Shown here one piece after another: positions 1 to 64,000 of a DNA stretch of 64,000 nucleotides (positions are counted from its first letter, which is position 1; each line of letters starts with the position of its first letter). The translations under genes and the position numbers were made by a program. The notes under the pieces are model-generated. The model saw only the letters and a list, made by a program, of their open reading frames with translations. It ran no database searches and had not been told where the DNA came from. This DNA comes from Craspedostauros australis (Eukaryota > Bacillariophyta > Bacillariophyceae > Mastogloiales > Achnanthaceae): positions 3,100,001 to 3,164,000 of the forward strand of contig JAMXDE010000005.1 of the NCBI GenBank assembly GCA_026770025.1. Reading direction: 5' to 3'.

Positions 1-1017
1 CCAGATTCGACGACGCACTGGACATCAGAGAAGGAAACGCTCCAATCAACGAATAGTGTCACACACTGGTGACGCATCGCATTGCGAACCCGGAGATCTT
101 GCTCAGGACAAAATTGTAGTATGGTCATCCATCACCAAAAGCAGACATAGATTCCTTAACACAGTGAATGACCACAGCGACTGTCCAAGATTGGACGAGC
201 GATAGGAGAACAATCGGGCCTAAATCTGGGGATATCAAGGGCATTGACTTATGGGATAGGTGTGAAGTGCCCACGCGACATTTGCGAAGAGGCGTATGAA
301 TGCTGTCGCTCTTGCTTCGCTCGGATCGGTTTTTTTCATTCCCTCTTGATGACTGTTGGGTTCCCAAGTGCCGTTCAAAATGTCTAGTGGGATTGTTCCG
401 GTACAATGGGTTCGAGCTTTTGTTGGCGCCTCCTCGCACATGTTCGTCACGTTTCATTCCCGTTGTCTGCTGAACAGAGCATTTCCACTTCCGATGTCGA
501 ACTGAGAAGTCGGAAGATTGTACGTTTGGATGCAACGTTGCGTGTCTGTCTGTCCTTCTCCGGCCATGATTGACAGTTTGTTTGTCTTTTGGTTGTGTTT
601 GTCAGTCAGTTTGTGATTTCCACAATCAGTTCAGGTTGATGTTCTTGTCCTTGTTCGACTCCGTTTCCACGTTCGCGACCACACCGTTCACGAACAATGC
701 AAACACGACCCATTCGAGTCAGAGGCACGTTTGGACACGAATCGATGCAACAATAGTCGGGGTAATCAAATGATGAGACGCAACAAACGGACGAACGAGA
801 TGTTGATCTTGTGACCGAAACACACGCGAAACGGGCGTGTTTGGGAAAGTGCGACAGGATCCACCCACACATCAAGAGGGACATCAACAGCGGTGTTGGA
901 GGGAGACAGTCTGCGAGCACAAGGAAGAGCGCATCCAATTGCTTTTTGCACCACACCTCAATGCTCATACCCATCAAATCAAATCAAATCGAAGCAAGCC
1001 AAGCCAAGCTAAGCAAG
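1..1017. other. Upstream region without a recognised gene
   Basis: Only short, overlapping open frames are present, with no recognisable domain. Positions 960-1017 form the leader of the glycyl-tRNA synthetase gene, with a short AAATC-type repeat and a GCCAAGC-type repeat just before the start codon. An in-frame upstream ATG at 961 is described with that gene. Confidence 0.5.
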
Positions 1018-3949
1018 ATGTCGACAGAAGAAGAGTCCAAGATGCAGGACGAGCTCGATGCTCTGAACGCCAAGATCACGAAGCATGGATCCGAAGTGCG
1101 GCAGCTGAAGAAGGATGGCGCTGCTGCGGATGCCATCGATGAGGCAATCAAGGCGTTGCAGGCTCTCAAGATCTCCGCCGCGGATCTGCAGGGCAAGCTG
1201 CAGGCCAACGTGCCGCAGTTCAACCGCAAATCCTTCGATGACTTGGTTGTGCGCAAGATGTTCGTCGTTCCGTCCTTCGAGATCCATGGTGGTGTCAAGG
1301 GGCTCTTCGATCTTGGTCCTCCTGCGTGCGGCCTCAAGGTGAGTGGAGTCTGACAGTTAGGTCTAACTGTCGTGTCTAGCTGTTGTGTCTATCTGTTGCG
1401 TCTATCTGTTGCGTCTAACTGTTGCCACTGATAGTGGAGTGGATCACCATGCAAGTGTTCCTGCGCACTCTGCTCTGCTACTACATTTGTGTACTTGAAC
1501 TCTACCTATGATACAATCCAAAACTATATTCTGTTCCTCCATGAAATGCGCCAACTAAACTAATCAATTATTTCTCGTCCCTAACACAACAACTCGAATG
1601 CAACAGGCCGCCATGATCGATCTCTGGAGGAAGCACTTCGTGTTGGCGGAGAACATGCTGGAAATGGAGTGCACCTGCCTGACCCCAGAATCCGTCTTGA
1701 AGACCAGCGGCCACGTGGAGCGCTTCACCGATCTCATGGTCAAGGACAAGCAGACCGGGGAATGCTTCCGCGCTGACAAGATGCTGGAAGATGCCATCGA
1801 TGACCTCATCGAGAAGACCCCCACCATGCCGGCCGAGGAGCGCGAGGATCACCTCAAGACCCAACGGCAAGCGGATGCCTTCAGCCCGGAGGAGCTGGAT
1901 GGGCTCCTTGCCAAGTACGGCTGCAAAGCTGCCAACGGAGATCCCTTCGGCGCGTGCTTCCCATTCAACCTCATGTTCAAGACCAGCATCGGCCCAGAGG
2001 GAACGGCAGTAGGATACTTGCGACCAGAGACAGCCCAGGGTCTCTTTGTCAACTTCAAGCGTCTCTTGGATCTCAATGCTGACAAGATGCCATTCGCCGC
2101 CGCCCAGATTGGTCTTGGTTTCCGTAACGGTACGTTGGCTTGTATTTGGTGCTGCGTTTGGTGTTGCATTGCGTGTTGCCTGGTGCAAGACAGTACAACA
2201 CAACGCAATGAGCACAACGTAATGAGCACAACGCAATGAGCACAACGCAATGAGCACAACGCAATGAGCACAACGCAATGAGCACGACAACTGCGCTTCA
2301 TTCCTCGCTGTTCCAATTCATGTTCTCACAAATTTCATTTCTTCGCTGCACTCCACACTGCTCCGCACGAATCTACCACGCCCTCTCAACACACTCGTGC
2401 CTCTCTTACGCATGCGCGTACGTCTTGACGAATGCAGAGATCGCCCCACGCAGCGGCCTGTTGCGCGTGAGAGAATTCTGCATGGGAGAGATCGAGCATT
2501 TCGTCGACCCCAACAACAAGGACCATCCCAACTTCCCTGCCGTCGCTGGCAAGGAACTCGTCCTCTTCGGAAGGGATGACCAGCTCGGATCTGGAAAGAC
2601 CAAGACAGTCGCGATTGGCGAGGCCGTCAAGGCAGGGCTCGTCAACAACCAGACCCTGGGCTACTTCATGGCCAGGACCCAGCTGTACATGGAAAAGATC
2701 GGCATGGACCCGGCGCGTCTGCGTTTCCGTCAGCATCTCTCCACCGAGATGGCGCACTACGCCGCCGACTGCTGGGATCTGGAGATCGAGTCCAGCTACG
2801 GCTGGGTGGAATGCGTCGGACATGCCGACCGTGCCTGCTACGATCTCGACGTCCATGCCAAGGCCACCAAGACGCCCATGGTCGCCACCATGAAGCTTGA
2901 CAACCCCCGCGAGATCGACATGGCGAAGCTCAAGTTCGATCGCAAGTCCTTCGGCATGGCCTTCAAGGGCGACGCCAGAACCGTGACTGGCGCCCTGGAT
3001 GCCCTGGCAGAGAATTGGGCCGACTTTGAACCAATTGCGACCGCGCTGGAATCCAGCGGCGTCGCCACCGTGGACGGCTTCGAGATCAAAAAGGAAATGC
3101 TGACATGGAGCAAGATCAAGAAGACGGTGCACCAGGTCAAGTTCACCCCTTCGGTCATCGAGCCATCCTTCGGAATGGGACGCATCCTGTACTCCTTGCT
3201 GGAGCATTCGTTCTATCAGCGTGAGAATGATGAGCAGCGCTGCGTCATGGGATTCAACCCGCAAGTCGCACCCCAAAAGTGCGCCGTCCTTCCCATCAGC
3301 AGCAATCCAGAGTGCAACGCCGTGGTACGTTTTGCTGCAGTACTTGCATGTTGGTTGGTTAGATGACGACTTCGTCTTTCGTCCTTTATGTGCGTTCGTC
3401 ATCTCACATTTGCTTCACGCATACGCTTTCCTCTATTCCATTTGCATTGCGGCATCTGTCTGCACTCGTTGCGCCTGTGACTCATGTACAACCGGATACA
3501 CCATGCCACGCCACCCGCACATTCCACACGAACCGCAATTGCGCAATGATCAGGTTGATGAGATCTCGGGAGCACTGATGGAAGCTGACCTGGCAACCCG
3601 CGTCGACAAGTCCACCGCGTCGCTCGGCCGACGATACGCCCGTTCCGATGAGATCGGTGTGCCGTTCGCCGTGACCGTCGACTTTGACACCCTCACCAAT
3701 GACTCCGTGACCATCCGCGAGCGCGATTCCACCATCCAGATCCGCTGTCCAAAGGATGACGTCGTCGACATCATCCACAACATCGTGTACAAGAGGACCA
3801 CGTGGGACAAGATCAAGAACAAGTACCCCGTCGTTCAGGTCGACGATGGCGAGGGAGGTGCCGCCGCGGGTGACGACAGTGCTGGAAAGACCACCGTCGT
3901 CGAGACGAATGCTCGTGGCCGATTCTCGCGACCGGCCCCGTCGTCATAA
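1018..3949 (+). CDS. GARS1: Glycyl-tRNA synthetase (eukaryotic class II, dimeric type), four exons
   Basis: Charges tRNA-Gly with glycine. Exons inferred at 1018-1338, 1607-2129, 2438-3324 and 3554-3949, all with GT-AG borders, sum to 2,127 nt and encode 708 residues, close to the family length. Residues about 10-60 form a WHEP domain ([12 protein letters not shown], then a helical stretch). The class II core follows: a [13 protein letters not shown] segment, a motif 2 that spans the exon 2/3 junction ([20 protein letters not shown]) and motif 3 (FGMGR) near residue 528. The C-terminal anticodon-binding domain contains [20 protein letters not shown]. The start at 1018 gives the usual WHEP-first cytosolic protein. 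An in-frame ATG at 961 would add 19 residues and could make an organellar form. Confidence in function is very high; the exact splice sites rest on reading frame and family alignment only. Confidence 0.96.
2199..2285 (+). repeat. 14-bp minisatellite inside intron 2 of the glycyl-tRNA synthetase gene
   Basis: About six tandem copies of a 14-bp unit (CACAACGCAATGAG) fill the first third of the 2130-2437 intron. One copy differs by a single base (CGTAATG for CGCAATG). The repeat has no spacer and lies within an intron, so it is a simple tandem array. Confidence 0.9.
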
Positions 3950-4270
3950 ACTTGATGCGAGCGGATGATGTCGAACGCGTACAAACACGACTACGAGTGT
4001 TTGATTCAAACAAGCCACAAAGTGCAGCCAATAGCAGCACCTTGCATTTCGTCTGACTCTGCTCCAATGTAATCCGCAGTGTTCGCAACATGGTGCATAT
4101 CACAACGGAGTAATAGTGTTAAAGGAGAGCATAAGTGCAGTACTCCACACATATTTGGGCATTGCAAAACATTACTCAAACACTATAATCGAGTCCAGTA
4201 CGAGTGCAGAGTACTCCTTCACATGTACTCTTCGGGACGAAGTTACTGGTGGCCACCTGCAGCCCCCAAT
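3950..4270. other. Convergent intergenic region
   Basis: The glycyl-tRNA synthetase gene (plus) and the next gene (minus) both end into this 321-bp stretch. It contains TACGAGTG and GAGTACT words near 4198-4215 and nothing else that I recognise. Confidence 0.5.
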
Positions 4271-4927
4271 TCAGCAGTACTTGTCGCTCGTCTTCTTGGA
4301 GCGCATCTGGAGCAGATCGCCTCTGGAATTCTGCGATCCGACCTTCTCCTGACGTATCCGGTAGGACCCCGACGTGGTCTTCTCCCTGTACACCAACGTC
4401 CGCCCCGCACCGCCGTAGGTGCCGAAGGCATGCCGTTCCTCCAGCTCCTTCGTCTTCTGCCGCTCCTTCTCCTTCTGCTTGCGCTCCTTCTGCAAATTCC
4501 TGGGCTTCGGCACAAAGCTGAAGGACTGCGGCGACTTGAGGCTCTCCGTGAAGGCCGAGGATAGATTGACGGAGGTGTTGGACAGGCGCATCGTGATGAC
4601 CCTCATCTCCTGCTTGCCGCTTTGGGGCAGATCGACGAGAATGGCATCGCCGACGCCCAGCTGCTTCTCGAACGCCGTGTCGATGCCCGTGACGACCGTT
4701 CCCGATGTCGTGATGGTGCCCTTACCCTTTTGGATCTTTGTCTGGGCGCTGGCGGCAGATGGGCGGTCCTCATTCACCGCGCTGCTGCTTGGAGCATCCG
4801 CTGCTGCTGCAATCACCGGAATGGCGCTGCTGCTGGGCTCTTCGGACGATCGCTTGCTGTGCTTCGACTTGCTCTTCTTCTTTTTCTTCTTCTCCCCCTT
4901 GAACATCAACTTGCCGCCCTTTCCCAT
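4271..4927 (-). CDS. Conserved lysine-rich protein with a small beta-type domain, function unknown
   Basis: A single exon encodes 218 residues from the ATG at 4927. I chose this start because it begins directly with MGKGGKLMFKGEKKKKKKSK, a basic tail like those at the N-termini of nucleolar or spliceosome-associated proteins (FRG1 and FAM32A have similar openings). A Ser/Ala-rich linker follows. Residues about 75-140 form a compact domain with the pattern GTITTSGTVVTGIDTAF, LGVGDAILV and VNLSSAFT, resembling small beta-rich repeats in uncharacterised proteins. A charged Lys/Glu coiled segment and a short GTYGGAGRTLVYREKTTSGS motif follow, and the protein ends in KTSDKYC. I do not recognise a named family. 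Nuclear location is a guess from the basic tail. Confidence 0.75.
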   Translation of the reverse strand: MGKGGKLMFKGEKKKKKKSKSKHSKRSSEEPSSSAIPVIAAAADAPSSSAVNEDRPSAASAQTKIQKGKGTITTSGTVVTGIDTAFEKQLGVGDAILVDLPQSGKQEMRVITMRLSNTSVNLSSAFTESLKSPQSFSFVPKPRNLQKERKQKEKERQKTKELEERHAFGTYGGAGRTLVYREKTTSGSYRIRQEKVGSQNSRGDLLQMRSKKTSDKYC

Positions 4928-6060
4928 CTTGCCTTGCCTTGTCTTGGGTTGGGTTGGTCTGATTGCACTGTCTGGTGCTTTGCTACTTGTGTGAGCTACG
5001 ATTAGAATAGAGTGATGCGTGCACGAGTATTGCAACGGGTTGACCAAGTGTTTCTTGTGTCGATACAGCCAGTCTTGGTTGTTGTTTCCATGTCGCGTTG
5101 TGGTGGGAAACGTGCCACAACCAACCATTTCGATGTTCCGACCGAAATCGTGTTGAAACCGTGAATGCCATTGACACGTCAAGCGGGACTAAATCGGCAG
5201 CATAGCATGTGATTGAAGACTAGAATATTTCTACTGGCAACACAAACACGGCGAAACGAAATTCACCACGCTTCGCCAGATACAGCGACTAATGAACGAT
5301 GTTGGAAGTATGCCATGCTTTGAGCATGATGATTCAAGGTAATTAGAGTAATGGAGTGGATAGAGCATGCACTCGTACTCGTGCGATGAAAGCATTGGAC
5401 GATGTCTGGTGATGATTGTGGTCGATCCAAGTTGGCTGGTGTTGCGGAGAGATCTTCGTTGGGGACGTGACTGACGTCAGACGACAACAATGATTCGATT
5501 GGAGTGCTGGACAACACAACGGACAATTTGCGGACGCCGTGAAGCGAAGCGCTACTACTACAACCCGAACAACACACCACCAAAGACGAAAGCAAAACCA
5601 AACCAAGACACGAGAGGAGACGTGGGTTGGATGGCTAAAGCCAAAGAGATGAAGCCAACAACAACGACAACAACGACAACAACTGCAACAACAAGACTCA
5701 GCACGCTCTGCTACGAAGGCAAAGCTCCGAGAGACAAGGCGAAGACCCATCACCGCACTCATTCCAGCACCATACCGGCGCCGCTCCAAGAGACCTTCCC
5801 TCCCAAGACAAGCCATTCCATCTCGCTCTATCCTGTCTGACCACCACTCAGCAATACCAATCGCACTCCATCACTCAACAATACCAATCGCAATAGCAGA
5901 GTGCGCAGTGCCAACACATCACTCCGACCAACAACACGTTCGGATCAAGCACGACACCATACTCCACTCCATTCTCCATCTAATCCAATACAACACAATA
6001 CAACAGAATACAACAGAATACAACAGAATACAATTCCATTCCATTCCATTCAATCTCATC
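4928..6060. other. Divergent intergenic region, with simple repeats
   Basis: The region lies between the minus-strand gene ending at 4271 and the inositol synthase gene. It holds CAACAACGACAA-type triplet repeats at 5655-5696 and repeats of AATACAACAG at 5990-6030 just upstream of the inositol synthase start, probably in its untranslated leader. The open frames here are cysteine-rich translations of the repeats and are not supported as genes. Confidence 0.5.
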
Positions 6061-8411
6061 ATGAGCAACTGCAAAAACTTGGACGGTGCATTTGAAGTGC
6101 AATCCGACAAGTGCCAATACTCGGACGATGCCATCCTTTCGGATTACACGTGAGTCGGATCATTGCAAAAATGTGGCTTGATGTTTGTGACGTGATGACT
6201 TCTTCTCTTCACAAATGCACAGAGTACTCACTCATTCATTCATTTTGGTTTGCGATGCTTCCCATTCTTCGTTCGACTCATTTAATTCGATTCATGGTCA
6301 ATTGGTTGTCAATGGGTTGTCAATTGGACATCATCCCACCACATCATACAACAACACCTACCGATGCATCGACAGATACCAAACGACCCTCGTCGAGGGC
6401 AACAAGGTCAAGCCTGTCGTGACCAACATGAAATTCAAGACGCAAAGGAAGGTCGGAAAGGTACGTACATACAGTGCAGAGCGTGTACTCGTAGAGCAAG
6501 ACCGGAATCGTCCGCTCTCTTTCACGCATGCTTCTCTGTCATCACGAGAACGAACAGACCATCTGGCCCTGACCAACATTTGTACATCCATGTCTGTATT
6601 CCACGCACATCGCAATCCATTCTGCACGATTGATGTGCTCATCCTTTCTCTTCTCCGAAACTTTCCTCAACGCACTCTCATCACCGCATGGTCATCATCA
6701 CTATCGCTGTCATGAACAGGTGGGAGTCATGCTCATTGGTATGGGCGGTAACAATGGATGGTACGTCAAACTGAAAACGAAACAAACCAAAAGCAAGGCC
6801 CAATGAGATATATTCATTTCATTTCGTATGCGACCATGGCTCTCTCAAAATGCGATGGAGTCGGGTTGCTTGGCATGTCTCCGTCCATCTTTCACAACCT
6901 GCCTCTCAATTCATCTCACAAAAATTGCCCTGTCGCTTGCTCGCCTCCTGCATCGCAAATTGCAAACCACACTACTATATGCTTCACACACACACATACC
7001 TGCACAAATGAACATGCAACGCCACAGCACATGCATTGGCGGAGCCATCGCGAATAAGCTCGGAATCACGTGGGAGACCAAGGAGGGTAAGCACGCATCC
7101 AACTACTTCGGATCCCTCGTCATGTCATCGACCGTTAAGCTGGGTAACGATTCGCAGGGCAACGCCGTCTACACACCCATGAGCAACATGCTCCCCATGG
7201 TGGATCCCAACCAGATCGTTTGGGGTGGGTGGGACATCAACGGCACCAACCTCGGGGACGCCATGAAACGATCCAAGGTCTTCGATTACGATTTGCAGCA
7301 GAAGCTCTACCCGCACATGAAGGACATGAAACCGTTGCCATCGGCCTACTTCGCAGACTTCATCGCCGCCAACCAGGGCGAGCGCGCCAACAACACCCTC
7401 AAGGGATCCAAGCAGCAGCAGATGGAGCACCTGCGTTCCGACATTCGCAATTTCAAGATGGCCAACGGCCTGGATAAGGTGATACTGCTCTGGACGGCCA
7501 ACACGGAGCGGTTCGCCAGCGTCGAGGAGGGCATCAACGACACGGCGAACAACGTTCTCGAGAGCATCAAACGCGGCGAGGAGGAGATGAGCGCATCGAC
7601 CGTCTTCGCTGTGGCATCCATCCTGGAGGGCTGCACCTTCATCAACGGATCGCCGCAAAACACGTTCGTTCCGGGCGTGGTGGATCTCGCACGACAGAAC
7701 AAGGTCTTCATCGCCGGCGACGACTTCAAAAGCGGGCAGACGAAGATGAAGAGCGTGCTCGTCGACTTCCTCGTCTCGGCCGGCATCAAGCCGGTGTCCG
7801 TCGTGTCGTACAACCATCTCGGCAACAACGACGGAAAGAACCTGAGCGCGCCCAGCCAGTTCCGCAGCAAGGAGATATCGAAATCCAACGTCGTCGATGA
7901 CATGGTCGCCTCCAACCGCATTCTGTTCGAGCAGGATGAGCATCCCGATCACGTCGTCGTGATCAAGTACGTGCCGTACGTCGCCGATTCCAAACGCGCC
8001 ATGGACGAGTACACGTCGGAGATCTTCATGGGCGGCAAGAACACGATCGTGATGCACAACACGTGCGAGGACTCCCTGCTGGCCACCCCGCTGATCTACG
8101 ATCTCGTGATCCTCGCCGAGCTGTGCGAACGCATCACGATGAAGAAGACCGACGCAGAGTCGTGGGAAACGTTCCATCCTGTCCTGTCCCTCCTCTCGTA
8201 CATGCTGAAGGCGCCGCTGGTCCCGAACGGAGCGCCCGTCGTCAACGCGCTGTTCGCTCAGAGGCAGGCGATCATCAACGTGATGCGAGCCTGTTTGGGA
8301 CTCGCGCCGGAGAATCACATGTCGCTGGAGCATCGGTTGGAGAGTTCGCTGGAAGAATTGCGAAAGCAGACCGAGAATGGACGCGCGGCCAAGAAGGCCA
8401 GGTTAGAGTAG
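6061..8411 (+). CDS. INO1: Myo-inositol-1-phosphate synthase, four exons
   Basis: Converts glucose-6-phosphate to myo-inositol-3-phosphate using NAD, the committed step of inositol and phosphoinositide synthesis in the cytosol. Exons 6061-6149, 6376-6460, 6720-6760 and 7028-8411 all have GT-AG borders and total 1,599 nt, giving 532 residues, almost the same as yeast Ino1. Residues about 59-71 form the NAD-binding turn [13 protein letters not shown]. Further conserved blocks are [83 protein letters not shown] and [11 protein letters not shown]. The 41-bp third exon carries only the glycine-rich turn. A basic tail (AAKKARLE) ends the protein. Function is secure; the weakest part of the model is the exon 3/4 acceptor. 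Confidence 0.97.
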
Positions 8412-8978
8412 AGTGCGGTGCTAGTATTGTAGGAAGCGTCAATACCATTGTCATCAATGTCAGCATTGCGTGATCACAAACTGTGGGCCGAGTTGGCGAC
8501 TTCCTTCTCTTGTTTCGCTTCGCCATTGTTGAGGTCTCGTTTTCTCGCGTGGGTCGAATCCCATCAGTGTTTCATCGTGTTTTGCGTTGCTTGATTGGTG
8601 GAAGATCGTGACGTCACATGGATGTTCTGAGAACGTCTTCCTCCTCGCAAACAAGACCAAGAAGACGAACAAACGCCTCCTTGGCGCACATGCACGAGGA
8701 ACTGGTGAGAGACCATTCTGCCCAAGACGCATGCAGAGCGACAACAACAACACCAAAGCATCTCCCTGTTTACCATTCTAACAATAGGAGATTGCGCTGC
8801 ATTGCGTCCCAGAAGTATCGGTATCGCAGGAGTATCCACAACTCAGCCATAAGTCTCGACCCGTGCAAGTGTTAAGACAAAGGACCCACAGCCGACCACA
8901 CGGCACTGCGCTGCACTGCACTACACGGCACTGCACTAGACGATACAACACGAGGAAGGATACTTACTGCCTTTGAAG
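8412..8978. other. Intergenic region
   Basis: Downstream of the inositol synthase gene and upstream of the hydrolase gene. Contains CACTGCACTACACGGCACTGC-like short repeats at 8904-8940 in the leader of the next gene. No gene recognised. Confidence 0.5.
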
Positions 8979-10812
8979 ATGGCCGAAACCAAGCAAGTGC
9001 CTGGCGACGCAGCGGCAGAGGGCTCCCGCGATGATTCGTACGATGCGCCGCCGCTCGTCTCGACGCAGACCGTGTTTGCCATCGGCATCTTCGTGTACAT
9101 CCTGGCATCCATCTGGCCACCATCCTTGCTCATCCTGACGGTGTTCGTGTGGAAGCTGACGACGTACTCCCTGCGCATCAACGATGAAGGCGCGAGCCGC
9201 CGCATGCTGCTGCACGAATTCGAGAAGAACGACAAGGTTTCCGACCATCTGCGCGAGATCCCATCGGACGTCAGCGTCACGCAGGGCTACTGGACCAACT
9301 CGAGAGGCATGCTGCTGCACACGACCACCATCACGCCCAAGGATGTGCCGGTCAAGGCGGTCATGTGCCATTGTCACGGCTACGCTGAGAATGCGTGCTA
9401 CACGAAGCTCAGGCTTTTTTCGACCTTGGCGCAGCGCGGCATCGCCGTGCTCATGATCGCCTACGAAGGCCATGGCAGGAGCGATGGTCATCTCACCCTC
9501 GTTGCGGACTTTGATGTTCTTGTCAACGATGTCGCGACGTACTACCTTCAAACAATCAAGAAGCTCTTCCCAGATGTCAAGGCGTTTTTGATGGGCGAGG
9601 TATGTGACGTACTCGGACTAGTGATGGTGTGCTGGTGTGATGGTGATTGTTGTGCTCCCATTGGCGTTGCCTGATGGCATTGGCGTTGTCAACCAGATCA
9701 ACGATGGTGCAGGATAGTTCGGTTGATGGACCTTCGATGACTCCGTACCACGCATGAATTGCACGTCCCATGATGGAACGTTCCTCATTTCGGCTGTGTG
9801 CCAGTGTATGTCACAATCGCAAGGAGCCATGCGCATGTATTTGCGACTGTACCTGCATCTCACAATCAAATACTCTGCTTTCTTCGTGCTGTGATCTCAT
9901 GTGCGTCGCACTGCATCATACTCGTACTCACCTCGTGATTGTGGCTTCGCTGATCGGTCCTGGTTGCCACTCGGTCGACAATGTCGAATTGCCCTTCTCT
10001 GGCGCTCCGCGATGTATGGTGTGGAATATGCTGCCTACTCTACGACATTCATGCAACACCATATCTCCGACTGAATCATCACAGTCCATGGGAGGCGCCG
10101 TGGCATTCCACATCTTGCAAGAGCATGCCGGCGTGTTTGCGGGCGTCGCATTCATCTGTCCCATGTGCAAGATTGCCGACAACATGATGCCACCGCAATG
10201 GGTCGTCGATTCTGTCCGCTTGGTCGCAGGACCCAAGGGGGTCGTCAACGCTCTTGGATATCTCCCCATCGCTCCCAGCAGAGGAGATCTCAAGTTTCTG
10301 TCCTTCAAGCTCCCTGAAAAGAAGGCGCTCTTTACCCGCAGTCCGACAGTCTTCGGACGCAACCCCCGCATCGCCACAGGCCGAGAAATGATCGTAAGTT
10401 ATGATGTTCATCGCGTTTGCTTGTTCACTTTTCCTGCTCGTACGAAAGAGCACGATGTCCTGACTCACCACACTGACTCGAATCAACGCAAACCCCTCAA
10501 CTCTGACCAATGTTTGTTCCTCCCGCACATGCAATGCCACAGGATGCCACGACAAGGATCTCCCAATCTCTGAAGGACTTCGATGTTCCATTCATTGTGC
10601 AGCACGGCAAATCAGACCGCGTCACCGATCCCATGCTCTCCCAGGCCCTCTACGATGAGTCCAAATCGAAGGACAAGACCATCAAGCTGTACGAGGGCAT
10701 GTGGCACTCCATGTTCAACGGAGAGCCGGATGAGAATTGCGCCATGGTCCTGAACGACACCGTCAATTGGATTCTGGAGCGAGCCGTCGATAAGGAAAGG
10801 AAGGATCAGTAA
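8979..10812 (+). CDS. Membrane-anchored alpha/beta hydrolase, monoacylglycerol lipase-like, three exons
   Basis: A serine hydrolase, probably acting on monoacylglycerols or lysophospholipids. Exons 8979-9599, 10085-10393 and 10543-10812 are all joined in phase 0 and encode 399 residues. One or two hydrophobic segments lie at residues about 28-58 (TVFAIGIFVYILASI, then LLILTVFVWKL), suggesting membrane anchoring. The core shows the oxyanion HG (CHCHGYAEN), a nucleophile elbow GESMGG whose Ser208 is created exactly at the exon 1/2 junction, Asp near 335 (HGKSDRVTDP) and His near 364 (GMWHSMF). This is the triad order of the lysophospholipase/monoacylglycerol lipase and caffeoylshikimate esterase families. 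The true substrate cannot be read from sequence. Confidence 0.92.
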
Positions 10813-11297
10813 AGTATTTACTTAGAGTGCAAGGATGCAGAGTATAGCACTGGTACGAGTCTGCATGGAATGGATTGTAGGTTTGTCGGCGTTGTTGTTG
10901 ATGTTGCAAGGGTCAACCAATCTAGCTCGCAAGAATAGAAAGGTGTAGCTACCGCCCAGTCCCGTTTTCATTTCAGACTACGATTGCTGGAGAAGCGAAG
11001 AGAACATTCTTTTTTCAATCATCACGAACAACAAATAGCAGGCGAAGACGAGAGGAAGAGAGCTCAGGCGATGGGCACGATCGTGCGCATCCATCACAAG
11101 ACGCACCCACAACTCTCTTGCCGGCTCATTCACAACCATACGAGTATTGCACATGCCAAGGTCGTACCATTCGAGAAAGAGAGCGAACTGATAACACTCT
11201 ACTCTCCTGTTCTATTCTATTCTATTTTGCACAACATTCAGAAGGACTACGAGCAGCAGCAGCAGCAGCAGGAACGAGAGAAAAAGACGCCGCCACA
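10813..11297. other. Intergenic region and leader of the deubiquitinase gene
   Basis: An open frame runs in phase with the downstream gene from 11118, but I regard it as leader because the ubiquitin-like domain begins only at the ATG at 11298. Contains a CAGCAG run at 11251-11270 and the word TACGAGTA at 11139-11146. Confidence 0.5.
11139..11146 (+). promoter_or_regulatory. TACGAGTA word upstream of the OTU1-like gene
   Basis: This 8-mer, here extended to TACGAGTATTGC, lies 152 bp before the start codon. The same extended word lies 76 bp before the start of the RRM gene (12576-12583). Its regulatory role is inferred only from recurrence. Confidence 0.3.
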
Positions 11298-12212
11298 ATG
11301 CCCAAAATCCGAGTGCGGCACGCGGCTGGATCAGCAGCAATCGAGATCCCACCAAGATCGACGAACGAAGATGTGAGCAAGCTGATCGAAGGCAGGTTGC
11401 CCTCGTTGGCGGCGACGAAGCAGGTTTGGAAGATCGGGTTCCCGCCCAAGAAGGTGACGTGCTCGCCGCGCGATCCCTTCGAGATCAACGAGGTGATCCA
11501 TGTCTCGGATACGCGCGATGGCGAGGACCCCAGCGTGGCATCGGCGACCGCGGGCTTCTCCATCGTGATCCCGCAGACGCCGCCTCAGCGCACCGATCCG
11601 GACGGATTCCTGGTGAAGCGCGTCATCCCCGCCGACAACTCGTGTCTATTCAACTCCATCGGATACAGCCTGCTGAACAAATCGCTGGAGTACCCGAGGA
11701 GGTTGCGGGATCAGGTGGCGAAGGCGGTGATAGAGAATCCCGGATATTACACGGAGGCGTTCCTCGGCCGGCCGCCCGCAGATTACATCGATTTCATCAC
11801 GACGCCGTCTGCCTGGGGCGGGCAGATCGAGCTGCTCGTCTTCAGCAAGCTGTTCGAATGCGAGATCGTGGCGTGCGACATCGTGCGCAATCAGGTGGAC
11901 ATTTACGGTCAGGAAGGCAACTACGTGCGGCGGATATACGTCATGTACGATGGAGCGCATTATGATTGTTTGGCGTACACGTTCGACACGAACCTGCCCA
12001 AGGACGCAGATGTGACCCAGTTCGCCGTGGACGATGATTGGGTGCTGCAACACGCCAAGCAGATGTGTCGCGAGCAGCATGCGCAGAAAGCCTACACGGA
12101 TATCAGCAACTTCACCTTGCGCTGTTTGGTGTGTCAGAAGGGATTCACGGGTGCCATGGAAGCGCAGCAACATGCGGAGGCTACGGGGCATGCTAACTTT
12201 GCCGAATACTAG
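11298..12212 (+). CDS. OTU1: OTU1/YOD1-type ubiquitin thioesterase
   Basis: A cysteine deubiquitinase expected to work with the p97/Cdc48 segregase on ubiquitinated substrates, as known for yeast Otu1 and animal YOD1. A single exon encodes 304 residues. The start at 11298 (MPKIRVRHAAGSAAIEI) places the N-terminal ubiquitin-like (UBX-like) domain at residues 1-80. The OTU domain follows with the catalytic block PADNSCLFNSIGYSL (Cys116), a conserved TPSAWGGQIELLVFSKLF segment, and YDGAHYDCLAY with the catalytic His221. A C-terminal C2H2 zinc finger begins LRCLVCQKGF and ends HAEATGH, as is typical of this family. All key residues are present, so the protein should be active. Confidence 0.96.
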   Translation: MPKIRVRHAAGSAAIEIPPRSTNEDVSKLIEGRLPSLAATKQVWKIGFPPKKVTCSPRDPFEINEVIHVSDTRDGEDPSVASATAGFSIVIPQTPPQRTDPDGFLVKRVIPADNSCLFNSIGYSLLNKSLEYPRRLRDQVAKAVIENPGYYTEAFLGRPPADYIDFITTPSAWGGQIELLVFSKLFECEIVACDIVRNQVDIYGQEGNYVRRIYVMYDGAHYDCLAYTFDTNLPKDADVTQFAVDDDWVLQHAKQMCREQHAQKAYTDISNFTLRCLVCQKGFTGAMEAQQHAEATGHANFAEY

Positions 12213-12658
12213 AGCGTAACGTCGAGTGCTGTTCAGCATACACTATCCAGCGTACATACTATTATATTATATTATACGAGTAGTATGGCAAACTTGTTCT
12301 AACAGAGTAGAGGAAGGCAGTATGGTTTTCAATACAATGGAGTAGGTAGAGTGCGTTGGTGACATCGTCTCTCTTGAGATTGAGGTTGCTTGTGAGTTCG
12401 CATGAGCTGGAGTCACGCACGAAGCGTGACTGAGAAGCGTGACTGCGAATCGTGGACAACACATGAGACCGAAGAAGCAGAAGCCATCTCCTGTCGCACA
12501 CACACACACACACAACGCAGCATCCTCACTCAAAGAGCAACGCTTCAGATCATCACAGCACCATAGTCGTAGTCGTACGAGTATTGCTTCCATACAAACA
12601 ACAGGAGAGAAGACATCATCATCCTGCGACTGCATCAAGGAGAGTAGCGAGCTTTGCA
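12213..12658. other. Intergenic region with a CA microsatellite
   Basis: Holds a TATTATATTATATTATACGAGTA stretch around 12259-12282 (described here in two parts: ATT repeats, then TACGAGTA), a (CA)n tract at about 12497-12514 and a second TACGAGTA at 12576-12583. It includes the leader of the RRM gene. No separate gene recognised. Confidence 0.5.
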
Positions 12659-14388
12659 ATGAACGACTGGGATTCTTGCGGTCTGGGGTATCATGACCAT
12701 TCCCATTCCTCAGATTGTTCGCCTGTGCACAGGAACGGAGCAGCGTCATCGCATCCGCCTCCACCATCTGCAAGAGTCAGCGCATCTCATCAGACAGCAC
12801 CGACTTACGGATCCAACAGCAGTGGTGATGCGTTGATGTCGCACGGCCTGGAGGTTGCGGCTGGAAGGAATAAGGCACGTGGTGTCATTGAAGGCTTTCA
12901 GGCCAGCGGCATCATCGAACACAACCAAAATGCCTCCGCTTGCCCTCCTCCTCCTCCACCACTACCGATATCTCTGCCGATACCGCCGCCACCACCAGCG
13001 CCTATTTCTCTACCTATTCCGCCGCCGCCGCCGCAGCAAGTGTCTGTTCATTCCTTTGCACATGCGACGCAACAACCGTTCGCTCATCAGATGCCGCAAG
13101 CCACCCACATGCCAATCGCACAAGATCCCAACCAATATCACACTGCTCACATACCACCACAGCACCATCGCCCGCCAATGTACATCACGCCCCACAAAAC
13201 GGCGCAACAGTTCACGAGAGAACGCGATCAGTTCATGGTCACGTACGAGGATCGCAAGCGCAGGGCGTTGATGAGGAATCTCGCTTACGTGGAACGCAAG
13301 GAACGACAGAAACTGCAGGAAGGTCTATCTCGCATGCACAGCGCTCAGAAGGCCGAACAGCAGCTGCGGCAGCATCATGATCGGTTGCTGCAGCAGCGCA
13401 TCGCTCATGTGCATGGCAACCAGCACAATAGCAACAAGTCTATAGCGATTTACGTGTCGGGACTGCCAGCGAACGGTCCCACGTTGGAGGCCTTGATGCA
13501 GTCCATGTTTGGTGCGTTCGGGACCATCCGAAGGATTCATTTTTACAGAGATCGGGCAACGGGGCGTTTGAAGGGCGATGCCCTTGTGCTCTACGAGGCA
13601 AGCAAGGATGACGATGACAGGCTCATCGCGACCGTGTGTTCCCAGGTACGTGATCGTTGTTTGGATGTCCCATGACGGCCATTGTGTCGGCGATACTATT
13701 ATATTATATGAGAGCAAGAGAGAGAGAGAGAGAGTGGGCTTTGAATCGCACTTGATGAATGTGCCACTGCCAATCACGCCGCCGATCTCGTGTACGCGAC
13801 ATATTGCGAATGAAGGCGAGATCAGGAACGTATCACATTGCGTTTCGTTGTCGTTGTGCTGTTGCGGGTTCTATCGAATGCGATGCAGGCAAGTGTCCTG
13901 TCGTGCTGTGTCGTGTGGATCACCACACTCTGCTGTCTCCCAAGACATCCAAGCACGTATGTATAGCAGAGTCGAAGCACCCACAAGGGATCCGTGCGCA
14001 GATCTCACGCAGAGACGCACCGTGGAATACCAATACAGTAATCCTCTGCGACTGCGTGGTGATATCCACATTGATTGCGTGCATGATGAACCAAAAAAGA
14101 TTGTCTCACATCACAAAACACATGGCATGATCACAGATGGACGGTGCCGAGCTACCAGGAGGGATCGTCCTATCCGTTCAGGCTGCCAACAGCGGCCCGC
14201 AGAAAAAAGACAACGGTGCAACGAGAAGCAGGAGCAAGTCCGGTCATGACGATACCATCCCTGTTCTCGGCAAGGACCCGAAGCCATCGCCGCAGGATAC
14301 TCGTACGCTGGTGGAAGATGCAGACGAGGCCGATGCTGATGCTGACGAGAGTGAGGACTTGGATGATTTCTTTGCGTCCTTGGAGTAA
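12659..14388 (+). CDS. RRM-domain RNA-binding protein with a polyproline centre, two exons
   Basis: Probably a nuclear mRNA-processing factor. Exons 12659-13645 and 14137-14388 join in phase 0 and encode 412 residues. Residues about 94-126 are polyproline runs (PPPPPPLPISLPIPPPPP), a likely ligand for WW or SH3 domains. Residues about 180-240 form a charged helix with RERDQF and ERKERQKLQEGL. One RRM spans residues about 260-350, with RNP2 IAIYVSGL and RNP1-like GRLKGDALVLYE; its last strand lies across the intron (CSQ|MDGAELPGGIVLSVQAA). That continuity is the main support for the splice. The C-terminus is acidic (DEADADADESEDLDDFF). An in-frame upstream ATG at 12584 would add 25 residues. 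The family is not assigned beyond RRM. Confidence 0.85.
13717..13734 (+). repeat. GA microsatellite in the RRM gene intron
   Basis: A pure (AG)n tract lies inside the 13646-14136 intron. Confidence 0.85.
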
Positions 14389-15943
14389 CTGAAGGGTGAC
14401 CTGTTCTTGTGAGTTGCAAGCACGTTCTTTTTGGAGCAGATCGCAGACCGCTTGAGCATTTCGGAATAATGGGTCTCATTGTCGCACTCGAGGAGTACTC
14501 CACCATGACATCTCCTCACCTTGGCACATGGATCATATAATACAATGCAGCAGAGCAGAGATAAGTTATCAGTGTTGCCAGCACATACTCTCCATATTCA
14601 ACCCACATTGTGGTGAATGAAACACTCGCAGTTGAGGACCCTCGAGTAGTTTGTTTCCGCGGTCTACGGCCACACGCTCGACTAAAATGATTGATTGGCA
14701 TCGACCATCCACGTTTCCATTCGATGTTGTCGAGAGATGAATACAATCGATGTGCGCTGTGACATCGCATGCGACATTGTTCTGCAATAAGTGGCTCAAA
14801 GAGTACGAGGAAAGTAGCGCTTCTCGAAACCGGAACAGGCGGAACGCGCAGCAAATCCGTCACAATTTTGTGGCATCCGCTGCTGCGATCACAAACACAA
14901 GGCGGACGACACGAACAACCGCAACAGCAAATCATCACAACGAGCGCTTTGACACGAAGAGCAGATAGAGGTTGCAGGGAAGTGAAGTAAAGTGGAGCAA
15001 ACAATCGCAAAGGCAGACTCGGCGGGAGACGCCCATGGTGAGAGCATCGACGTGAAGAGTGAGAGCAATCGATCGGCGGCAGTGAACTTTGGTAAGGATC
15101 CGTGCCTGTTTGGCTCATGTTGACGGCCGACAACGAAACGTGTGGAGGGAAGCAAGATGGTCTGCGCAATTTGGCGCAATTTGGCGCAATTCGTTGGAGT
15201 TTGTGTGCCTCCTGTTTTTTCACGTGCTTCCATGCGCAGTTTTCTTGCTCGGTTTTGTGAATCCAACCACGACTTTGTGGCCTGTCCACGACTTTGTGGG
15301 CAGCCTGGCTTCATCCCACCAACGTGTGCTTGTGGCTGCGAGTGGAGATGGGAGCAACACTGCACCGTTCCCCAAACGACACCATCCCACGAGCCTCACA
15401 GAATGTGAGCAGCAGCTGTCACGCCTTGCCATCGCAGATCGTAGTATACCACGCAAAGCCAAAACACGACCACGCGGCTCTCTTGGTTCCAACACGAGCC
15501 ATGCCCTGCTGTGACCCACCATGCCTGTTCTCTGACCTTCGCTCTTGCCAAACCACACCATGCGATGCCACACCATGTCAGTACTCACGGACTCTACTCT
15601 CACTGCGATCCACTTCACTCTGTCTTGATTGCATCCGCGCTTTATTCCTCGGTGGGTGTCAACCTTCGCAATCGCATCGTGGTGGCTGAACATGCGGATT
15701 GGATAGAGAGACTCTGAAGATTGGTAGCATATCCACATTCGCATTCACAGTCGTCGACAGAGGCAGAGGCAGAGATAGAGACTCGTCCACCTCCACACCG
15801 ACATTGCAAGGCATATTGCTTGTGGAGGAGAGAACGCTACTCCATACACCGCACTACACCGCACTACACTACACTACACTCCGTACACCGCGCTCTGCTA
15901 ACCAATCAACTAGCCCAGGCAAGGAAGGCACTGTGTATCGACC
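14389..15943. other. Long intergenic region without a supported gene
   Basis: Open frames of up to 257 codons occur here, mostly on the minus strand, but they are Cys/Ser/His-rich, overlap one another on both strands and contain no recognisable domain. Short tandem units are visible: ATTTGGCGCA at 15168-15190, and ACACTACACCGC-type units at 15845-15890. Confidence 0.45.
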
Positions 15944-18900
15944 ATGGATGGGCGGTACCCCTTTGGTGGAAACGGCCAGCAGGGACATGATGCCAACAAT
16001 CCAGTAAGTGGCCAAAGCTTGCGTTGCTCCGTGTGTTTGTCTTTCACGAAGATGCATCACGACTGTCCGCTGCCGGTCCTGTTCCGAACACCCAACTGCA
16101 TCCGACTGCATCCGACTCCTTGCCGATGCTTGCATCGGTGCCTGCAGAGACACGAGTGGATCTATGCATGGCATGGCATGGCATGGCATGGCACTGATAC
16201 GCATCATCGTACTCGTACGAATATTCGTGACATCGGAGCGCTCCTTCTCTAACCATTCCGTGTGTCTTGGCCTCCCTCCCACAACAAACATAACACCACG
16301 TGACACCAAATGATACGGCACGGTACCTGCAACACCTAACGACGTACTCGCACTCTCCCAAATGGTTCCTCCTGCACTGAATCGCCCCAACTTTCAACAT
16401 CAACAGTTGCAAAATCCGCAGTTGAGAGCTGCGCTGGGGCTGGGGAGTCTCAACGTCGATGAGCTCATCTTCCAACAAAGGCAGCAAGAGCTGCAGAGAG
16501 ACCTCCAGCTGCACCAAATGATGATGCAGGGACAGGCTCGGTATGACACCATCCTCCAGGAGCAGCAGCGCATACAGGCAGTGGGGGAGCACATGCATGA
16601 GATCCCGGATCTGCAACGGCACTACCATCAGATCATGATGCAGGAGCAAGCGCAGCTGCAGCAGCAGGAGGAGATGCGCCGCAGGCGCTACGGGTTGCCT
16701 CCCATAATACCGGGCACGCATCCCGCCGACCAGGCAGCAGCAGCAGATGGATCCTCGTCAGAAGCTGCTGCAACAAACGAAGACGCAACCCCGACTGCAG
16801 AAGTCCAATCCGCCGAATCGCCGCCAGTGGCGGTCGCAGTCGCGGTACCAGCGTACGCCAATGCGAATGGGACCGCGGCAGACGTACCTTCCACGGTTGC
16901 TGCCATACCCATTGCAACGGCCATACCGGGATCAGCGCCATCCGCAGCAACAGTAACAACAGCAGCGTCATCGTTGCATCCAGCCGCGACACCAAGCGCC
17001 GTGCAAAATGGCACTGCAAATACTCTCCCACATGGCAACAACGCGAAGGATGCACAACCATCAACGCAGAAGGCAGCAGCGGCTGCTGACGCCAACACAG
17101 AACCTGACAACCAATCGTCGATACCGGCACAACCCGACGCGGCACCTGCGATCACAGTTGCTGGGACGACCGCAGTATCCGTGAACGGCCCTGCATCAAC
17201 GCCAGCTCCCATGCCGGTTTCTCAACCAATCCCGACGCAACAACTAACAACAGCAAAGCCAGGCGTCGGAGCATCGAAGGAACCGACGGCGAAGAAGGGG
17301 AAGAAGCAGAAAACCACTTCGTCATCGTTGTCATCGCCAAAATCAGCCTCCAAAGCAAAAGCAAAACTGAAGGCAACCGGCAAAGCAGCGCCGAGCACAC
17401 CCAAATCAAAATCGGAAACGAAGACCAAGTCCAAACCCACGCCCAAGGGACAGAAAGCGGAGCGAACTGGAGCCAGCGGGGATAGTCAAGACAAGGCTGG
17501 ATTGCAGAGTCCATCCAAACCCAAGGACAAACCGACAAAGACCAAGTCCGCGAAGAGATCACCGCCGCAGCCAAAGGATGCTGAAAGCCACACTGCGTCG
17601 GAAGCTGGTGCACGCGATGGCAACATTACTAGCCCGCCGGCGAAACGTTTTAAAGCAAGCGCCAACGATGATGGCAACGGCAAAGCGACGAAGCCCGTGT
17701 CGTTGGATACGCAGCCGCAGTATGAAGATGCTGCGGAAGATAACGCCAGTCCCGACACCCTCTCTGACGCTATTGGCAACATCACTGCAGCAAGTACCGG
17801 ATCAACAAGCGTCATGGTCGATGCGCCGGCCCAGGTTGAAGCGCTGCTTGATCTAGCCACGGCTTCGATGCCGACCAAAGAAAGCAGCAGAGCGGCGATG
17901 GACGTTGAGGACGAAGGTCATACGGGCGAGGGCGATGCGAATGGCGTGAAGACGCAACCGCAGCATCAAGGTGCAGGCACCGAAGACGGTGATGGTCCTG
18001 CTGAGACCCAAGCTGGCACAGCAGCTGCAACCTCACAGCAAGACAAGTCCATGTTGAACCTGTTGGCGGCCACGAAAGCCATGGAACAGTTTGACGATGC
18101 TGCGACGACGCTCATCGACATGAAGGCCAACGTTGAGTGGGAAGAGTCTGAACAAAGCGAGGGTGAAACCGAAGGCGAAGGCGAAAGGGAAGTCGCGGCC
18201 GAAGCTGATATGGAATCAGACACGGACAACGGCATCGACAATGATTGCGATGCTGTGGAGCAGGGGATTCAGATTGCGACGGAGAGAGGTGAAACGATCA
18301 ACTTGGCCGGCATGCAATCTGTCCTGCCTCAGCTGCCGGAAGAACCCGAGTTGCCGTTGTCGCCGGAGGAATTCCAGCGAGGAGCATTTATTCTCGACCC
18401 AAGCAAATCACGCAAGTCACGTCGCAAGTTATCCTCGAAGAACGGCAAAGGCTCGTCGTTGGACGGTGCATCGAAGAGGCCGGAGGTGCCGACCGTGGAT
18501 TATCCGTACCAAATCGATCCGTGGTGGCCATCCATCAGCAGCATCCGGAAGGAAAGGAAGGCCAGTGGACGGACGGTAGATGAGGATGACTTCGAAGATG
18601 ATCCTCAGTTCAAGCCTGCCCCCAATTCACAATTCCGCGCCAACATGCCGCGCATTCGCGAAAAGTTCGCCACGGAGGCCGAACCGGGCGTTCTCGAGAA
18701 GGTGCCACCTTGCCGAGTCCATCGAATGCTCATGAACAAACGGAAGAGTGTGGTCGCGCCGGAACATGTGCATTGCTTTCAGGTGACGGAGCTCTACCCC
18801 AACAACATGATGGTGTGCTGCTCGCAGTGCGGAACCTGGCGTCATGCCGAATGCGGTGGCCATTACAAGCCCTTCTCTGTGCGTGAATGTATCAGCACAC

Positions 18901-20105
18901 CGCTGACGATTATCTGCGACCGTTGTCACGAGGAGGAACCAATCCTGCGCGAACACTCGAGCGGACGTGCGAGGATCGACAAGCAGCGGACCGAACAACT
19001 GCGGCGCGCCCTGGCGACGTCTGCCACCATGCGGCAAGCGTCCTTCTCCAAGCACGGTGGGACCTACAAGTGGCCGTTGGGAAGCGTCTCAGCGACTCAC
19101 ATCGGCGGTCACACACGCAGCGTGCATTCCCGTCATGACAAGGCAGAGAAGCAATGGGCGGACATGGCTACCCGGCTTGGCCGCAACTACAACACCAAGG
19201 GAAGGGATCGGACGAAAGTGAGGACGAAGGAGCTGGAACGGTTGCTGGTGTCCGTGGAGGACGCTGAGGGCCACACGGATCGTCACAACATGATGCTCTT
19301 CCTCCTGGAAGACTCGCAACGCGATCGTCCAGTTGGATTCGAGAAATCGATGAAGAACATCTTCGATCCCGAAGAGGATGATGGCGAGGACAGCAGTGAT
19401 GATGACGATGCTGATAGCGACGGTGCTGGTAATGATGTTAAGAATGATGCTGACGGTGCTGGTAAAGGTAAGAAGGGGGAAATCGACGATGGTGACGATG
19501 GCATCGCTGAACAAGCCTCCGCAAACGAGAACGAAAACGACAGCGGCGTCAATGCCAATGAGCAGTTTAAAACGGGCGTTGCGAATGACGATGAGAATGA
19601 TGGCAACGGTGAGGGTGACAGCACCAAGCCCGAACTGACGAATGGCAACGGCACAAAAGAAAAGCAACAGGCGGAGAGCAAGGACAGCTGTTTATCCGAC
19701 ATATCAGACAACGTCACAAGTACAAGTACAACTACAACCACAAATCCAAGTGCAATGGATGCTGATGTCGACGTCGATGTCGATGGGACTGTTGATATCA
19801 ATACTGGTGGTGGTATTGATATTGACGTCGACATTGACGTCGACGTTACCGTTGACGAGAACCTACCACCGAATCATCCAGACGATGGTGCGAAAGACAT
19901 CCCGCAGGAGAAGTCGGATGAGAACGGCAAGGAGGGAGACACCAAGCCAAAGGGTGGGCCGTGCGCACGTTCAGGCTGTCCCAATCGGCATCGTTTCGAC
20001 TCGGTGTTTTGTTCGGATGCGTGTGGTGTGTCAGCAATGGAATCCGATCTCCTTCGGACATTCTTCTACGTGAGCGACATGCATCCAGCATTGTTCAGGG
20101 CGTGA
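15944..20105 (+). CDS. Large low-complexity protein with a PHD-like finger and a C-terminal zinc cluster, two exons
   Basis: Probably a nuclear chromatin-associated protein. I infer exon 1 at 15944-16003 (20 residues, ends at GTAAGT) and exon 2 at 16407-20105, joined in phase 0 for 1,252 residues. If transcription starts inside the intron, an ATG at 16362 would begin the protein instead. A Gln-rich coiled segment comes first (residues about 30-110), then Ala/Thr-rich and Lys/Pro/Ser-rich disordered tracts. At about residues 785-860 lies a PHD-like finger: VCCSQCGTWRHAECGGHY, then ICDRCHEEEP. A second acidic disordered tract follows, with alternating Asp-Val units near the end. The protein closes with a CARSGCPNRHRFDSVFCSDA zinc cluster and a short helix. 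No family name can be assigned. Confidence 0.82.
16165..16192 (+). repeat. Pentanucleotide GCATG repeat in an intron
   Basis: About five tandem GCATG/GGCAT units lie in the 16004-16406 intron of the zinc-finger gene. Confidence 0.85.
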
Positions 20106-21065
20106 GAGCTCGTTGAGGGAGCCCCGGCATGGGCATGGGCAAACTCCATCATCGTCATCATCAGGACGTGGCATGCGATGCAATCAAAACCCCGTGGTGG
20201 AACATACTCGACATTATTTGAGTCCCACTGATCTAGCGCTCTGTGCACAGCAACGTACTCGTAAACACTAATCTTAGCCATCATCAACTTGTTCGTACCA
20301 CACATACTCGTACGCAACACATACAGTGTCTCACAACTCTCGGTGCAACGTTGAAGCCGCCTTTTCCACGATGAAGCATTCCGTTGGGAGCGATCGTGGA
20401 AAAACAAACACAAACACGTTCCGAAACCTGGCTGTCGGAGTGTCCACGCTCCAGTTCATCCCAAGCCGTGTCGAAGCAACACCACCAAGCCGCAGTGGTA
20501 TGCATAGACGAGGACGGCGAACATTTCAGAGTGCTTTCTTGTCTACTAATATGTCATGTAATGTATGGTATTGCACTCGTCATGCTGTGATCATCATCAC
20601 GCTAAACTGCCACTTGGCTGCGAGTGCCTGTTGGTTTGCCATTTTCCAACCCTGCACGTTGTCTGGCCCTTCGGCTGTCTCGCGTACAGCACGCATATAA
20701 GTTGTGCATACTCAATGAGACATCCCAGCCGCAAGATGCCGTCTTGCCTTGGAGGGGCGTGGCTTTGCAACTGTTGCGCGCATTGGATGCCTTCCTTTGC
20801 GCGGTCTGCATGCAGTCGCCGGGATGCGTTCATCGCCACGGCAGTCCATCTGAGCGACTGCCAAGTGCGCGCCTCTGCCGTGGCGCTTGTATGTGCACGC
20901 GAACCGTTGCTTGGTTGTGTATTTGCAGTATGCGGGCAGACTGGAGACACACCAGGCTGTCCATCGTCCCGATGAGTCATCCGTGTTTGTTCTCTCCGAG
21001 TACTGCTTGATTGAGGTGAGTGTCCGTACTCGTAGTGGTAAAGTATGGTTAGTATGGAAACGTCA
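20106..21065. other. Convergent intergenic region
   Basis: The zinc-finger gene (plus) and the prenyltransferase gene (minus) both end here. Three TACTCGTA words occur at 20256, 20305 and 21027. Overlapping open frames on both strands show no domain. Confidence 0.45.
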
Positions 21066-23222
21066 TCATACGAAGCTCGCCAGCAAGAGCACAACGGAGA
21101 TGAGACCTTCTTCGACGGCCTTGTTGACGACGTCCTTGTCCCGGCCCTCCACTTGAAGGACTTGGTAGGATCGACGCAGCTGCATGAGACTGCCAACCAT
21201 TGCCAGACTGAAACGACGTAGGATGGCCCACGAGATGGCTGCATTCGCCGTGGCTGATGCTGATATCATGTTGAGCACGCCGGTGAGGACGGAGCGCGCT
21301 GGCCCCGCCATGGCCAGCGCAGAGACAGCAAGAGAACATGCGAAGCTGACTCTGGTGGCGAATTTGGGTCCGTGGACGACGGGCACCGTCCACACTCCAT
21401 GGTGCTTGTCCTCGATCCTATCGTTGAGGTCCATGCTGATTTCACGTCCCATGATCCCCACGAAGAGCAGGCAGACAAGGCGGAGCAACGGCGCCAATGG
21501 TCCCAGTTGAATGGGCGTTCCTGATCTGAGCAGGGATAATGTCGCCATGCCGCTGGTGAGCGGTGCCAGTGCGATGAGGCTGGCGCAGACACAGTTCTTG
21601 AGCCAGGTTCTTGGCTTGAGGTGTTGCGTGTACCAGAAGGTGAGGACGAGGCCGGTCATGACAGTAAGTCGCGCCGGTATCCCTGGCACGATGGTCGTGC
21701 AGAATAGAGCCGCGGCGTAGAGGACGCTGAGGAATCGCTTCGCGACGATCATGGGAACTTTGTGGTCCTTGAGGGGCTGGTAATGCTTGTGCGAGTCGTT
21801 TCCCAGCTTGGTGTCGTAGTAGTCATTGACCAGCATGCTGGTGGAGGACGTGAGTAGCAAGGCCAGCAGGACCACCATCATGGACGGACGAGAGATGGCG
21901 GTCCAGAAAGTTGCGGCGCTGGAACCTGGAAGGCTTTGCACAGCCAGCCATACGCCGATGAGGTGGAAGAGGACGACGCCGGGGTCATTGACTGGGCGCG
22001 TCATGTGGAGCAGATCAGGGAGGCAGCTTCTGATGGTTGCCTGTTGGGATGGCGGCGCTGCCGCTGTTGTGGGTGGCGCAGGTACCGAGGTGGATGATGC
22101 TGGTGTCACAACCGGCGTTCCGTTCGTCCTGGATGCAACGTTTGTTGGTGTGTTGAGTGCTCTGGGTGACGACGAAGATGACAAGAGGGATGGCGTTGAT
22201 GCGGGCGATGGAATCTGTTTGACACCGGTGCTCGTGATTTTGTTGGATGCTGCACTGTTGGCAGAAGCGGAAGGTGGCATTGGCGCAATCGTGGATGCTG
22301 CGGTAACAGGTTTTGCCGCCAATGACGTTGACGCCGGTGGTGAAAGCTGCGACGCAGGCTCCGAATGCGATTGGTGGAGATCGACATTTGTTCCGTGTGT
22401 CTTTCCCAGAACGTGCAGCGCGTCTTCATCTGAATGAGAAGTGCACATTGGCGAAGCTCCTTCACGTTTCGTCTCCGCATGTTGCGTGGGCTCCACAATT
22501 GTGTTCACAGGCGATGCAATCGCATCGGGCAATGGCTGTTTGACATGTTGTGGTGCATCGCATTGTTCAAGGCCATCCTGATGAAGTGGAATCGGAAAGG
22601 GATTGGGTTCTGAATGATGGATAGAAGCATCTGTTCCCGCTGCCGCACCATGGAGACCGAGTCTGTATTGGTGGTCGTCATCATGCTGCTCCAGTTCCTG
22701 CTGCTGTCGCAGTAGTTCTTCCTGTTGCTGTTGTTGTTGTTGTTGCTGTTGTTGATATTGTTGTTGAGAGATGGAGATCTTGACGCTGGAAAGCTGCGCA
22801 GGTTCGCGAACTGCGGACGTGTCATTCATCATGACACCCTCCATCTGGTGGCTGACGCCATCGCCCGTGGATGCTGCGGTCGATGTTGCATTGTTGCTGG
22901 ACAAATCGCCTCCATCCGCATCGCCGCCCTGCACGGCAGAGAGATGGGCCGACAAAGAAGAGTGCGGATCTTTCGATTGCTGCTGCTGCGGCTGCTGCTG
23001 TTCCTGACCGTCCCACGGCTTGGACAGAGAATGGGCTGAGAATGCAGCCACCATGGTGGACGATGATGCCTTCAGCATCGATGTGGACATTGACACGCAC
23101 AGAACAATTGCAACCCAGCCGATGCGGCATCCGGAAGCTCCCTGCGCAGCCATTCTTCTCTTTCCTGCAATTGGCCTTGCTTCTGTTGCTCTTGCTGTCC
23201 CCATTGGTCTTCTTGTTTTCAT
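21066..23222 (-). CDS. UbiA-family prenyltransferase with a long disordered N-terminal extension
   Basis: An integral membrane enzyme that transfers a prenyl chain to an aromatic or other acceptor in quinone, tocopherol, chlorophyll or haem synthesis; the acceptor cannot be told from sequence. A single exon encodes 718 residues. Residues about 30-60 form a hydrophobic leader (IGWVAIVLCVSMS) followed by ASSSTMVAAFSAHS, which could be a bipartite plastid leader with Phe near the cleavage site. Residues 65-400 are low complexity: a Gln run near 155-180 and long Ser/Thr/Pro/Ala tracts. The catalytic part, about residues 400-718, has NDYYDTKLGND near 466 and DLNDRIEDK near 597, the two Asp-rich magnesium-binding motifs, among about eight hydrophobic helices. 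The extension of some 400 residues is far longer than usual for this family. Confidence 0.88.
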   Translation of the reverse strand: MKTRRPMGTARATEARPIAGKRRMAAQGASGCRIGWVAIVLCVSMSTSMLKASSSTMVAAFSAHSLSKPWDGQEQQQPQQQQSKDPHSSLSAHLSAVQGGDADGGDLSSNNATSTAASTGDGVSHQMEGVMMNDTSAVREPAQLSSVKISISQQQYQQQQQQQQQQQEELLRQQQELEQHDDDHQYRLGLHGAAAGTDASIHHSEPNPFPIPLHQDGLEQCDAPQHVKQPLPDAIASPVNTIVEPTQHAETKREGASPMCTSHSDEDALHVLGKTHGTNVDLHQSHSEPASQLSPPASTSLAAKPVTAASTIAPMPPSASANSAASNKITSTGVKQIPSPASTPSLLSSSSSPRALNTPTNVASRTNGTPVVTPASSTSVPAPPTTAAAPPSQQATIRSCLPDLLHMTRPVNDPGVVLFHLIGVWLAVQSLPGSSAATFWTAISRPSMMVVLLALLLTSSTSMLVNDYYDTKLGNDSHKHYQPLKDHKVPMIVAKRFLSVLYAAALFCTTIVPGIPARLTVMTGLVLTFWYTQHLKPRTWLKNCVCASLIALAPLTSGMATLSLLRSGTPIQLGPLAPLLRLVCLLFVGIMGREISMDLNDRIEDKHHGVWTVPVVHGPKFATRVSFACSLAVSALAMAGPARSVLTGVLNMISASATANAAISWAILRRFSLAMVGSLMQLRRSYQVLQVEGRDKDVVNKAVEEGLISVVLLLASFV

Positions 23223-24544
23223 GGATCCCGCTGTTCCTCAGCCGTTCAGAATGATGTCTGCGATGATCTCTTGATGACTTCTCTTGTTCCAGGATCGCTC
23301 AGCTCAGTTCTCTTGATTGTGCTGATTGTTGCGCGGAATGATGATGATGCTGCTGCTTGAGTTGCTTCGATGGATTGCTCCTTCCTCCCTGGGGTGCACT
23401 GGATCGTACTACTACGAGTATTGGTGTTGGTGGCTGTCGGGCAATGGAGGCTTCCTCCTCAATGCTTGCTTCCTCTCTTACGTTGTTGTTTGCAATTGCG
23501 CTCTTTCTCTCATCTCGCCTTTGAGCTTGTTGTCATTCGTGATGGCGACATCACCCAAGACAGATGCCATGTTCGCCACGCAAACCTCCCACCACACAAC
23601 GAAGCGGTTCAAAAATACGAAAAGACCTCACCATCGCCAGCGCAGAAAACATCAGAACGTCAAACGAGAACAGACATGGCGACAGCTGACGGTTTGCAGA
23701 ACAAATACAGAAGGCCCAGCCATCATCGTGGTGTCAAAACCATTCATGAAACAGCCTCCGTGTCGCAGTGTGCGCGCCGGTCGTGCCTTCTCCAAAAGGA
23801 ATGATATAGTCCCTATTGTTTCTCGTAGTGGGAATCGACGAGTCCCGTTTCGAATGCTCGTTACCTTTTTACTTGGAAGACGGATTGACGGACAGACTTG
23901 CAGGATGCAACAACAGTTTCGAGAGTCGGCTTTGCGGTTGTCGGCAATGAGACCCAGCCAACGACGAAAAGGACATCTGCCGTTCTCGAGGTGTGTGTGG
24001 AGCAAGATGGGACGATGTGGGAACGATGCTTGCGGCGACGATGACGATGGAGATGACATGCGGAGCATGCGTGCGGAGAGTGGTGCTTGCTGCGGGATGA
24101 ATGACGAAAACGCGGTGTCAATCGGCCGGGTGGAACGGAAGTTGGGTGGATCATGGTGTGGCGGTCGTTCAAGACGACGGTCGTTGTCATGGCGTGGCAT
24201 CAACGCTGATGCAAACGGATGCGACGATGTTGGTGGCCATGAAGGAGGGATGCGGCTGCGATTCGGTCCACGCAATCTTTCCCGCGGATCACCGGCCATT
24301 TGGTATGCAGAACGGAATGAACCAAAGAAAGAAGCCAAGGCATCACCGTACCATGCCACCCACCAAACGCAGCAACAGCCATCACAACCATGATGTTGAA
24401 CACAATCAGATGAACTCATCGCGACAGCCCCCGTTTTGCCTTCAACCTTGCCCTTTCTGCTCCGTCTCCCCACTCCAACACCACTTCAGACATTGACATC
24501 AACAACGTTGAAATACAAACACAGAACCACCAACATATCACAAA
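23223..24544. other. Region upstream of RPL35 with long overlapping open frames
   Basis: A 355-codon plus-strand frame (23326-24393) and a 273-codon minus-strand frame (23652-24473) overlap. Both are rich in Arg, Cys and His and contain no known domain, so neither is called as a gene. The word TACGAGTATTGG lies at 23413. The last 60 bases are the leader of RPL35. Confidence 0.4.
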
Positions 24545-24910
24545 ATGGTCAAGGCACACGAATTGAGAGATCTGTCCAAGGAGGACCTGCTCAAGAAGCT
24601 CTCTGAGCTGCGACAGGAATTGGCTGGTCTGCGTGTCGCGCAGGTCACCGATGGTGCCGCCAGCAAGATCGCCAAGATCAAGTCGGTCCGAAAATCCATC
24701 GCCCGCGTCCTCACCGTCCACAACCAGCAGCAGAAGATCGGACTCCGCAAGGCCACAGCCAACGACAAGTACGTGCCAAAGGATCTGCGAATCAAGAAGA
24801 CCAGAGCCATGCGCCGCGCCCTCACCGATGCCCAGAGAAGCGTCAAGACGGAGAAGCAGCAGAAGAAGGAGAAGGCCAACCCACCCATCAAGTTCGCTGT
24901 CAAGGCATAA
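24545..24910 (+). CDS. RPL35: 60S ribosomal protein L35 (uL29)
   Basis: A structural protein of the large ribosomal subunit near the exit tunnel. It is intron-free in its coding region and encodes 121 residues, the normal eukaryotic length of about 123. The sequence opens with [19 protein letters not shown], followed by the uL29 helix-loop-helix with [14 protein letters not shown], then [15 protein letters not shown] and a basic tail ending PPIKFAVKA. The codons are biased to C/G in third position, as expected of a highly expressed gene. Confidence 0.98.
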
Positions 24911-26327
24911 GACTAAAAGCGGATAACCAGCAAACTCAACCCCAACAATTCCAGCTTCAACTATTGTCATGAGTTTACCCCAGTCGGACCCTCTACAACA
25001 ACCAACAGAAGCAGTAGTAGTGGTGGTACTGGCACATGGTCTTGCAATTCGACTGCTCTTCGAGACACGCCTTGGAGTGCAATCAAATATTATACAAGGA
25101 GTACGCTGTAGAGCTGATGCTATCATCATGGCGCTGTTGTGTCATCTCAAATTGTACTCGCTGAGTATGGTAGAGCGCAACAGAGGCTGCAGTTTGTTGC
25201 TTGTGCACACGACAATGGAAACCAGACGAAGAAAAGATGGAAGGAATGCCATACTCCACTCTATTCCCACATCTACTATATGTGCAGCGTTGTGTGTGCC
25301 CTTGCTGCATGATGAGATCGCGCTCTCCACTGCTGTGGGATGGCACGACGCAGCAACTCCACGGCTGTTTGTCGGCGACATCTCTGAGAGCTTGCGGATC
25401 AGCGGCACGAGGGTTCATAACGTCTCTCGCAGCTGCAGCAATACCAAGCGTGGGCGTCCTCAATCATCGCCTTTTGGATCCATCATCGACGATGCCATCG
25501 CCAGTCCGCTCAATCAGGAGTTGCACAACATGTTGCTGCTGTTGCTCGATTTCGACCGATCAGTGGAAACTGACGGGACTGTTTCGCACTTGGACCTGGT
25601 GAGTCCGGAAGATCTGCCTCTGAAGTGCGAGCGTTGATGGTGCTCAGCTCATCCACCATGCCTGCGCACGTGAGGCGGGGAATTGCGAATGGCAGTGTCT
25701 TTCCCACATTCTGTCCTCGTGGCTTCCAGGATGTCTTGTCCTGCCAGCCCAAGCAGAATGCCAGCACTCTGATGAGGTGACAATCACCATACTATACACG
25801 CAGAAGCGGAGATAGATGCGACGAGTACTACCACATGACGTCGTTCTTGAACTCTTTGCCTCCACACTTGATGGTATTATGTATCAGTCCCGTTGTTGGC
25901 ACGGCGACCATTCAAGTCATCCGATCATCAATCATGCTTCAACGATGCGCACCAGATGAGACTGGAGGCGACACGCTGGTGTGGTCATGTGATGATGATG
26001 GTTGATGCATCATCGCCGTGGCCTCAATGAAGCCGGCGTGGAGGCTGCGTTGCGCTGATTCGGGTGTGGCGCAAGATGAGCGTTTGTCTCTGATTCGCCG
26101 AAAAGCGAAGGACCTTGTCGCTTGGCGAACATGGACTAGTTGGACTCAATTGTTTCCGCGAAGATCAAGAGGCGAACAAACACGAAAGCACGACAAAGGA
26201 GATACCAACAATCATGGTGCCCTCACACGGTACCGCTGCGGAAGACCGCAAGGTCAAAAGGAACCAGGGCCTGGGAGAGAGAGAGAGAGACAAAGCAAGA
26301 GCAAGAGCAAGAGCATCCCCCACTCAT
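24911..26327. other. Unresolved region between RPL35 and the ankyrin duplication
   Basis: Several open frames of 60-220 codons exist on both strands. A stretch at 25440-25870 shows possible exon-like fragments on the minus strand (for example IEQQQQHVVQLLIERTG), but I could not build a consistent gene. A (GA)n tract with AGAGCA repeats lies at 26279-26315. Confidence 0.4.
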
Positions 26328-26874
26328 GTTGACTCCGACGCTTTGCGCCATTCCACGCTCGCAGGATCCTCGGTCGTCTCCACGTTCCAAGGATGTTGGT
26401 ACAATGATGACTTCCGACGCCTGCGCCCACGATCAACTTCTCCTTCTGTGGCTGGCCACGATCACGTTCAAGAGTATGTTCAAGTTCACGCTCAAGATCA
26501 CGTTCACGACCAAGTCAATGTTCAAGACTACGTTCATGCTGACGCCAAAGTTGATGGGACAATCACCGAGCGGTACCGTGGCAACAACATGAAATGAGAA
26601 ACATCGTGAAACAGCAATCAACGCAATGCCATGCACGCCGCGTGAAACAGAACAATGGACACCACCACCAACGATAATGAAGAAGACCACCAGCCTCATA
26701 AAAAGCAGACACAGATGCGAGCAAGCGACCACGATCATCCAAACAATCATTCAAATCACATGAAAAGCCCGTCGCATTGATCACATCTGAGCAACAAGCC
26801 GTTCCATCACGAAACACACCTGCTCCAGCAAGGTCTTCATCCTTCCACGCCTCCTTGCGCTCTTCGCCTCACCA

Positions 26875-28821
26875 ATGCGCAACCACAACCACCAAGTCCG
26901 GACATCACTATCCACAGTCTCACCGTCTCTCATTCCGCTCAAGTCGACTCCTGGTGATGCACCCCCGCCAACCATCACCAACCAGGATCTCCTTCGCGCC
27001 GCAGAACAGGGAGATGTGGACACCCTCACTGCGTGGAAGACGGCATTTCCACAAACCTCCATCGACGCAATCAAGGATAGCCGCGACAAGACTCCACTCC
27101 ACCTCGCATGCTCCAACAGCCAACTTGAAACGATCAAACAGTTGGTGGAGTCATGTGGAGCGGACGTCAATGCCCAATCCATGGATGGAGAGACTGCGCT
27201 ACACTATGCATGCGCACAGGGCAACCTCGATGTCGTGGAATACCTGGCGGGGTCGCATGCTGCAAATGTCAAGATCCAGGACAACTCCGGCAAGGTGGCA
27301 CTCCACAATGCATGCATCGAGGGACATGCGGCCATCGTGAAGACTCTCATCGAGTCATGTTCTGCAAGCGCTCTCATGCAAGATAAGAAGGGTGAGAATG
27401 CCCTCCATGCTGCGTGTCTTCATGGACACTTGGATGTTGTGGAGTACCTCGTTGGATCATGTGGAGTGGACATCAATGTGCAAGATGATTTCGGCAATAC
27501 TGCGATCCACAATGTGTGTCTGAAGGGTCATCTTGCTGTTTTGAAGTATGTGATGGAGACCCGTACTGTGTCCATCGACGTCCAGAACAATGACGGCGAT
27601 ACCGCGCTTCATGTTGCATACAGAAATGGGCATATGGATGTTGCAGAGTACCTGGTGAAGTCGTGCAAGGCAGATGTTCATGTTGAGAATGACGCTGGTG
27701 GCACGGCTCTTCAGTCTGCATATTCCAAAGGCCCTCTGGATGTTGTGAGATGGTTGGTGGAGTCAGGTCAGGTGGACATCAATGCCAAAGACCGGAATGG
27801 CAACACTGTCCTTCACTACGCAAGTGCTGGAGGTCATCTGGATGTGGTGGAGTATTTGGTGGACTTAGACGACCTGATGGTGGATGGCAACGCCAAGAAC
27901 AACTATGGCAACACTGTCCTTCACTACGCAAGTGCTGGAGATCATCTGGATGTGGTGGAGTATTTGTCGAAGTCAGACGACCTGACGGTGGATGGCAACG
28001 CCAAGAACAACGATGGCAACACTGTCCTTCACTGCGCAAGTGCTGGAGGTCATCTGGATGTGGTGGAGTACTTGTTGAAGTCAGACGACCTGATGGTGGA
28101 TAGCAACGCCGAGAACAACAATGGCAACACTGCCCTTCACTGCGCAAGTGCTGGGGGTCATTTGGATGTGGTGAAGCATTTGGTGGACTCAGGCGACCTG
28201 ATGGTGGATGGCAATACCAAGACTAAGGCTGGCAACACTGCACTCCATCTTGCAACCGCGCATGGGCATCTGGATGTTGTGAAGTGGCTGGTTGAATCCG
28301 TCAAGGCCAATATCAACGCTGAGAACGACAAACACGAGACTCCACTCTTCAAGGCATATCGCAACAGCCACTTCGATACTGTCAAGTATCTTATCGCAGC
28401 ACCCGATGTTGATTTGAACGTCACAGACCAGGAAGGCGACACCATCCTCCATCGTGCAAGCGCTGAAGGCAATCTCGACGTTGCGAAGTTGTGGGTCGAA
28501 CAAGGCAAGGCAGATGTCAACATCAAAACCAACAATCATGGCAGCACTGCACTGCACTGTGCGTGCTTCAAAGGTAGATTGGAGGTCGTGAAGTATTTGG
28601 TAGAATGTTGCAATGCAGAAATCGACATCCAAAACAGGGATGGCAGAACTCCACTTTGGCGGGCAAGTTGGAGAGGTAAATTGGAGGTGGTCAAGTACTT
28701 GGTGGAATCGTGCAACGCAGACATCAGCATCAAGGATCACAGTGGCGACACTGCCCTGGATATTGCGAAAGCAATTGGCCACACTGATATTGTCGACTGC
28801 TTGACCCCTCTTGCAAGATGA
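26875..28821 (+). CDS. Ankyrin-repeat protein, 17 repeats (copy A)
   Basis: A probable protein-binding scaffold of 648 residues with no other domain. A short N-terminal region (residues 1-65, Ser/Pro-rich, then LLRAAEQGDVDTLTAWK) is followed by 17 consecutive ankyrin repeats with the usual TALHxAxxxGHLDVVEYLV core, ending TPLAR. No membrane segment or signal peptide is seen. Repeats 8-11 are 36-residue units, longer than the 34-residue units around them and very similar to each other. The paralogue at 60473-62200 starts at the matching ATG, which supports the start. The reading frame is intact. Binding partner unknown. Confidence 0.9.
   Translation: MRNHNHQVRTSLSTVSPSLIPLKSTPGDAPPPTITNQDLLRAAEQGDVDTLTAWKTAFPQTSIDAIKDSRDKTPLHLACSNSQLETIKQLVESCGADVNAQSMDGETALHYACAQGNLDVVEYLAGSHAANVKIQDNSGKVALHNACIEGHAAIVKTLIESCSASALMQDKKGENALHAACLHGHLDVVEYLVGSCGVDINVQDDFGNTAIHNVCLKGHLAVLKYVMETRTVSIDVQNNDGDTALHVAYRNGHMDVAEYLVKSCKADVHVENDAGGTALQSAYSKGPLDVVRWLVESGQVDINAKDRNGNTVLHYASAGGHLDVVEYLVDLDDLMVDGNAKNNYGNTVLHYASAGDHLDVVEYLSKSDDLTVDGNAKNNDGNTVLHCASAGGHLDVVEYLLKSDDLMVDSNAENNNGNTALHCASAGGHLDVVKHLVDSGDLMVDGNTKTKAGNTALHLATAHGHLDVVKWLVESVKANINAENDKHETPLFKAYRNSHFDTVKYLIAAPDVDLNVTDQEGDTILHRASAEGNLDVAKLWVEQGKADVNIKTNNHGSTALHCACFKGRLEVVKYLVECCNAEIDIQNRDGRTPLWRASWRGKLEVVKYLVESCNADISIKDHSGDTALDIAKAIGHTDIVDCLTPLAR
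27791..28222 (+). repeat. Tandem 108-bp coding repeats within the ankyrin gene
   Basis: Four near-identical 108-bp units encode ankyrin repeats 8-11 (GNTVLHYASAGGHLDVVEYL and variants). The paralogue at 60473 has only two such units, so units have been gained or lost since duplication. Confidence 0.88.
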
Positions 28822-28933
28822 GAGCATCGCTGTAAATTGGACAAGAACCAACCAACCACCCATCAAAGTAGTCTCGCTTGGCAGCTGTCAAGTGCTTCAC
28901 ATCCATCGTTGACATAAATCAGTCGTCACTATT

Positions 28934-29679
28934 TGTTGGAAATCCGGGGTTATAGTTAGTACTAAATTCTAATCTGCTGTTAGAAACTGTACCGTTTTAG
29001 AACTGTGAGCACAATCTCACTTTCTCTTCCGATTTCGTCTGCATGGCAGGCATCTGTCGCGGTGGCGACACGGGGCATCCTGTTGTCTCTTAGGTGCTTC
29101 TCTCTTCATTCATCATGCTCTGTTCTTGCTTCCTTGTCTCTGCATCGTTGTAGCTGTCTACGCTTGCATGGTACGGATCTGCAGTCTTGAGCTCTTGCCT
29201 ATCTCATGTTTCCGTCATTGATCTCATGACACCATCATCTCATGGTCGATGTCACTTTTGGTGATGTTCCAAACCTGCAGTTGTTCTGATCCTTTCTGAT
29301 GTTCCAAACCTGCGGATGTTCTTGTCCGCAGGAGGGGCGCGTGCTGTCCTCTGAAGAAGGTGCGTCACCTGCTCATGGACTTACCGTTCTGATCGACGTC
29401 GTCGTCTGCATGGTTGCCATGGTTGGCTTGGTATCGGGACTTCCTGATCTGCCATGGGTGTCGTCCTTGCGTTACTGGAGGACAGGCTATCTTCCTCATG
29501 GTAGTACAGGTATCAATCGCGTCCGTACCCTTAGTCATAGTCATATTGACCTGGCATATAAAGGTGTGACATATAGTCTCAGAACATGTGACGAATAATA
29601 TTCAAAGCTGTGACGAACAATGTTGGGAGGTGCGGCAATCACGGATATTCCGACAAAGTCGTACCCTCAATTCCTAACA
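28934..29679. mobile_element. Solo LTR of a Copia-type element, flanked by a 6-bp target duplication
   Basis: The 746-bp sequence begins TGTTGGAAATCCGGGGTTA and ends CCTAACA, the same kind of ends as the LTRs of element 1. ACTATT flanks both sides (28928-28933 and 29680-29685). The equivalent site in copy B (62318-62323) has a single ACTATT and no insert, so the boundaries are confirmed by an empty site. There is no internal coding region, as expected after recombination between two LTRs. Confidence 0.93.
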
Positions 29680-29714
29680 ACTATTCTATTGTTCAGTGGA
29701 CTACAATTATTGCA

Positions 29715-31406
29715 CTATGCGAGGGTGGTATTCTGTTCTGTGCTCAACGTCGCTTCATGTTGCAAGGCCATGGTACCTCGGTCCAGCCCATGCGTTGTGA
29801 TGTGTTGCGATAGGCTGCGTTGTGTTGCGGTGTGTAGTGCTGTGGCAGGTATATGTATGGCATGCGACTGCGCTTTGCCTCTCATGGAGGCAAGCGGCAC
29901 CATGGTCTGGGATTCACAATGCTTCTCAAAGATATCTTTGAGGGCGTCATGCATGTGTGGGTGTGTTGTTGTGTTGATGTAGTCATGTGGCGCACTGTGG
30001 TTGCGCCTGAATATCATGTGTAATATCGTACGTTGGCATGATTCCTTCTGCACATGCATCTCCTCGTCACTCTCGGCGGCACTGTCGTTCTCCTCCTCCT
30101 GGTTCAGCTTGTTCATGGCGACAGTCTCCATGCGAAGGGCAGATTCGAAGACAGCGGCATCATCCTCATTGCTGCAGGCGTTGCCCCCCTCACGCAGAGT
30201 CTTCATGTTCGACAGCTTGCGCTGGCGACCGGAAGAGAAGGTCTCTGGGGCTCGAGGTACTCGCAAAGACGGCGGTGGTTCCAAGGTGCAGGTTGTGGTT
30301 GCTCTGATGGTCTGGCTTCATGCTGGCGGCACGCTCCTCTGGAGTGCCAATGTACACCTCATCGAGCTGAAAGCCAGAGACGACCTTGTGGACGGAAATG
30401 AGAACCCAGGATCCGGAGCAGATACCGGTGGCTTCCAACAACAGACAGAACTGAAAGAAGATGTAGACGATTGGGTTGGAAAGGAAGGCGATCGGGAAGG
30501 CGGATGCGACCAGCTGCCATGTGATGGAGGCGATGATGGTGGTGATGAGAGCTCCGAGAATTCCTGTGTTGAAGAATTCCTGGGTGCTGTCGGAGACTCC
30601 GAAGATGTTCTCGCCAGTTCCGACCTCGAAATCAAGGAGTGGTGACACGGGCGATGATGAAGAAGCACGTGGTGACGCAGATCTGACGTCCGATCATGAA
30701 TCCTGGAAGGTTGCGTCCGTCACCGCGGAACAGAAGTGCGCAGGTCTTGCGGGCCATTGGGTGGTCTCCACGATCCTCCTTTGGAAGCTTGGCGATGGCG
30801 AAGAGGGCAATCTGCATATCCTCCAGCATACCCTTGAGCATACCGACGATGGACATGAAGAGGAAGAAGAGGATGCCGGCGACTCCGTTTGTCACTCCAG
30901 CCCACATGGTGGTCTTTCCATCGAAGAGGGCGACCAGGGTGACGGCCATGGCGCAGCACAGGATGGCGAGGGATGGCGAGGGAGATGAGGATGCAGGTGC
31001 AGCAGAAGAGGTTCTGGGCACCGTCGCGTGGTGGTTCCTTCCACTCGATGTCCTTGCCTGAGGCCCAGACGAAGAACAACTGGACGAGGTAGCACGAGTG
31101 AAGAAGTTCAGAGAACTCGATGGCGAGGGCGACATAGACAGCAAAGAAGTTGTTGATGTAGTGAAGCATGCGGAGGGAGGCGTTGACTTGGGAGTTGAGC
31201 TGTCTGGCCATGGCGGTCATGAGGATCATGGCGGCTCCGGATCCGAGGAAGATCTGGATGATGATGTGTGGGAGTCCGAAGACCTCGGCATCGGCGAGCG
31301 GGGCACCGCTCTGGTTGATGGTGAAGATCATGAGGAGGACCATGAGGAGGACCATGAGGAGGACCATGAGGAAGACCATGAGGAAGACCATGAGCTGACG
31401 CCCCAT
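29715..31406 (-). pseudogene. Multi-pass membrane protein gene, copy A, broken by frameshifts
   Basis: The coding potential lies in four segments in shifting frames: from 31406, from about 30960, from about 30645 and from about 30290. Several hydrophobic helices are visible (AAMILMTAMARQL, FFAVYVALAIEF, GVAGILFFLFMSIVGML, GRQICVTTCFFIIARV, LGALITTIIASITWQLV, YIFFQFCLLLEATGICSGSW), followed by a charged, acidic C-terminal tail. The first shift coincides with an exact tandem 10-bp duplication at 30961-30980 that copy B lacks. The second and third shifts occur at the same places in copy B. The N-terminus carries MVLL repeats encoded by a 12-bp minisatellite (about 31325-31400). I do not recognise the family. 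It is a pseudogene unless the shared shifts are very short introns. Confidence 0.7.
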
Positions 31407-32999
31407 GAGGTAGCGGTGGACTGGTGGGAGACCGACGAGGGCACCCTGTCCTTGTTGGTGTCAACATCAGCTCATCGTGTTGGATTCCGGAGTCGATCAA
31501 TGCCTGAATGTCTGAATGGATGAAACGGCGATCATGAGGACTCCATTGTTTGCCTCGATCGGTTGTTCTTCATCACCTCGTTGATGGAAGAAGGTGGTGC
31601 CTGCCAGCACTTCGGTACGGACAGCGGCGCGACGATCATGATCGGTGCTGATGTTGGTTGTTGTGCAGATTTGAGAGCTGTTGTGTTGGATGGTGTTGCG
31701 ATGGGATGTGCTCTCGTTGCTTCACCCTCACTTGATAGAGGAGGACAGCACCGCGGTTGGTGGATGTGGATCCTTCTCTTCGTCCAACTCACACACTCCA
31801 ACACCACTTTTTCTGTGAGAACATCACCAACGAGAATCTCCGACTAGTATGACTATGACCGTCGCAGTTGATGAATGATCTTTCTGGCGCCAAAAGAAAC
31901 ACAAAGAACGTGATGGATCACATTGTTTGACACAGTTGATTCCAACTATTCGTTCTGCGTTTTCATTGGTCCAACTTGTGTTCTCTCTTGTCTCACTTCA
32001 TCACAGTTTCGTTTGTCGAGATGTGCCCAGTCCCACCAAATGTGTGTATCACGATCATCTTTAGCTTCTTTCGTGGGAACTCCGAATCCAACTCTCGCCG
32101 AAAAAAGAGATCTTTGAGAATCAATCCACACAACGAGAACAACAACAAGAACGACACCAAGGAGAGGTCAAGTGATGGAGGGAACACCAAGATGGACGAT
32201 GATCACAATCACAATCACAATCATTGCGAACCATGAGGTATCCCACGAGAAGCTCAGTCGGCGGCATGCTTCGTTGAGTACCGAAGTTGAGTGGTGCGCG
32301 ATGGGTTGGACGATCGTGTTCCCAACAACTTTGGCCAGCGAGCCACCCACGCTTCTGATGATGATGATGGAGGGATGAGGATGACTCCCACTTCCAATTG
32401 CCAATACTCCATCACTCATGTTGTGCCGATGCATCGGTCGTGGTTGAAGAACAGTGAGCACTCCACATGACCCATAACCCATGACAACGAAGAAGGAGGA
32501 GCGACAGCCTCCACACTCACATCTCTCACATCCTTCATAACAGCACGTCTGCGACTCAATGCACACTCACAGTTATCAGATGCTTCATCATCATCATCAC
32601 TGCTGCTGCTGCTGCTGCTGCTGACGATCGCATCCCACCCTTGCGACCAACGATGCCATCACCGTGCTTCAATTTTCCAAAACAAGATGCATTCCGTGGG
32701 ACCTCCTGTGAGAAACCTATTATACTCCTTCCTACTCGTACGAGCACAGCCATGAATGCGCACAGTGGTGGCTATCGCGATACACTCCAACATCATTGCA
32801 TCATTGCAGTATTGCACCATGAGGCCTGCAACAGGCAACAGGCAACAGACACCGAGAAGAAGTGCTGCAATCTCCACTCTCTCTCCAACCTCTCATGAAA
32901 CTGAATCAGCCACAAACTGACACATCCAGCAACTAAAGCAGCCACTATAACACCCACCTACAACACCAACCTAAGCAGCAACCTAAGCAACACCCAAAC
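31407..32999. other. Intergenic region
   Basis: Upstream of the membrane gene and upstream of the split secreted-protein gene. No open frame has a recognisable domain. Contains a (CTG)8 tract at 32600-32623 and TACTCGTACGAG at 32733-32744. Confidence 0.45.
32600..32623 (+). repeat. CTG trinucleotide repeat
   Basis: Eight consecutive CTG units follow an ATC run, in non-coding DNA. Confidence 0.9.
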
Positions 33000-33539
33000 A
33001 TGAAGCTCATCGCCACCACCACCCTCATCTCCATGATGGCATCGGCCTTCACTCCATTCGCTGACGCTGCTGGATACACCTGCGGTGTCCATGCCCACTT
33101 CGGTATCGACAGCGAAGTCGATCATGCCCACAAGCCAACCATCGAGGAGATCCAACTTCTCTCGTCGCATGTTCATGAAGACCTTCCATGATGTGCACCC
33201 AGACCTCTCCTTTGACAAGGTCGATCTCATGGACATCTTCGAAGAGAAGCGTCTGGTCGCCTCCATGAAGAAGGATGACGCCGCCGGCCTTCATGGAGCG
33301 TCCGCTGGTGTCACAACTGCCAACACAGTCAACACAGTCGGCGCTGTCGATGGTGAAGGCATGAACCGCCTCACTTGGCCTCATCAGCCCATCTTGTGGG
33401 ACTACAGCTTCGTGGCTGACATCATTTGTCCCTACTGCTTCTTCGATGATGACGACGATGACGACTTCTACGCTGCAAGTGCATCTTCGGTCGTGAAGTC
33501 GCTGGTGCATGGTGGCAACGCAAAGAAGGCCAACATCAA
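33000..33539 (+). pseudogene. Secreted-protein gene, 5' part, interrupted by a 17-kb retrotransposon
   Basis: The start at 33000 gives a clear signal peptide (MKLIATTTLISMMASAF, then TPFADAAGY). After about 55 codons the frame shifts by one base near 33165. The downstream frame continues MFMKTFHDVHPDLSFDKVDL, an aspartate run (FFDDDDDDDFY) and GGNAKKANI, and is then cut by the LTR at 33540. Position 50997 resumes in that same frame. The protein would be about 260 residues, secreted, with an acidic centre and Lys-Ala-Asn repeats. I do not recognise a family. The frameshift could also be an unrecognised tiny intron. The insertion alone inactivates this copy. Confidence 0.8.
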
Positions 33540-34220
33540 TGTTGGAAATCCGGGGTTAGTGTTAGTAAGAACTATTTGGTTGTTAGATCGTACTATTCAG
33601 AACTGTGAGCTCATTCTCTTCAGCTCCTTTGCCTTTCGTTTCTCATGTAGCATCTCCTGCAGCAGCATTGCGTTAGACTGTTGTATTCATGCATCTCATC
33701 ATCATGGATCATCGCTTGCATGCATGCGATCTCATCCGCAGGCATCCTTGTCATGCATATCGTCGTGCATATCCGAAGGCATTCTTGCCATGCACCTTGT
33801 CGTGCATATCCTTATTCTACATTCCCTGTGGTACGATTCCACAGTCTTGCGTTTCGCTCTTGATCTCCTGACACCAAACTTTACGATTGGTGTCATGATT
33901 GATGTCATGGTTGATGCCCTTTCTGAGTTGTTCTAGTCCGTGGCTGACACGTGCCATGATCTCCAGATGGGGTGATCATCAAAGGGTCGGTCATCATCTT
34001 CCTTCACATGATTTAGATGTCGTGGCCTTTTCTTGGTTCACAGAGAACAGGCTTGTTTGCTTGGTAAGATTGAGGTCATTCCCGTGTGATTCGTGTCGTG
34101 GGTGGAATGGACAATATTCAATGGTGTGACGAATAATATCCAAAGGTGTGACAAATAATGTTGGGAGTTGCGGCAATCATAGGTATCTTTCCGACAGAGT
34201 CGTACCCTCGATTCCTGACA
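33540..34220 (-). repeat. 3' LTR of element 1
   Basis: 681 bp, with plus-strand ends TGTTGGAAATCC and ATTCCTGACA. The adjoining 34221-34230, read on the minus strand, is AATGGAAGGG, a fitting polypurine tract next to the 3' LTR. Confidence 0.93.
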
Positions 34221-34295
34221 CCCTTCCATTGTCGCATCGACAACACATCACTCACACTCTCACATTTTTCATAATTTCACGTCCTCTCCTCTCCG

Positions 34296-34541
34296 TCACT
34301 GATCCATTGTGGAACGCAGTTGGATGTAGTGATCCCTGTGTTTTTCGTTGATCTCCTTTTTGGTATTCTTCGTAAAGCCGTCTGCGATGTTGTCTTCAGA
34401 ACGCACAAATTTGGTTCTGGCCTCTCCATTTGTAATCAGTTCTCGAATGAAATGATGTCGGATGTCGATGTGCCGTGTCCTAGCGGATGTTGATGGGTTG
34501 GACGCGATGAAGATCGCTCCAACATTGTCAACCATCACATC
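34296..34541 (-). pseudogene. Element 1 Pol, C-terminal fragment (end of RNase H)
   Basis: Encodes MVDNVGAIFIASNPSTSART and then a HIDIRHHFIRE segment and EDNIADGFTKNTKKE, the C-terminal end of Copia RNase H. It is separated from the rest of Pol by the 780-bp solo LTR; across that insert the frame is continuous. Confidence 0.92.
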
Positions 34542-35321
34542 TGTTGGAAATCCGGGGTTATAGTAGTAGACTAATCTGTTATCAGTCTGTACCGTTTTTT
34601 AGAACTGTGAGCACAACATGCTCATCTCCTTTTGATTCCAATTCACAACAAGCGTGATCTGCAGTAGCCACCCGAGGTTACACCCTTTAGCTTGGCTCCT
34701 TTCGTCTGCATCTTCATGTTGCTTTCATCGTGGTTCATCGCTTGCTTAGCTGAGGATTGGAGAGCACCTACATTCGTCAAGTTCATACTCGTAGACCTGT
34801 AGGTACCTCTCCTTCGGTCTCCTGTCACCTCACTGGTCCCACTTCATTTCAGTTCCTCCCTCCGGTCATCTTGATGGTTGCCTTTGGATGCTTGGAACTT
34901 ATTGTCATCTGGATCGTGGTCTTGGGTGAATAGGGATCGCCTCTGTTTCGCTTTCTCACATTAGGTTCTCAGGGGTCCGTCGACTTGTTCAGATATATTG
35001 GTTGTCGCGCTCATTCGATTCACTCAGGGCTGGTGTGTTGCCATTGTCATAGATCTCTCGGTTCCCGACCGTTATCGGGACATGGCAGAGTAGGCCACTG
35101 GATGAGGGTGCTTGGATGTCGCATAAGACAGGTAAGGCCATTGGGCTGTCCGAGTGCAACTGGTCGATTGCTTAGGTTGCGGTTTGTCTGGGAGATGCTA
35201 TTGGGGGTTGCGGCAATCATGGGTATCTTTGCACATAATATCATTTCAGTTCCAGTCAGTCCTCATGGGAGCTGCGGTAGAACATGGTATCTTTGCAAAG
35301 TCGTACCCCCGATTCCTGACA
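34542..35321. mobile_element. Solo LTR inserted in the Pol gene of element 1
   Basis: 780 bp, beginning TGTTGGAAATCCGGGGTTA and ending ATTCCTGACA, thus related to but distinct from the LTRs of its host. CACATC flanks both sides (34536-34541 and 35322-35327). Removing it with one flank copy rejoins ADV to MVDNVG in the RNase H domain in frame. Confidence 0.94.
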
Positions 35322-38300
35322 CACATCTGCCGGCTTGTGCATCCTCAGTCCGATGTCACTCATCAATTGTGTTACGAAGCGAATTTCCTTTCCTGCCTCC
35401 GACAGGGCGACGTACTCTGCTTCCGTCGAGCTGAGTGTTACGCTCCGTTGTGCCTTTGATCTCCATATGATCGGCACTCCTTGTAGTAGGACGATGTGCC
35501 CTCCTACGCTGATGCGATTGTCCTTGTCACCTGCGAATTCGCTGTCAGTGTATATTGCAATCTTCCATGCATCTTGGGTCAGTGGACTTGGTTTCATCTT
35601 CAGTCCATACTCTCTCGTGTCCCATACGAACTTCATGACTCGAAGCATTTCCTTGTATGCTGCGGCTGTTGGTCCATCCAACACCTTGGTCAGTTTTCGC
35701 ACTGCATTGGCGATGTCGGGTCGAGAGTGTTTCACCAGGTATAGCAGCATACCTACTCCGCTTCGGTATCTGCTGTGTCGCTGCTTGTCCACTTTGGGTG
35801 CATCGCTTTGCCTTTGGATGCCTTGCCCTGGTGTCCCAGGCGTTCCGTATCGTTGCAGCTTCACCACATCGCTTCCGAACGTATCGATGATGTTCTTTAG
35901 GATGTGTGGTTGGTTCACCCAACAGTTCGTCTTGTCGCGGTTGAAGATGATCTTGCAGCTCAGGTAGTCTTCAAGATCTTCCTCCACTTTGACACCGAAT
36001 CGTTCCGCTCGGATATCCTTCACGAGCTTCTTCAATTCCTGCTCCTCTCCGATGCAGAGGCAATCGTCCACATAGGTGCCGATCAGTAGCAGTCTCCCTT
36101 CCTGATTCCGAATCAGTAGGCAAGGGTCCACCTCGCTCTGTCTGAACCCCAATTTGAATAGGATGTCGACGAGCTTCTTGTTCCATTGTCTCGCGCTCTG
36201 CACGAGTCCGTAGATGGTTTTCTTGAGCAGCAGGCATTCATCGGTTTCGTGTTTCATGCCTTTCGGGCATTGCATGTAGATCTCTTCGTCGAGGTCTCCA
36301 TGCAAGAATGCTGTCTCAAAGTCGATGATGATGCTGTCTAGCTTCAGTATCATCTTCATGGTGAGCATGATACGGTAGGTTGCATCATGTATCACCGGTG
36401 CGTGGTGCGCTGAGAAGTCGACTCCTGCGATCTGCGAGTATCCGCATGCCACGAGTCTGGCGTGGAATACCCCGTTTCTCTTTTCCTTGAAAACCCATTT
36501 GGTCTTCACACACCGCCGATCCTTCGGCATCTGGTCCTTCTTGATTTTCTCCCATACTTTCCTTCTGGCCATATCATAGAACTCTTTGTTGATAGCTTCG
36601 CGCCATTTCTTTCTTTTGTTGGGATCTGCATGGTCCCAGCAGTCTTCGAATGTGGTGGGGTCTAGTAGCATTGCGACATTCGCGTATTCTGCCCCTTCCT
36701 CATTTCTTTCTTCTTTCAATGCCTGGTCCGCAGCGATGATGTCATCTAGTCTCATCATTCCATGAGGTGTGTCTATCATCGTACCTGCAATATCTCTGTT
36801 GAATATTGACCCGTCTGCGTGGAAGTCGGGTCCTCCTGTTTCCGGTGGAGTTGTGATGGTCTCTTCAGGTGTCACATATCCCTCGCTGTCATTAGGTTCT
36901 GACTCATCACTTGATCCGAGATCTCGCTCCTCCTCTGGGATTGGGTCATTGTTGTACCCGGCGAGAGCGCTCAGCATCCTTGGTATGTGTGTTACAGGTT
37001 CTGCGACAGGAGTGTCTTTGGGCTCGTTCTCGGCCGCTTCGTCTACTTTCCCCTCGTCGTCCCTTCCGAATTCACCGTCGTTCTCTTCGTTCGATTCATT
37101 ATCCCCTTGGGCAGGGAGCAAGCTATCTTGCCCTCGCGCAGCGTCATCAGTATCTTCTATTTCTTCGGCTCTGCTGCTGCAATCCGCGTCGTTGGCCTCC
37201 ATGCTCTTGATGGTCTCCGATCGTCGCTCCCAAGTTGTCCTCGTAGCTCGGGTGTTCATACCCGACGTGGAGTCGTCATCTTCTAGATCTATCAGCACAG
37301 ATCTGTTGGCGTTCTCGATACCTCTGAATTGCCCGTATGACTGATTCATCCATGTCACGTCTCTCGTGATTAGGATCTTGGTTGTTGCGAGATTCAGCAT
37401 TCGATATACTCCCTTTGCGTGCGATTGGCCGTAGCCGACGAACATGGCTGGTCTGGATCTATCGTCCAGCTTAGCCTTTATCGTACGACCGCCGATGTAC
37501 ACCATGCCTATTTCTCTGAATTTTTGTAATCCATCCACGAATGTTGGGATGCGGTTGTTGAAGAGAACACATGCTGGTTCTCTTGTCTTTGTCTCGATAA
37601 TATTTTCGAGCTGAGTCGCGGTTCGGGCTGCCTCCGCCCACAATTTTCCACGCACTGTTCTCGGTAGATGCGTTTGGTTGAGCATGGAGCGGACTTTCCC
37701 GTACAACGTCGCAAATTTTCTTTCCACGCGACCGTTCTGTTGGGGAGTGGAGGCTGCAGTATATTCGAATGTTGGACCGAACCCTGCGTTGAGAAGCTGT
37801 TTTTCCGCGGCATAATTCTCTCCCGCGTTGTCACATCTGATATTTTTCACATGTGCCTGTTGGTTGGAGTGAAGCCATCGGAGGAGCGTGATCAGCTTTT
37901 CTCCGACTTCACTTTTCTCTTTCAAAAAGTAGCTCCAGCAGTAATCACTGTAATCATCGATGACAAGGAGCCAATATTTTCCTTGTCTGTAGCTGTGCGT
38001 TTGAACACTCGATGTGTCAATGAACAACCGCTCACCAATTTCCTTTGCTCGGCGCTGCAGGTGTTTTGTCATTGACTTCTGCTTCTGTTTTCCAATTGCG
38101 CAGTCAATGCATGCATGCAACTTGCCTGTGACATTCCAACCGTATCGTCCCGCTGTGCGAGAGATCGTGTAAGTGTCAACATGGCCTAACATTTTATGAA
38201 TTTGGTTGATGTCCACCGCGGACCTGGTGGACATGCCAACATTGGCTTGGTCTTCATGGGGAGGGGCGCTGATCATGTTCACTCCACTCACGAAACCGCT

Positions 38301-39738
38301 ATGGGTTGCCATGAGTCTGTCGAACGTGATTCATTGCCCGCGCTTCTCCAAGCTCATCACAACACCTTGGCTGCTGATGTCGAAGCCGTTCTCGAGAGCT
38401 TTGTTGATGCTCAAGAGGTTCACCCACAGGTTGGGCACGAACTTCACTTGCTTGAGCACGATGGTAGCTTGGTTCCCGTTCTTCTGCATCACGACCATGC
38501 GTTTATCGCCAACCTTTGTTGCCTTGAGGTATCGGCCGCTGCCGATCTTGATGGAGTGGTTGGCCACTCGCACGTTAATCATTCCCTCTTCGCTATTGGT
38601 GAGGTGGCATGAGGCACCGGAATCACCCAGCCAAGTGTTTGCTTCGTGGTGGTCGGGGGCGATGGTGTGGCGGAGTGCGCTTGCATCGTCGAGGTCACCG
38701 ATCACCATGGCCATGTCTGGTTGATTGTCTTGGTGGTCACCGATCATCATGGCCATGTCTGGTTGAGCATCGGCCGCTCGGTAGACGGGGAGCTGATTGA
38801 ACTCCTCTGGGTCTCGGACTCCTTGGTCACTTGGATGATGCATCCACATCAGCATCTCTGCGGCATGCTGAACCAGGCTGTCGATGAGCCCTCTGTGGAT
38901 GGGTGGCAAGTTGAGCTCCTCAAGTCTTGCGTTGATGTGTTGCACGGCTTGCACCAGTTGCATTGGCGTGAACACGTCGATGCGGTGCATCATGTAGTAG
39001 AGCGTGCGAGGGTTCAGGCTTTCTCCTCCTCCTTCAGTGTACGCGTGCGCCGCGTCGCAGCACAGTAGGGCGAGCTCAGAGCGCACTTCGTCAGCAACCA
39101 TCATGTTGCTGAGAGAGTATCTCATTGCGACATGCAAAGGTCCTGCAGTCCAGAGCTTCTGGCGGCACGTCATGATGTCTTGGATCGTTGTTGGCGCCGC
39201 CCTTGCAGGGGGGTTTGCCAGTTGGATGAGGAACGGCGAGTTACGGCAGGTCTTGCACATGGCGTAGAGAGGGCCGCGCTGAAAGCACAGCGGGCACCAT
39301 CCTGCGGTGCTCCCTCCGTTGCGAGACGGCTCTTCGATCATTCGATCGACCAGAGTCCTTGGTTCGGTTCGAGAGTAGATGGTGGAGGTGACGCGATGGT
39401 CGACTCCAGGCATCGCTACTTCATTCTCCATGATGTCTCCGACGTTGAGGGGTTCATCCTCGTAGACGATCCCTTCGAAGAGATTGTCTTCGTCGGTGTA
39501 ATCGTCTTCATCGCTTGATGGGAATTGCTCGCGGTTGATAGTCTCAACTGCAGCAACTGGGGGCCCGTAGTATCCGTACACACTTGGGGTGTGGGCCTCT
39601 CGTTCCTCTTCAGAGTACTCGTCCTCTTCTTCGAGGTCGAGTCCGGTCATGTCTTCGTCGGTGGTTGCGAGGGCCATGTCGTTGATGAACGACTCGTAGT
39701 GCGCCATATTGGTGGTGTTGATTGTTTGGTTTTTCTTG
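35322..39738 (-). pseudogene. Element 1 Gag-Pol, middle part: Gag tail, protease, integrase, reverse transcriptase, RNase H
   Basis: Reads from 39738 through the C-terminal Gag region, a cysteine cluster (WCPLCFQRGPLYAMCKTC), the aspartic protease motif WLGDSGASCHLTN, an in-frame TGA at 38331-38333, the integrase zinc segment (HKMLGHVDTYTISR, then ACIDCAIGK), the integrase core (RLFIDTSS, IRCDNAGENY, TPQQNGRVERKF), the reverse transcriptase with YVDDCLCIG, and RNase H (IAIYTDSEFAGDKDN, LSSTEAEYVALSEA). The TGA sits where Copia proteins usually have a basic residue before ITFDRLMATHSGF, so it is probably a CGA-to-TGA mutation. Apart from that stop, the frame is open for 4.4 kb. The sequence encodes all the catalytic motifs. 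Confidence 0.93.
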
Positions 39739-39743
39739 ATGTT

Positions 39744-40430
39744 AGTTAGGATTCGTGCGTAGGCGTCGCGAATCGGTGGAGAATGCCTCGTGAATCTGCC
39801 GGCTTCGGGATAGCCGTGTGATGCAGTTCAAGAGAGGTGTGCTGTTTGAATAGTTATAACTTGTAACGATGAGAAGTAGAGTGCTTTGTAGCTAATCCTT
39901 GTCCGTTATTATGAGTTAGCTTATTGGTGTTAGTAGGGTGAAGAAACGATGCCACACAACTTGGCGAGACCCTGCACTGATGCACTTGATTCAGTGCAAC
40001 AGAGTAGACAGTCAATACAGTACCTTGCTCTCCGCACATGTAGTTACACTGCAGTGTAGGTCATGACAATCAGTGGTGACGGTCATGAAGCAGTGGCTGT
40101 GGCTGAAGCTGACACTCGGATTCCATTGCTTGAGTTGAAGCAAGTTGGATACGCATGCTGAGACCACGGTGGTAGTGTGGTGGTCATCAGCAATGAAGGA
40201 ATCGAGATAAGTTTTAGTAAGGAGGATCTGAAGAGCATATAGTTCCCAGGTGGGGTGTGAGTCAGGTCGGTCAGGTTTGAGTCATGATGGATTCGTGAAT
40301 GGAGGAGAGAAAGGAGGAGAAAAAGGTTTGGTGGTCAATCAAGTCGGAAGATTTCGCGCCAAAACAGGAATTTCTCCCATCGGGTTGATACCGTGTTCGG
40401 TACTAGTCTGTCCCTCATTGAATCTCAACT
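39744..40430 (-). repeat. 3' LTR of element 2
   Basis: 687 bp, matching 48207-48893 with no difference noticed by eye. Equal length supports a recent insertion. Confidence 0.95.
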
Positions 40431-40441
40431 CTCCCTCTCAG
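40431..40441 (-). promoter_or_regulatory. Polypurine tract of element 2
   Basis: Minus strand reads TGAGAGGGAG directly before the 3' LTR, the expected primer position for plus-strand DNA synthesis. Confidence 0.65.
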
Positions 40442-40513
40442 TGTTGGGTCGTGATTGGAGTTGTGGTATCGATGAAAACTTCATCCTTCGTTGTTGTTTG
40501 TTGTTGTTGGTTA

Positions 40514-43500
40514 TTACCAACCCATGATCTTGAATCGCAGGTATTCGAAGACTGCGATGGACAGTCCTTTGGTGAAGATGTCGGCCAGTTGCTCCGGTGT
40601 TGCGATGTGCTGGATGTAGATGAACCCTGCCTTGACCCAGTACCAAAAGAAGTGCCACTTAGTCAGGAAGTGCTTGGTGCGCGCGGTTGGTTGATGATTG
40701 GTAGCAAGGGAAATGCAGGCTTGGTTGTCCTCAAACACCGTGCACTGGAGGTTGGTGTGCAGTGGCATGGTGGTGCCGGCATTGTTGATGACTTGGCGGA
40801 TGAGCTGTTGAATGGGAATCAGCGTGCGCATTGCGAGAGAGAGAGCGGCGTACTCGGACTCCATCGTAGATAGAGCAATCTCAGTTTGGAGTTTGGACTT
40901 CCAAATGAGGGGGCACCCTCCCAGCGTAATGAGGTAGCCAGTGCGCGACTTGACTGAGACGGGGTCCTTGCTGTCTTCTCGTCCGTAGAGTCCTGCGAAG
41001 TCTGCATCCACGTAGCACTTGAGATCAAGCTGCCCGGTGGGACGCACGATGGTACCCTTGTCCTCAGTGTGCTTGAGATAGCGCATGATGCGCTTGACGG
41101 CCTTGGCGTGTGAGCGGCGAGGGTCACTTCCGAAGCGAGCGACTTGGGAGACTGCGAATGCCAGGTCGGGGCGAGTGTTGGTCGTGAGATACAACAGCAT
41201 GCCGACGACGGAGCGGTAGTTCCATGGTTCGTTCATGGGAGGCTCATGCTTGCATTGTCCCAGTGCGAGCTGCGTAGTTGGTACGGGGCACGGACTGCAG
41301 TTCGTCATCTTCGTAGTGGCGAGGATCTTCTTGATTAGTCCTGGTTGGCGGAGATGGACCGTGTCTGCTTTTGGATCACGGCTGAGCTCGATTCCCAGGA
41401 ACTCGGTGAAGCTTCCTTCTTGGGTGAGCTCAAAGCCGAGGTCGCGCATTGATTTGATGAAGTCGTCGGCGGCTTGCTTGGTCTTGGAGGCGATGCCCGC
41501 ATCGTCAACGTAGAGGACGATCATGATGTCCTTCTTGATGAACAAGCACTGCTCTTGGTCGCAGGCCTTGAAGCCGATCGTAGTGAGGGCTCGGATGAGG
41601 TGTTCATACCAGAGGCGAGGAGCAATCGTCAAGCCGTACAGGCTCTTGCGGAGCTTGAGGCAGGTGTCGGGACCCTTCGTTGATTTGAATCCACGAGGGA
41701 GATGAAGGTAGACTGGCTTGTGGATGGATGCTTGCACGAAAGCGTTCGTGAAGTCGATGGACGTTGTTGTCCAACCCATGACGATGGAAGTGCTGAGGAA
41801 GATGCGGACGGATGACCATGCGACGACTGGTGCGTAGGTGGAGGAGTCCTCTTGCATGAGGTCTCCACGGCAACACCAGCGTCCCTTGTATTTCTTGATG
41901 GTTCCGTCGGGGAGGCGCTTGCGGCGAAAGACCCAGGTTCCTGGAAAGATGCGATCGTTCTTGATGTCGATCTTCTTCACTTCCTCCCACGTGCCCTTTT
42001 CCGTGAGATCTCGAATCTCCTTTTCGGCGGCTTGCATCCACTCGTCTTTGTTGTCGTCGCGAATGGCTTCGTCGAAGGAGAGAGTATCCGGGTCGGTGTT
42101 GGATGCCTTGTACACCGAGGTGCGTTCGGCGATCTCCAAGTCGCCACCTGCGGCAAAGTAGCTGATCATGCGATTATCGACGTAGGTGGGGTAGTTTGTT
42201 GCATCCTTCTGTGGCTCGATGATTGCGACAGAGTAGGCATGCTGTTCGATGTTCGCCCATGTAGTTGGTGGAATGCACTTCGCTGTGTCGAGGATGAACG
42301 ACGGGTTGATGTCGAGCGTGGATGACGAGTCGATGTCGAGCATGGATCCTTTGTTGGCGGAGCGAGTCGCTGGGGCCGAAGTGAGTGGCGCCGTGTTCGA
42401 CTCAATCATGCCTTGGACGAATTGCTCAATCTCGTATTCGCTTGGAAGTGGCCACGGTCCTGGTCGGATCGTCGTCACTTGGCGACGGAGTAGCTCGAAT
42501 GCGAGACGGTAATGATGATTTTCGATCATCGCATTCCACACGGAGCGAGTCCTTTGGACGAACGCTTCTGCGTTGTACGCAGATTTGGGTGGAAGGTACC
42601 CTTGGTTCATCAAATGTTCGGGGTCTTGGTAGTACCATGGCCCTGATTTGGCCTTGGACATGAAGTCGAGAGCGTCGAAGTGGGGTTCCATCGTGCCAGT
42701 ACTGATGAAGGTGCTCAGCTTCTCCACGAATTGCTCGACGGCGTGGTCAGTGGCCAGTCGGAGGAGGTCTTCGTTGAGAAAGACGCTGTTGAGGTCTTTC
42801 TCGAAATGGTCCTCCATGTCCGAGTGAAAGTTGTTGTACGTCTCCTGAAATGGAGTCGCTCCTTCCTCGGTCATGTTGTCGGGGTCCGGTTGCCACCAGT
42901 CAGCCATGTTGATGCTTGCTTCTTCTACTTCAGCCGCCTTTGGAGCGAACGTTGGGAGGACGACGTTGGTTGGCTGTGGATTCAAGGTGTTGAATCGACC
43001 TCGGAGTCTGCGCAACAAGTAGTGAGCGTCCACCTTGAATTGGTGTAGATCGATGGAGAGAGAGTCGCTACCTTTGCGTTGGAGAGGTTCGATTGTATGT
43101 AAGCAATCGACGATAGCTTGTGAGAATGTGATGATCGATGATGAGTCGGGGTGCAGTTCCCTGGGTGTTGCGGCCTGTTCGATCTCTTCCAAGGTAGCTA
43201 CTGCAGGGCAGAAGTAGTAATCATCGGTGTCTTCGTCGTCCAGCCAGGCTGCTTTGCCTCCCATACGTGCGTACGTGAATCGCTTTGGTTGTTTGCGAAT
43301 TCTCGTGCTTTGAGGTCTTTCTGGCGTTGGCTCAGACTTAGGTATCATGGGTGGCGTGGAGCTCGTCTGAATTGGCGTCGGAGCTGGAAGTGGTAATGGA
43401 GTTGCTAATTCCAATGTTGGTGATTCTCGGAGAGGTGAGCTCAATTGCGGTTGAAGTGTTCGCTGATCCGGTGACTCTATAGTAGAGTCAGGTACCGGGG

Positions 43501-46500
43501 ACTCATCGGGAGCTCCCTCTGTCGAGGACATTTGCCTGTTGGCTCCCTCTGAAACTGGCATCGGAGGGGCGAGAGCTTCACTCATGAGATCGGGGATCTG
43601 TTGTGTCATTGGTTGCGACCCTTTCGCCAATACCTGTGGCGTTCTTTCACGGATGGTTTGTTGGTTTCGCGTATCAAAACTCGGTGGTGGAGTGTTATCG
43701 TCGTTGCGTTGTAACCGGTTGTGGTCTCGCGTGTCTGATGCGAAGATGTCGTCCTGCTCCATTGATTCCACATCGTCGTCATCGAATGGATATTGGAAGG
43801 TGGTGTCACCAAACATGCGAGTCCATTCTTCCGATTGATAGCTTGGAAGTTGCTTCAAGTCGGTAGCAATCGTTGCGAACCAGTCATCGAACACGACGTG
43901 GAACTGAGGGGTGATTGAACCTGTCCGTGGTGATAGGACTAGAGGTACGGTTGAAGCATGCTTCGTAGAGAGACCCATGTTCACGTATCTCTCTCCTCTT
44001 GGTTCCCATCGGGGTATCTTGCGTCCATCGGCCAGCGCTTTGTTAAGGACATAGACTGGACTGCCCCATACGTGCAGGTTATGAAGTTGCTTGAGGGGAA
44101 GACGGATGCGTGATAGAACATCGTAGGGTGTGAGACCGGTGGCGGGATTAGGCACGCGATTGTAGATGTACGCGGCGTGTACGACGGCCATTGGCCATAG
44201 TTGAGCATCAAACATCGTTGGCCAGTGGATGCTTTGATGCATCATCATGGTTCGGGCCATTGAGACAATTGTTCGAATGCTTCGCTCGGCTATTCCGTTG
44301 TGGTGATGTGCGCCGACACCTGCGAATCGATGGACTTGATGGAAGATTTCAAGGTGTTTGGAGTATTCGGGTGAGGTGAAGGTGGTGGCGTTGTCTGATA
44401 GATACGATCGTACGGGGACTCCAACATCACGACACATCAGTTCGAACCGTTCCTTGGCTTCGAGGGTGGCGTGCGTGGTTAGCGCTGCCACAGGTTCCAC
44501 GTGAATGTATCCTGATGCGTGATCGACAAAGATGGCTCCGCCTTTGTACATTTCGTTTGGATCGCCTTTGCCTCGTCCTGAGAAGAGGCGTCCTGGCGTT
44601 CGACCGACGAAGTGGTCCACTGATACTTGTTGTCCAGGGAACAAGTGATCGGTGCGCAAAACTCCTTGTTTGTCACGGACGACATGTTGAGTTATTCCTG
44701 GGGAAGGGCGACGGTGCAGCTTTCCGAATTGGCATGCAGCGCAAAGCGGGAGGCTTGTGACCCTTGCCGCAGCTGTGTGCATCTTTCTAGACGATTCTGA
44801 CCCGGTGAGAGTACCCGAACGCAGCAGGAACTTCACTCGACTGAAGGATAAATGTCCGAGACGATAGTGCCACCGAAGAAGTTCCTTTTGCGGTTGGGTG
44901 AGGTTCACGTTGTGGTCCGACACGGTGGAGACGATGGAAGTTAGTGCAGCTGGCACGTCATGGATGTTGTCGGCACTGTAGCCGACTGATGTTGGTAGCC
45001 TTGTGGACTTCTTGTAATTCGCTACGATTGCGTTGCGATCGTCGTTTCCCAGGATTCCGCTGAGTTTGCAGGAGGATTTGTTGAAAACGATCGTTTCGCC
45101 CTGATACTCTTCAAGGAGACTGGAAGTGCTGATTAGCTTGACCTTTGATTCGGGAACATGGAAAGCAGGCAGTCGCAATTTGCGAGGGCTTCCAGTTACA
45201 TCAAGGACATACCATTCGACGGTTCCCAACGCATTCACTTGGATTTTCTTGAGGAATCCGTTGAGAAAGGTCGGTCTTGGTGGAGGACTTGGAGTAGAAC
45301 AGAAATCGTTGAGGTCATTTGTCACAGAAATTGATGCTCCGCTGTCCCAAACGAGTTCGAATGGAGCATCGGGTGAGAGATAACTCTCAGCTTTAGCTGG
45401 AGATGCGAAAGCATTGCGATTGGAGAAGAAGGAGGCTAGACCTTGCAGAGTGAGTAGTGCGGGCATGTCATTGTCACATTGTTGCTTTTGACTTCGATCA
45501 TACATCAAGTCAATTCCGCGAGTTGGGTACAGGCTCCAGAGATTTCGTGAGATGGATGAGGTGCGACCTTCTTGGCGGGGCAATTTTGCTGTCGTGGGTG
45601 TTTGGTTTTTACCATAAGTGGAATTTTTCGATTGGTTCCAGTGACGACGTTTTGATCTGTGATTGCGAGTTTTGGTCCGAGCCTGGGGACGCCACACACG
45701 TTTTGTTCGTGGGGAGTTCCCTTTCGACACGTTCACGGGTTTGGGTCCATCTGGGTCGAGACTTTCCATTACGAGATCGTAGAGACTGCGTTTCACGGCT
45801 CCATTGAAGTGTGTTGGACGTTTATGCACTTGCTTGTACCGTTCTTTGACTCGTGCCTTGTTGTAGACTAGATCAGCAGAGTTGATTGAGTCAGGTCTTC
45901 GTGGTACGTTCGTGTGGAGGAGTAGTAGAGTTACGGCAATTAGCATCCAGGCATTTGCTGCCGCGATGTACCACCCATACTCTACTCCGATAGTGATGAC
46001 TTGGAGTGAGGCGAAGAGGAGAACCATTCCAACGATGCTACCGAAGTAGTTGAAGGAGGTGAAGAGGTTCCAGACGAGAGACCACCAGGTGTCTTCGTCT
46101 TGACTGGAGGCGGCTGTGAAGCATGTCCACGCAGCCATGTCAATGGAGAGGTTGTCCTGTTTGGGAGCTTGCTTGCCCTTTGCCTTCGCCTTGAACTTGA
46201 AGTTGTCCTGATGACTCTCAGTGTTGTGCGAGAGACGCCAGCGGCGGCACTTGGCGCACCACATGAAAGTCTTGTCGTTGACAAGCTTGCGCTGTGGTTC
46301 ACCGGGCTTGGGAGCTTTGGACGACCAGCCCTGGCTGGCGTTGCGTTTGGCGTCGCGTTCCTTGGGCTTCTTGAAGTTGTTTCTCCTTCCGTCGTTCTTG
46401 GAGAAACCCTTGTGTTGCTCGAGAACGTTGGCGCTTGGATTCTGGACGGCGTTGTTGGCGTACGAGTACCTGGGCACGTTGCTGTCTCTGGTACGCCTGA

Positions 46501-47779
46501 TGGCATGCCAGCGATTTCCGCGCACTTCGTTTTCGTACGACGCCTCGGCCTTGTTGCAGATTGCCATCCATGTGAGATCTTTTGCGGCAAGCTGGGGGCG
46601 AGCGTACTCGTACGTGAAGACGGGGAGACGCATGAGGATTTCCTCAAGGTTATCCTTCATCACATAGAGAGGACGTCGGTACTGTTCACCAGACCGGATC
46701 TGTCCTCCAGCCTGCAGGAAGGCGTCGAGGATCGTTCGGAGGAGACGAAGGTCGAAGCGACCGGCGTCGTCGAGGCGCTTGCAAAGAGCACGGAGGTGGA
46801 CTGCCATGAGACCAACGTTCTCGTTTGGAAAACGTCTGCAGTTGACTTCGCGGATCTTGGCTGCGAGGGCGTCTTGTTCATCCAAGGAGTTGGCCGAGTT
46901 GCTGTTCATGAACTCAACGAAGAGAGTGATGAAGTTATCGTGGAACTTCGGCTCGATTCGGTTCATGAGTTGGTCTTCGAGGGCTGGATCAAGACTGTCA
47001 CGGAAGAACGCTGAGGCTGTCTCGTTGTTCTGGACGTCGTAGTGATCCCACTTCAGATGGAACTCGTCGAAGTGCTTGGTGGCATCTTCAAGAGTGAAGG
47101 CGGCTGGTGAGTCCAAGACGCAAGTCATTCCTGACTCTGCGTTGGCGTCAGCGATGTACGCCATGGTGAGGAGTCCGGTTCTTGCCATGTGGTTTCGCAC
47201 CAGGCGAATGAACTGCTGGATGTTCCCTCCTTTCTTGAACTTGTCGGTGAGTCCTTGCTCTCGCTTGGACTGGTTGGTTGAGTCAGCACCGTTATGGAGG
47301 ATTCTCTGTTGTTGAGAGTTGGTCCACCTGGTGTGTGACTCGTCTTGGAGGCCCGTCCAATGCCCGTTCGGCGCGCCTGCGGTCCAGGGCACCCAGTTGC
47401 GTCCTTGCTTGAGGATACCTCCCATGATGGGAACGGTTGGTTTCCCAGAGAGGTCGTGGTCGTCGTCTTCGCTGTCCTCTTCTGACTTTCTGCTCTTCTT
47501 GGGCATGGGGGTTTCCATGTCGAAGATGCTGTCGCCGAGGAAGGACTGTTCCGTTCGAGGTCTTGTGTCGCCAGCGGAGCGGCTGCGCTCGAGACCGGGA
47601 CGGCTTGGGGTCGTGGTGGCTGTCGCCGCTGCTTGGGCAGTGGCTATGGCCGCGTTTGCTGCTTCTGCAGCGGCTTCGGCCGCCAACGTCGCCTGTGTGA
47701 GGCGAGCGTTCTCGACCGTGATCGCTTCGAGCTGCGCTTGCAGCTCTTCCAGCGTGGCAGGAGTTGTCTCTTCCGCCAT
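40514..47779 (-). CDS. Element 2 Gag-Pol polyprotein, with a hydrophobic membrane-like segment
   Basis: 2,421 residues in one intact frame. A coiled N-terminus (EELQAQLEAITVENARL) leads into a Gag region. A Cys/His cluster (WCAKCRRWRLSHNTESH) follows near residue 510. Residues about 563-625 contain two or three strongly hydrophobic segments (FGSIVGMVLLFASLQVITI and WYIAAANAWMLIAVTLLLL), unusual for a Copia polyprotein. The protease motif VWDSGAS lies near 810, the integrase zinc segment HYRLGHLSFS with CAACQFGK near 970-1030, and the integrase core with VSVDHFVG, YLSDNATTF and HHHNGIAERSI. After a long Pro/Ser-rich linker come the reverse transcriptase (FTNAFVQA, LYVDDAGIA near 2090) and RNase H (KCYVDADFAG, LSTMESEYAALS, EDNQACISLA). 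All catalytic residues are present. At 2,421 residues it is much longer than typical Copia proteins of about 1,400. Confidence 0.95.
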   Translation of the reverse strand: MAEETTPATLEELQAQLEAITVENARLTQATLAAEAAAEAANAAIATAQAAATATTTPSRPGLERSRSAGDTRPRTEQSFLGDSIFDMETPMPKKSRKSEEDSEDDDHDLSGKPTVPIMGGILKQGRNWVPWTAGAPNGHWTGLQDESHTRWTNSQQQRILHNGADSTNQSKREQGLTDKFKKGGNIQQFIRLVRNHMARTGLLTMAYIADANAESGMTCVLDSPAAFTLEDATKHFDEFHLKWDHYDVQNNETASAFFRDSLDPALEDQLMNRIEPKFHDNFITLFVEFMNSNSANSLDEQDALAAKIREVNCRRFPNENVGLMAVHLRALCKRLDDAGRFDLRLLRTILDAFLQAGGQIRSGEQYRRPLYVMKDNLEEILMRLPVFTYEYARPQLAAKDLTWMAICNKAEASYENEVRGNRWHAIRRTRDSNVPRYSYANNAVQNPSANVLEQHKGFSKNDGRRNNFKKPKERDAKRNASQGWSSKAPKPGEPQRKLVNDKTFMWCAKCRRWRLSHNTESHQDNFKFKAKAKGKQAPKQDNLSIDMAAWTCFTAASSQDEDTWWSLVWNLFTSFNYFGSIVGMVLLFASLQVITIGVEYGWYIAAANAWMLIAVTLLLLHTNVPRRPDSINSADLVYNKARVKERYKQVHKRPTHFNGAVKRSLYDLVMESLDPDGPKPVNVSKGNSPRTKRVWRPQARTKTRNHRSKRRHWNQSKNSTYGKNQTPTTAKLPRQEGRTSSISRNLWSLYPTRGIDLMYDRSQKQQCDNDMPALLTLQGLASFFSNRNAFASPAKAESYLSPDAPFELVWDSGASISVTNDLNDFCSTPSPPPRPTFLNGFLKKIQVNALGTVEWYVLDVTGSPRKLRLPAFHVPESKVKLISTSSLLEEYQGETIVFNKSSCKLSGILGNDDRNAIVANYKKSTRLPTSVGYSADNIHDVPAALTSIVSTVSDHNVNLTQPQKELLRWHYRLGHLSFSRVKFLLRSGTLTGSESSRKMHTAAARVTSLPLCAACQFGKLHRRPSPGITQHVVRDKQGVLRTDHLFPGQQVSVDHFVGRTPGRLFSGRGKGDPNEMYKGGAIFVDHASGYIHVEPVAALTTHATLEAKERFELMCRDVGVPVRSYLSDNATTFTSPEYSKHLEIFHQVHRFAGVGAHHHNGIAERSIRTIVSMARTMMMHQSIHWPTMFDAQLWPMAVVHAAYIYNRVPNPATGLTPYDVLSRIRLPLKQLHNLHVWGSPVYVLNKALADGRKIPRWEPRGERYVNMGLSTKHASTVPLVLSPRTGSITPQFHVVFDDWFATIATDLKQLPSYQSEEWTRMFGDTTFQYPFDDDDVESMEQDDIFASDTRDHNRLQRNDDNTPPPSFDTRNQQTIRERTPQVLAKGSQPMTQQIPDLMSEALAPPMPVSEGANRQMSSTEGAPDESPVPDSTIESPDQRTLQPQLSSPLRESPTLELATPLPLPAPTPIQTSSTPPMIPKSEPTPERPQSTRIRKQPKRFTYARMGGKAAWLDDEDTDDYYFCPAVATLEEIEQAATPRELHPDSSSIITFSQAIVDCLHTIEPLQRKGSDSLSIDLHQFKVDAHYLLRRLRGRFNTLNPQPTNVVLPTFAPKAAEVEEASINMADWWQPDPDNMTEEGATPFQETYNNFHSDMEDHFEKDLNSVFLNEDLLRLATDHAVEQFVEKLSTFISTGTMEPHFDALDFMSKAKSGPWYYQDPEHLMNQGYLPPKSAYNAEAFVQRTRSVWNAMIENHHYRLAFELLRRQVTTIRPGPWPLPSEYEIEQFVQGMIESNTAPLTSAPATRSANKGSMLDIDSSSTLDINPSFILDTAKCIPPTTWANIEQHAYSVAIIEPQKDATNYPTYVDNRMISYFAAGGDLEIAERTSVYKASNTDPDTLSFDEAIRDDNKDEWMQAAEKEIRDLTEKGTWEEVKKIDIKNDRIFPGTWVFRRKRLPDGTIKKYKGRWCCRGDLMQEDSSTYAPVVAWSSVRIFLSTSIVMGWTTTSIDFTNAFVQASIHKPVYLHLPRGFKSTKGPDTCLKLRKSLYGLTIAPRLWYEHLIRALTTIGFKACDQEQCLFIKKDIMIVLYVDDAGIASKTKQAADDFIKSMRDLGFELTQEGSFTEFLGIELSRDPKADTVHLRQPGLIKKILATTKMTNCSPCPVPTTQLALGQCKHEPPMNEPWNYRSVVGMLLYLTTNTRPDLAFAVSQVARFGSDPRRSHAKAVKRIMRYLKHTEDKGTIVRPTGQLDLKCYVDADFAGLYGREDSKDPVSVKSRTGYLITLGGCPLIWKSKLQTEIALSTMESEYAALSLAMRTLIPIQQLIRQVINNAGTTMPLHTNLQCTVFEDNQACISLATNHQPTARTKHFLTKWHFFWYWVKAGFIYIQHIATPEQLADIFTKGLSIAVFEYLRFKIMGW

Positions 47780-48206
47780 GATGGATGACGGGGACTTCTC
47801 GAATAGTCTTCGGACTTCGAGGGGATCGATCTGTTTGCCTTCTCTTGCTCTTGCTCGACTTCACTTCGTTGGGAAGGTGTGCACTGAAGTTCGATGCAGG
47901 CTTGGAGGGGCTCGCACTCGGTCGGCGAGTGCGGTTATTGCTTGCTTTGGCAGAGGCTACTGAAGTTCGACCTTGGGTCGCTTACCTTCAGCTGGGACTT
48001 TTGTCCTCTTGAGTGGCTCGGTTTTCGAGCGGTGGGGATCTGATTTCAGATCAGATGCATGCGGTGAGGACGTGGTCCTTGTTGGAAGCTCGGTCTTCGA
48101 GCTGTGCCTTTTGGCTTCGTCTCAGAGAGACTCTTGCGATCGGTTGGCAGAGGAAGATGCTCGGTGGAGTTGATAAGAGAGTATTTGGCAACCACTCGCA
48201 GCTACC

Positions 48207-48893
48207 AGTTAGGATTCGTGCGTAGGCGTCGCGAATCGGTGGAGAATGCCTCGTGAATCTGCCGGCTTCGGGATAGCCGTGTGATGCAGTTCAAGAGAGG
48301 TGTGCTGTTTGAATAGTTATAACTTGTAACGATGAGAAGTAGAGTGCTTTGTAGCTAATCCTTGTCCGTTATTATGAGTTAGCTTATTGGTGTTAGTAGG
48401 GTGAAGAAACGATGCCACACAACTTGGCGAGACCCTGCACTGATGCACTTGATTCAGTGCAACAGAGTAGACAGTCAATACAGTACCTTGCTCTCCGCAC
48501 ATGTAGTTACACTGCAGTGTAGGTCATGACAATCAGTGGTGACGGTCATGAAGCAGTGGCTGTGGCTGAAGCTGACACTCGGATTCCATTGCTTGAGTTG
48601 AAGCAAGTTGGATACGCATGCTGAGACCACGGTGGTAGTGTGGTGGTCATCAGCAATGAAGGAATCGAGATAAGTTTTAGTAAGGAGGATCTGAAGAGCA
48701 TATAGTTCCCAGGTGGGGTGTGAGTCAGGTCGGTCAGGTTTGAGTCATGATGGATTCGTGAATGGAGGAGAGAAAGGAGGAGAAAAAGGTTTGGTGGTCA
48801 ATCAAGTCGGAAGATTTCGCGCCAAAACAGGAATTTCTCCCATCGGGTTGATACCGTGTTCGGTACTAGTCTGTCCCTCATTGAATCTCAACT
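48207..48893 (-). repeat. 5' LTR of element 2
   Basis: 687 bp, plus-strand ends AGTTAGGATTCG and GAATCTCAACT; same as 39744-40430. Confidence 0.95.
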
Positions 48894-48898
48894 ATGTT

Positions 48899-50230
48899 CG
48901 TGATTTCGTCGGTTGTCACGATTCTTGGGTTGGTCACATTTTTGACCTCAACGGGGTCGTTTTCGACCTCGTTGGTGGGGAAACACACCAATTCCTCGTT
49001 GTTGACCGACTTGTCTTCGTCGGGCAACCACATTGATTCATCGGTCATCACGAGACCGATCTCGTCTTCTTCGTTGTTAGCGGGCATCCACATGGGTTCG
49101 TCTACCACGACGAACGCGGCGTTGTCTGCTGCGGCGTCTTCGGGTAGCCACATCGGTTCCTCGACCATCACGAGGGCGACGTCGTCTGTTCCCTCCATAC
49201 CGTCGGTGGCCACGTTGGTGGCGTCGGCTGCTCTCATCGCTGCCTTCAACTTGAAGCACTCGAGGATCTTGTGTCCCTTCTTACCGCAGTACTTGCAGTT
49301 TCCGTTGAACTTAGTCTTGTCCTCAGTATCACTTCTCTTGTTTTTCTTCGTGGGCTTGCCTCCTTTGTTCTTAGGCGCAGAGCGGCAGTCAGCCTTCTTG
49401 TGCCCGTAGGCGCCGCAGTTGCGGCAGTGGCCCTTGAAGCCACCAGTGGCGGCAAGAGTCATTTCTTCCTTGCTATGGTTCTCGCGCTTACTACCTCCTT
49501 GCTTGATGTGACGTGCGTCGTAGGTTGCACTCACTGCTTCGCGGATGTCTTCGATGGTCATCTGCTTTTCGATGTTCTCGAACTTGAGCTCGATGAGCTT
49601 CACATCCATTTCGTAGTCCCTTCCGAGAGCGTTGAGCACGAGCATGTGGTACTGCTCCATGTCCATGTTAACTCCCGCGTGCTTGAGGCGGTTACGGATC
49701 ACCTCCATTTCGGTGAGGAAGGTATCCGGATGTTCGCCTTTCTTCAATCGCATCCCGTTGAGTTGAGCCAACAACTTTGCCTTCATTGGCGCAGTGCGTT
49801 GCTCGTAGATGCGCTCGAGAGCCTTCCACGCCTTACGAGGGTCTCCTCCCTCGTAGATGTTGCTCTCGCATCCCAACACAGCCATGAAGGCGACATCGCC
49901 TTTGGTGGTTTCATGGTTGATTGCCATGGTCAGTTCTTCAAACGCGTACTTGGCCAGAGCCATCTTGTACTCCGCCTTCTCCTCGGGAGACATGGCAGAT
50001 AACTTCGAGACCTTAAGCTTCTTCTCTTCGCTCCCCACGATGGAGGCGAGAGGAGAGGGGTCAAAAGCCTCGGTCTTCACAATCACTTCACCCAAGTCCT
50101 TGAGATACAAGTCTCCGTAACCCTTGCGGTTGGCGCGGGCGAGGAACTTCGCACTCCAAGCTTTCCAGGAGGATCGCTTGCCGTCGAACATGATCATGTA
50201 ACGATCGGTCTTACCAAGGAAGGACGTCAT
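48899..50230 (-). pseudogene. Element 1 Gag, N-terminal part
   Basis: About 444 residues of Gag from the ATG at 50230. The capsid-like part opens with YMIMFDGKRSSWKAWSAKFL, as in the UBN2/DUF4219-type Gag of Copia elements. Two CCHC zinc knuckles follow: CRNCGAYGHKKADC near residue 275 and CKYCGKKGHKILEC near 320. After these come three imperfect repeats built on DEPMWLP. The frame is then cut by element 2; across element 2 it continues in phase at 39738. Confidence 0.93.
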
Positions 50231-50309
50231 GGTGATGATGGTGAGAGTCGTTTGTTGCTGTGTTGGTGATGATGGAAACGTAGGATTTCAATCGTAACGT
50301 TTCGAAACG

Positions 50310-50990
50310 TGTTGGAAATCCGGGGTTAGTGTTAGTAAGAACTAATTGGTTGTTAGATCGTACTATTCAGAACTGTGAGCTCATTCTCTTCAGCTCCTTT
50401 GCCTTTCGTTTCTCATGTAGCATCTCCTGCAGCAGCATTGCGTCAGACTGTTGTATTCATGCATCTCATCATCATGGATCATCGCTTGCATGCATGCGAT
50501 CTCATCCGCAGGCATCCTTGTCATGCATATCGTCGTGCATATCCGAAGGCATTCTTGCCATGCACCTTGTCGTGCATATCCTTATTCTACATTCCCTGCG
50601 GTACGATTCCACAGTCTTGCGTTTCGCTCTTGATCTCCTGACACCAAACTTTACGATTGGTGTCATGATTGATGTCATGGTTGATGCCCTTTCTGAGTTG
50701 TTCTAGTCCGTGGCTGACACGTGCCATGATCTCCAGATGGGGTGATCATCAAAGGGTCGGTCATCATCTTCCTTCACATGATTTAGATGTCGTGGCCTTT
50801 TCTTGGTTCACAGAGGACAGGCTTGTTTGCTTGGTAAGATTGAGGTCATTCCCGTGTGATTCGTGTCGTGGGTGGAATGGACAATATTCAATGGTGTGAC
50901 GAATAATATCCAAAGGTGTGACAAATAATGTTGGGAGTTGCGGCAATCATAGGTATCTTTCCGACAGAGTCGTACCCTCGATTCCTGACA
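50310..50990 (-). repeat. 5' LTR of element 1
   Basis: 681 bp, about four substitutions from 33540-34220. On the element side it abuts a perfect 14-bp palindrome, ACGTTTCGAAACGT (50297-50310). A usual primer-binding site starting TGG is not seen there. Confidence 0.93.
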
Positions 50991-50996
50991 CGTCAA

Positions 50997-51240
50997 AGCC
51001 AACGTCAAATCCAACGCCAAATCCAACGCCAAAGCCAACGCCAAAGCCAACGCCAAGGCGAAGAAGTCCGGCGCTGAGAAGTTCCAGGAGGCATTGACCG
51101 AGCACAAGGCTCACCGTTGGGAGACCGCATGGTGCGATGCGTTGAAGAATGGTCCGCACGAGTACTACCGCACCGTGGACAAGTGCGTGATCGCCCATGA
51201 CTCCTTCAGCTGCGTTGAGAAGGCGGATGCCGTCGCATGA
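50997..51240 (+). pseudogene. Secreted-protein gene, 3' part
   Basis: Continues the frame of 33535-33539 after removal of element 1 and one target copy. It encodes Lys-Ala-Asn repeats (KANVKSNAKSNAKANAKANA) and a C-terminal domain with EKFQEALTEHKAHRWETAW, CDALKNGPHEYYRTVDKC and DSFSCVEKADAVA, ending in TGA. Three cysteines suit a secreted protein. Family not recognised. Confidence 0.82.
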
Positions 51241-51851
51241 GAGTTGTAGATGAGTCCCTTCAATCGCATGATTGCACAGATCGCTAACTGCATGGCAGCC
51301 AATCGCCAATACTCTAGTAACAACACACAATCATATGGTACCCATACACATCTACTCGACTAGTGCTCAACGTGCCATTTCGTTTCATGACTCCAGCCAC
51401 ACAGCGCAGAGCGGACACTTGCGAAACAAGCAGGGATCGAGCAGCAAACCAAACAGAGCACGAAGGGCAACTTGTCCCTCTCCTGCATTGTCGATTCACT
51501 CATTGCTGAGGAGGAAGGGTGAACAGGAGAGTCACTTGTGTGCGATATAAGCGATGACAACCCACGTGGGCTTACTCGGAAGAACGGTCCTCCTTTCCGA
51601 AATTGCAGCGATGGCAAGGGTGATGAAGATGAGCAGGGAGAACTGGAATGCAGCGGTAGAGGCAGGCTATTGTGGAATGTGCGCTGTCTATTCACAACAC
51701 CCCATTACCATTCTTCATCGTGGCATGTATCGCCAACCTCTCTATTCGCTATCCTTGCATGTCCTTCATTGTGGTCGATGGCGCTGCCACGATTGTGCAG
51801 GATCCCCGCTTGATCTTTCACCACAAAACACGACTTCGGACTGATCGCTCC
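51241..51851. other. Intergenic region between the split gene and element 3
   Basis: Holds no recognisable gene. A 96-codon open frame at 51554-51844 has no known domain. The last five bases (GCTCC, 51847-51851) are the left target copy of element 3. Confidence 0.45.
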
Positions 51852-54800
51852 TGTTAGAACGAAATCAAGGATGGGATTCCGTTCTAACAGATTAACAGTC
51901 GCAAGCTTTCACCTACTGAATTGATTGCGTGACAATCCATCCATCCTTCATCCCTCGTCCATCCACGAGCGATCCCTTCACCTTCCATCACGTGACGACG
52001 TGATTTCGGCTTCCCTTCGGCTTTCTCGCATTCGCAGAACGCCCTCCTTTCGGTTCCCCTGCTGAGTTCGGGCCTTCCCACTCAGCCATCCAAGACTTCC
52101 TGCAGCACCCTCCCGCACCAGAAGACGATTCAGTCAGTGCACTTCAGCCTCAGCTATCCTTCAGCCTCCAGCATCCTCATCCACTTGCTCCATCCATCCA
52201 TCGCCAATCATGTCGACTCCTGAGATGGACCTCGCCACCCTGGATCACATCCTCGGTGTCATTGGCATTCCTTTGGACTCCACTCCTCGCGATATCATCG
52301 CCCATGCGGACATTGTCAGCCCTCTTGACCTTGTCTCGCTCACCGAAGATGATCTTCGCAGCTTCCAACTTCGCGATGATACCGAAGATGGCGAAACCAT
52401 CGTCGCCGTACTCGGAGTGAACCACATCCGCAAGATCCTCAACCTTGGCAAGTGGTATCTCACCCAAGCCATCCTTGACGACAACACCTGGAACGATCTC
52501 GATCGTACCTCGTTCATGGCGTTCACAGCTGAGCAGAACAACCCTTCCCTTCCGTCTTCGCACTCGCATTCGACTGCAAGCTCTCCCATTCCGTCTCCGA
52601 TGGGCATGGGCCACCACACCACCACTCCAGCATCCGCATTTCGTCCGGTGCCTGAAGAACCTCCGCATGTGAACTTCGCATTCGATCCTTCGGCTTCGGT
52701 GCCTGATCCTGCCTTCCCGCAACCTCCTGTGACTCCATCCATGGCACCCTCTTCCAACTTCCAAGGTGTCCAAGCCATGGAGCTTCCAGCTGACTACGTC
52801 AAGGAGTTCAGCAAGGCGACCAAGCGAGAGAGTCTGTCGCTCCCAACACTGAAGGACGACAAACACTTCCTCACCTTCATGCGGACCTTCGAGACTCTTT
52901 CCTTCTCCCATGGACTCAACCACCATCTCGATATGGATTTCATGCCGACACCCAAGGACGAGGCCTTCTTCGCGAGCCAGAATCGCTACCTCTTCGCCGT
53001 GCTCACTGAGCATGTCAAGACTTCCAAGAGTCGGCGCATCATCCGTGCCTACAAGAAGTCTTGCGATGGCCGTGCGGCCTACGCCGATCTCGTCGATAGC
53101 TACACCAGTGGCGTCGTCGGCGAGACTCTGTCCATCAAGTACAGAGATGCCATCGTCGCCTTCCGTCTGGACCAGACTTGGACCAAGACCCGCGAGCAAT
53201 TCCTCGATGCTTGGGAAACCAAGCTCGACGACATCGAGGAGCTCGATGATGCATGCGTTGACGAGGCCGTCAAGCAGCAATGGCTGCGCACCGCCATCGG
53301 TCCCGATGTCGACCTGACTCGGGCCTACACCAACGTCAAGTCCAACTCCCGCCAACGTCACAAGCAATCTCGCGGCTTCATCAAGGTTGGTGTCTCCTTC
53401 GAAGACCTCCTCGAGTTCGTTCGAGATGAGGCACAATCCCTCGACGCCAACCAGCCTCGCACCACATCTCGGCGCAAGGTCAACAATGCCAAGACCAGTG
53501 GCTCTGCTGGCAAAGGCAATGGCAAGGACTATGCCAAGGACGACCGTCGTTCCATCCCCAATGATGAATGGCGTGAGATGTCCAAGGACCAACGCAAGGC
53601 ATTCCTCGAAGCAAAGGGAAAGTGGCGCAAGAACAAGGGCAAGGGCAAGGCTGACTCCCACCGAGCTGCCAACAACGCTGCCACATCTTCGGGCACCACC
53701 GACACTCCTTCCGCAACCCCATCCGCTGGTAACACGGACTCTTCCAAGGCTGGTGACCAGTCCACTGCCATCGATCGCCTTCTCGCTCAGACCAAGTCCA
53801 CCTCTTCGTCTGACGATACTCCTCAACTGGTCTACAAGGGCCAGACCTGGCGCCTTGCCAACTCCACGGTGGTCCGGTACAGCTTCAACAAGCTTGTCAA
53901 GGACCACTCTGGCTCTCTCGTCGACAGCGGTGCCAATGGTGGCCTGGCCGGCGATGACGTCCTCGTTCTCTGCAAGACAGGACACACCGCTGACGTCAGT
54001 GGCATTGGTGACTCTGCCATCGCCAACCTCGACATCGGTACGGTTGCTGGTCTCATCCAGACCACCGAAGGGCCCATCATTGGTAAATTCCACCAATATG
54101 CGCTCTACGGAAAGGGCAAGACCATCCATTCATCCAACCAGCTTGGTGCCTTCGGAATGGATGTCAACGAACGCCCACGGAATCTCCCTGGAGGTCGCCA
54201 GACCATCATCACACCAGGAGGCCACATCATCCCACTGGCTGTCCGACAGGGCCTGTCCTACATGGACATGGCCAAGCCTACCCGCTCCGAACTCGACAAG
54301 TATCCACATGTCGACTTCACCGCGGACGACGAATGGGACCCTTCTTCCCTCGACCAGGAGATGAACCTCGACGACGTCGACGATGATGACGCCGCAGCAC
54401 TCCAGCGCCGCGAGAACAACTCTACCGTTCTCACGGCCTACACTGGTGCTCGCCAAGCCGACATCGCTGACAACCCGGGCAGCATCATTGCCACTCGCAA
54501 GCCTGCCGACTACGAGGCTCTCCGACCCCACTTCGGCTGGATTCCGGCTCGTCGCGTTCGCGACACTCTTCGGTGTACCTCCCAGTGGTACCGTACCGCC
54601 GAGCGCTTCTCCATGCGCAAGCATTTCAAGTCTCGGTTCCCAGCGGCCAACGTCGACCGTCTCCATGAGACGGTTGCGATGGATACGCTCTTCTCCGATA
54701 CCCCTGCTCACGACGACGGGGTTCCCGGCCATGGCGGCTGCACCATGCTTCAGGTGTACGTCGCCCTCGACTCTCGGTTCACGGCCGGCTTCCCCATGCC

Positions 54801-57800
54801 ATCCGAGAGCCGCATCTCCGACACTCTCCGTGACTTCATCCGACGCCACGGGGCTCCCGACCTACTGATGTCCGACAACGCCAAGGCGCAGATCGGTAAC
54901 AAGGTTATGGAGATCCTCCGGCAGTATCACATCCGTGATCACCAGAGTGAGCCGGAACATCAACACCAGAACGGCGCGGAACGCCGGATCCAGGATATCA
55001 AACGCACAACCAACGGTGTGATGGATCGCACGGGTACTCCCGACCGCTTCTGGCTGATCTGCACGCTCTATGTGGTTGATCTCTTCAATCACATCGCGCA
55101 GGTCACCGCTGGCTCCATCACCCCCCTTCAAGCCGCCTTCGGACAGCGACCGGACATCTCCAAGTTCCTGTCCTACCGATGGTGGCAGCCTGTCTACTAC
55201 CGGGTTGACAACCCCACCTTCCCCAGCCAGTCCAAGGAGCGCAGTGGGCGCTGGGCCGGTCCCTGCCTGCACAAAGGCGATGATCTTACCTTCTGGGTCC
55301 TCGACGACGAGACCCAGCGACTTCTTCCTCGGTCTGCCATCCGACCTGCCGACGACTCTGCCACCCGCAATCTTCGTGCGGACTTCCCCTTCCCCATTGT
55401 TGGGGAGGACGATGGCTCTGATGTCATGAATGTGGCGAATGGGGAGCCAGACGACGACATCTCCGTCCCTCCTGACTCCGACCCCATCGTACACTCCCTC
55501 GCCGATTCCATCCTGGCTGACCGCCGCGGCACAGACCCTGAAACAGTGGGGAATGCCAAGGTCCACATCCCGAAGTTCTCTCCCGAGGATCTCGTTGGGA
55601 TGACCTTCATCCACGAGAAGGATGGCCAACAAGTCAAAGCGGAGGTGGTGCAAAAGGTCAATGACCTTGACGCAGCCAACCACCAACGTATCAAGATGCT
55701 ACTCGCACTGGCCGATGGGGAGACGCATGACCTCATCTCCTACGTTGAGCTCGCCGACATCATCGAACGGCAACAGGAGCACAACGACGACCCCGACGCC
55801 AAGTGGGAGTTCGACTCCATCATCGGACACGAGGGTCCTCTCTCATCTTCCTCTCCCTCCTACAAGGGATCAAGCTTCAACGTCATCGTGAAATGGGGAG
55901 ACGGCTCCACCTCCACGGAACCACTCTCCATCATGATCCAGGATGATCCCGTCTCATGCGCTGCCTACGGCCGCCGCCACGAGCTGCTCGACGAGCCTGG
56001 CTGGAAGCGTCTCAAGCGCCTCGCCATCCGCACCAATCGTCTCGAGCGACAAGTCCACGTCGCCAAGTCCAAGACCTTCAACCACGCCCCTACCTTCCAG
56101 TTCGGTGTCCAAGTCCCTCGCAACCACAAGGAAGCGATGCGACTCGACGACAAGAACGGCAACACTCTCTGGGCCGACGCTGAGAAGAAGGAGATGGACC
56201 AACTCTTCGGGTACCACACCTTCAAGTCTCTCGGCAAAGGCGCCCCTGTCCCTTCCGGCTTCCAGAAGATCCGCCTCCAATGGGTCTATGCTGTGAAGCA
56301 TGACCTCCGTCACAAGGCGCGCTGCGTCGCTGGTGGTCACCTCACCGACCCCTGCAAGGATGCATCCTACGCAGGTGTGGTCAGTCTTCGCTCTCTCCGC
56401 CTCTCCCTCCTCGCCGGCGAACTCAACGGCATTCCAACATGGGTTGGAGACATTGGCAATGCGTATCTTGAGGCCTTCACTCAAGAACGCATCTGCTTCA
56501 TCGCTGGTGACGAATTCGGTGACTTCGCTGGTCATACCATGCAGATAGTCAAGGCACTCTACGGCCTGCGCACATCGGGCGCCCGATTCCATGAGGCTCT
56601 CGCCGACACCCTTCGCGACATGGGTTTCCTCCAATGCCGCTCCGATCCCGACGTCTGGATGCGTGACGCCAACTCCCATTGGGAGTACGTCTGCGTCTAC
56701 GTCGATGACCTCACCGCGACGATGGCCGACCCCAAGGCTTTCTTCGACATCCTCTCTTCGAAGTACGGGTACCAGCTCAAGGGAGTTGGTCCTATCAAGT
56801 ACCACCTCGGTGCTGACTTCGGCCGTGATCCCGACGGCACTCTCAAGCTCTCTCCGCAATCCTACATCAAGCGGATGATGGAGAACTACGAACGCATGTT
56901 CGGCGAGCTTCCCCGCAAGATCAGCTGCCCTCTCGACAAGGCCGACAGTCCGGAGCTCGACACCTCTTCCGAACTCAGCGAAACCGACAAACGCAAGTTC
57001 ATGTCGCTCATCGGTGCACTCCAGTGGTGTATCTCCCTCGGACGGTTTGACATCTCTGTCGCCGTCATGACGCTGGCACGCTTCCGCTCAGCTCCTCGCC
57101 AAGGTCATCTGGATCGCGCAAAGCGCATCTACGGATATCTTCGCAAGCATCCTGATGCTGCCATCCGCTTCCGCACCTGCGTCCCCCGCTTCGATCTTCA
57201 CTACGAGGTTCCCAACCATGACTGGATCTACTCCGTCTACGGGAAGACCTCTGAGGAGATTCCGGACGACATCCCCGAGCCGAAAGGCAAACCTGTCCGA
57301 ACCACCACGTTCGTCGACGCCAACCTTCTCCACTGCCAAGTCACTGGCAGATCTGCTACCGGTGCTCTCCATCTGGTCAACCAGACCCCCATCGAATGGT
57401 TCTCCAAGCGTCAAGGCACAGTTGAGACCGCCACCTACGGGTCCGAGTTCGTCGCTGCCCGTCAAGCTACGGAGCAGATCATCTCCCTCCGTCTTGCCCT
57501 TCGTGAAATGGGCATTCCGATTGACGGCCCCAGCTGGATGCTGGGTGACAATCAGTCCGTCATCACCTCCTCCACGGTCCCCAAGAGCATGCTCTCCAAG
57601 CGCCACAACGCACTGGCCTACCATCGCGTCCGGTCCGCTGTCGCCGCTGGCATCCTCTACTTCATCAAGATCCCCGGCACGCAGAACGTCGCCGACGTGA
57701 TGACGAAGTTCCTTCCATGGGCTGTCTTCTGGCCCCTCGTGAAGCCCATCCTCTTCTGGAAAGGGCACACCGAGTCCTCTTCCCCGACCTACAAGACCTG

Positions 57801-58456
57801 AATGTCCGGGACACGCTTTGGGGAGTATTAGCGCACGCTAAATCTCTAACAATAGCGACACCCGTCGACCAATCAGAAATCTCCACTTTTCTTACCTTTT
57901 CCGTTCCGAACGGAAATTTTGGTCGAAAATCCGTTGTGTCAGATTTGTGTCGCATTTCGCGTCGCAAGAATCGTTTTCCCTCAATCACAGATCCAAAAAT
58001 GTCGTGGAAATTGATTTCTTGCCAAGATGAGCCAATCTGCCCAATCAGGACAGACTTGGATCTTGGGTGTGACACGTGCGAATCTTGCCCTGACCTTCTC
58101 AAGTGAATACGATCAATCGTGCGATCGTACTACTAGCAACATCGTGAGAAGACGTAATTTACAACACGGGCTATCGCGGTGTTTTGTTCATTGACTTTTG
58201 CACCTCATCTTCACGCAGTAACACGCACATTTGTCGTGTTGTCTCCGTGTTATTTTTACTTGCAATTGCATGAGATCATGTCATGCCTCTCTCATGCTCA
58301 CAGTTCCAAGATAACAATCTTGTGAGCTCGACAGCATTCCTACTACCATACGAATAATACAGTAAACAAACACTCTCCTCACCAACAACAACGACTTGAT
58401 CACTCTACGTTCTCGGTGCGGTATCCTTCACACCCATCTACGATTACGTTCTAACA
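51852..58456 (+). mobile_element. Element 3: Copia-type retroelement with inverted ends but no recognisable full LTRs
   Basis: The left end is TGTTAGAACG and the right end CGTTCTAACA, perfect inverted copies, and GCTCC flanks both sides (51847-51851 and 58457-58461). The first 38 bp read TGTTAGAACG...CGTTCTAACA by themselves, as if an LTR had lost its middle. The last 15 bp of this piece match the last 15 bp of the element at 14 positions. No longer direct repeat was found between 51852-52209 and 57802-58456. Confidence 0.75.
52210..57801 (+). CDS. Element 3 Gag-Pol polyprotein (Copia type, like diatom CoDi elements)
   Basis: 1,863 residues in one intact frame. The Gag region opens with LATLDHILGVIGIPLDST and has a basic C-terminal part but no CCHC knuckle that I can see. 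The protease motif is VDSGANGGLAG near residue 570. The integrase core has Asp in AMDTLFSD near 823, Asp in LMSDNAKAQ near 888 and Glu in QNGAERRIQD near 921; a classic HHCC segment is not obvious. The reverse transcriptase shows WVGDIGNAYLEAF and VCVYVDDLTATM near 1496. RNase H begins around TTFVDANLLHC near 1698 and has VETATYGSEFVAARQA. Codon use is strongly C-ending, like host genes, and this gives a long antisense open frame. It resembles the diatom-specific Copia lineages; that placement is from memory of the family. Confidence 0.94.
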   Translation: MSTPEMDLATLDHILGVIGIPLDSTPRDIIAHADIVSPLDLVSLTEDDLRSFQLRDDTEDGETIVAVLGVNHIRKILNLGKWYLTQAILDDNTWNDLDRTSFMAFTAEQNNPSLPSSHSHSTASSPIPSPMGMGHHTTTPASAFRPVPEEPPHVNFAFDPSASVPDPAFPQPPVTPSMAPSSNFQGVQAMELPADYVKEFSKATKRESLSLPTLKDDKHFLTFMRTFETLSFSHGLNHHLDMDFMPTPKDEAFFASQNRYLFAVLTEHVKTSKSRRIIRAYKKSCDGRAAYADLVDSYTSGVVGETLSIKYRDAIVAFRLDQTWTKTREQFLDAWETKLDDIEELDDACVDEAVKQQWLRTAIGPDVDLTRAYTNVKSNSRQRHKQSRGFIKVGVSFEDLLEFVRDEAQSLDANQPRTTSRRKVNNAKTSGSAGKGNGKDYAKDDRRSIPNDEWREMSKDQRKAFLEAKGKWRKNKGKGKADSHRAANNAATSSGTTDTPSATPSAGNTDSSKAGDQSTAIDRLLAQTKSTSSSDDTPQLVYKGQTWRLANSTVVRYSFNKLVKDHSGSLVDSGANGGLAGDDVLVLCKTGHTADVSGIGDSAIANLDIGTVAGLIQTTEGPIIGKFHQYALYGKGKTIHSSNQLGAFGMDVNERPRNLPGGRQTIITPGGHIIPLAVRQGLSYMDMAKPTRSELDKYPHVDFTADDEWDPSSLDQEMNLDDVDDDDAAALQRRENNSTVLTAYTGARQADIADNPGSIIATRKPADYEALRPHFGWIPARRVRDTLRCTSQWYRTAERFSMRKHFKSRFPAANVDRLHETVAMDTLFSDTPAHDDGVPGHGGCTMLQVYVALDSRFTAGFPMPSESRISDTLRDFIRRHGAPDLLMSDNAKAQIGNKVMEILRQYHIRDHQSEPEHQHQNGAERRIQDIKRTTNGVMDRTGTPDRFWLICTLYVVDLFNHIAQVTAGSITPLQAAFGQRPDISKFLSYRWWQPVYYRVDNPTFPSQSKERSGRWAGPCLHKGDDLTFWVLDDETQRLLPRSAIRPADDSATRNLRADFPFPIVGEDDGSDVMNVANGEPDDDISVPPDSDPIVHSLADSILADRRGTDPETVGNAKVHIPKFSPEDLVGMTFIHEKDGQQVKAEVVQKVNDLDAANHQRIKMLLALADGETHDLISYVELADIIERQQEHNDDPDAKWEFDSIIGHEGPLSSSSPSYKGSSFNVIVKWGDGSTSTEPLSIMIQDDPVSCAAYGRRHELLDEPGWKRLKRLAIRTNRLERQVHVAKSKTFNHAPTFQFGVQVPRNHKEAMRLDDKNGNTLWADAEKKEMDQLFGYHTFKSLGKGAPVPSGFQKIRLQWVYAVKHDLRHKARCVAGGHLTDPCKDASYAGVVSLRSLRLSLLAGELNGIPTWVGDIGNAYLEAFTQERICFIAGDEFGDFAGHTMQIVKALYGLRTSGARFHEALADTLRDMGFLQCRSDPDVWMRDANSHWEYVCVYVDDLTATMADPKAFFDILSSKYGYQLKGVGPIKYHLGADFGRDPDGTLKLSPQSYIKRMMENYERMFGELPRKISCPLDKADSPELDTSSELSETDKRKFMSLIGALQWCISLGRFDISVAVMTLARFRSAPRQGHLDRAKRIYGYLRKHPDAAIRFRTCVPRFDLHYEVPNHDWIYSVYGKTSEEIPDDIPEPKGKPVRTTTFVDANLLHCQVTGRSATGALHLVNQTPIEWFSKRQGTVETATYGSEFVAARQATEQIISLRLALREMGIPIDGPSWMLGDNQSVITSSTVPKSMLSKRHNALAYHRVRSAVAAGILYFIKIPGTQNVADVMTKFLPWAVFWPLVKPILFWKGHTESSSPTYKT

Positions 58457-58483
58457 GCTCCGGTTGGGTATTCATGCTCTGTC

Positions 58484-59502
58484 TCAACCGCGTGCGTCGT
58501 TATGCTTGGTGTTATGTGTTGTGTGCACGTGCACGTGCATGTGTCGAATCAAGCACTCCATTATCTCTTCCTCGCCATCTTCATACGCGGCATGGAGCAA
58601 CGTGTATCCATCTTCATTGTACATGGTCAAATCGTGATTCTCGTTGCCGTTGGCTTCGTTCAAGCGAAGCAGACGATCCAACAGTCCTTCATTGCCGGCG
58701 CTGCAAGCTTCCTGAATTGGTGCGTAGTCTTCGTCCGGGAACCGGAGGTTGAGATTGATCTCGACACCGTTTGCTTGGCTGAAGTCAAGGAGACAGTTGG
58801 CTACATCTGTGCCACCATGCAAGAAGGCATGCTGAAGTGCCGTTCTATCGTTCATATCTCGGGTGTTGATCATGGCATGCGCATTGCCTTGGAAGCGGCA
58901 TGATCGGAGCAACAGCTGCACCACCTCTTTATAACCGTATTTACAAGCGTAATGGAGCGGGGTTTGTTCGTCGCAGTCCTGGATGTTGAAATCGATGATG
59001 GGGTCGTCACAGAGGTACTTGTGTGACAGAATTCGATGAAACGTTCCACTACATCCACTTCGCCGTACTCACAGGCATGATGCAGTGGCGTGCAGCCATG
59101 GTAGTTGTTTCGGATATTGAAATTGATTGCCGCATAGCTGTTGGCTCGACTGAAGTCAAGAAGATCGCCGGCGATATCTGCGTCACCATTGATGCAGGCG
59201 TAGTGAAGCAGTGTTTTCCCATCCTCCTTGTCTTGAACGTTGAGGTCGATGCAGACTTCGTTGGCTTGGATGAATTCAAGCAAGCACCTCACTCCGCCCA
59301 CGTCACCATGGGCACAAGCATGATGAAGTGCCGTTTTGTTGGACGAGTCTTGGGCGTTGATGATGACATGTGCGTTGCTGTGGATACGAGCGGATCGAAG
59401 CAAGCTCTTCGCTACGCCATGGTGGCCTTGTGTGCAAGCATAGTGAAGGGGAGTTAGGATGATACAGAGATGTGAGCTCTTCCTCCTCTTCTTTTCCGTC
59501 AT
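58484..59502 (-). pseudogene. Third ankyrin-repeat gene, frameshifted
   Basis: Two overlapping frames together encode about nine ankyrin repeats. The first runs from the ATG at 59502 (MTEKKRRKSSHLCIILTPLH) to YGEVDVVERFIEFCH. Near 59025 the frame slips, and the second continues with FNIQDCDEQTPLHYACKYGY, then VVQLLLRSCR, to a stop at 58484, just 23 bp from the target copy of element 3. Repeats are 36-38 residues and more diverged (TALHHACAHGDVGGVRCLLE) than those of the duplicated pair, so this is a separate subfamily. A one-base sequencing error could also explain the slip. Confidence 0.72.
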
Positions 59503-59926
59503 GGCGCCGCACTTCCTCGTCTTGTCTCATTGCTTTGCTTTGCAAGCCTCACATGGGGTATCATTTCTGATCGTTCTGAAGGGTCATCATCACGGTTGTC
59601 CAACGGAGTTGCGATTGAACAGTAGCGATGATGGTGCTTGTGTGTGAGCGTGTTGGTGCGTGTCATCGTGGACGACTCCTCAGTCGTTCAACCACGACCA
59701 ATCCAAGTGTGTCATTCAAGAACAATGAATCATGGACGACAGGTGGATGAGTGAAGCGTGGCAACAACCACAACGCAACCCAAAACACGGATCTTCGACT
59801 AGATCGACTTGTTTTTGGCGCGGCTTTGGTGTTTGGTGTGAGTTGTTGGCACCAACAAAAAGAACAACAAGGATGGCAACAGAAGATGCAATTGTTGGTG
59901 GCAAGGAACATGTCACGGCTCGTGTT
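59503..59926. other. Intergenic region before duplication copy B
   Basis: No gene recognised. The similarity to copy A begins at about 59927. Confidence 0.5.
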
Positions 59927-60472
59927 GACTCCGTTGCTTTGCGCCATTCCACGCTCGCAGGATCCTCGGTCGTCTCCACGTTCTGAGAATGTTGGTACAA
60001 TGATGACTTCCGACGTCTGCGCCCACGATCAACTTCTCCTGGTGTGACTGGCCACGATGACGTTCAAGAGTATGTTCAAGTTCGCGCTCACGATCACGCT
60101 CACGACCAAGTCAATGTTCAAGACTACGATCACGTTCATGCCAAAGTTGATGGGACAATCACCGAGCGGTACCGTGGGAACAACATGAAATGAGAAACAT
60201 CGTGAAACAGCAATCAACGCAATGCCATGCACGCTGCGTGAAACGGAGCACGGGACACCACCGCCAACGATCATGAAGCAGAACATGATCGCTTCATAAA
60301 AAGCAGACACAGATGCGATCAAGCGACCACGATCATCCAAACAATCATTCAAATCATATAAAACGCCCGTCGCATTGATCACATCTGAGCAACAAGCCGT
60401 TCCATCACGAAACACACCTGCTCCAGCAAGGTCTTCATCCTTCCACGCCTCCTTACGCTCTTCGCCTCACCA

Positions 60473-62200
60473 ATGCGCAACCACAACCACCAAGTCCGGA
60501 CATCACTATCCACAGCCTCACCGTCTCTCATTCCGCTCAAGTCGACTCCTGGTGATGCATCCAACCCGACCGTCACCAACCAGGATCTCCTTCGCGCCGC
60601 AGAACAGGGAGATGTGGACACCCTCACTGCGTGGAAGACGGCATTTCCACAAACCTCCATCGACACGATCAAGGATAGCCGCGACAAGACTCCACTCCAC
60701 CTCGCATGCTCCAACAGCCAACTTGAAACGATCAAACAGTTGGTGGAGTCATGTGGAGCGGACGTCAATGCCCAATCCATGAATGGAGAGACTGCGCTAC
60801 ACTATGCATGCGCACAGGGCAACCTCGATGTCGTGGAATACCTAGCTGGGTCGCATTCTTCAGATGCCAACCTCCAGGACAACTCCGGCAAGGTGGCACT
60901 CCACGACGCATGTACCAAGGGACATGTGGCCATCGTGAAGACTCTGATCGAGTCATATTCTGCAAGCGCTTTCGTGCAAGATAAGAAGGGTGAGAATGCC
61001 CTCCATGCTGCGTGTCTTCATGGACACTTGGATGTTGTGGAGTACCTCGTTGGATCATGTGGAGTGGACATCAATGTACAGGATGATTTCGGCAATACTG
61101 CGATCCACGATGCATGTCGGAAGGGCCATCTTGATATCTTGCAGTATGTGATGGAGGCTCGTGCTGTGTCCGTCGACGTCCAGAACAATGACGGCGATAC
61201 CGCGCTTCATGTTGCATACAGAAATGGGCATATGGATGTTGCAGAGTACCTGGTGAAGTCGTGCAAGGCAGATGTTCATGTTGAGAATGACGCTGGCGGC
61301 ACGGCTCTTCAGTCTGCATATTCCAATGATCATCTGGATGTTGTGAGATGGTTGGTGGAGTCAGGTCAGGTGGACATCAATGCCAAAGACCGGAATGGCA
61401 ACACTGCCCTTCACTGCGCAAGTGCTGGAGACCATCTGGATGTGGTGGAGTATTTGTCGAAGTCAGACGACCTGATGGTGGATGGCAACGCCAAGAACAA
61501 CGATGGCAACACCGTCCTTCACTGCGCAAGTGCTGGAGGCCATCTGGATGTGGTGAAGTGCTTGATGGACTCAGGCAACGCGAACATCGACGTCAGCGCC
61601 AAGAATAAGGCTGGCAACACTGCACTCCATCTTGCAACCGCGCATGGACATCTGGATGTTGTGAAGTGGCTGGTTGAATCCGTCAAGGCCAATATCAACG
61701 CTGAGAACGACAAACACGAGACTCCACTCTTCAAGGCATATCGCAACAGCCACTTCGATACTGTCAAGTATCTGATCGCAGCACCCGATGCTGATTTGAA
61801 CGTCACAGACCAGGAAGGCGACACCATCCTCCATCGTGCAAGCGCTGAAGGCAATCTCGACGTTGCGAAGTTGTTGGTTGAACAAGGCAAGGTCGATGTC
61901 ACCATCAAAACCAGCAATTATGGCAGCACTGCACTGCACTATGCGTGCTACAAAGGTAGATTGGAGGTCGTGAAGTATTTGGTAGAATGTTGCAACGCAG
62001 AAATCAACATTCAAAACGAGTATGGCATAACTCCACTTTGGGAGGCAAGTTACAACGGTAAATTGGAGGTGGTCAAGTACTTGGTGGAATCGTGCAACGC
62101 AGACATCAGCCTCAAGGGTAACTATGGCTGGACTGCGCTGGACATGGCGTATCGGGGGCGCTGCACTGGTGTTATCGACTACTTGACCACTCTTGCTTGA
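60473..62200 (+). CDS. Ankyrin-repeat protein, 15 repeats (copy B)
   Basis: 575 residues, intact frame, paralogue of the gene at 26875. The N-terminus and repeats 1-7 are nearly identical to copy A. Where copy A has four 36-residue units, this copy has two. The remaining six repeats align to the end, but the last two have diverged (WTALDMAYRGRCTGVIDYLT against DTALDIAKAIGHTDIVDCLT). No other domain, signal peptide or membrane segment is seen. Both copies keep open frames and most differences look conservative, so both may be functional. Confidence 0.9.
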   Translation: MRNHNHQVRTSLSTASPSLIPLKSTPGDASNPTVTNQDLLRAAEQGDVDTLTAWKTAFPQTSIDTIKDSRDKTPLHLACSNSQLETIKQLVESCGADVNAQSMNGETALHYACAQGNLDVVEYLAGSHSSDANLQDNSGKVALHDACTKGHVAIVKTLIESYSASAFVQDKKGENALHAACLHGHLDVVEYLVGSCGVDINVQDDFGNTAIHDACRKGHLDILQYVMEARAVSVDVQNNDGDTALHVAYRNGHMDVAEYLVKSCKADVHVENDAGGTALQSAYSNDHLDVVRWLVESGQVDINAKDRNGNTALHCASAGDHLDVVEYLSKSDDLMVDGNAKNNDGNTVLHCASAGGHLDVVKCLMDSGNANIDVSAKNKAGNTALHLATAHGHLDVVKWLVESVKANINAENDKHETPLFKAYRNSHFDTVKYLIAAPDADLNVTDQEGDTILHRASAEGNLDVAKLLVEQGKVDVTIKTSNYGSTALHYACYKGRLEVVKYLVECCNAEINIQNEYGITPLWEASYNGKLEVVKYLVESCNADISLKGNYGWTALDMAYRGRCTGVIDYLTTLA

Positions 62201-62317
62201 TCAGACTATCGCAGTAAATTGGACATGAACCAACCAACCAACCAACCACCCGTTAATGGGATCTCCATGAGTAGCTGTCAAGTTCTTCACGTCCATCGTT
62301 GACGTAAATCAGTCGTT

Positions 62318-62323
62318 ACTATT
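62318..62323. other. Empty target site matching the solo LTR of copy A
   Basis: A single ACTATT in the sequence TCGTTACTATTCTATTG, where copy A has ACTATT-LTR-ACTATT. Confidence 0.9.
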
Positions 62324-62429
62324 CTATTGTTCAGTGGACTACAATTATGCTATGAGAGGATAGTACGCTGTTTTGTGCTCAACATCGCTTCGTGTTGCAA
62401 GGCCATGGTACCTCTGTCCAGCCCAGCCC

Positions 62430-62510
62430 ATGCGTTGCGATGTGTTGCGTTGTGATGTGTTGCGATATGCTGCGATGTGTTGCGTTGTGTTGCGATGTGT
62501 TGTGGGAGGT
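62430..62510 (+). repeat. Degenerate GCGATGTGTT repeat
   Basis: Imperfect tandem units of GCGATGTGTT and GCGTTGTGTT downstream of the membrane gene. Copy A (29790-29840) has a shorter version, so the array has changed length. Confidence 0.75.
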
Positions 62511-62668
62511 ATGTGTATGGCATGCGATTGCGCTTTGCCTCTCATGGAGGCAAGCGGTGCCATGGTCTGGGATTCACGATACATCTCTAAGATATCTTTG
62601 GGGGCGTCATACATGTGTGGGTGCGTTGGTGCGCTTGGTGTGTCGATGCGACGCGCTGTGGTCGCGCC

Positions 62669-64000
62669 TCAATGCGCCAAGTGGCAACGTGTTAACTTCT
62701 GCACACTCATCTCCTCGTCACTCTTGGCGGCACTGTCGTTCTCCTCCTCCTGGTTCAGCTTGTTCATGGCGACAGTCTCCATGCGAAGGGCAGATTCGAA
62801 GACGGCGGCATCATCCTCATTGCTGCAGGCGTTGATCCCTTCACACAGAGTCTTCATGTTCGACAGATTGCGCTGGCGGCCGGAAGAGAAGGTCTCTGGG
62901 GCTCGAGATACTCGCGAAGACGGCGGTGGTTCCAAGGTGCAGGTTGTGGTTGCTCTTGTGACCTGGCTTCATGCCGGCGGCACGCTCCTCTGGAATGCCA
63001 ATGTACACCTCATCGAGCTGAAAGCCAGAGACGACCTTGTGGACGGAAATGAGAACCCAGGATCCGGAGCAGATACCGGTGGCTTCCAACAACAGACAGA
63101 ACTGAAGGAAGATGTAGACGATTGGGTTGGAAAGGAAGGCGATTGGGAAGACGGATGCGACCAGCTGCCATGTGATGGAGGCGATGATGGTGGTGATGAG
63201 GGCTCCGAGAAGTCCTGTGTTGAAGAATTCCTGGGTGCTGTCGGAGACTCCGAAGATGTTCTCGCCAGTTCCGACCTCGACATCAAGGAGTGGTGACACG
63301 GGCGATGATGAAGAAGCACATGGTGACGCAGATCTGACGTCCGATCATGAATCCTGGAAGGTTGCGTCCGTCACCGCGGAAGAGGAGCTCGCAGGTCTTG
63401 CGGGCCATTGGGTGGTCTCCACGATCCTCCTTTGGAAGCTTGGCGATGGCGAAGAGGGCAATCTGCATACCCTCGATCATACCCTCGAGCATACCCACGA
63501 TGGACATGAAGAGGAAGAAGAGGATGCCGGCGACTCCGTTTGTCACTCCAGCCCACATGGTGGTCTTTCCATCGAAGAGGGCGACCAGGGGTGACGGCCA
63601 TGGTGTAGCACAGGATGGCAAGGGAGATGAGGATGCGGCCCCAGTAGAAGAGGTTCTGGGCACTGTCGCATGTTGGTCCCTTGAACTTGGTTTCCTTGCC
63701 TGAGGCCCAGACGAAGAACAACTGGACGAGGTAGCACGAGTGAAGAAGTCCAGAGAACTCGATGGCGAGGGCGACATGGGTGAAGACGGCGAAGAAGTTG
63801 TTGATGTAGTCAAGCATGCACAGGGAAGCGTTGACTTGGGAGTTGAGCTGTCTGGCTTGAGTGGTCATGAGGATCATGGCGGCTCCGGATCCGAGGAAGA
63901 TCTGGATGATGATGTGTGGGAGACCGAAGACCTCAGCATCGGCGAGCGGGACACCGCACTGGTTGATGGTGAAGACCATGAGGAGGACCATGAGGAAGAC
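62669..64000 (-). pseudogene. Multi-pass membrane protein gene, copy B, broken by frameshifts and cut by the window end
   Basis: Same order of hydrophobic helices as copy A (AEVFGLPHIIIQIFLGSG, LISLAILCYTMAV, GVAGILFFLFMSIVGMLEGM, GRQICVTMCFFIIARV, LGALITTIIASITWQLV). It lacks the 10-bp duplication of copy A, so the frame is continuous through LISLAILCYTMAV. It has its own shift a few codons later, where a GGGG run (63588-63591) replaces GGG. The two later shifts are shared with copy A. The N-terminus lies beyond the window. Confidence 0.7.

What the first reader, a model, noticed from the sequence alone, without database searches (positions are those of the whole stretch)
33000..51240. Four-level nest: host gene, Copia element 1, then element 2 and a solo LTR inside it
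Target-site copies mark each level: CATCAA/CGTCAA for element 1, ATGTT for element 2 and CACATC for the solo LTR. Subtracting element 2 and the solo LTR, each with one target copy, leaves 1,337 + 4,417 + 240 = 5,994 nt, exactly 1,998 codons in one frame. That exact closure is strong proof of both boundaries. The host-gene fragments also rejoin in frame across element 1. The nest gives an order of events: secreted-protein gene, then element 1, then the two inner insertions.
Basis: seen in the sequence. Interest (0 to 1): 0.85.

Follow-up and report, generated by a model that had tools for sequence, protein, structure and literature searches.

The report
Nested Copia retrotransposons in diatom gene
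In a diatom genome, a jumping gene landed in a copy of a secreted-protein gene that was probably already broken, and two other jumping genes later landed inside it; the layout is real and can be put in time order, but such nests are an ordinary kind of genome structure.

Summary
The nest is real. Element 1 (33540-50990, minus strand) lies in a small secreted-protein gene. Inside it lie element 2 (39744-48893) and a solo LTR (34542-35321). Elements 1 and 2 are Ty1/copia-type; the host is a diatom. Better proof than frame closure (1 in 9 by chance): other copies of element 1 run unbroken through the solo-LTR site (7 of 7 loci, overlap exactly 6 bp) and the element-2 site (3 of 7, overlap exactly 5 bp; the other four stop matching before the site). 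Five copies have LTR spacing 6829 = 16770-9155-786. Three host-gene paralogs are empty at the site.

Corrections: the nest is three levels deep, not four. Element 1's frame holds a TGA (38331-38333), sense in 19 of 19 other copies examined. The host copy was probably already frameshifted, a lesion shared with two paralogs.

Beyond the finding: element 2 belongs to a young burst: at least 19 copies with equal LTR spacing; 10 of 10 examined (from the best-matching hits) have identical LTRs and exact 5-bp duplications. Its ends are AGTT...AACT and its primer site matches tRNA-Met. A neighbouring Copia copy (51852-58456) lacks its 5' LTR and has U5-type ends on both sides.

The parts
33000..33539 (+). 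5' part of the small secreted-protein gene (ATG 33000; frame 0 stops at 33189-33191 after a one-base frame change; the following frame is open to the junction)
   Evidence: same frame change in tandem paralogs L002 and L003; continuous frame in L004, L005, L006; L007 and L008 not read in the gene's orientation
33534..33539 (.). Target-site copy of element 1, left (CATCAA, one change from the empty-site form)
   Evidence: paralogs read CGTCAA at this place
33540..50990 (-). Element 1: Ty1/copia-type LTR retrotransposon, 17,451 bp with inserts (7,510 bp by subtraction of lengths), disabled copy
33540..34220 (-). 3' LTR of element 1 (681 bp, TGTTGG...TGACA on the + strand)
50310..50990 (-). 5' LTR of element 1 (4 of 681 differ from the 3' LTR)
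48894..50230 (-). Coding piece A of element 1 (ATG; Retrotran_gag_2, zinc-knuckle stretch below its cut-off)
35322..39738 (-). Coding piece B of element 1 (Pol_BBD, SH3_retrovirus, RVT_2)
38331..38333 (-). In-frame TGA inside piece B (19 of 19 other copies examined have a sense codon)
34296..34535 (-). Coding piece C of element 1 (C-terminal end with stop)
39739..39743 (.). Target-site copy of element 2, left (ATGTT)
39744..48893 (-). Element 2: 9,150-bp Copia-type retrotransposon with LTRs 39744-40430 and 48207-48893 (687 bp, identical), ends AGTT...AACT
40514..47860 (-). Single uninterrupted reading frame of element 2 (2,448 codons from stop to stop; gag_pre-integrs, SH3_retrovirus below its cut-off, RVT_2)
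48190..48206 (-). Primer-binding site of element 2: 17 nt (18 with the last LTR base) complementary to the 3' end of tRNA-Met(CAT) with CCA added
48894..48898 (.). Target-site copy of element 2, right (ATGTT)
34536..34541 (.). Target-site copy of the solo LTR, left (CACATC)
34542..35321 (.). Solo LTR, 780 bp, of a different family from element 1 (best other copies 97%; many pairs elsewhere at spacing 6606)
35322..35327 (.). Target-site copy of the solo LTR, right (CACATC)
50991..50996 (.). Target-site copy of element 1, right (CGTCAA, the empty-site form)
50991..51240 (+). 3' part of the secreted-protein gene, ending in TGA at 51238-51240

Best explanation
A tandemly duplicated diatom gene for a small secreted protein (one of four copies within about 65 kb) first took a frameshift. 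It was then hit by Ty1/copia-type element 1, which integrated with a 6-bp target duplication. Element 1 in turn received two insertions by the ordinary LTR-retrotransposon cycle (transcription, tRNA-primed reverse transcription, integrase-made target duplication). One was a member of another family with a 6-bp duplication that later collapsed to a solo LTR by LTR-LTR recombination. The other was element 2, a member of a family in a very recent burst. Shown here: boundaries, target duplications, empty sites, uninterrupted relatives, LTR divergences, and a tRNA-Met primer match for element 2. Inferred: the frameshift preceded element 1, recombination made the solo LTR, and element 2 may still be mobile.
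For: LTR pairs and target copies. Other copies of element 1 run continuously through the solo-LTR site with exactly 6 bp overlap (L046, L048, L049, L050, L052, L054, L062: 7 of 7 loci with inner sequence on that side; L046 and L049 look like duplicates of one another) and through the element-2 site with exactly 5 bp overlap in L047, L053 and L056 (3 of 7 loci with inner sequence on that side). LTR spacing is 6829 in five other copies (C28, C29, C3, C40, C9) and 6828 in two (C75, C47); the window gives 16770-9155-786 = 6829. Three tandem paralogs carry CGTCAA at the place and no element. Domain content and order are Copia-like. Element 2: 38 of 40 scored places form 19 pairs at exactly 8463 bp spacing, the window's included, and two are unpaired; 9 of 9 fetched pairs plus the window have exact 5-bp target duplications, and 0 LTR differences within each pair. 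Solo-LTR family: pairs elsewhere at spacing 6606. tRNA-Met primer match. The frameshift is shared with L002 and L003 and absent from L004, L005 and L006.
Against: At the element-2 site four of seven loci do not reach the junction: L051 and L055 stop matching at 48929, L061 at 49528, L057 at 50257, as deleted or rearranged copies would. Other same-contig neighbours have other spacings (6787, 7444, 3692 twice, 14204, 15979, 22689). Element 1's own target copies differ at 1 of 6 positions. For its family, exact 6-bp copies were seen at 6 of the 10 other places where both ends could be read: C35, C28, C14, L045, L058 and L059 yes; C47, C57, C7 and L060 no. The paralogs L002 and L003 have a second CGTCAA one 12-bp repeat further on, so the site lies in repeated sequence. 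The paralog L004 has the intact frame while copies on both sides do not, so gene conversion may have moved the frameshift. The element-2 copies examined are the best 40 of 341 candidates, so they lean towards the youngest; LTR identity can also be kept by gene conversion. No reads were available.
Confidence: 0.95

Rival explanations
1. Assembly artefact: a repeat-rich contig in which element 2 or the solo LTR was placed wrongly inside element 1.
For: The best-matching element-2 copies are nearly identical across the genome, which is what confuses assemblers; no reads could be examined.
Against: The 5-bp and 6-bp duplications match the sequence of uninterrupted relatives exactly, and each of the 9 fetched element-2 pairs has its own duplication. 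A mis-join would not make these.
Confidence: 0.03
2. Element 1's flanks come from a rearrangement between repeats, not a simple insertion; the CATCAA/CGTCAA likeness is the 12-bp coding repeat.
For: The site lies at an AAC-G/A-TC-AAA repeat that is longer in this copy than in L002 (four more 12-bp units, counted by eye); L002 and L003 hold CGTCAA twice, 12 bp apart; one mismatch in six.
Against: Three empty paralogs read AACGTCAAAGCC once, with matching sequence on both sides of the place; the LTR termini are intact; 6 bp is the duplication length at 6 of 10 other family places.
Confidence: 0.03
3. Element 1 broke a working gene, and the frameshift reached this copy or its paralogs later by gene conversion.
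For: L004, which lies between the window copy and L003/L002, has the intact frame, so the frameshift does not follow chromosomal order.
Against: The same extra base and neighbouring changes occur in three copies; 2-5% divergence among paralogs against 0.6% between element 1's LTRs puts the duplications before element 1.
Confidence: 0.15

Closest known systems
CoDi elements (Ty1/copia-like retrotransposons of diatoms; Maumus et al. 2009, PMC2806351; abstract, first of three parts of the Results and search passages read)
   Same: Diatom host; Copia-type pol order; most selected elements with LTR pairs over 95% identical; TG/CA ends missing in 3 of 26 families, as in element 2 here; an inference there that an element inserted inside a CoDi5.3 element with target copy ACAAG.
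   Different: The species here is unnamed; assignment to CoDi1-7 was not tested; element 2's frame (2,448 codons) is long. The terms 'nested' and 'solo' have 0 occurrences in that paper's main text.
TARE1 of tomato (PMC3701649; title and start of abstract seen in a search listing only)
   Same: Copia-like element with non-TG LTR ends that amplified massively and recently.
   Different: Plant; LTRs start TA and are 194 bp; here AGTT...AACT and 687 bp.
Nested LTR retrotransposons of grasses such as maize (recalled, no call)
   Same: Younger elements inside older ones, dated by LTR divergence and target duplications.
   Different: Here only three levels, in a 74.8-Mb algal genome.

Membership tests
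Ty1/copia LTR retrotransposon (element 1) | Two LTRs with a short target duplication | tested here: met
   681-bp LTRs; CATCAA/CGTCAA with one mismatch, compared with empty paralogs
Ty1/copia LTR retrotransposon (element 1) | Integrase part upstream of a Copia-type reverse transcriptase (RVT_2) | tested here: met
   Retrotran_gag_2, Pol_BBD, SH3_retrovirus, RVT_2 in that order over pieces searched apart
Ty1/copia LTR retrotransposon (element 1) | tRNA primer-binding site next to the 5' LTR | not tested
   The inner border is the palindrome CGTTTCGAAACG; no tRNA search was made for it
Ty1/copia LTR retrotransposon (element 2) | LTR pair, target duplication, Copia-type pol order | tested here: met
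   687-bp identical LTRs, ATGTT, gag_pre-integrs / SH3_retrovirus (below its cut-off) / RVT_2
Ty1/copia LTR retrotransposon (element 2) | tRNA-type primer-binding site | tested here: met
   17 nt plus the last LTR base complementary to the 3' end of tRNA-Met(CAT) with CCA added; the ATCGAAAC T-loop marks the initiator type (recalled)
Ty1/copia LTR retrotransposon (element 2) | LTRs bounded by TG...CA | tested here: not met
   AGTT...AACT in the window and at 20 of 20 fetched LTRs; TG/CA is usual but not defining: 3 of 26 CoDi families lack it (PMC2806351)
Solo LTR | One LTR without internal part, flanked by one target duplication | tested here: met
   780 bp, CACATC on both sides; relatives hold the 6 bp once (7 of 7); two-LTR copies of the family exist
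CoDi groups 1-7 | Clustering of the RT domain with published CoDi sequences | not tested
   CoDi sequences were not at hand; among the 120 listed RT hits for element 2 the few whose name states an organism are diatom proteins (Fragilaria, Mayamaea, Cylindrotheca)

The most novel reading that the evidence does not exclude
The third Copia copy next to the nest (51852-58456) is an integrated aberrant cDNA. Its 5' LTR is absent. In its place stands about 30 nt of the U5 end in inverted orientation, forming a hairpin-like end, and it comes from a different LTR subtype than the 3' LTR. It is flanked by an exact 5-bp target duplication (GCTCC). Read literally, reverse transcription folded back or switched strands and template near U5, and the integrase accepted a DNA with U5-type termini at both ends and no U3 end.
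Probability: 0.5. Interest if true: 0.45.

Novelty: new member of a known kind. Interest (0 to 1): 0.3.

Why it matters
The locus is a clean stratigraphic record: paralog divergence of 2-5%, element-1 LTRs 0.6%, element-2 LTRs 0%. It ties an apparently very young Copia burst to exact insertion sites in a diatom, a group where retrotransposons are reported to respond to stress (PMC2806351, abstract). Element 2 offers a testable case of a Copia family with non-TG/CA ends that was recently, and may still be, mobile.

Tried and rejected
Misassembly and a chance target match were considered and set aside. A first guess that the host was an oomycete (literature search) was dropped. Host-gene function: Pfam gave nothing for the secreted protein, either the window frame or the intact paralog L004; it stays unknown. 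Literature: (diatom, solo LTR, Copia, nested) found 3 papers with all terms, none on diatoms by title; (self-primed or palindromic cDNA) found 1 paper (Penelope elements, listing only) and one search found 0. These searches do not show that such things are unpublished. Ages use the P. tricornutum rate of 4.77e-10 per site per generation (PMC6604790, passages read): element 1 about 6.2 million cell generations (1.7-15.8 million); element 2 under 4.6 million from this copy, under 0.46 million if 10 copies are pooled. The rate is borrowed from another diatom, the pooled copies come from the best-matching hits, and gene conversion would falsify the ages. Rows dropped: only 9 fully fetched pairs plus the window entered the pair count (L029 and L040 are unpaired; 9 further pairs were not fetched); I took 19 of the 39 other places; L007 and L008 were not turned to the gene's strand and were left out of the frame count; L050 and L057 show one outer end only and were left out of the 10 places.
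Full report
Organism. The window is part of a 74.8-Mb, 90-contig genome. An inositol-3-phosphate synthase encoded at 6807-8411 has diatom proteins (Trieres, Conticribra, Seminavis, Cyclotella) among its named hits in the 120 listed, with one labelled Alexandrium scaffold. The host is most likely a diatom, species unknown.

The nest. Element 1 occupies 33540-50990 on the minus strand, with 681-bp LTRs differing at 4 positions. Element 2 occupies 39744-48893 inside it, also on the minus strand, with identical 687-bp LTRs. A 780-bp solo LTR lies at 34542-35321. The target copies are ATGTT (5 bp, exact), CACATC (6 bp, exact) and CATCAA/CGTCAA (6 bp, one mismatch). Pfam matches on pieces searched apart give Retrotran_gag_2, Pol_BBD, SH3_retrovirus and RVT_2 for element 1, and gag_pre-integrs, SH3_retrovirus (below its cut-off) and RVT_2 for element 2. 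That is the Copia order.

Frame closure. Chance would give this 1 time in 9. The frame is not open: an in-frame TGA lies at 38331-38333. In 19 of 19 other copies fetched (of 39 other places listed, where 40 of 159 candidates were scored) that codon is sense. This copy is therefore disabled by a stop and two insertions. I did not excise and join the pieces.

Independent proof of the inner boundaries. Other copies of element 1 were compared piece by piece. At the solo-LTR site the two flanking pieces are adjacent and overlap by exactly 6 bp in 7 of 7 loci with inner sequence on that side (two of them, L046 and L049, look like duplicates of one another). At the element-2 site they overlap by exactly 5 bp in 3 of 7 such loci. 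The other four lose the match before the site: L051 and L055 at 48929, L061 at 49528 and L057 at 50257. The LTR spacing is 6829 in five other copies and 6828 in two; other same-contig neighbours show 6787, 7444, 3692 (twice), 14204, 15979 and 22689. The window's 16770 minus 9155 minus 786 is 6829.

The outer boundary. The host gene has tandem paralogs at C3:3165599, 3188492 and 3197268, part of a tandem segmental array. Three of three read AACGTCAAAGCC once where element 1 sits. L002 and L003 have a further CGTCAA in the next repeat unit. The right target copy thus has the empty-site form and the left copy has one change.

The host gene. In the window the frame that starts at the ATG (33000) stops at 33189-33191 because of a one-base frame change. 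The same change is in L002 and L003; L004, L005 and L006 keep one frame of about 230-240 codons; L007 and L008 were not read in the gene's orientation. Divergence from the three tandem paralogs is 4-5% on the left flank (L004 3.6% by mismatches, plus gaps) and 2-3% on the right, against 0.6% for element 1's LTRs. The duplications, and most simply the frameshift, are thus older than element 1. L004 lies between frameshifted copies, so gene conversion cannot be excluded. No Pfam family matches.

The solo LTR belongs to another family. Its best matches elsewhere are 97% identical and many come as pairs with spacing 6606. Its position inside element 1 makes it younger than element 1, but its order relative to element 2 is open.

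Element 2 is the youngest dated layer and part of a burst. Of 341 candidates 40 were scored; these 40 are 100% identical over the 431-bp query, 38 of them form 19 pairs spaced exactly 8463 (the window's included), and 2 are unpaired. They are the best hits, so older copies would not show in this list. In 9 of 9 fetched pairs, and in the window, the target duplication is an exact 5 bp. The two LTRs of each of these ten copies are identical, and between copies LTRs differ by 0.93 of 687 on average over 45 comparisons. Its LTRs begin AGTT and end AACT. The 17 nt inside the 5' LTR, and the last LTR base, are complementary to the 3' end of a tRNA-Met found in this genome. Its RT relatives among the 120 listed are 48-57% identical, and the few named by organism come from diatoms. 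Element 1's RT relatives are 50-60% identical in the listed 120. With a borrowed mutation rate (PMC6604790), element 1 dates to about 6.2 million cell generations and element 2 to less than 4.6 million.

A neighbour worth a look. At 51852-58456 lies another Copia-type element (frame 52066-57801, RVT_2) with an exact GCTCC duplication at 51847-51851 and 58457-58461. Seven pairs elsewhere show LTRs of about 630 bp. Here the 5' LTR is missing and about 30 nt of an inverted U5 end stands in its place. In 11 of 11 other copies fetched the inner border is preceded by U5 in normal orientation. The inverted stretch matches the U5 subtype of three of them (L088, L090, L091), while the 3' LTR has the subtype of the other eight. 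The inner border occurs at 78 places, the window's included; the inverted junction of this subtype occurs once. The simplest reading is a one-off aberrant cDNA that integrase inserted.

Verdict. A real, well-bounded, three-level Copia nest in a diatom gene that was probably already broken. An insertion of one element in another has been inferred in a diatom before (PMC2806351, passage) and nests are common elsewhere (recalled). The finding is sound but ordinary; the young element-2 burst and the odd neighbour are the parts of interest.

Noticed in passing
window 51852-58456: Copia-type element without a 5' LTR: about 30 nt of inverted U5 stands at its left end, exact GCTCC target duplication, U5 subtypes differ between its two ends; the inverted junction of this subtype was found once in the genome.
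   Followed up: partly
window 26323-33500 and 59919-64000; C3:3164001-3198000: Tandem segmental array (ankyrin-repeat gene plus secreted-protein gene); basal unit about 8.8 kb by the spacing of the last two host-gene copies, enlarged here by mobile elements.
   Followed up: partly
window 50298-50309: Directly inside element 1's 5' LTR stands the perfect palindrome CGTTTCGAAACG; its last ten bases are exact at 6 of 7 other 5' LTRs fetched and have one change at the seventh; no primer tRNA was sought for it.
   Followed up: no
G000:C57:12809-17181 and C7:2684348-2688720: Two places with element-1-type LTRs 3692 bp apart share the same outer flanks and lack a target duplication, which suggests a duplicated rearranged copy.
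   Followed up: no
window 40514-47860: Element 2's frame is 2,448 codons; many relatives listed in the protein search are also about 1,900-2,900 residues long; the first 977 residues, which include the gag part, have no Pfam match.
   Followed up: no
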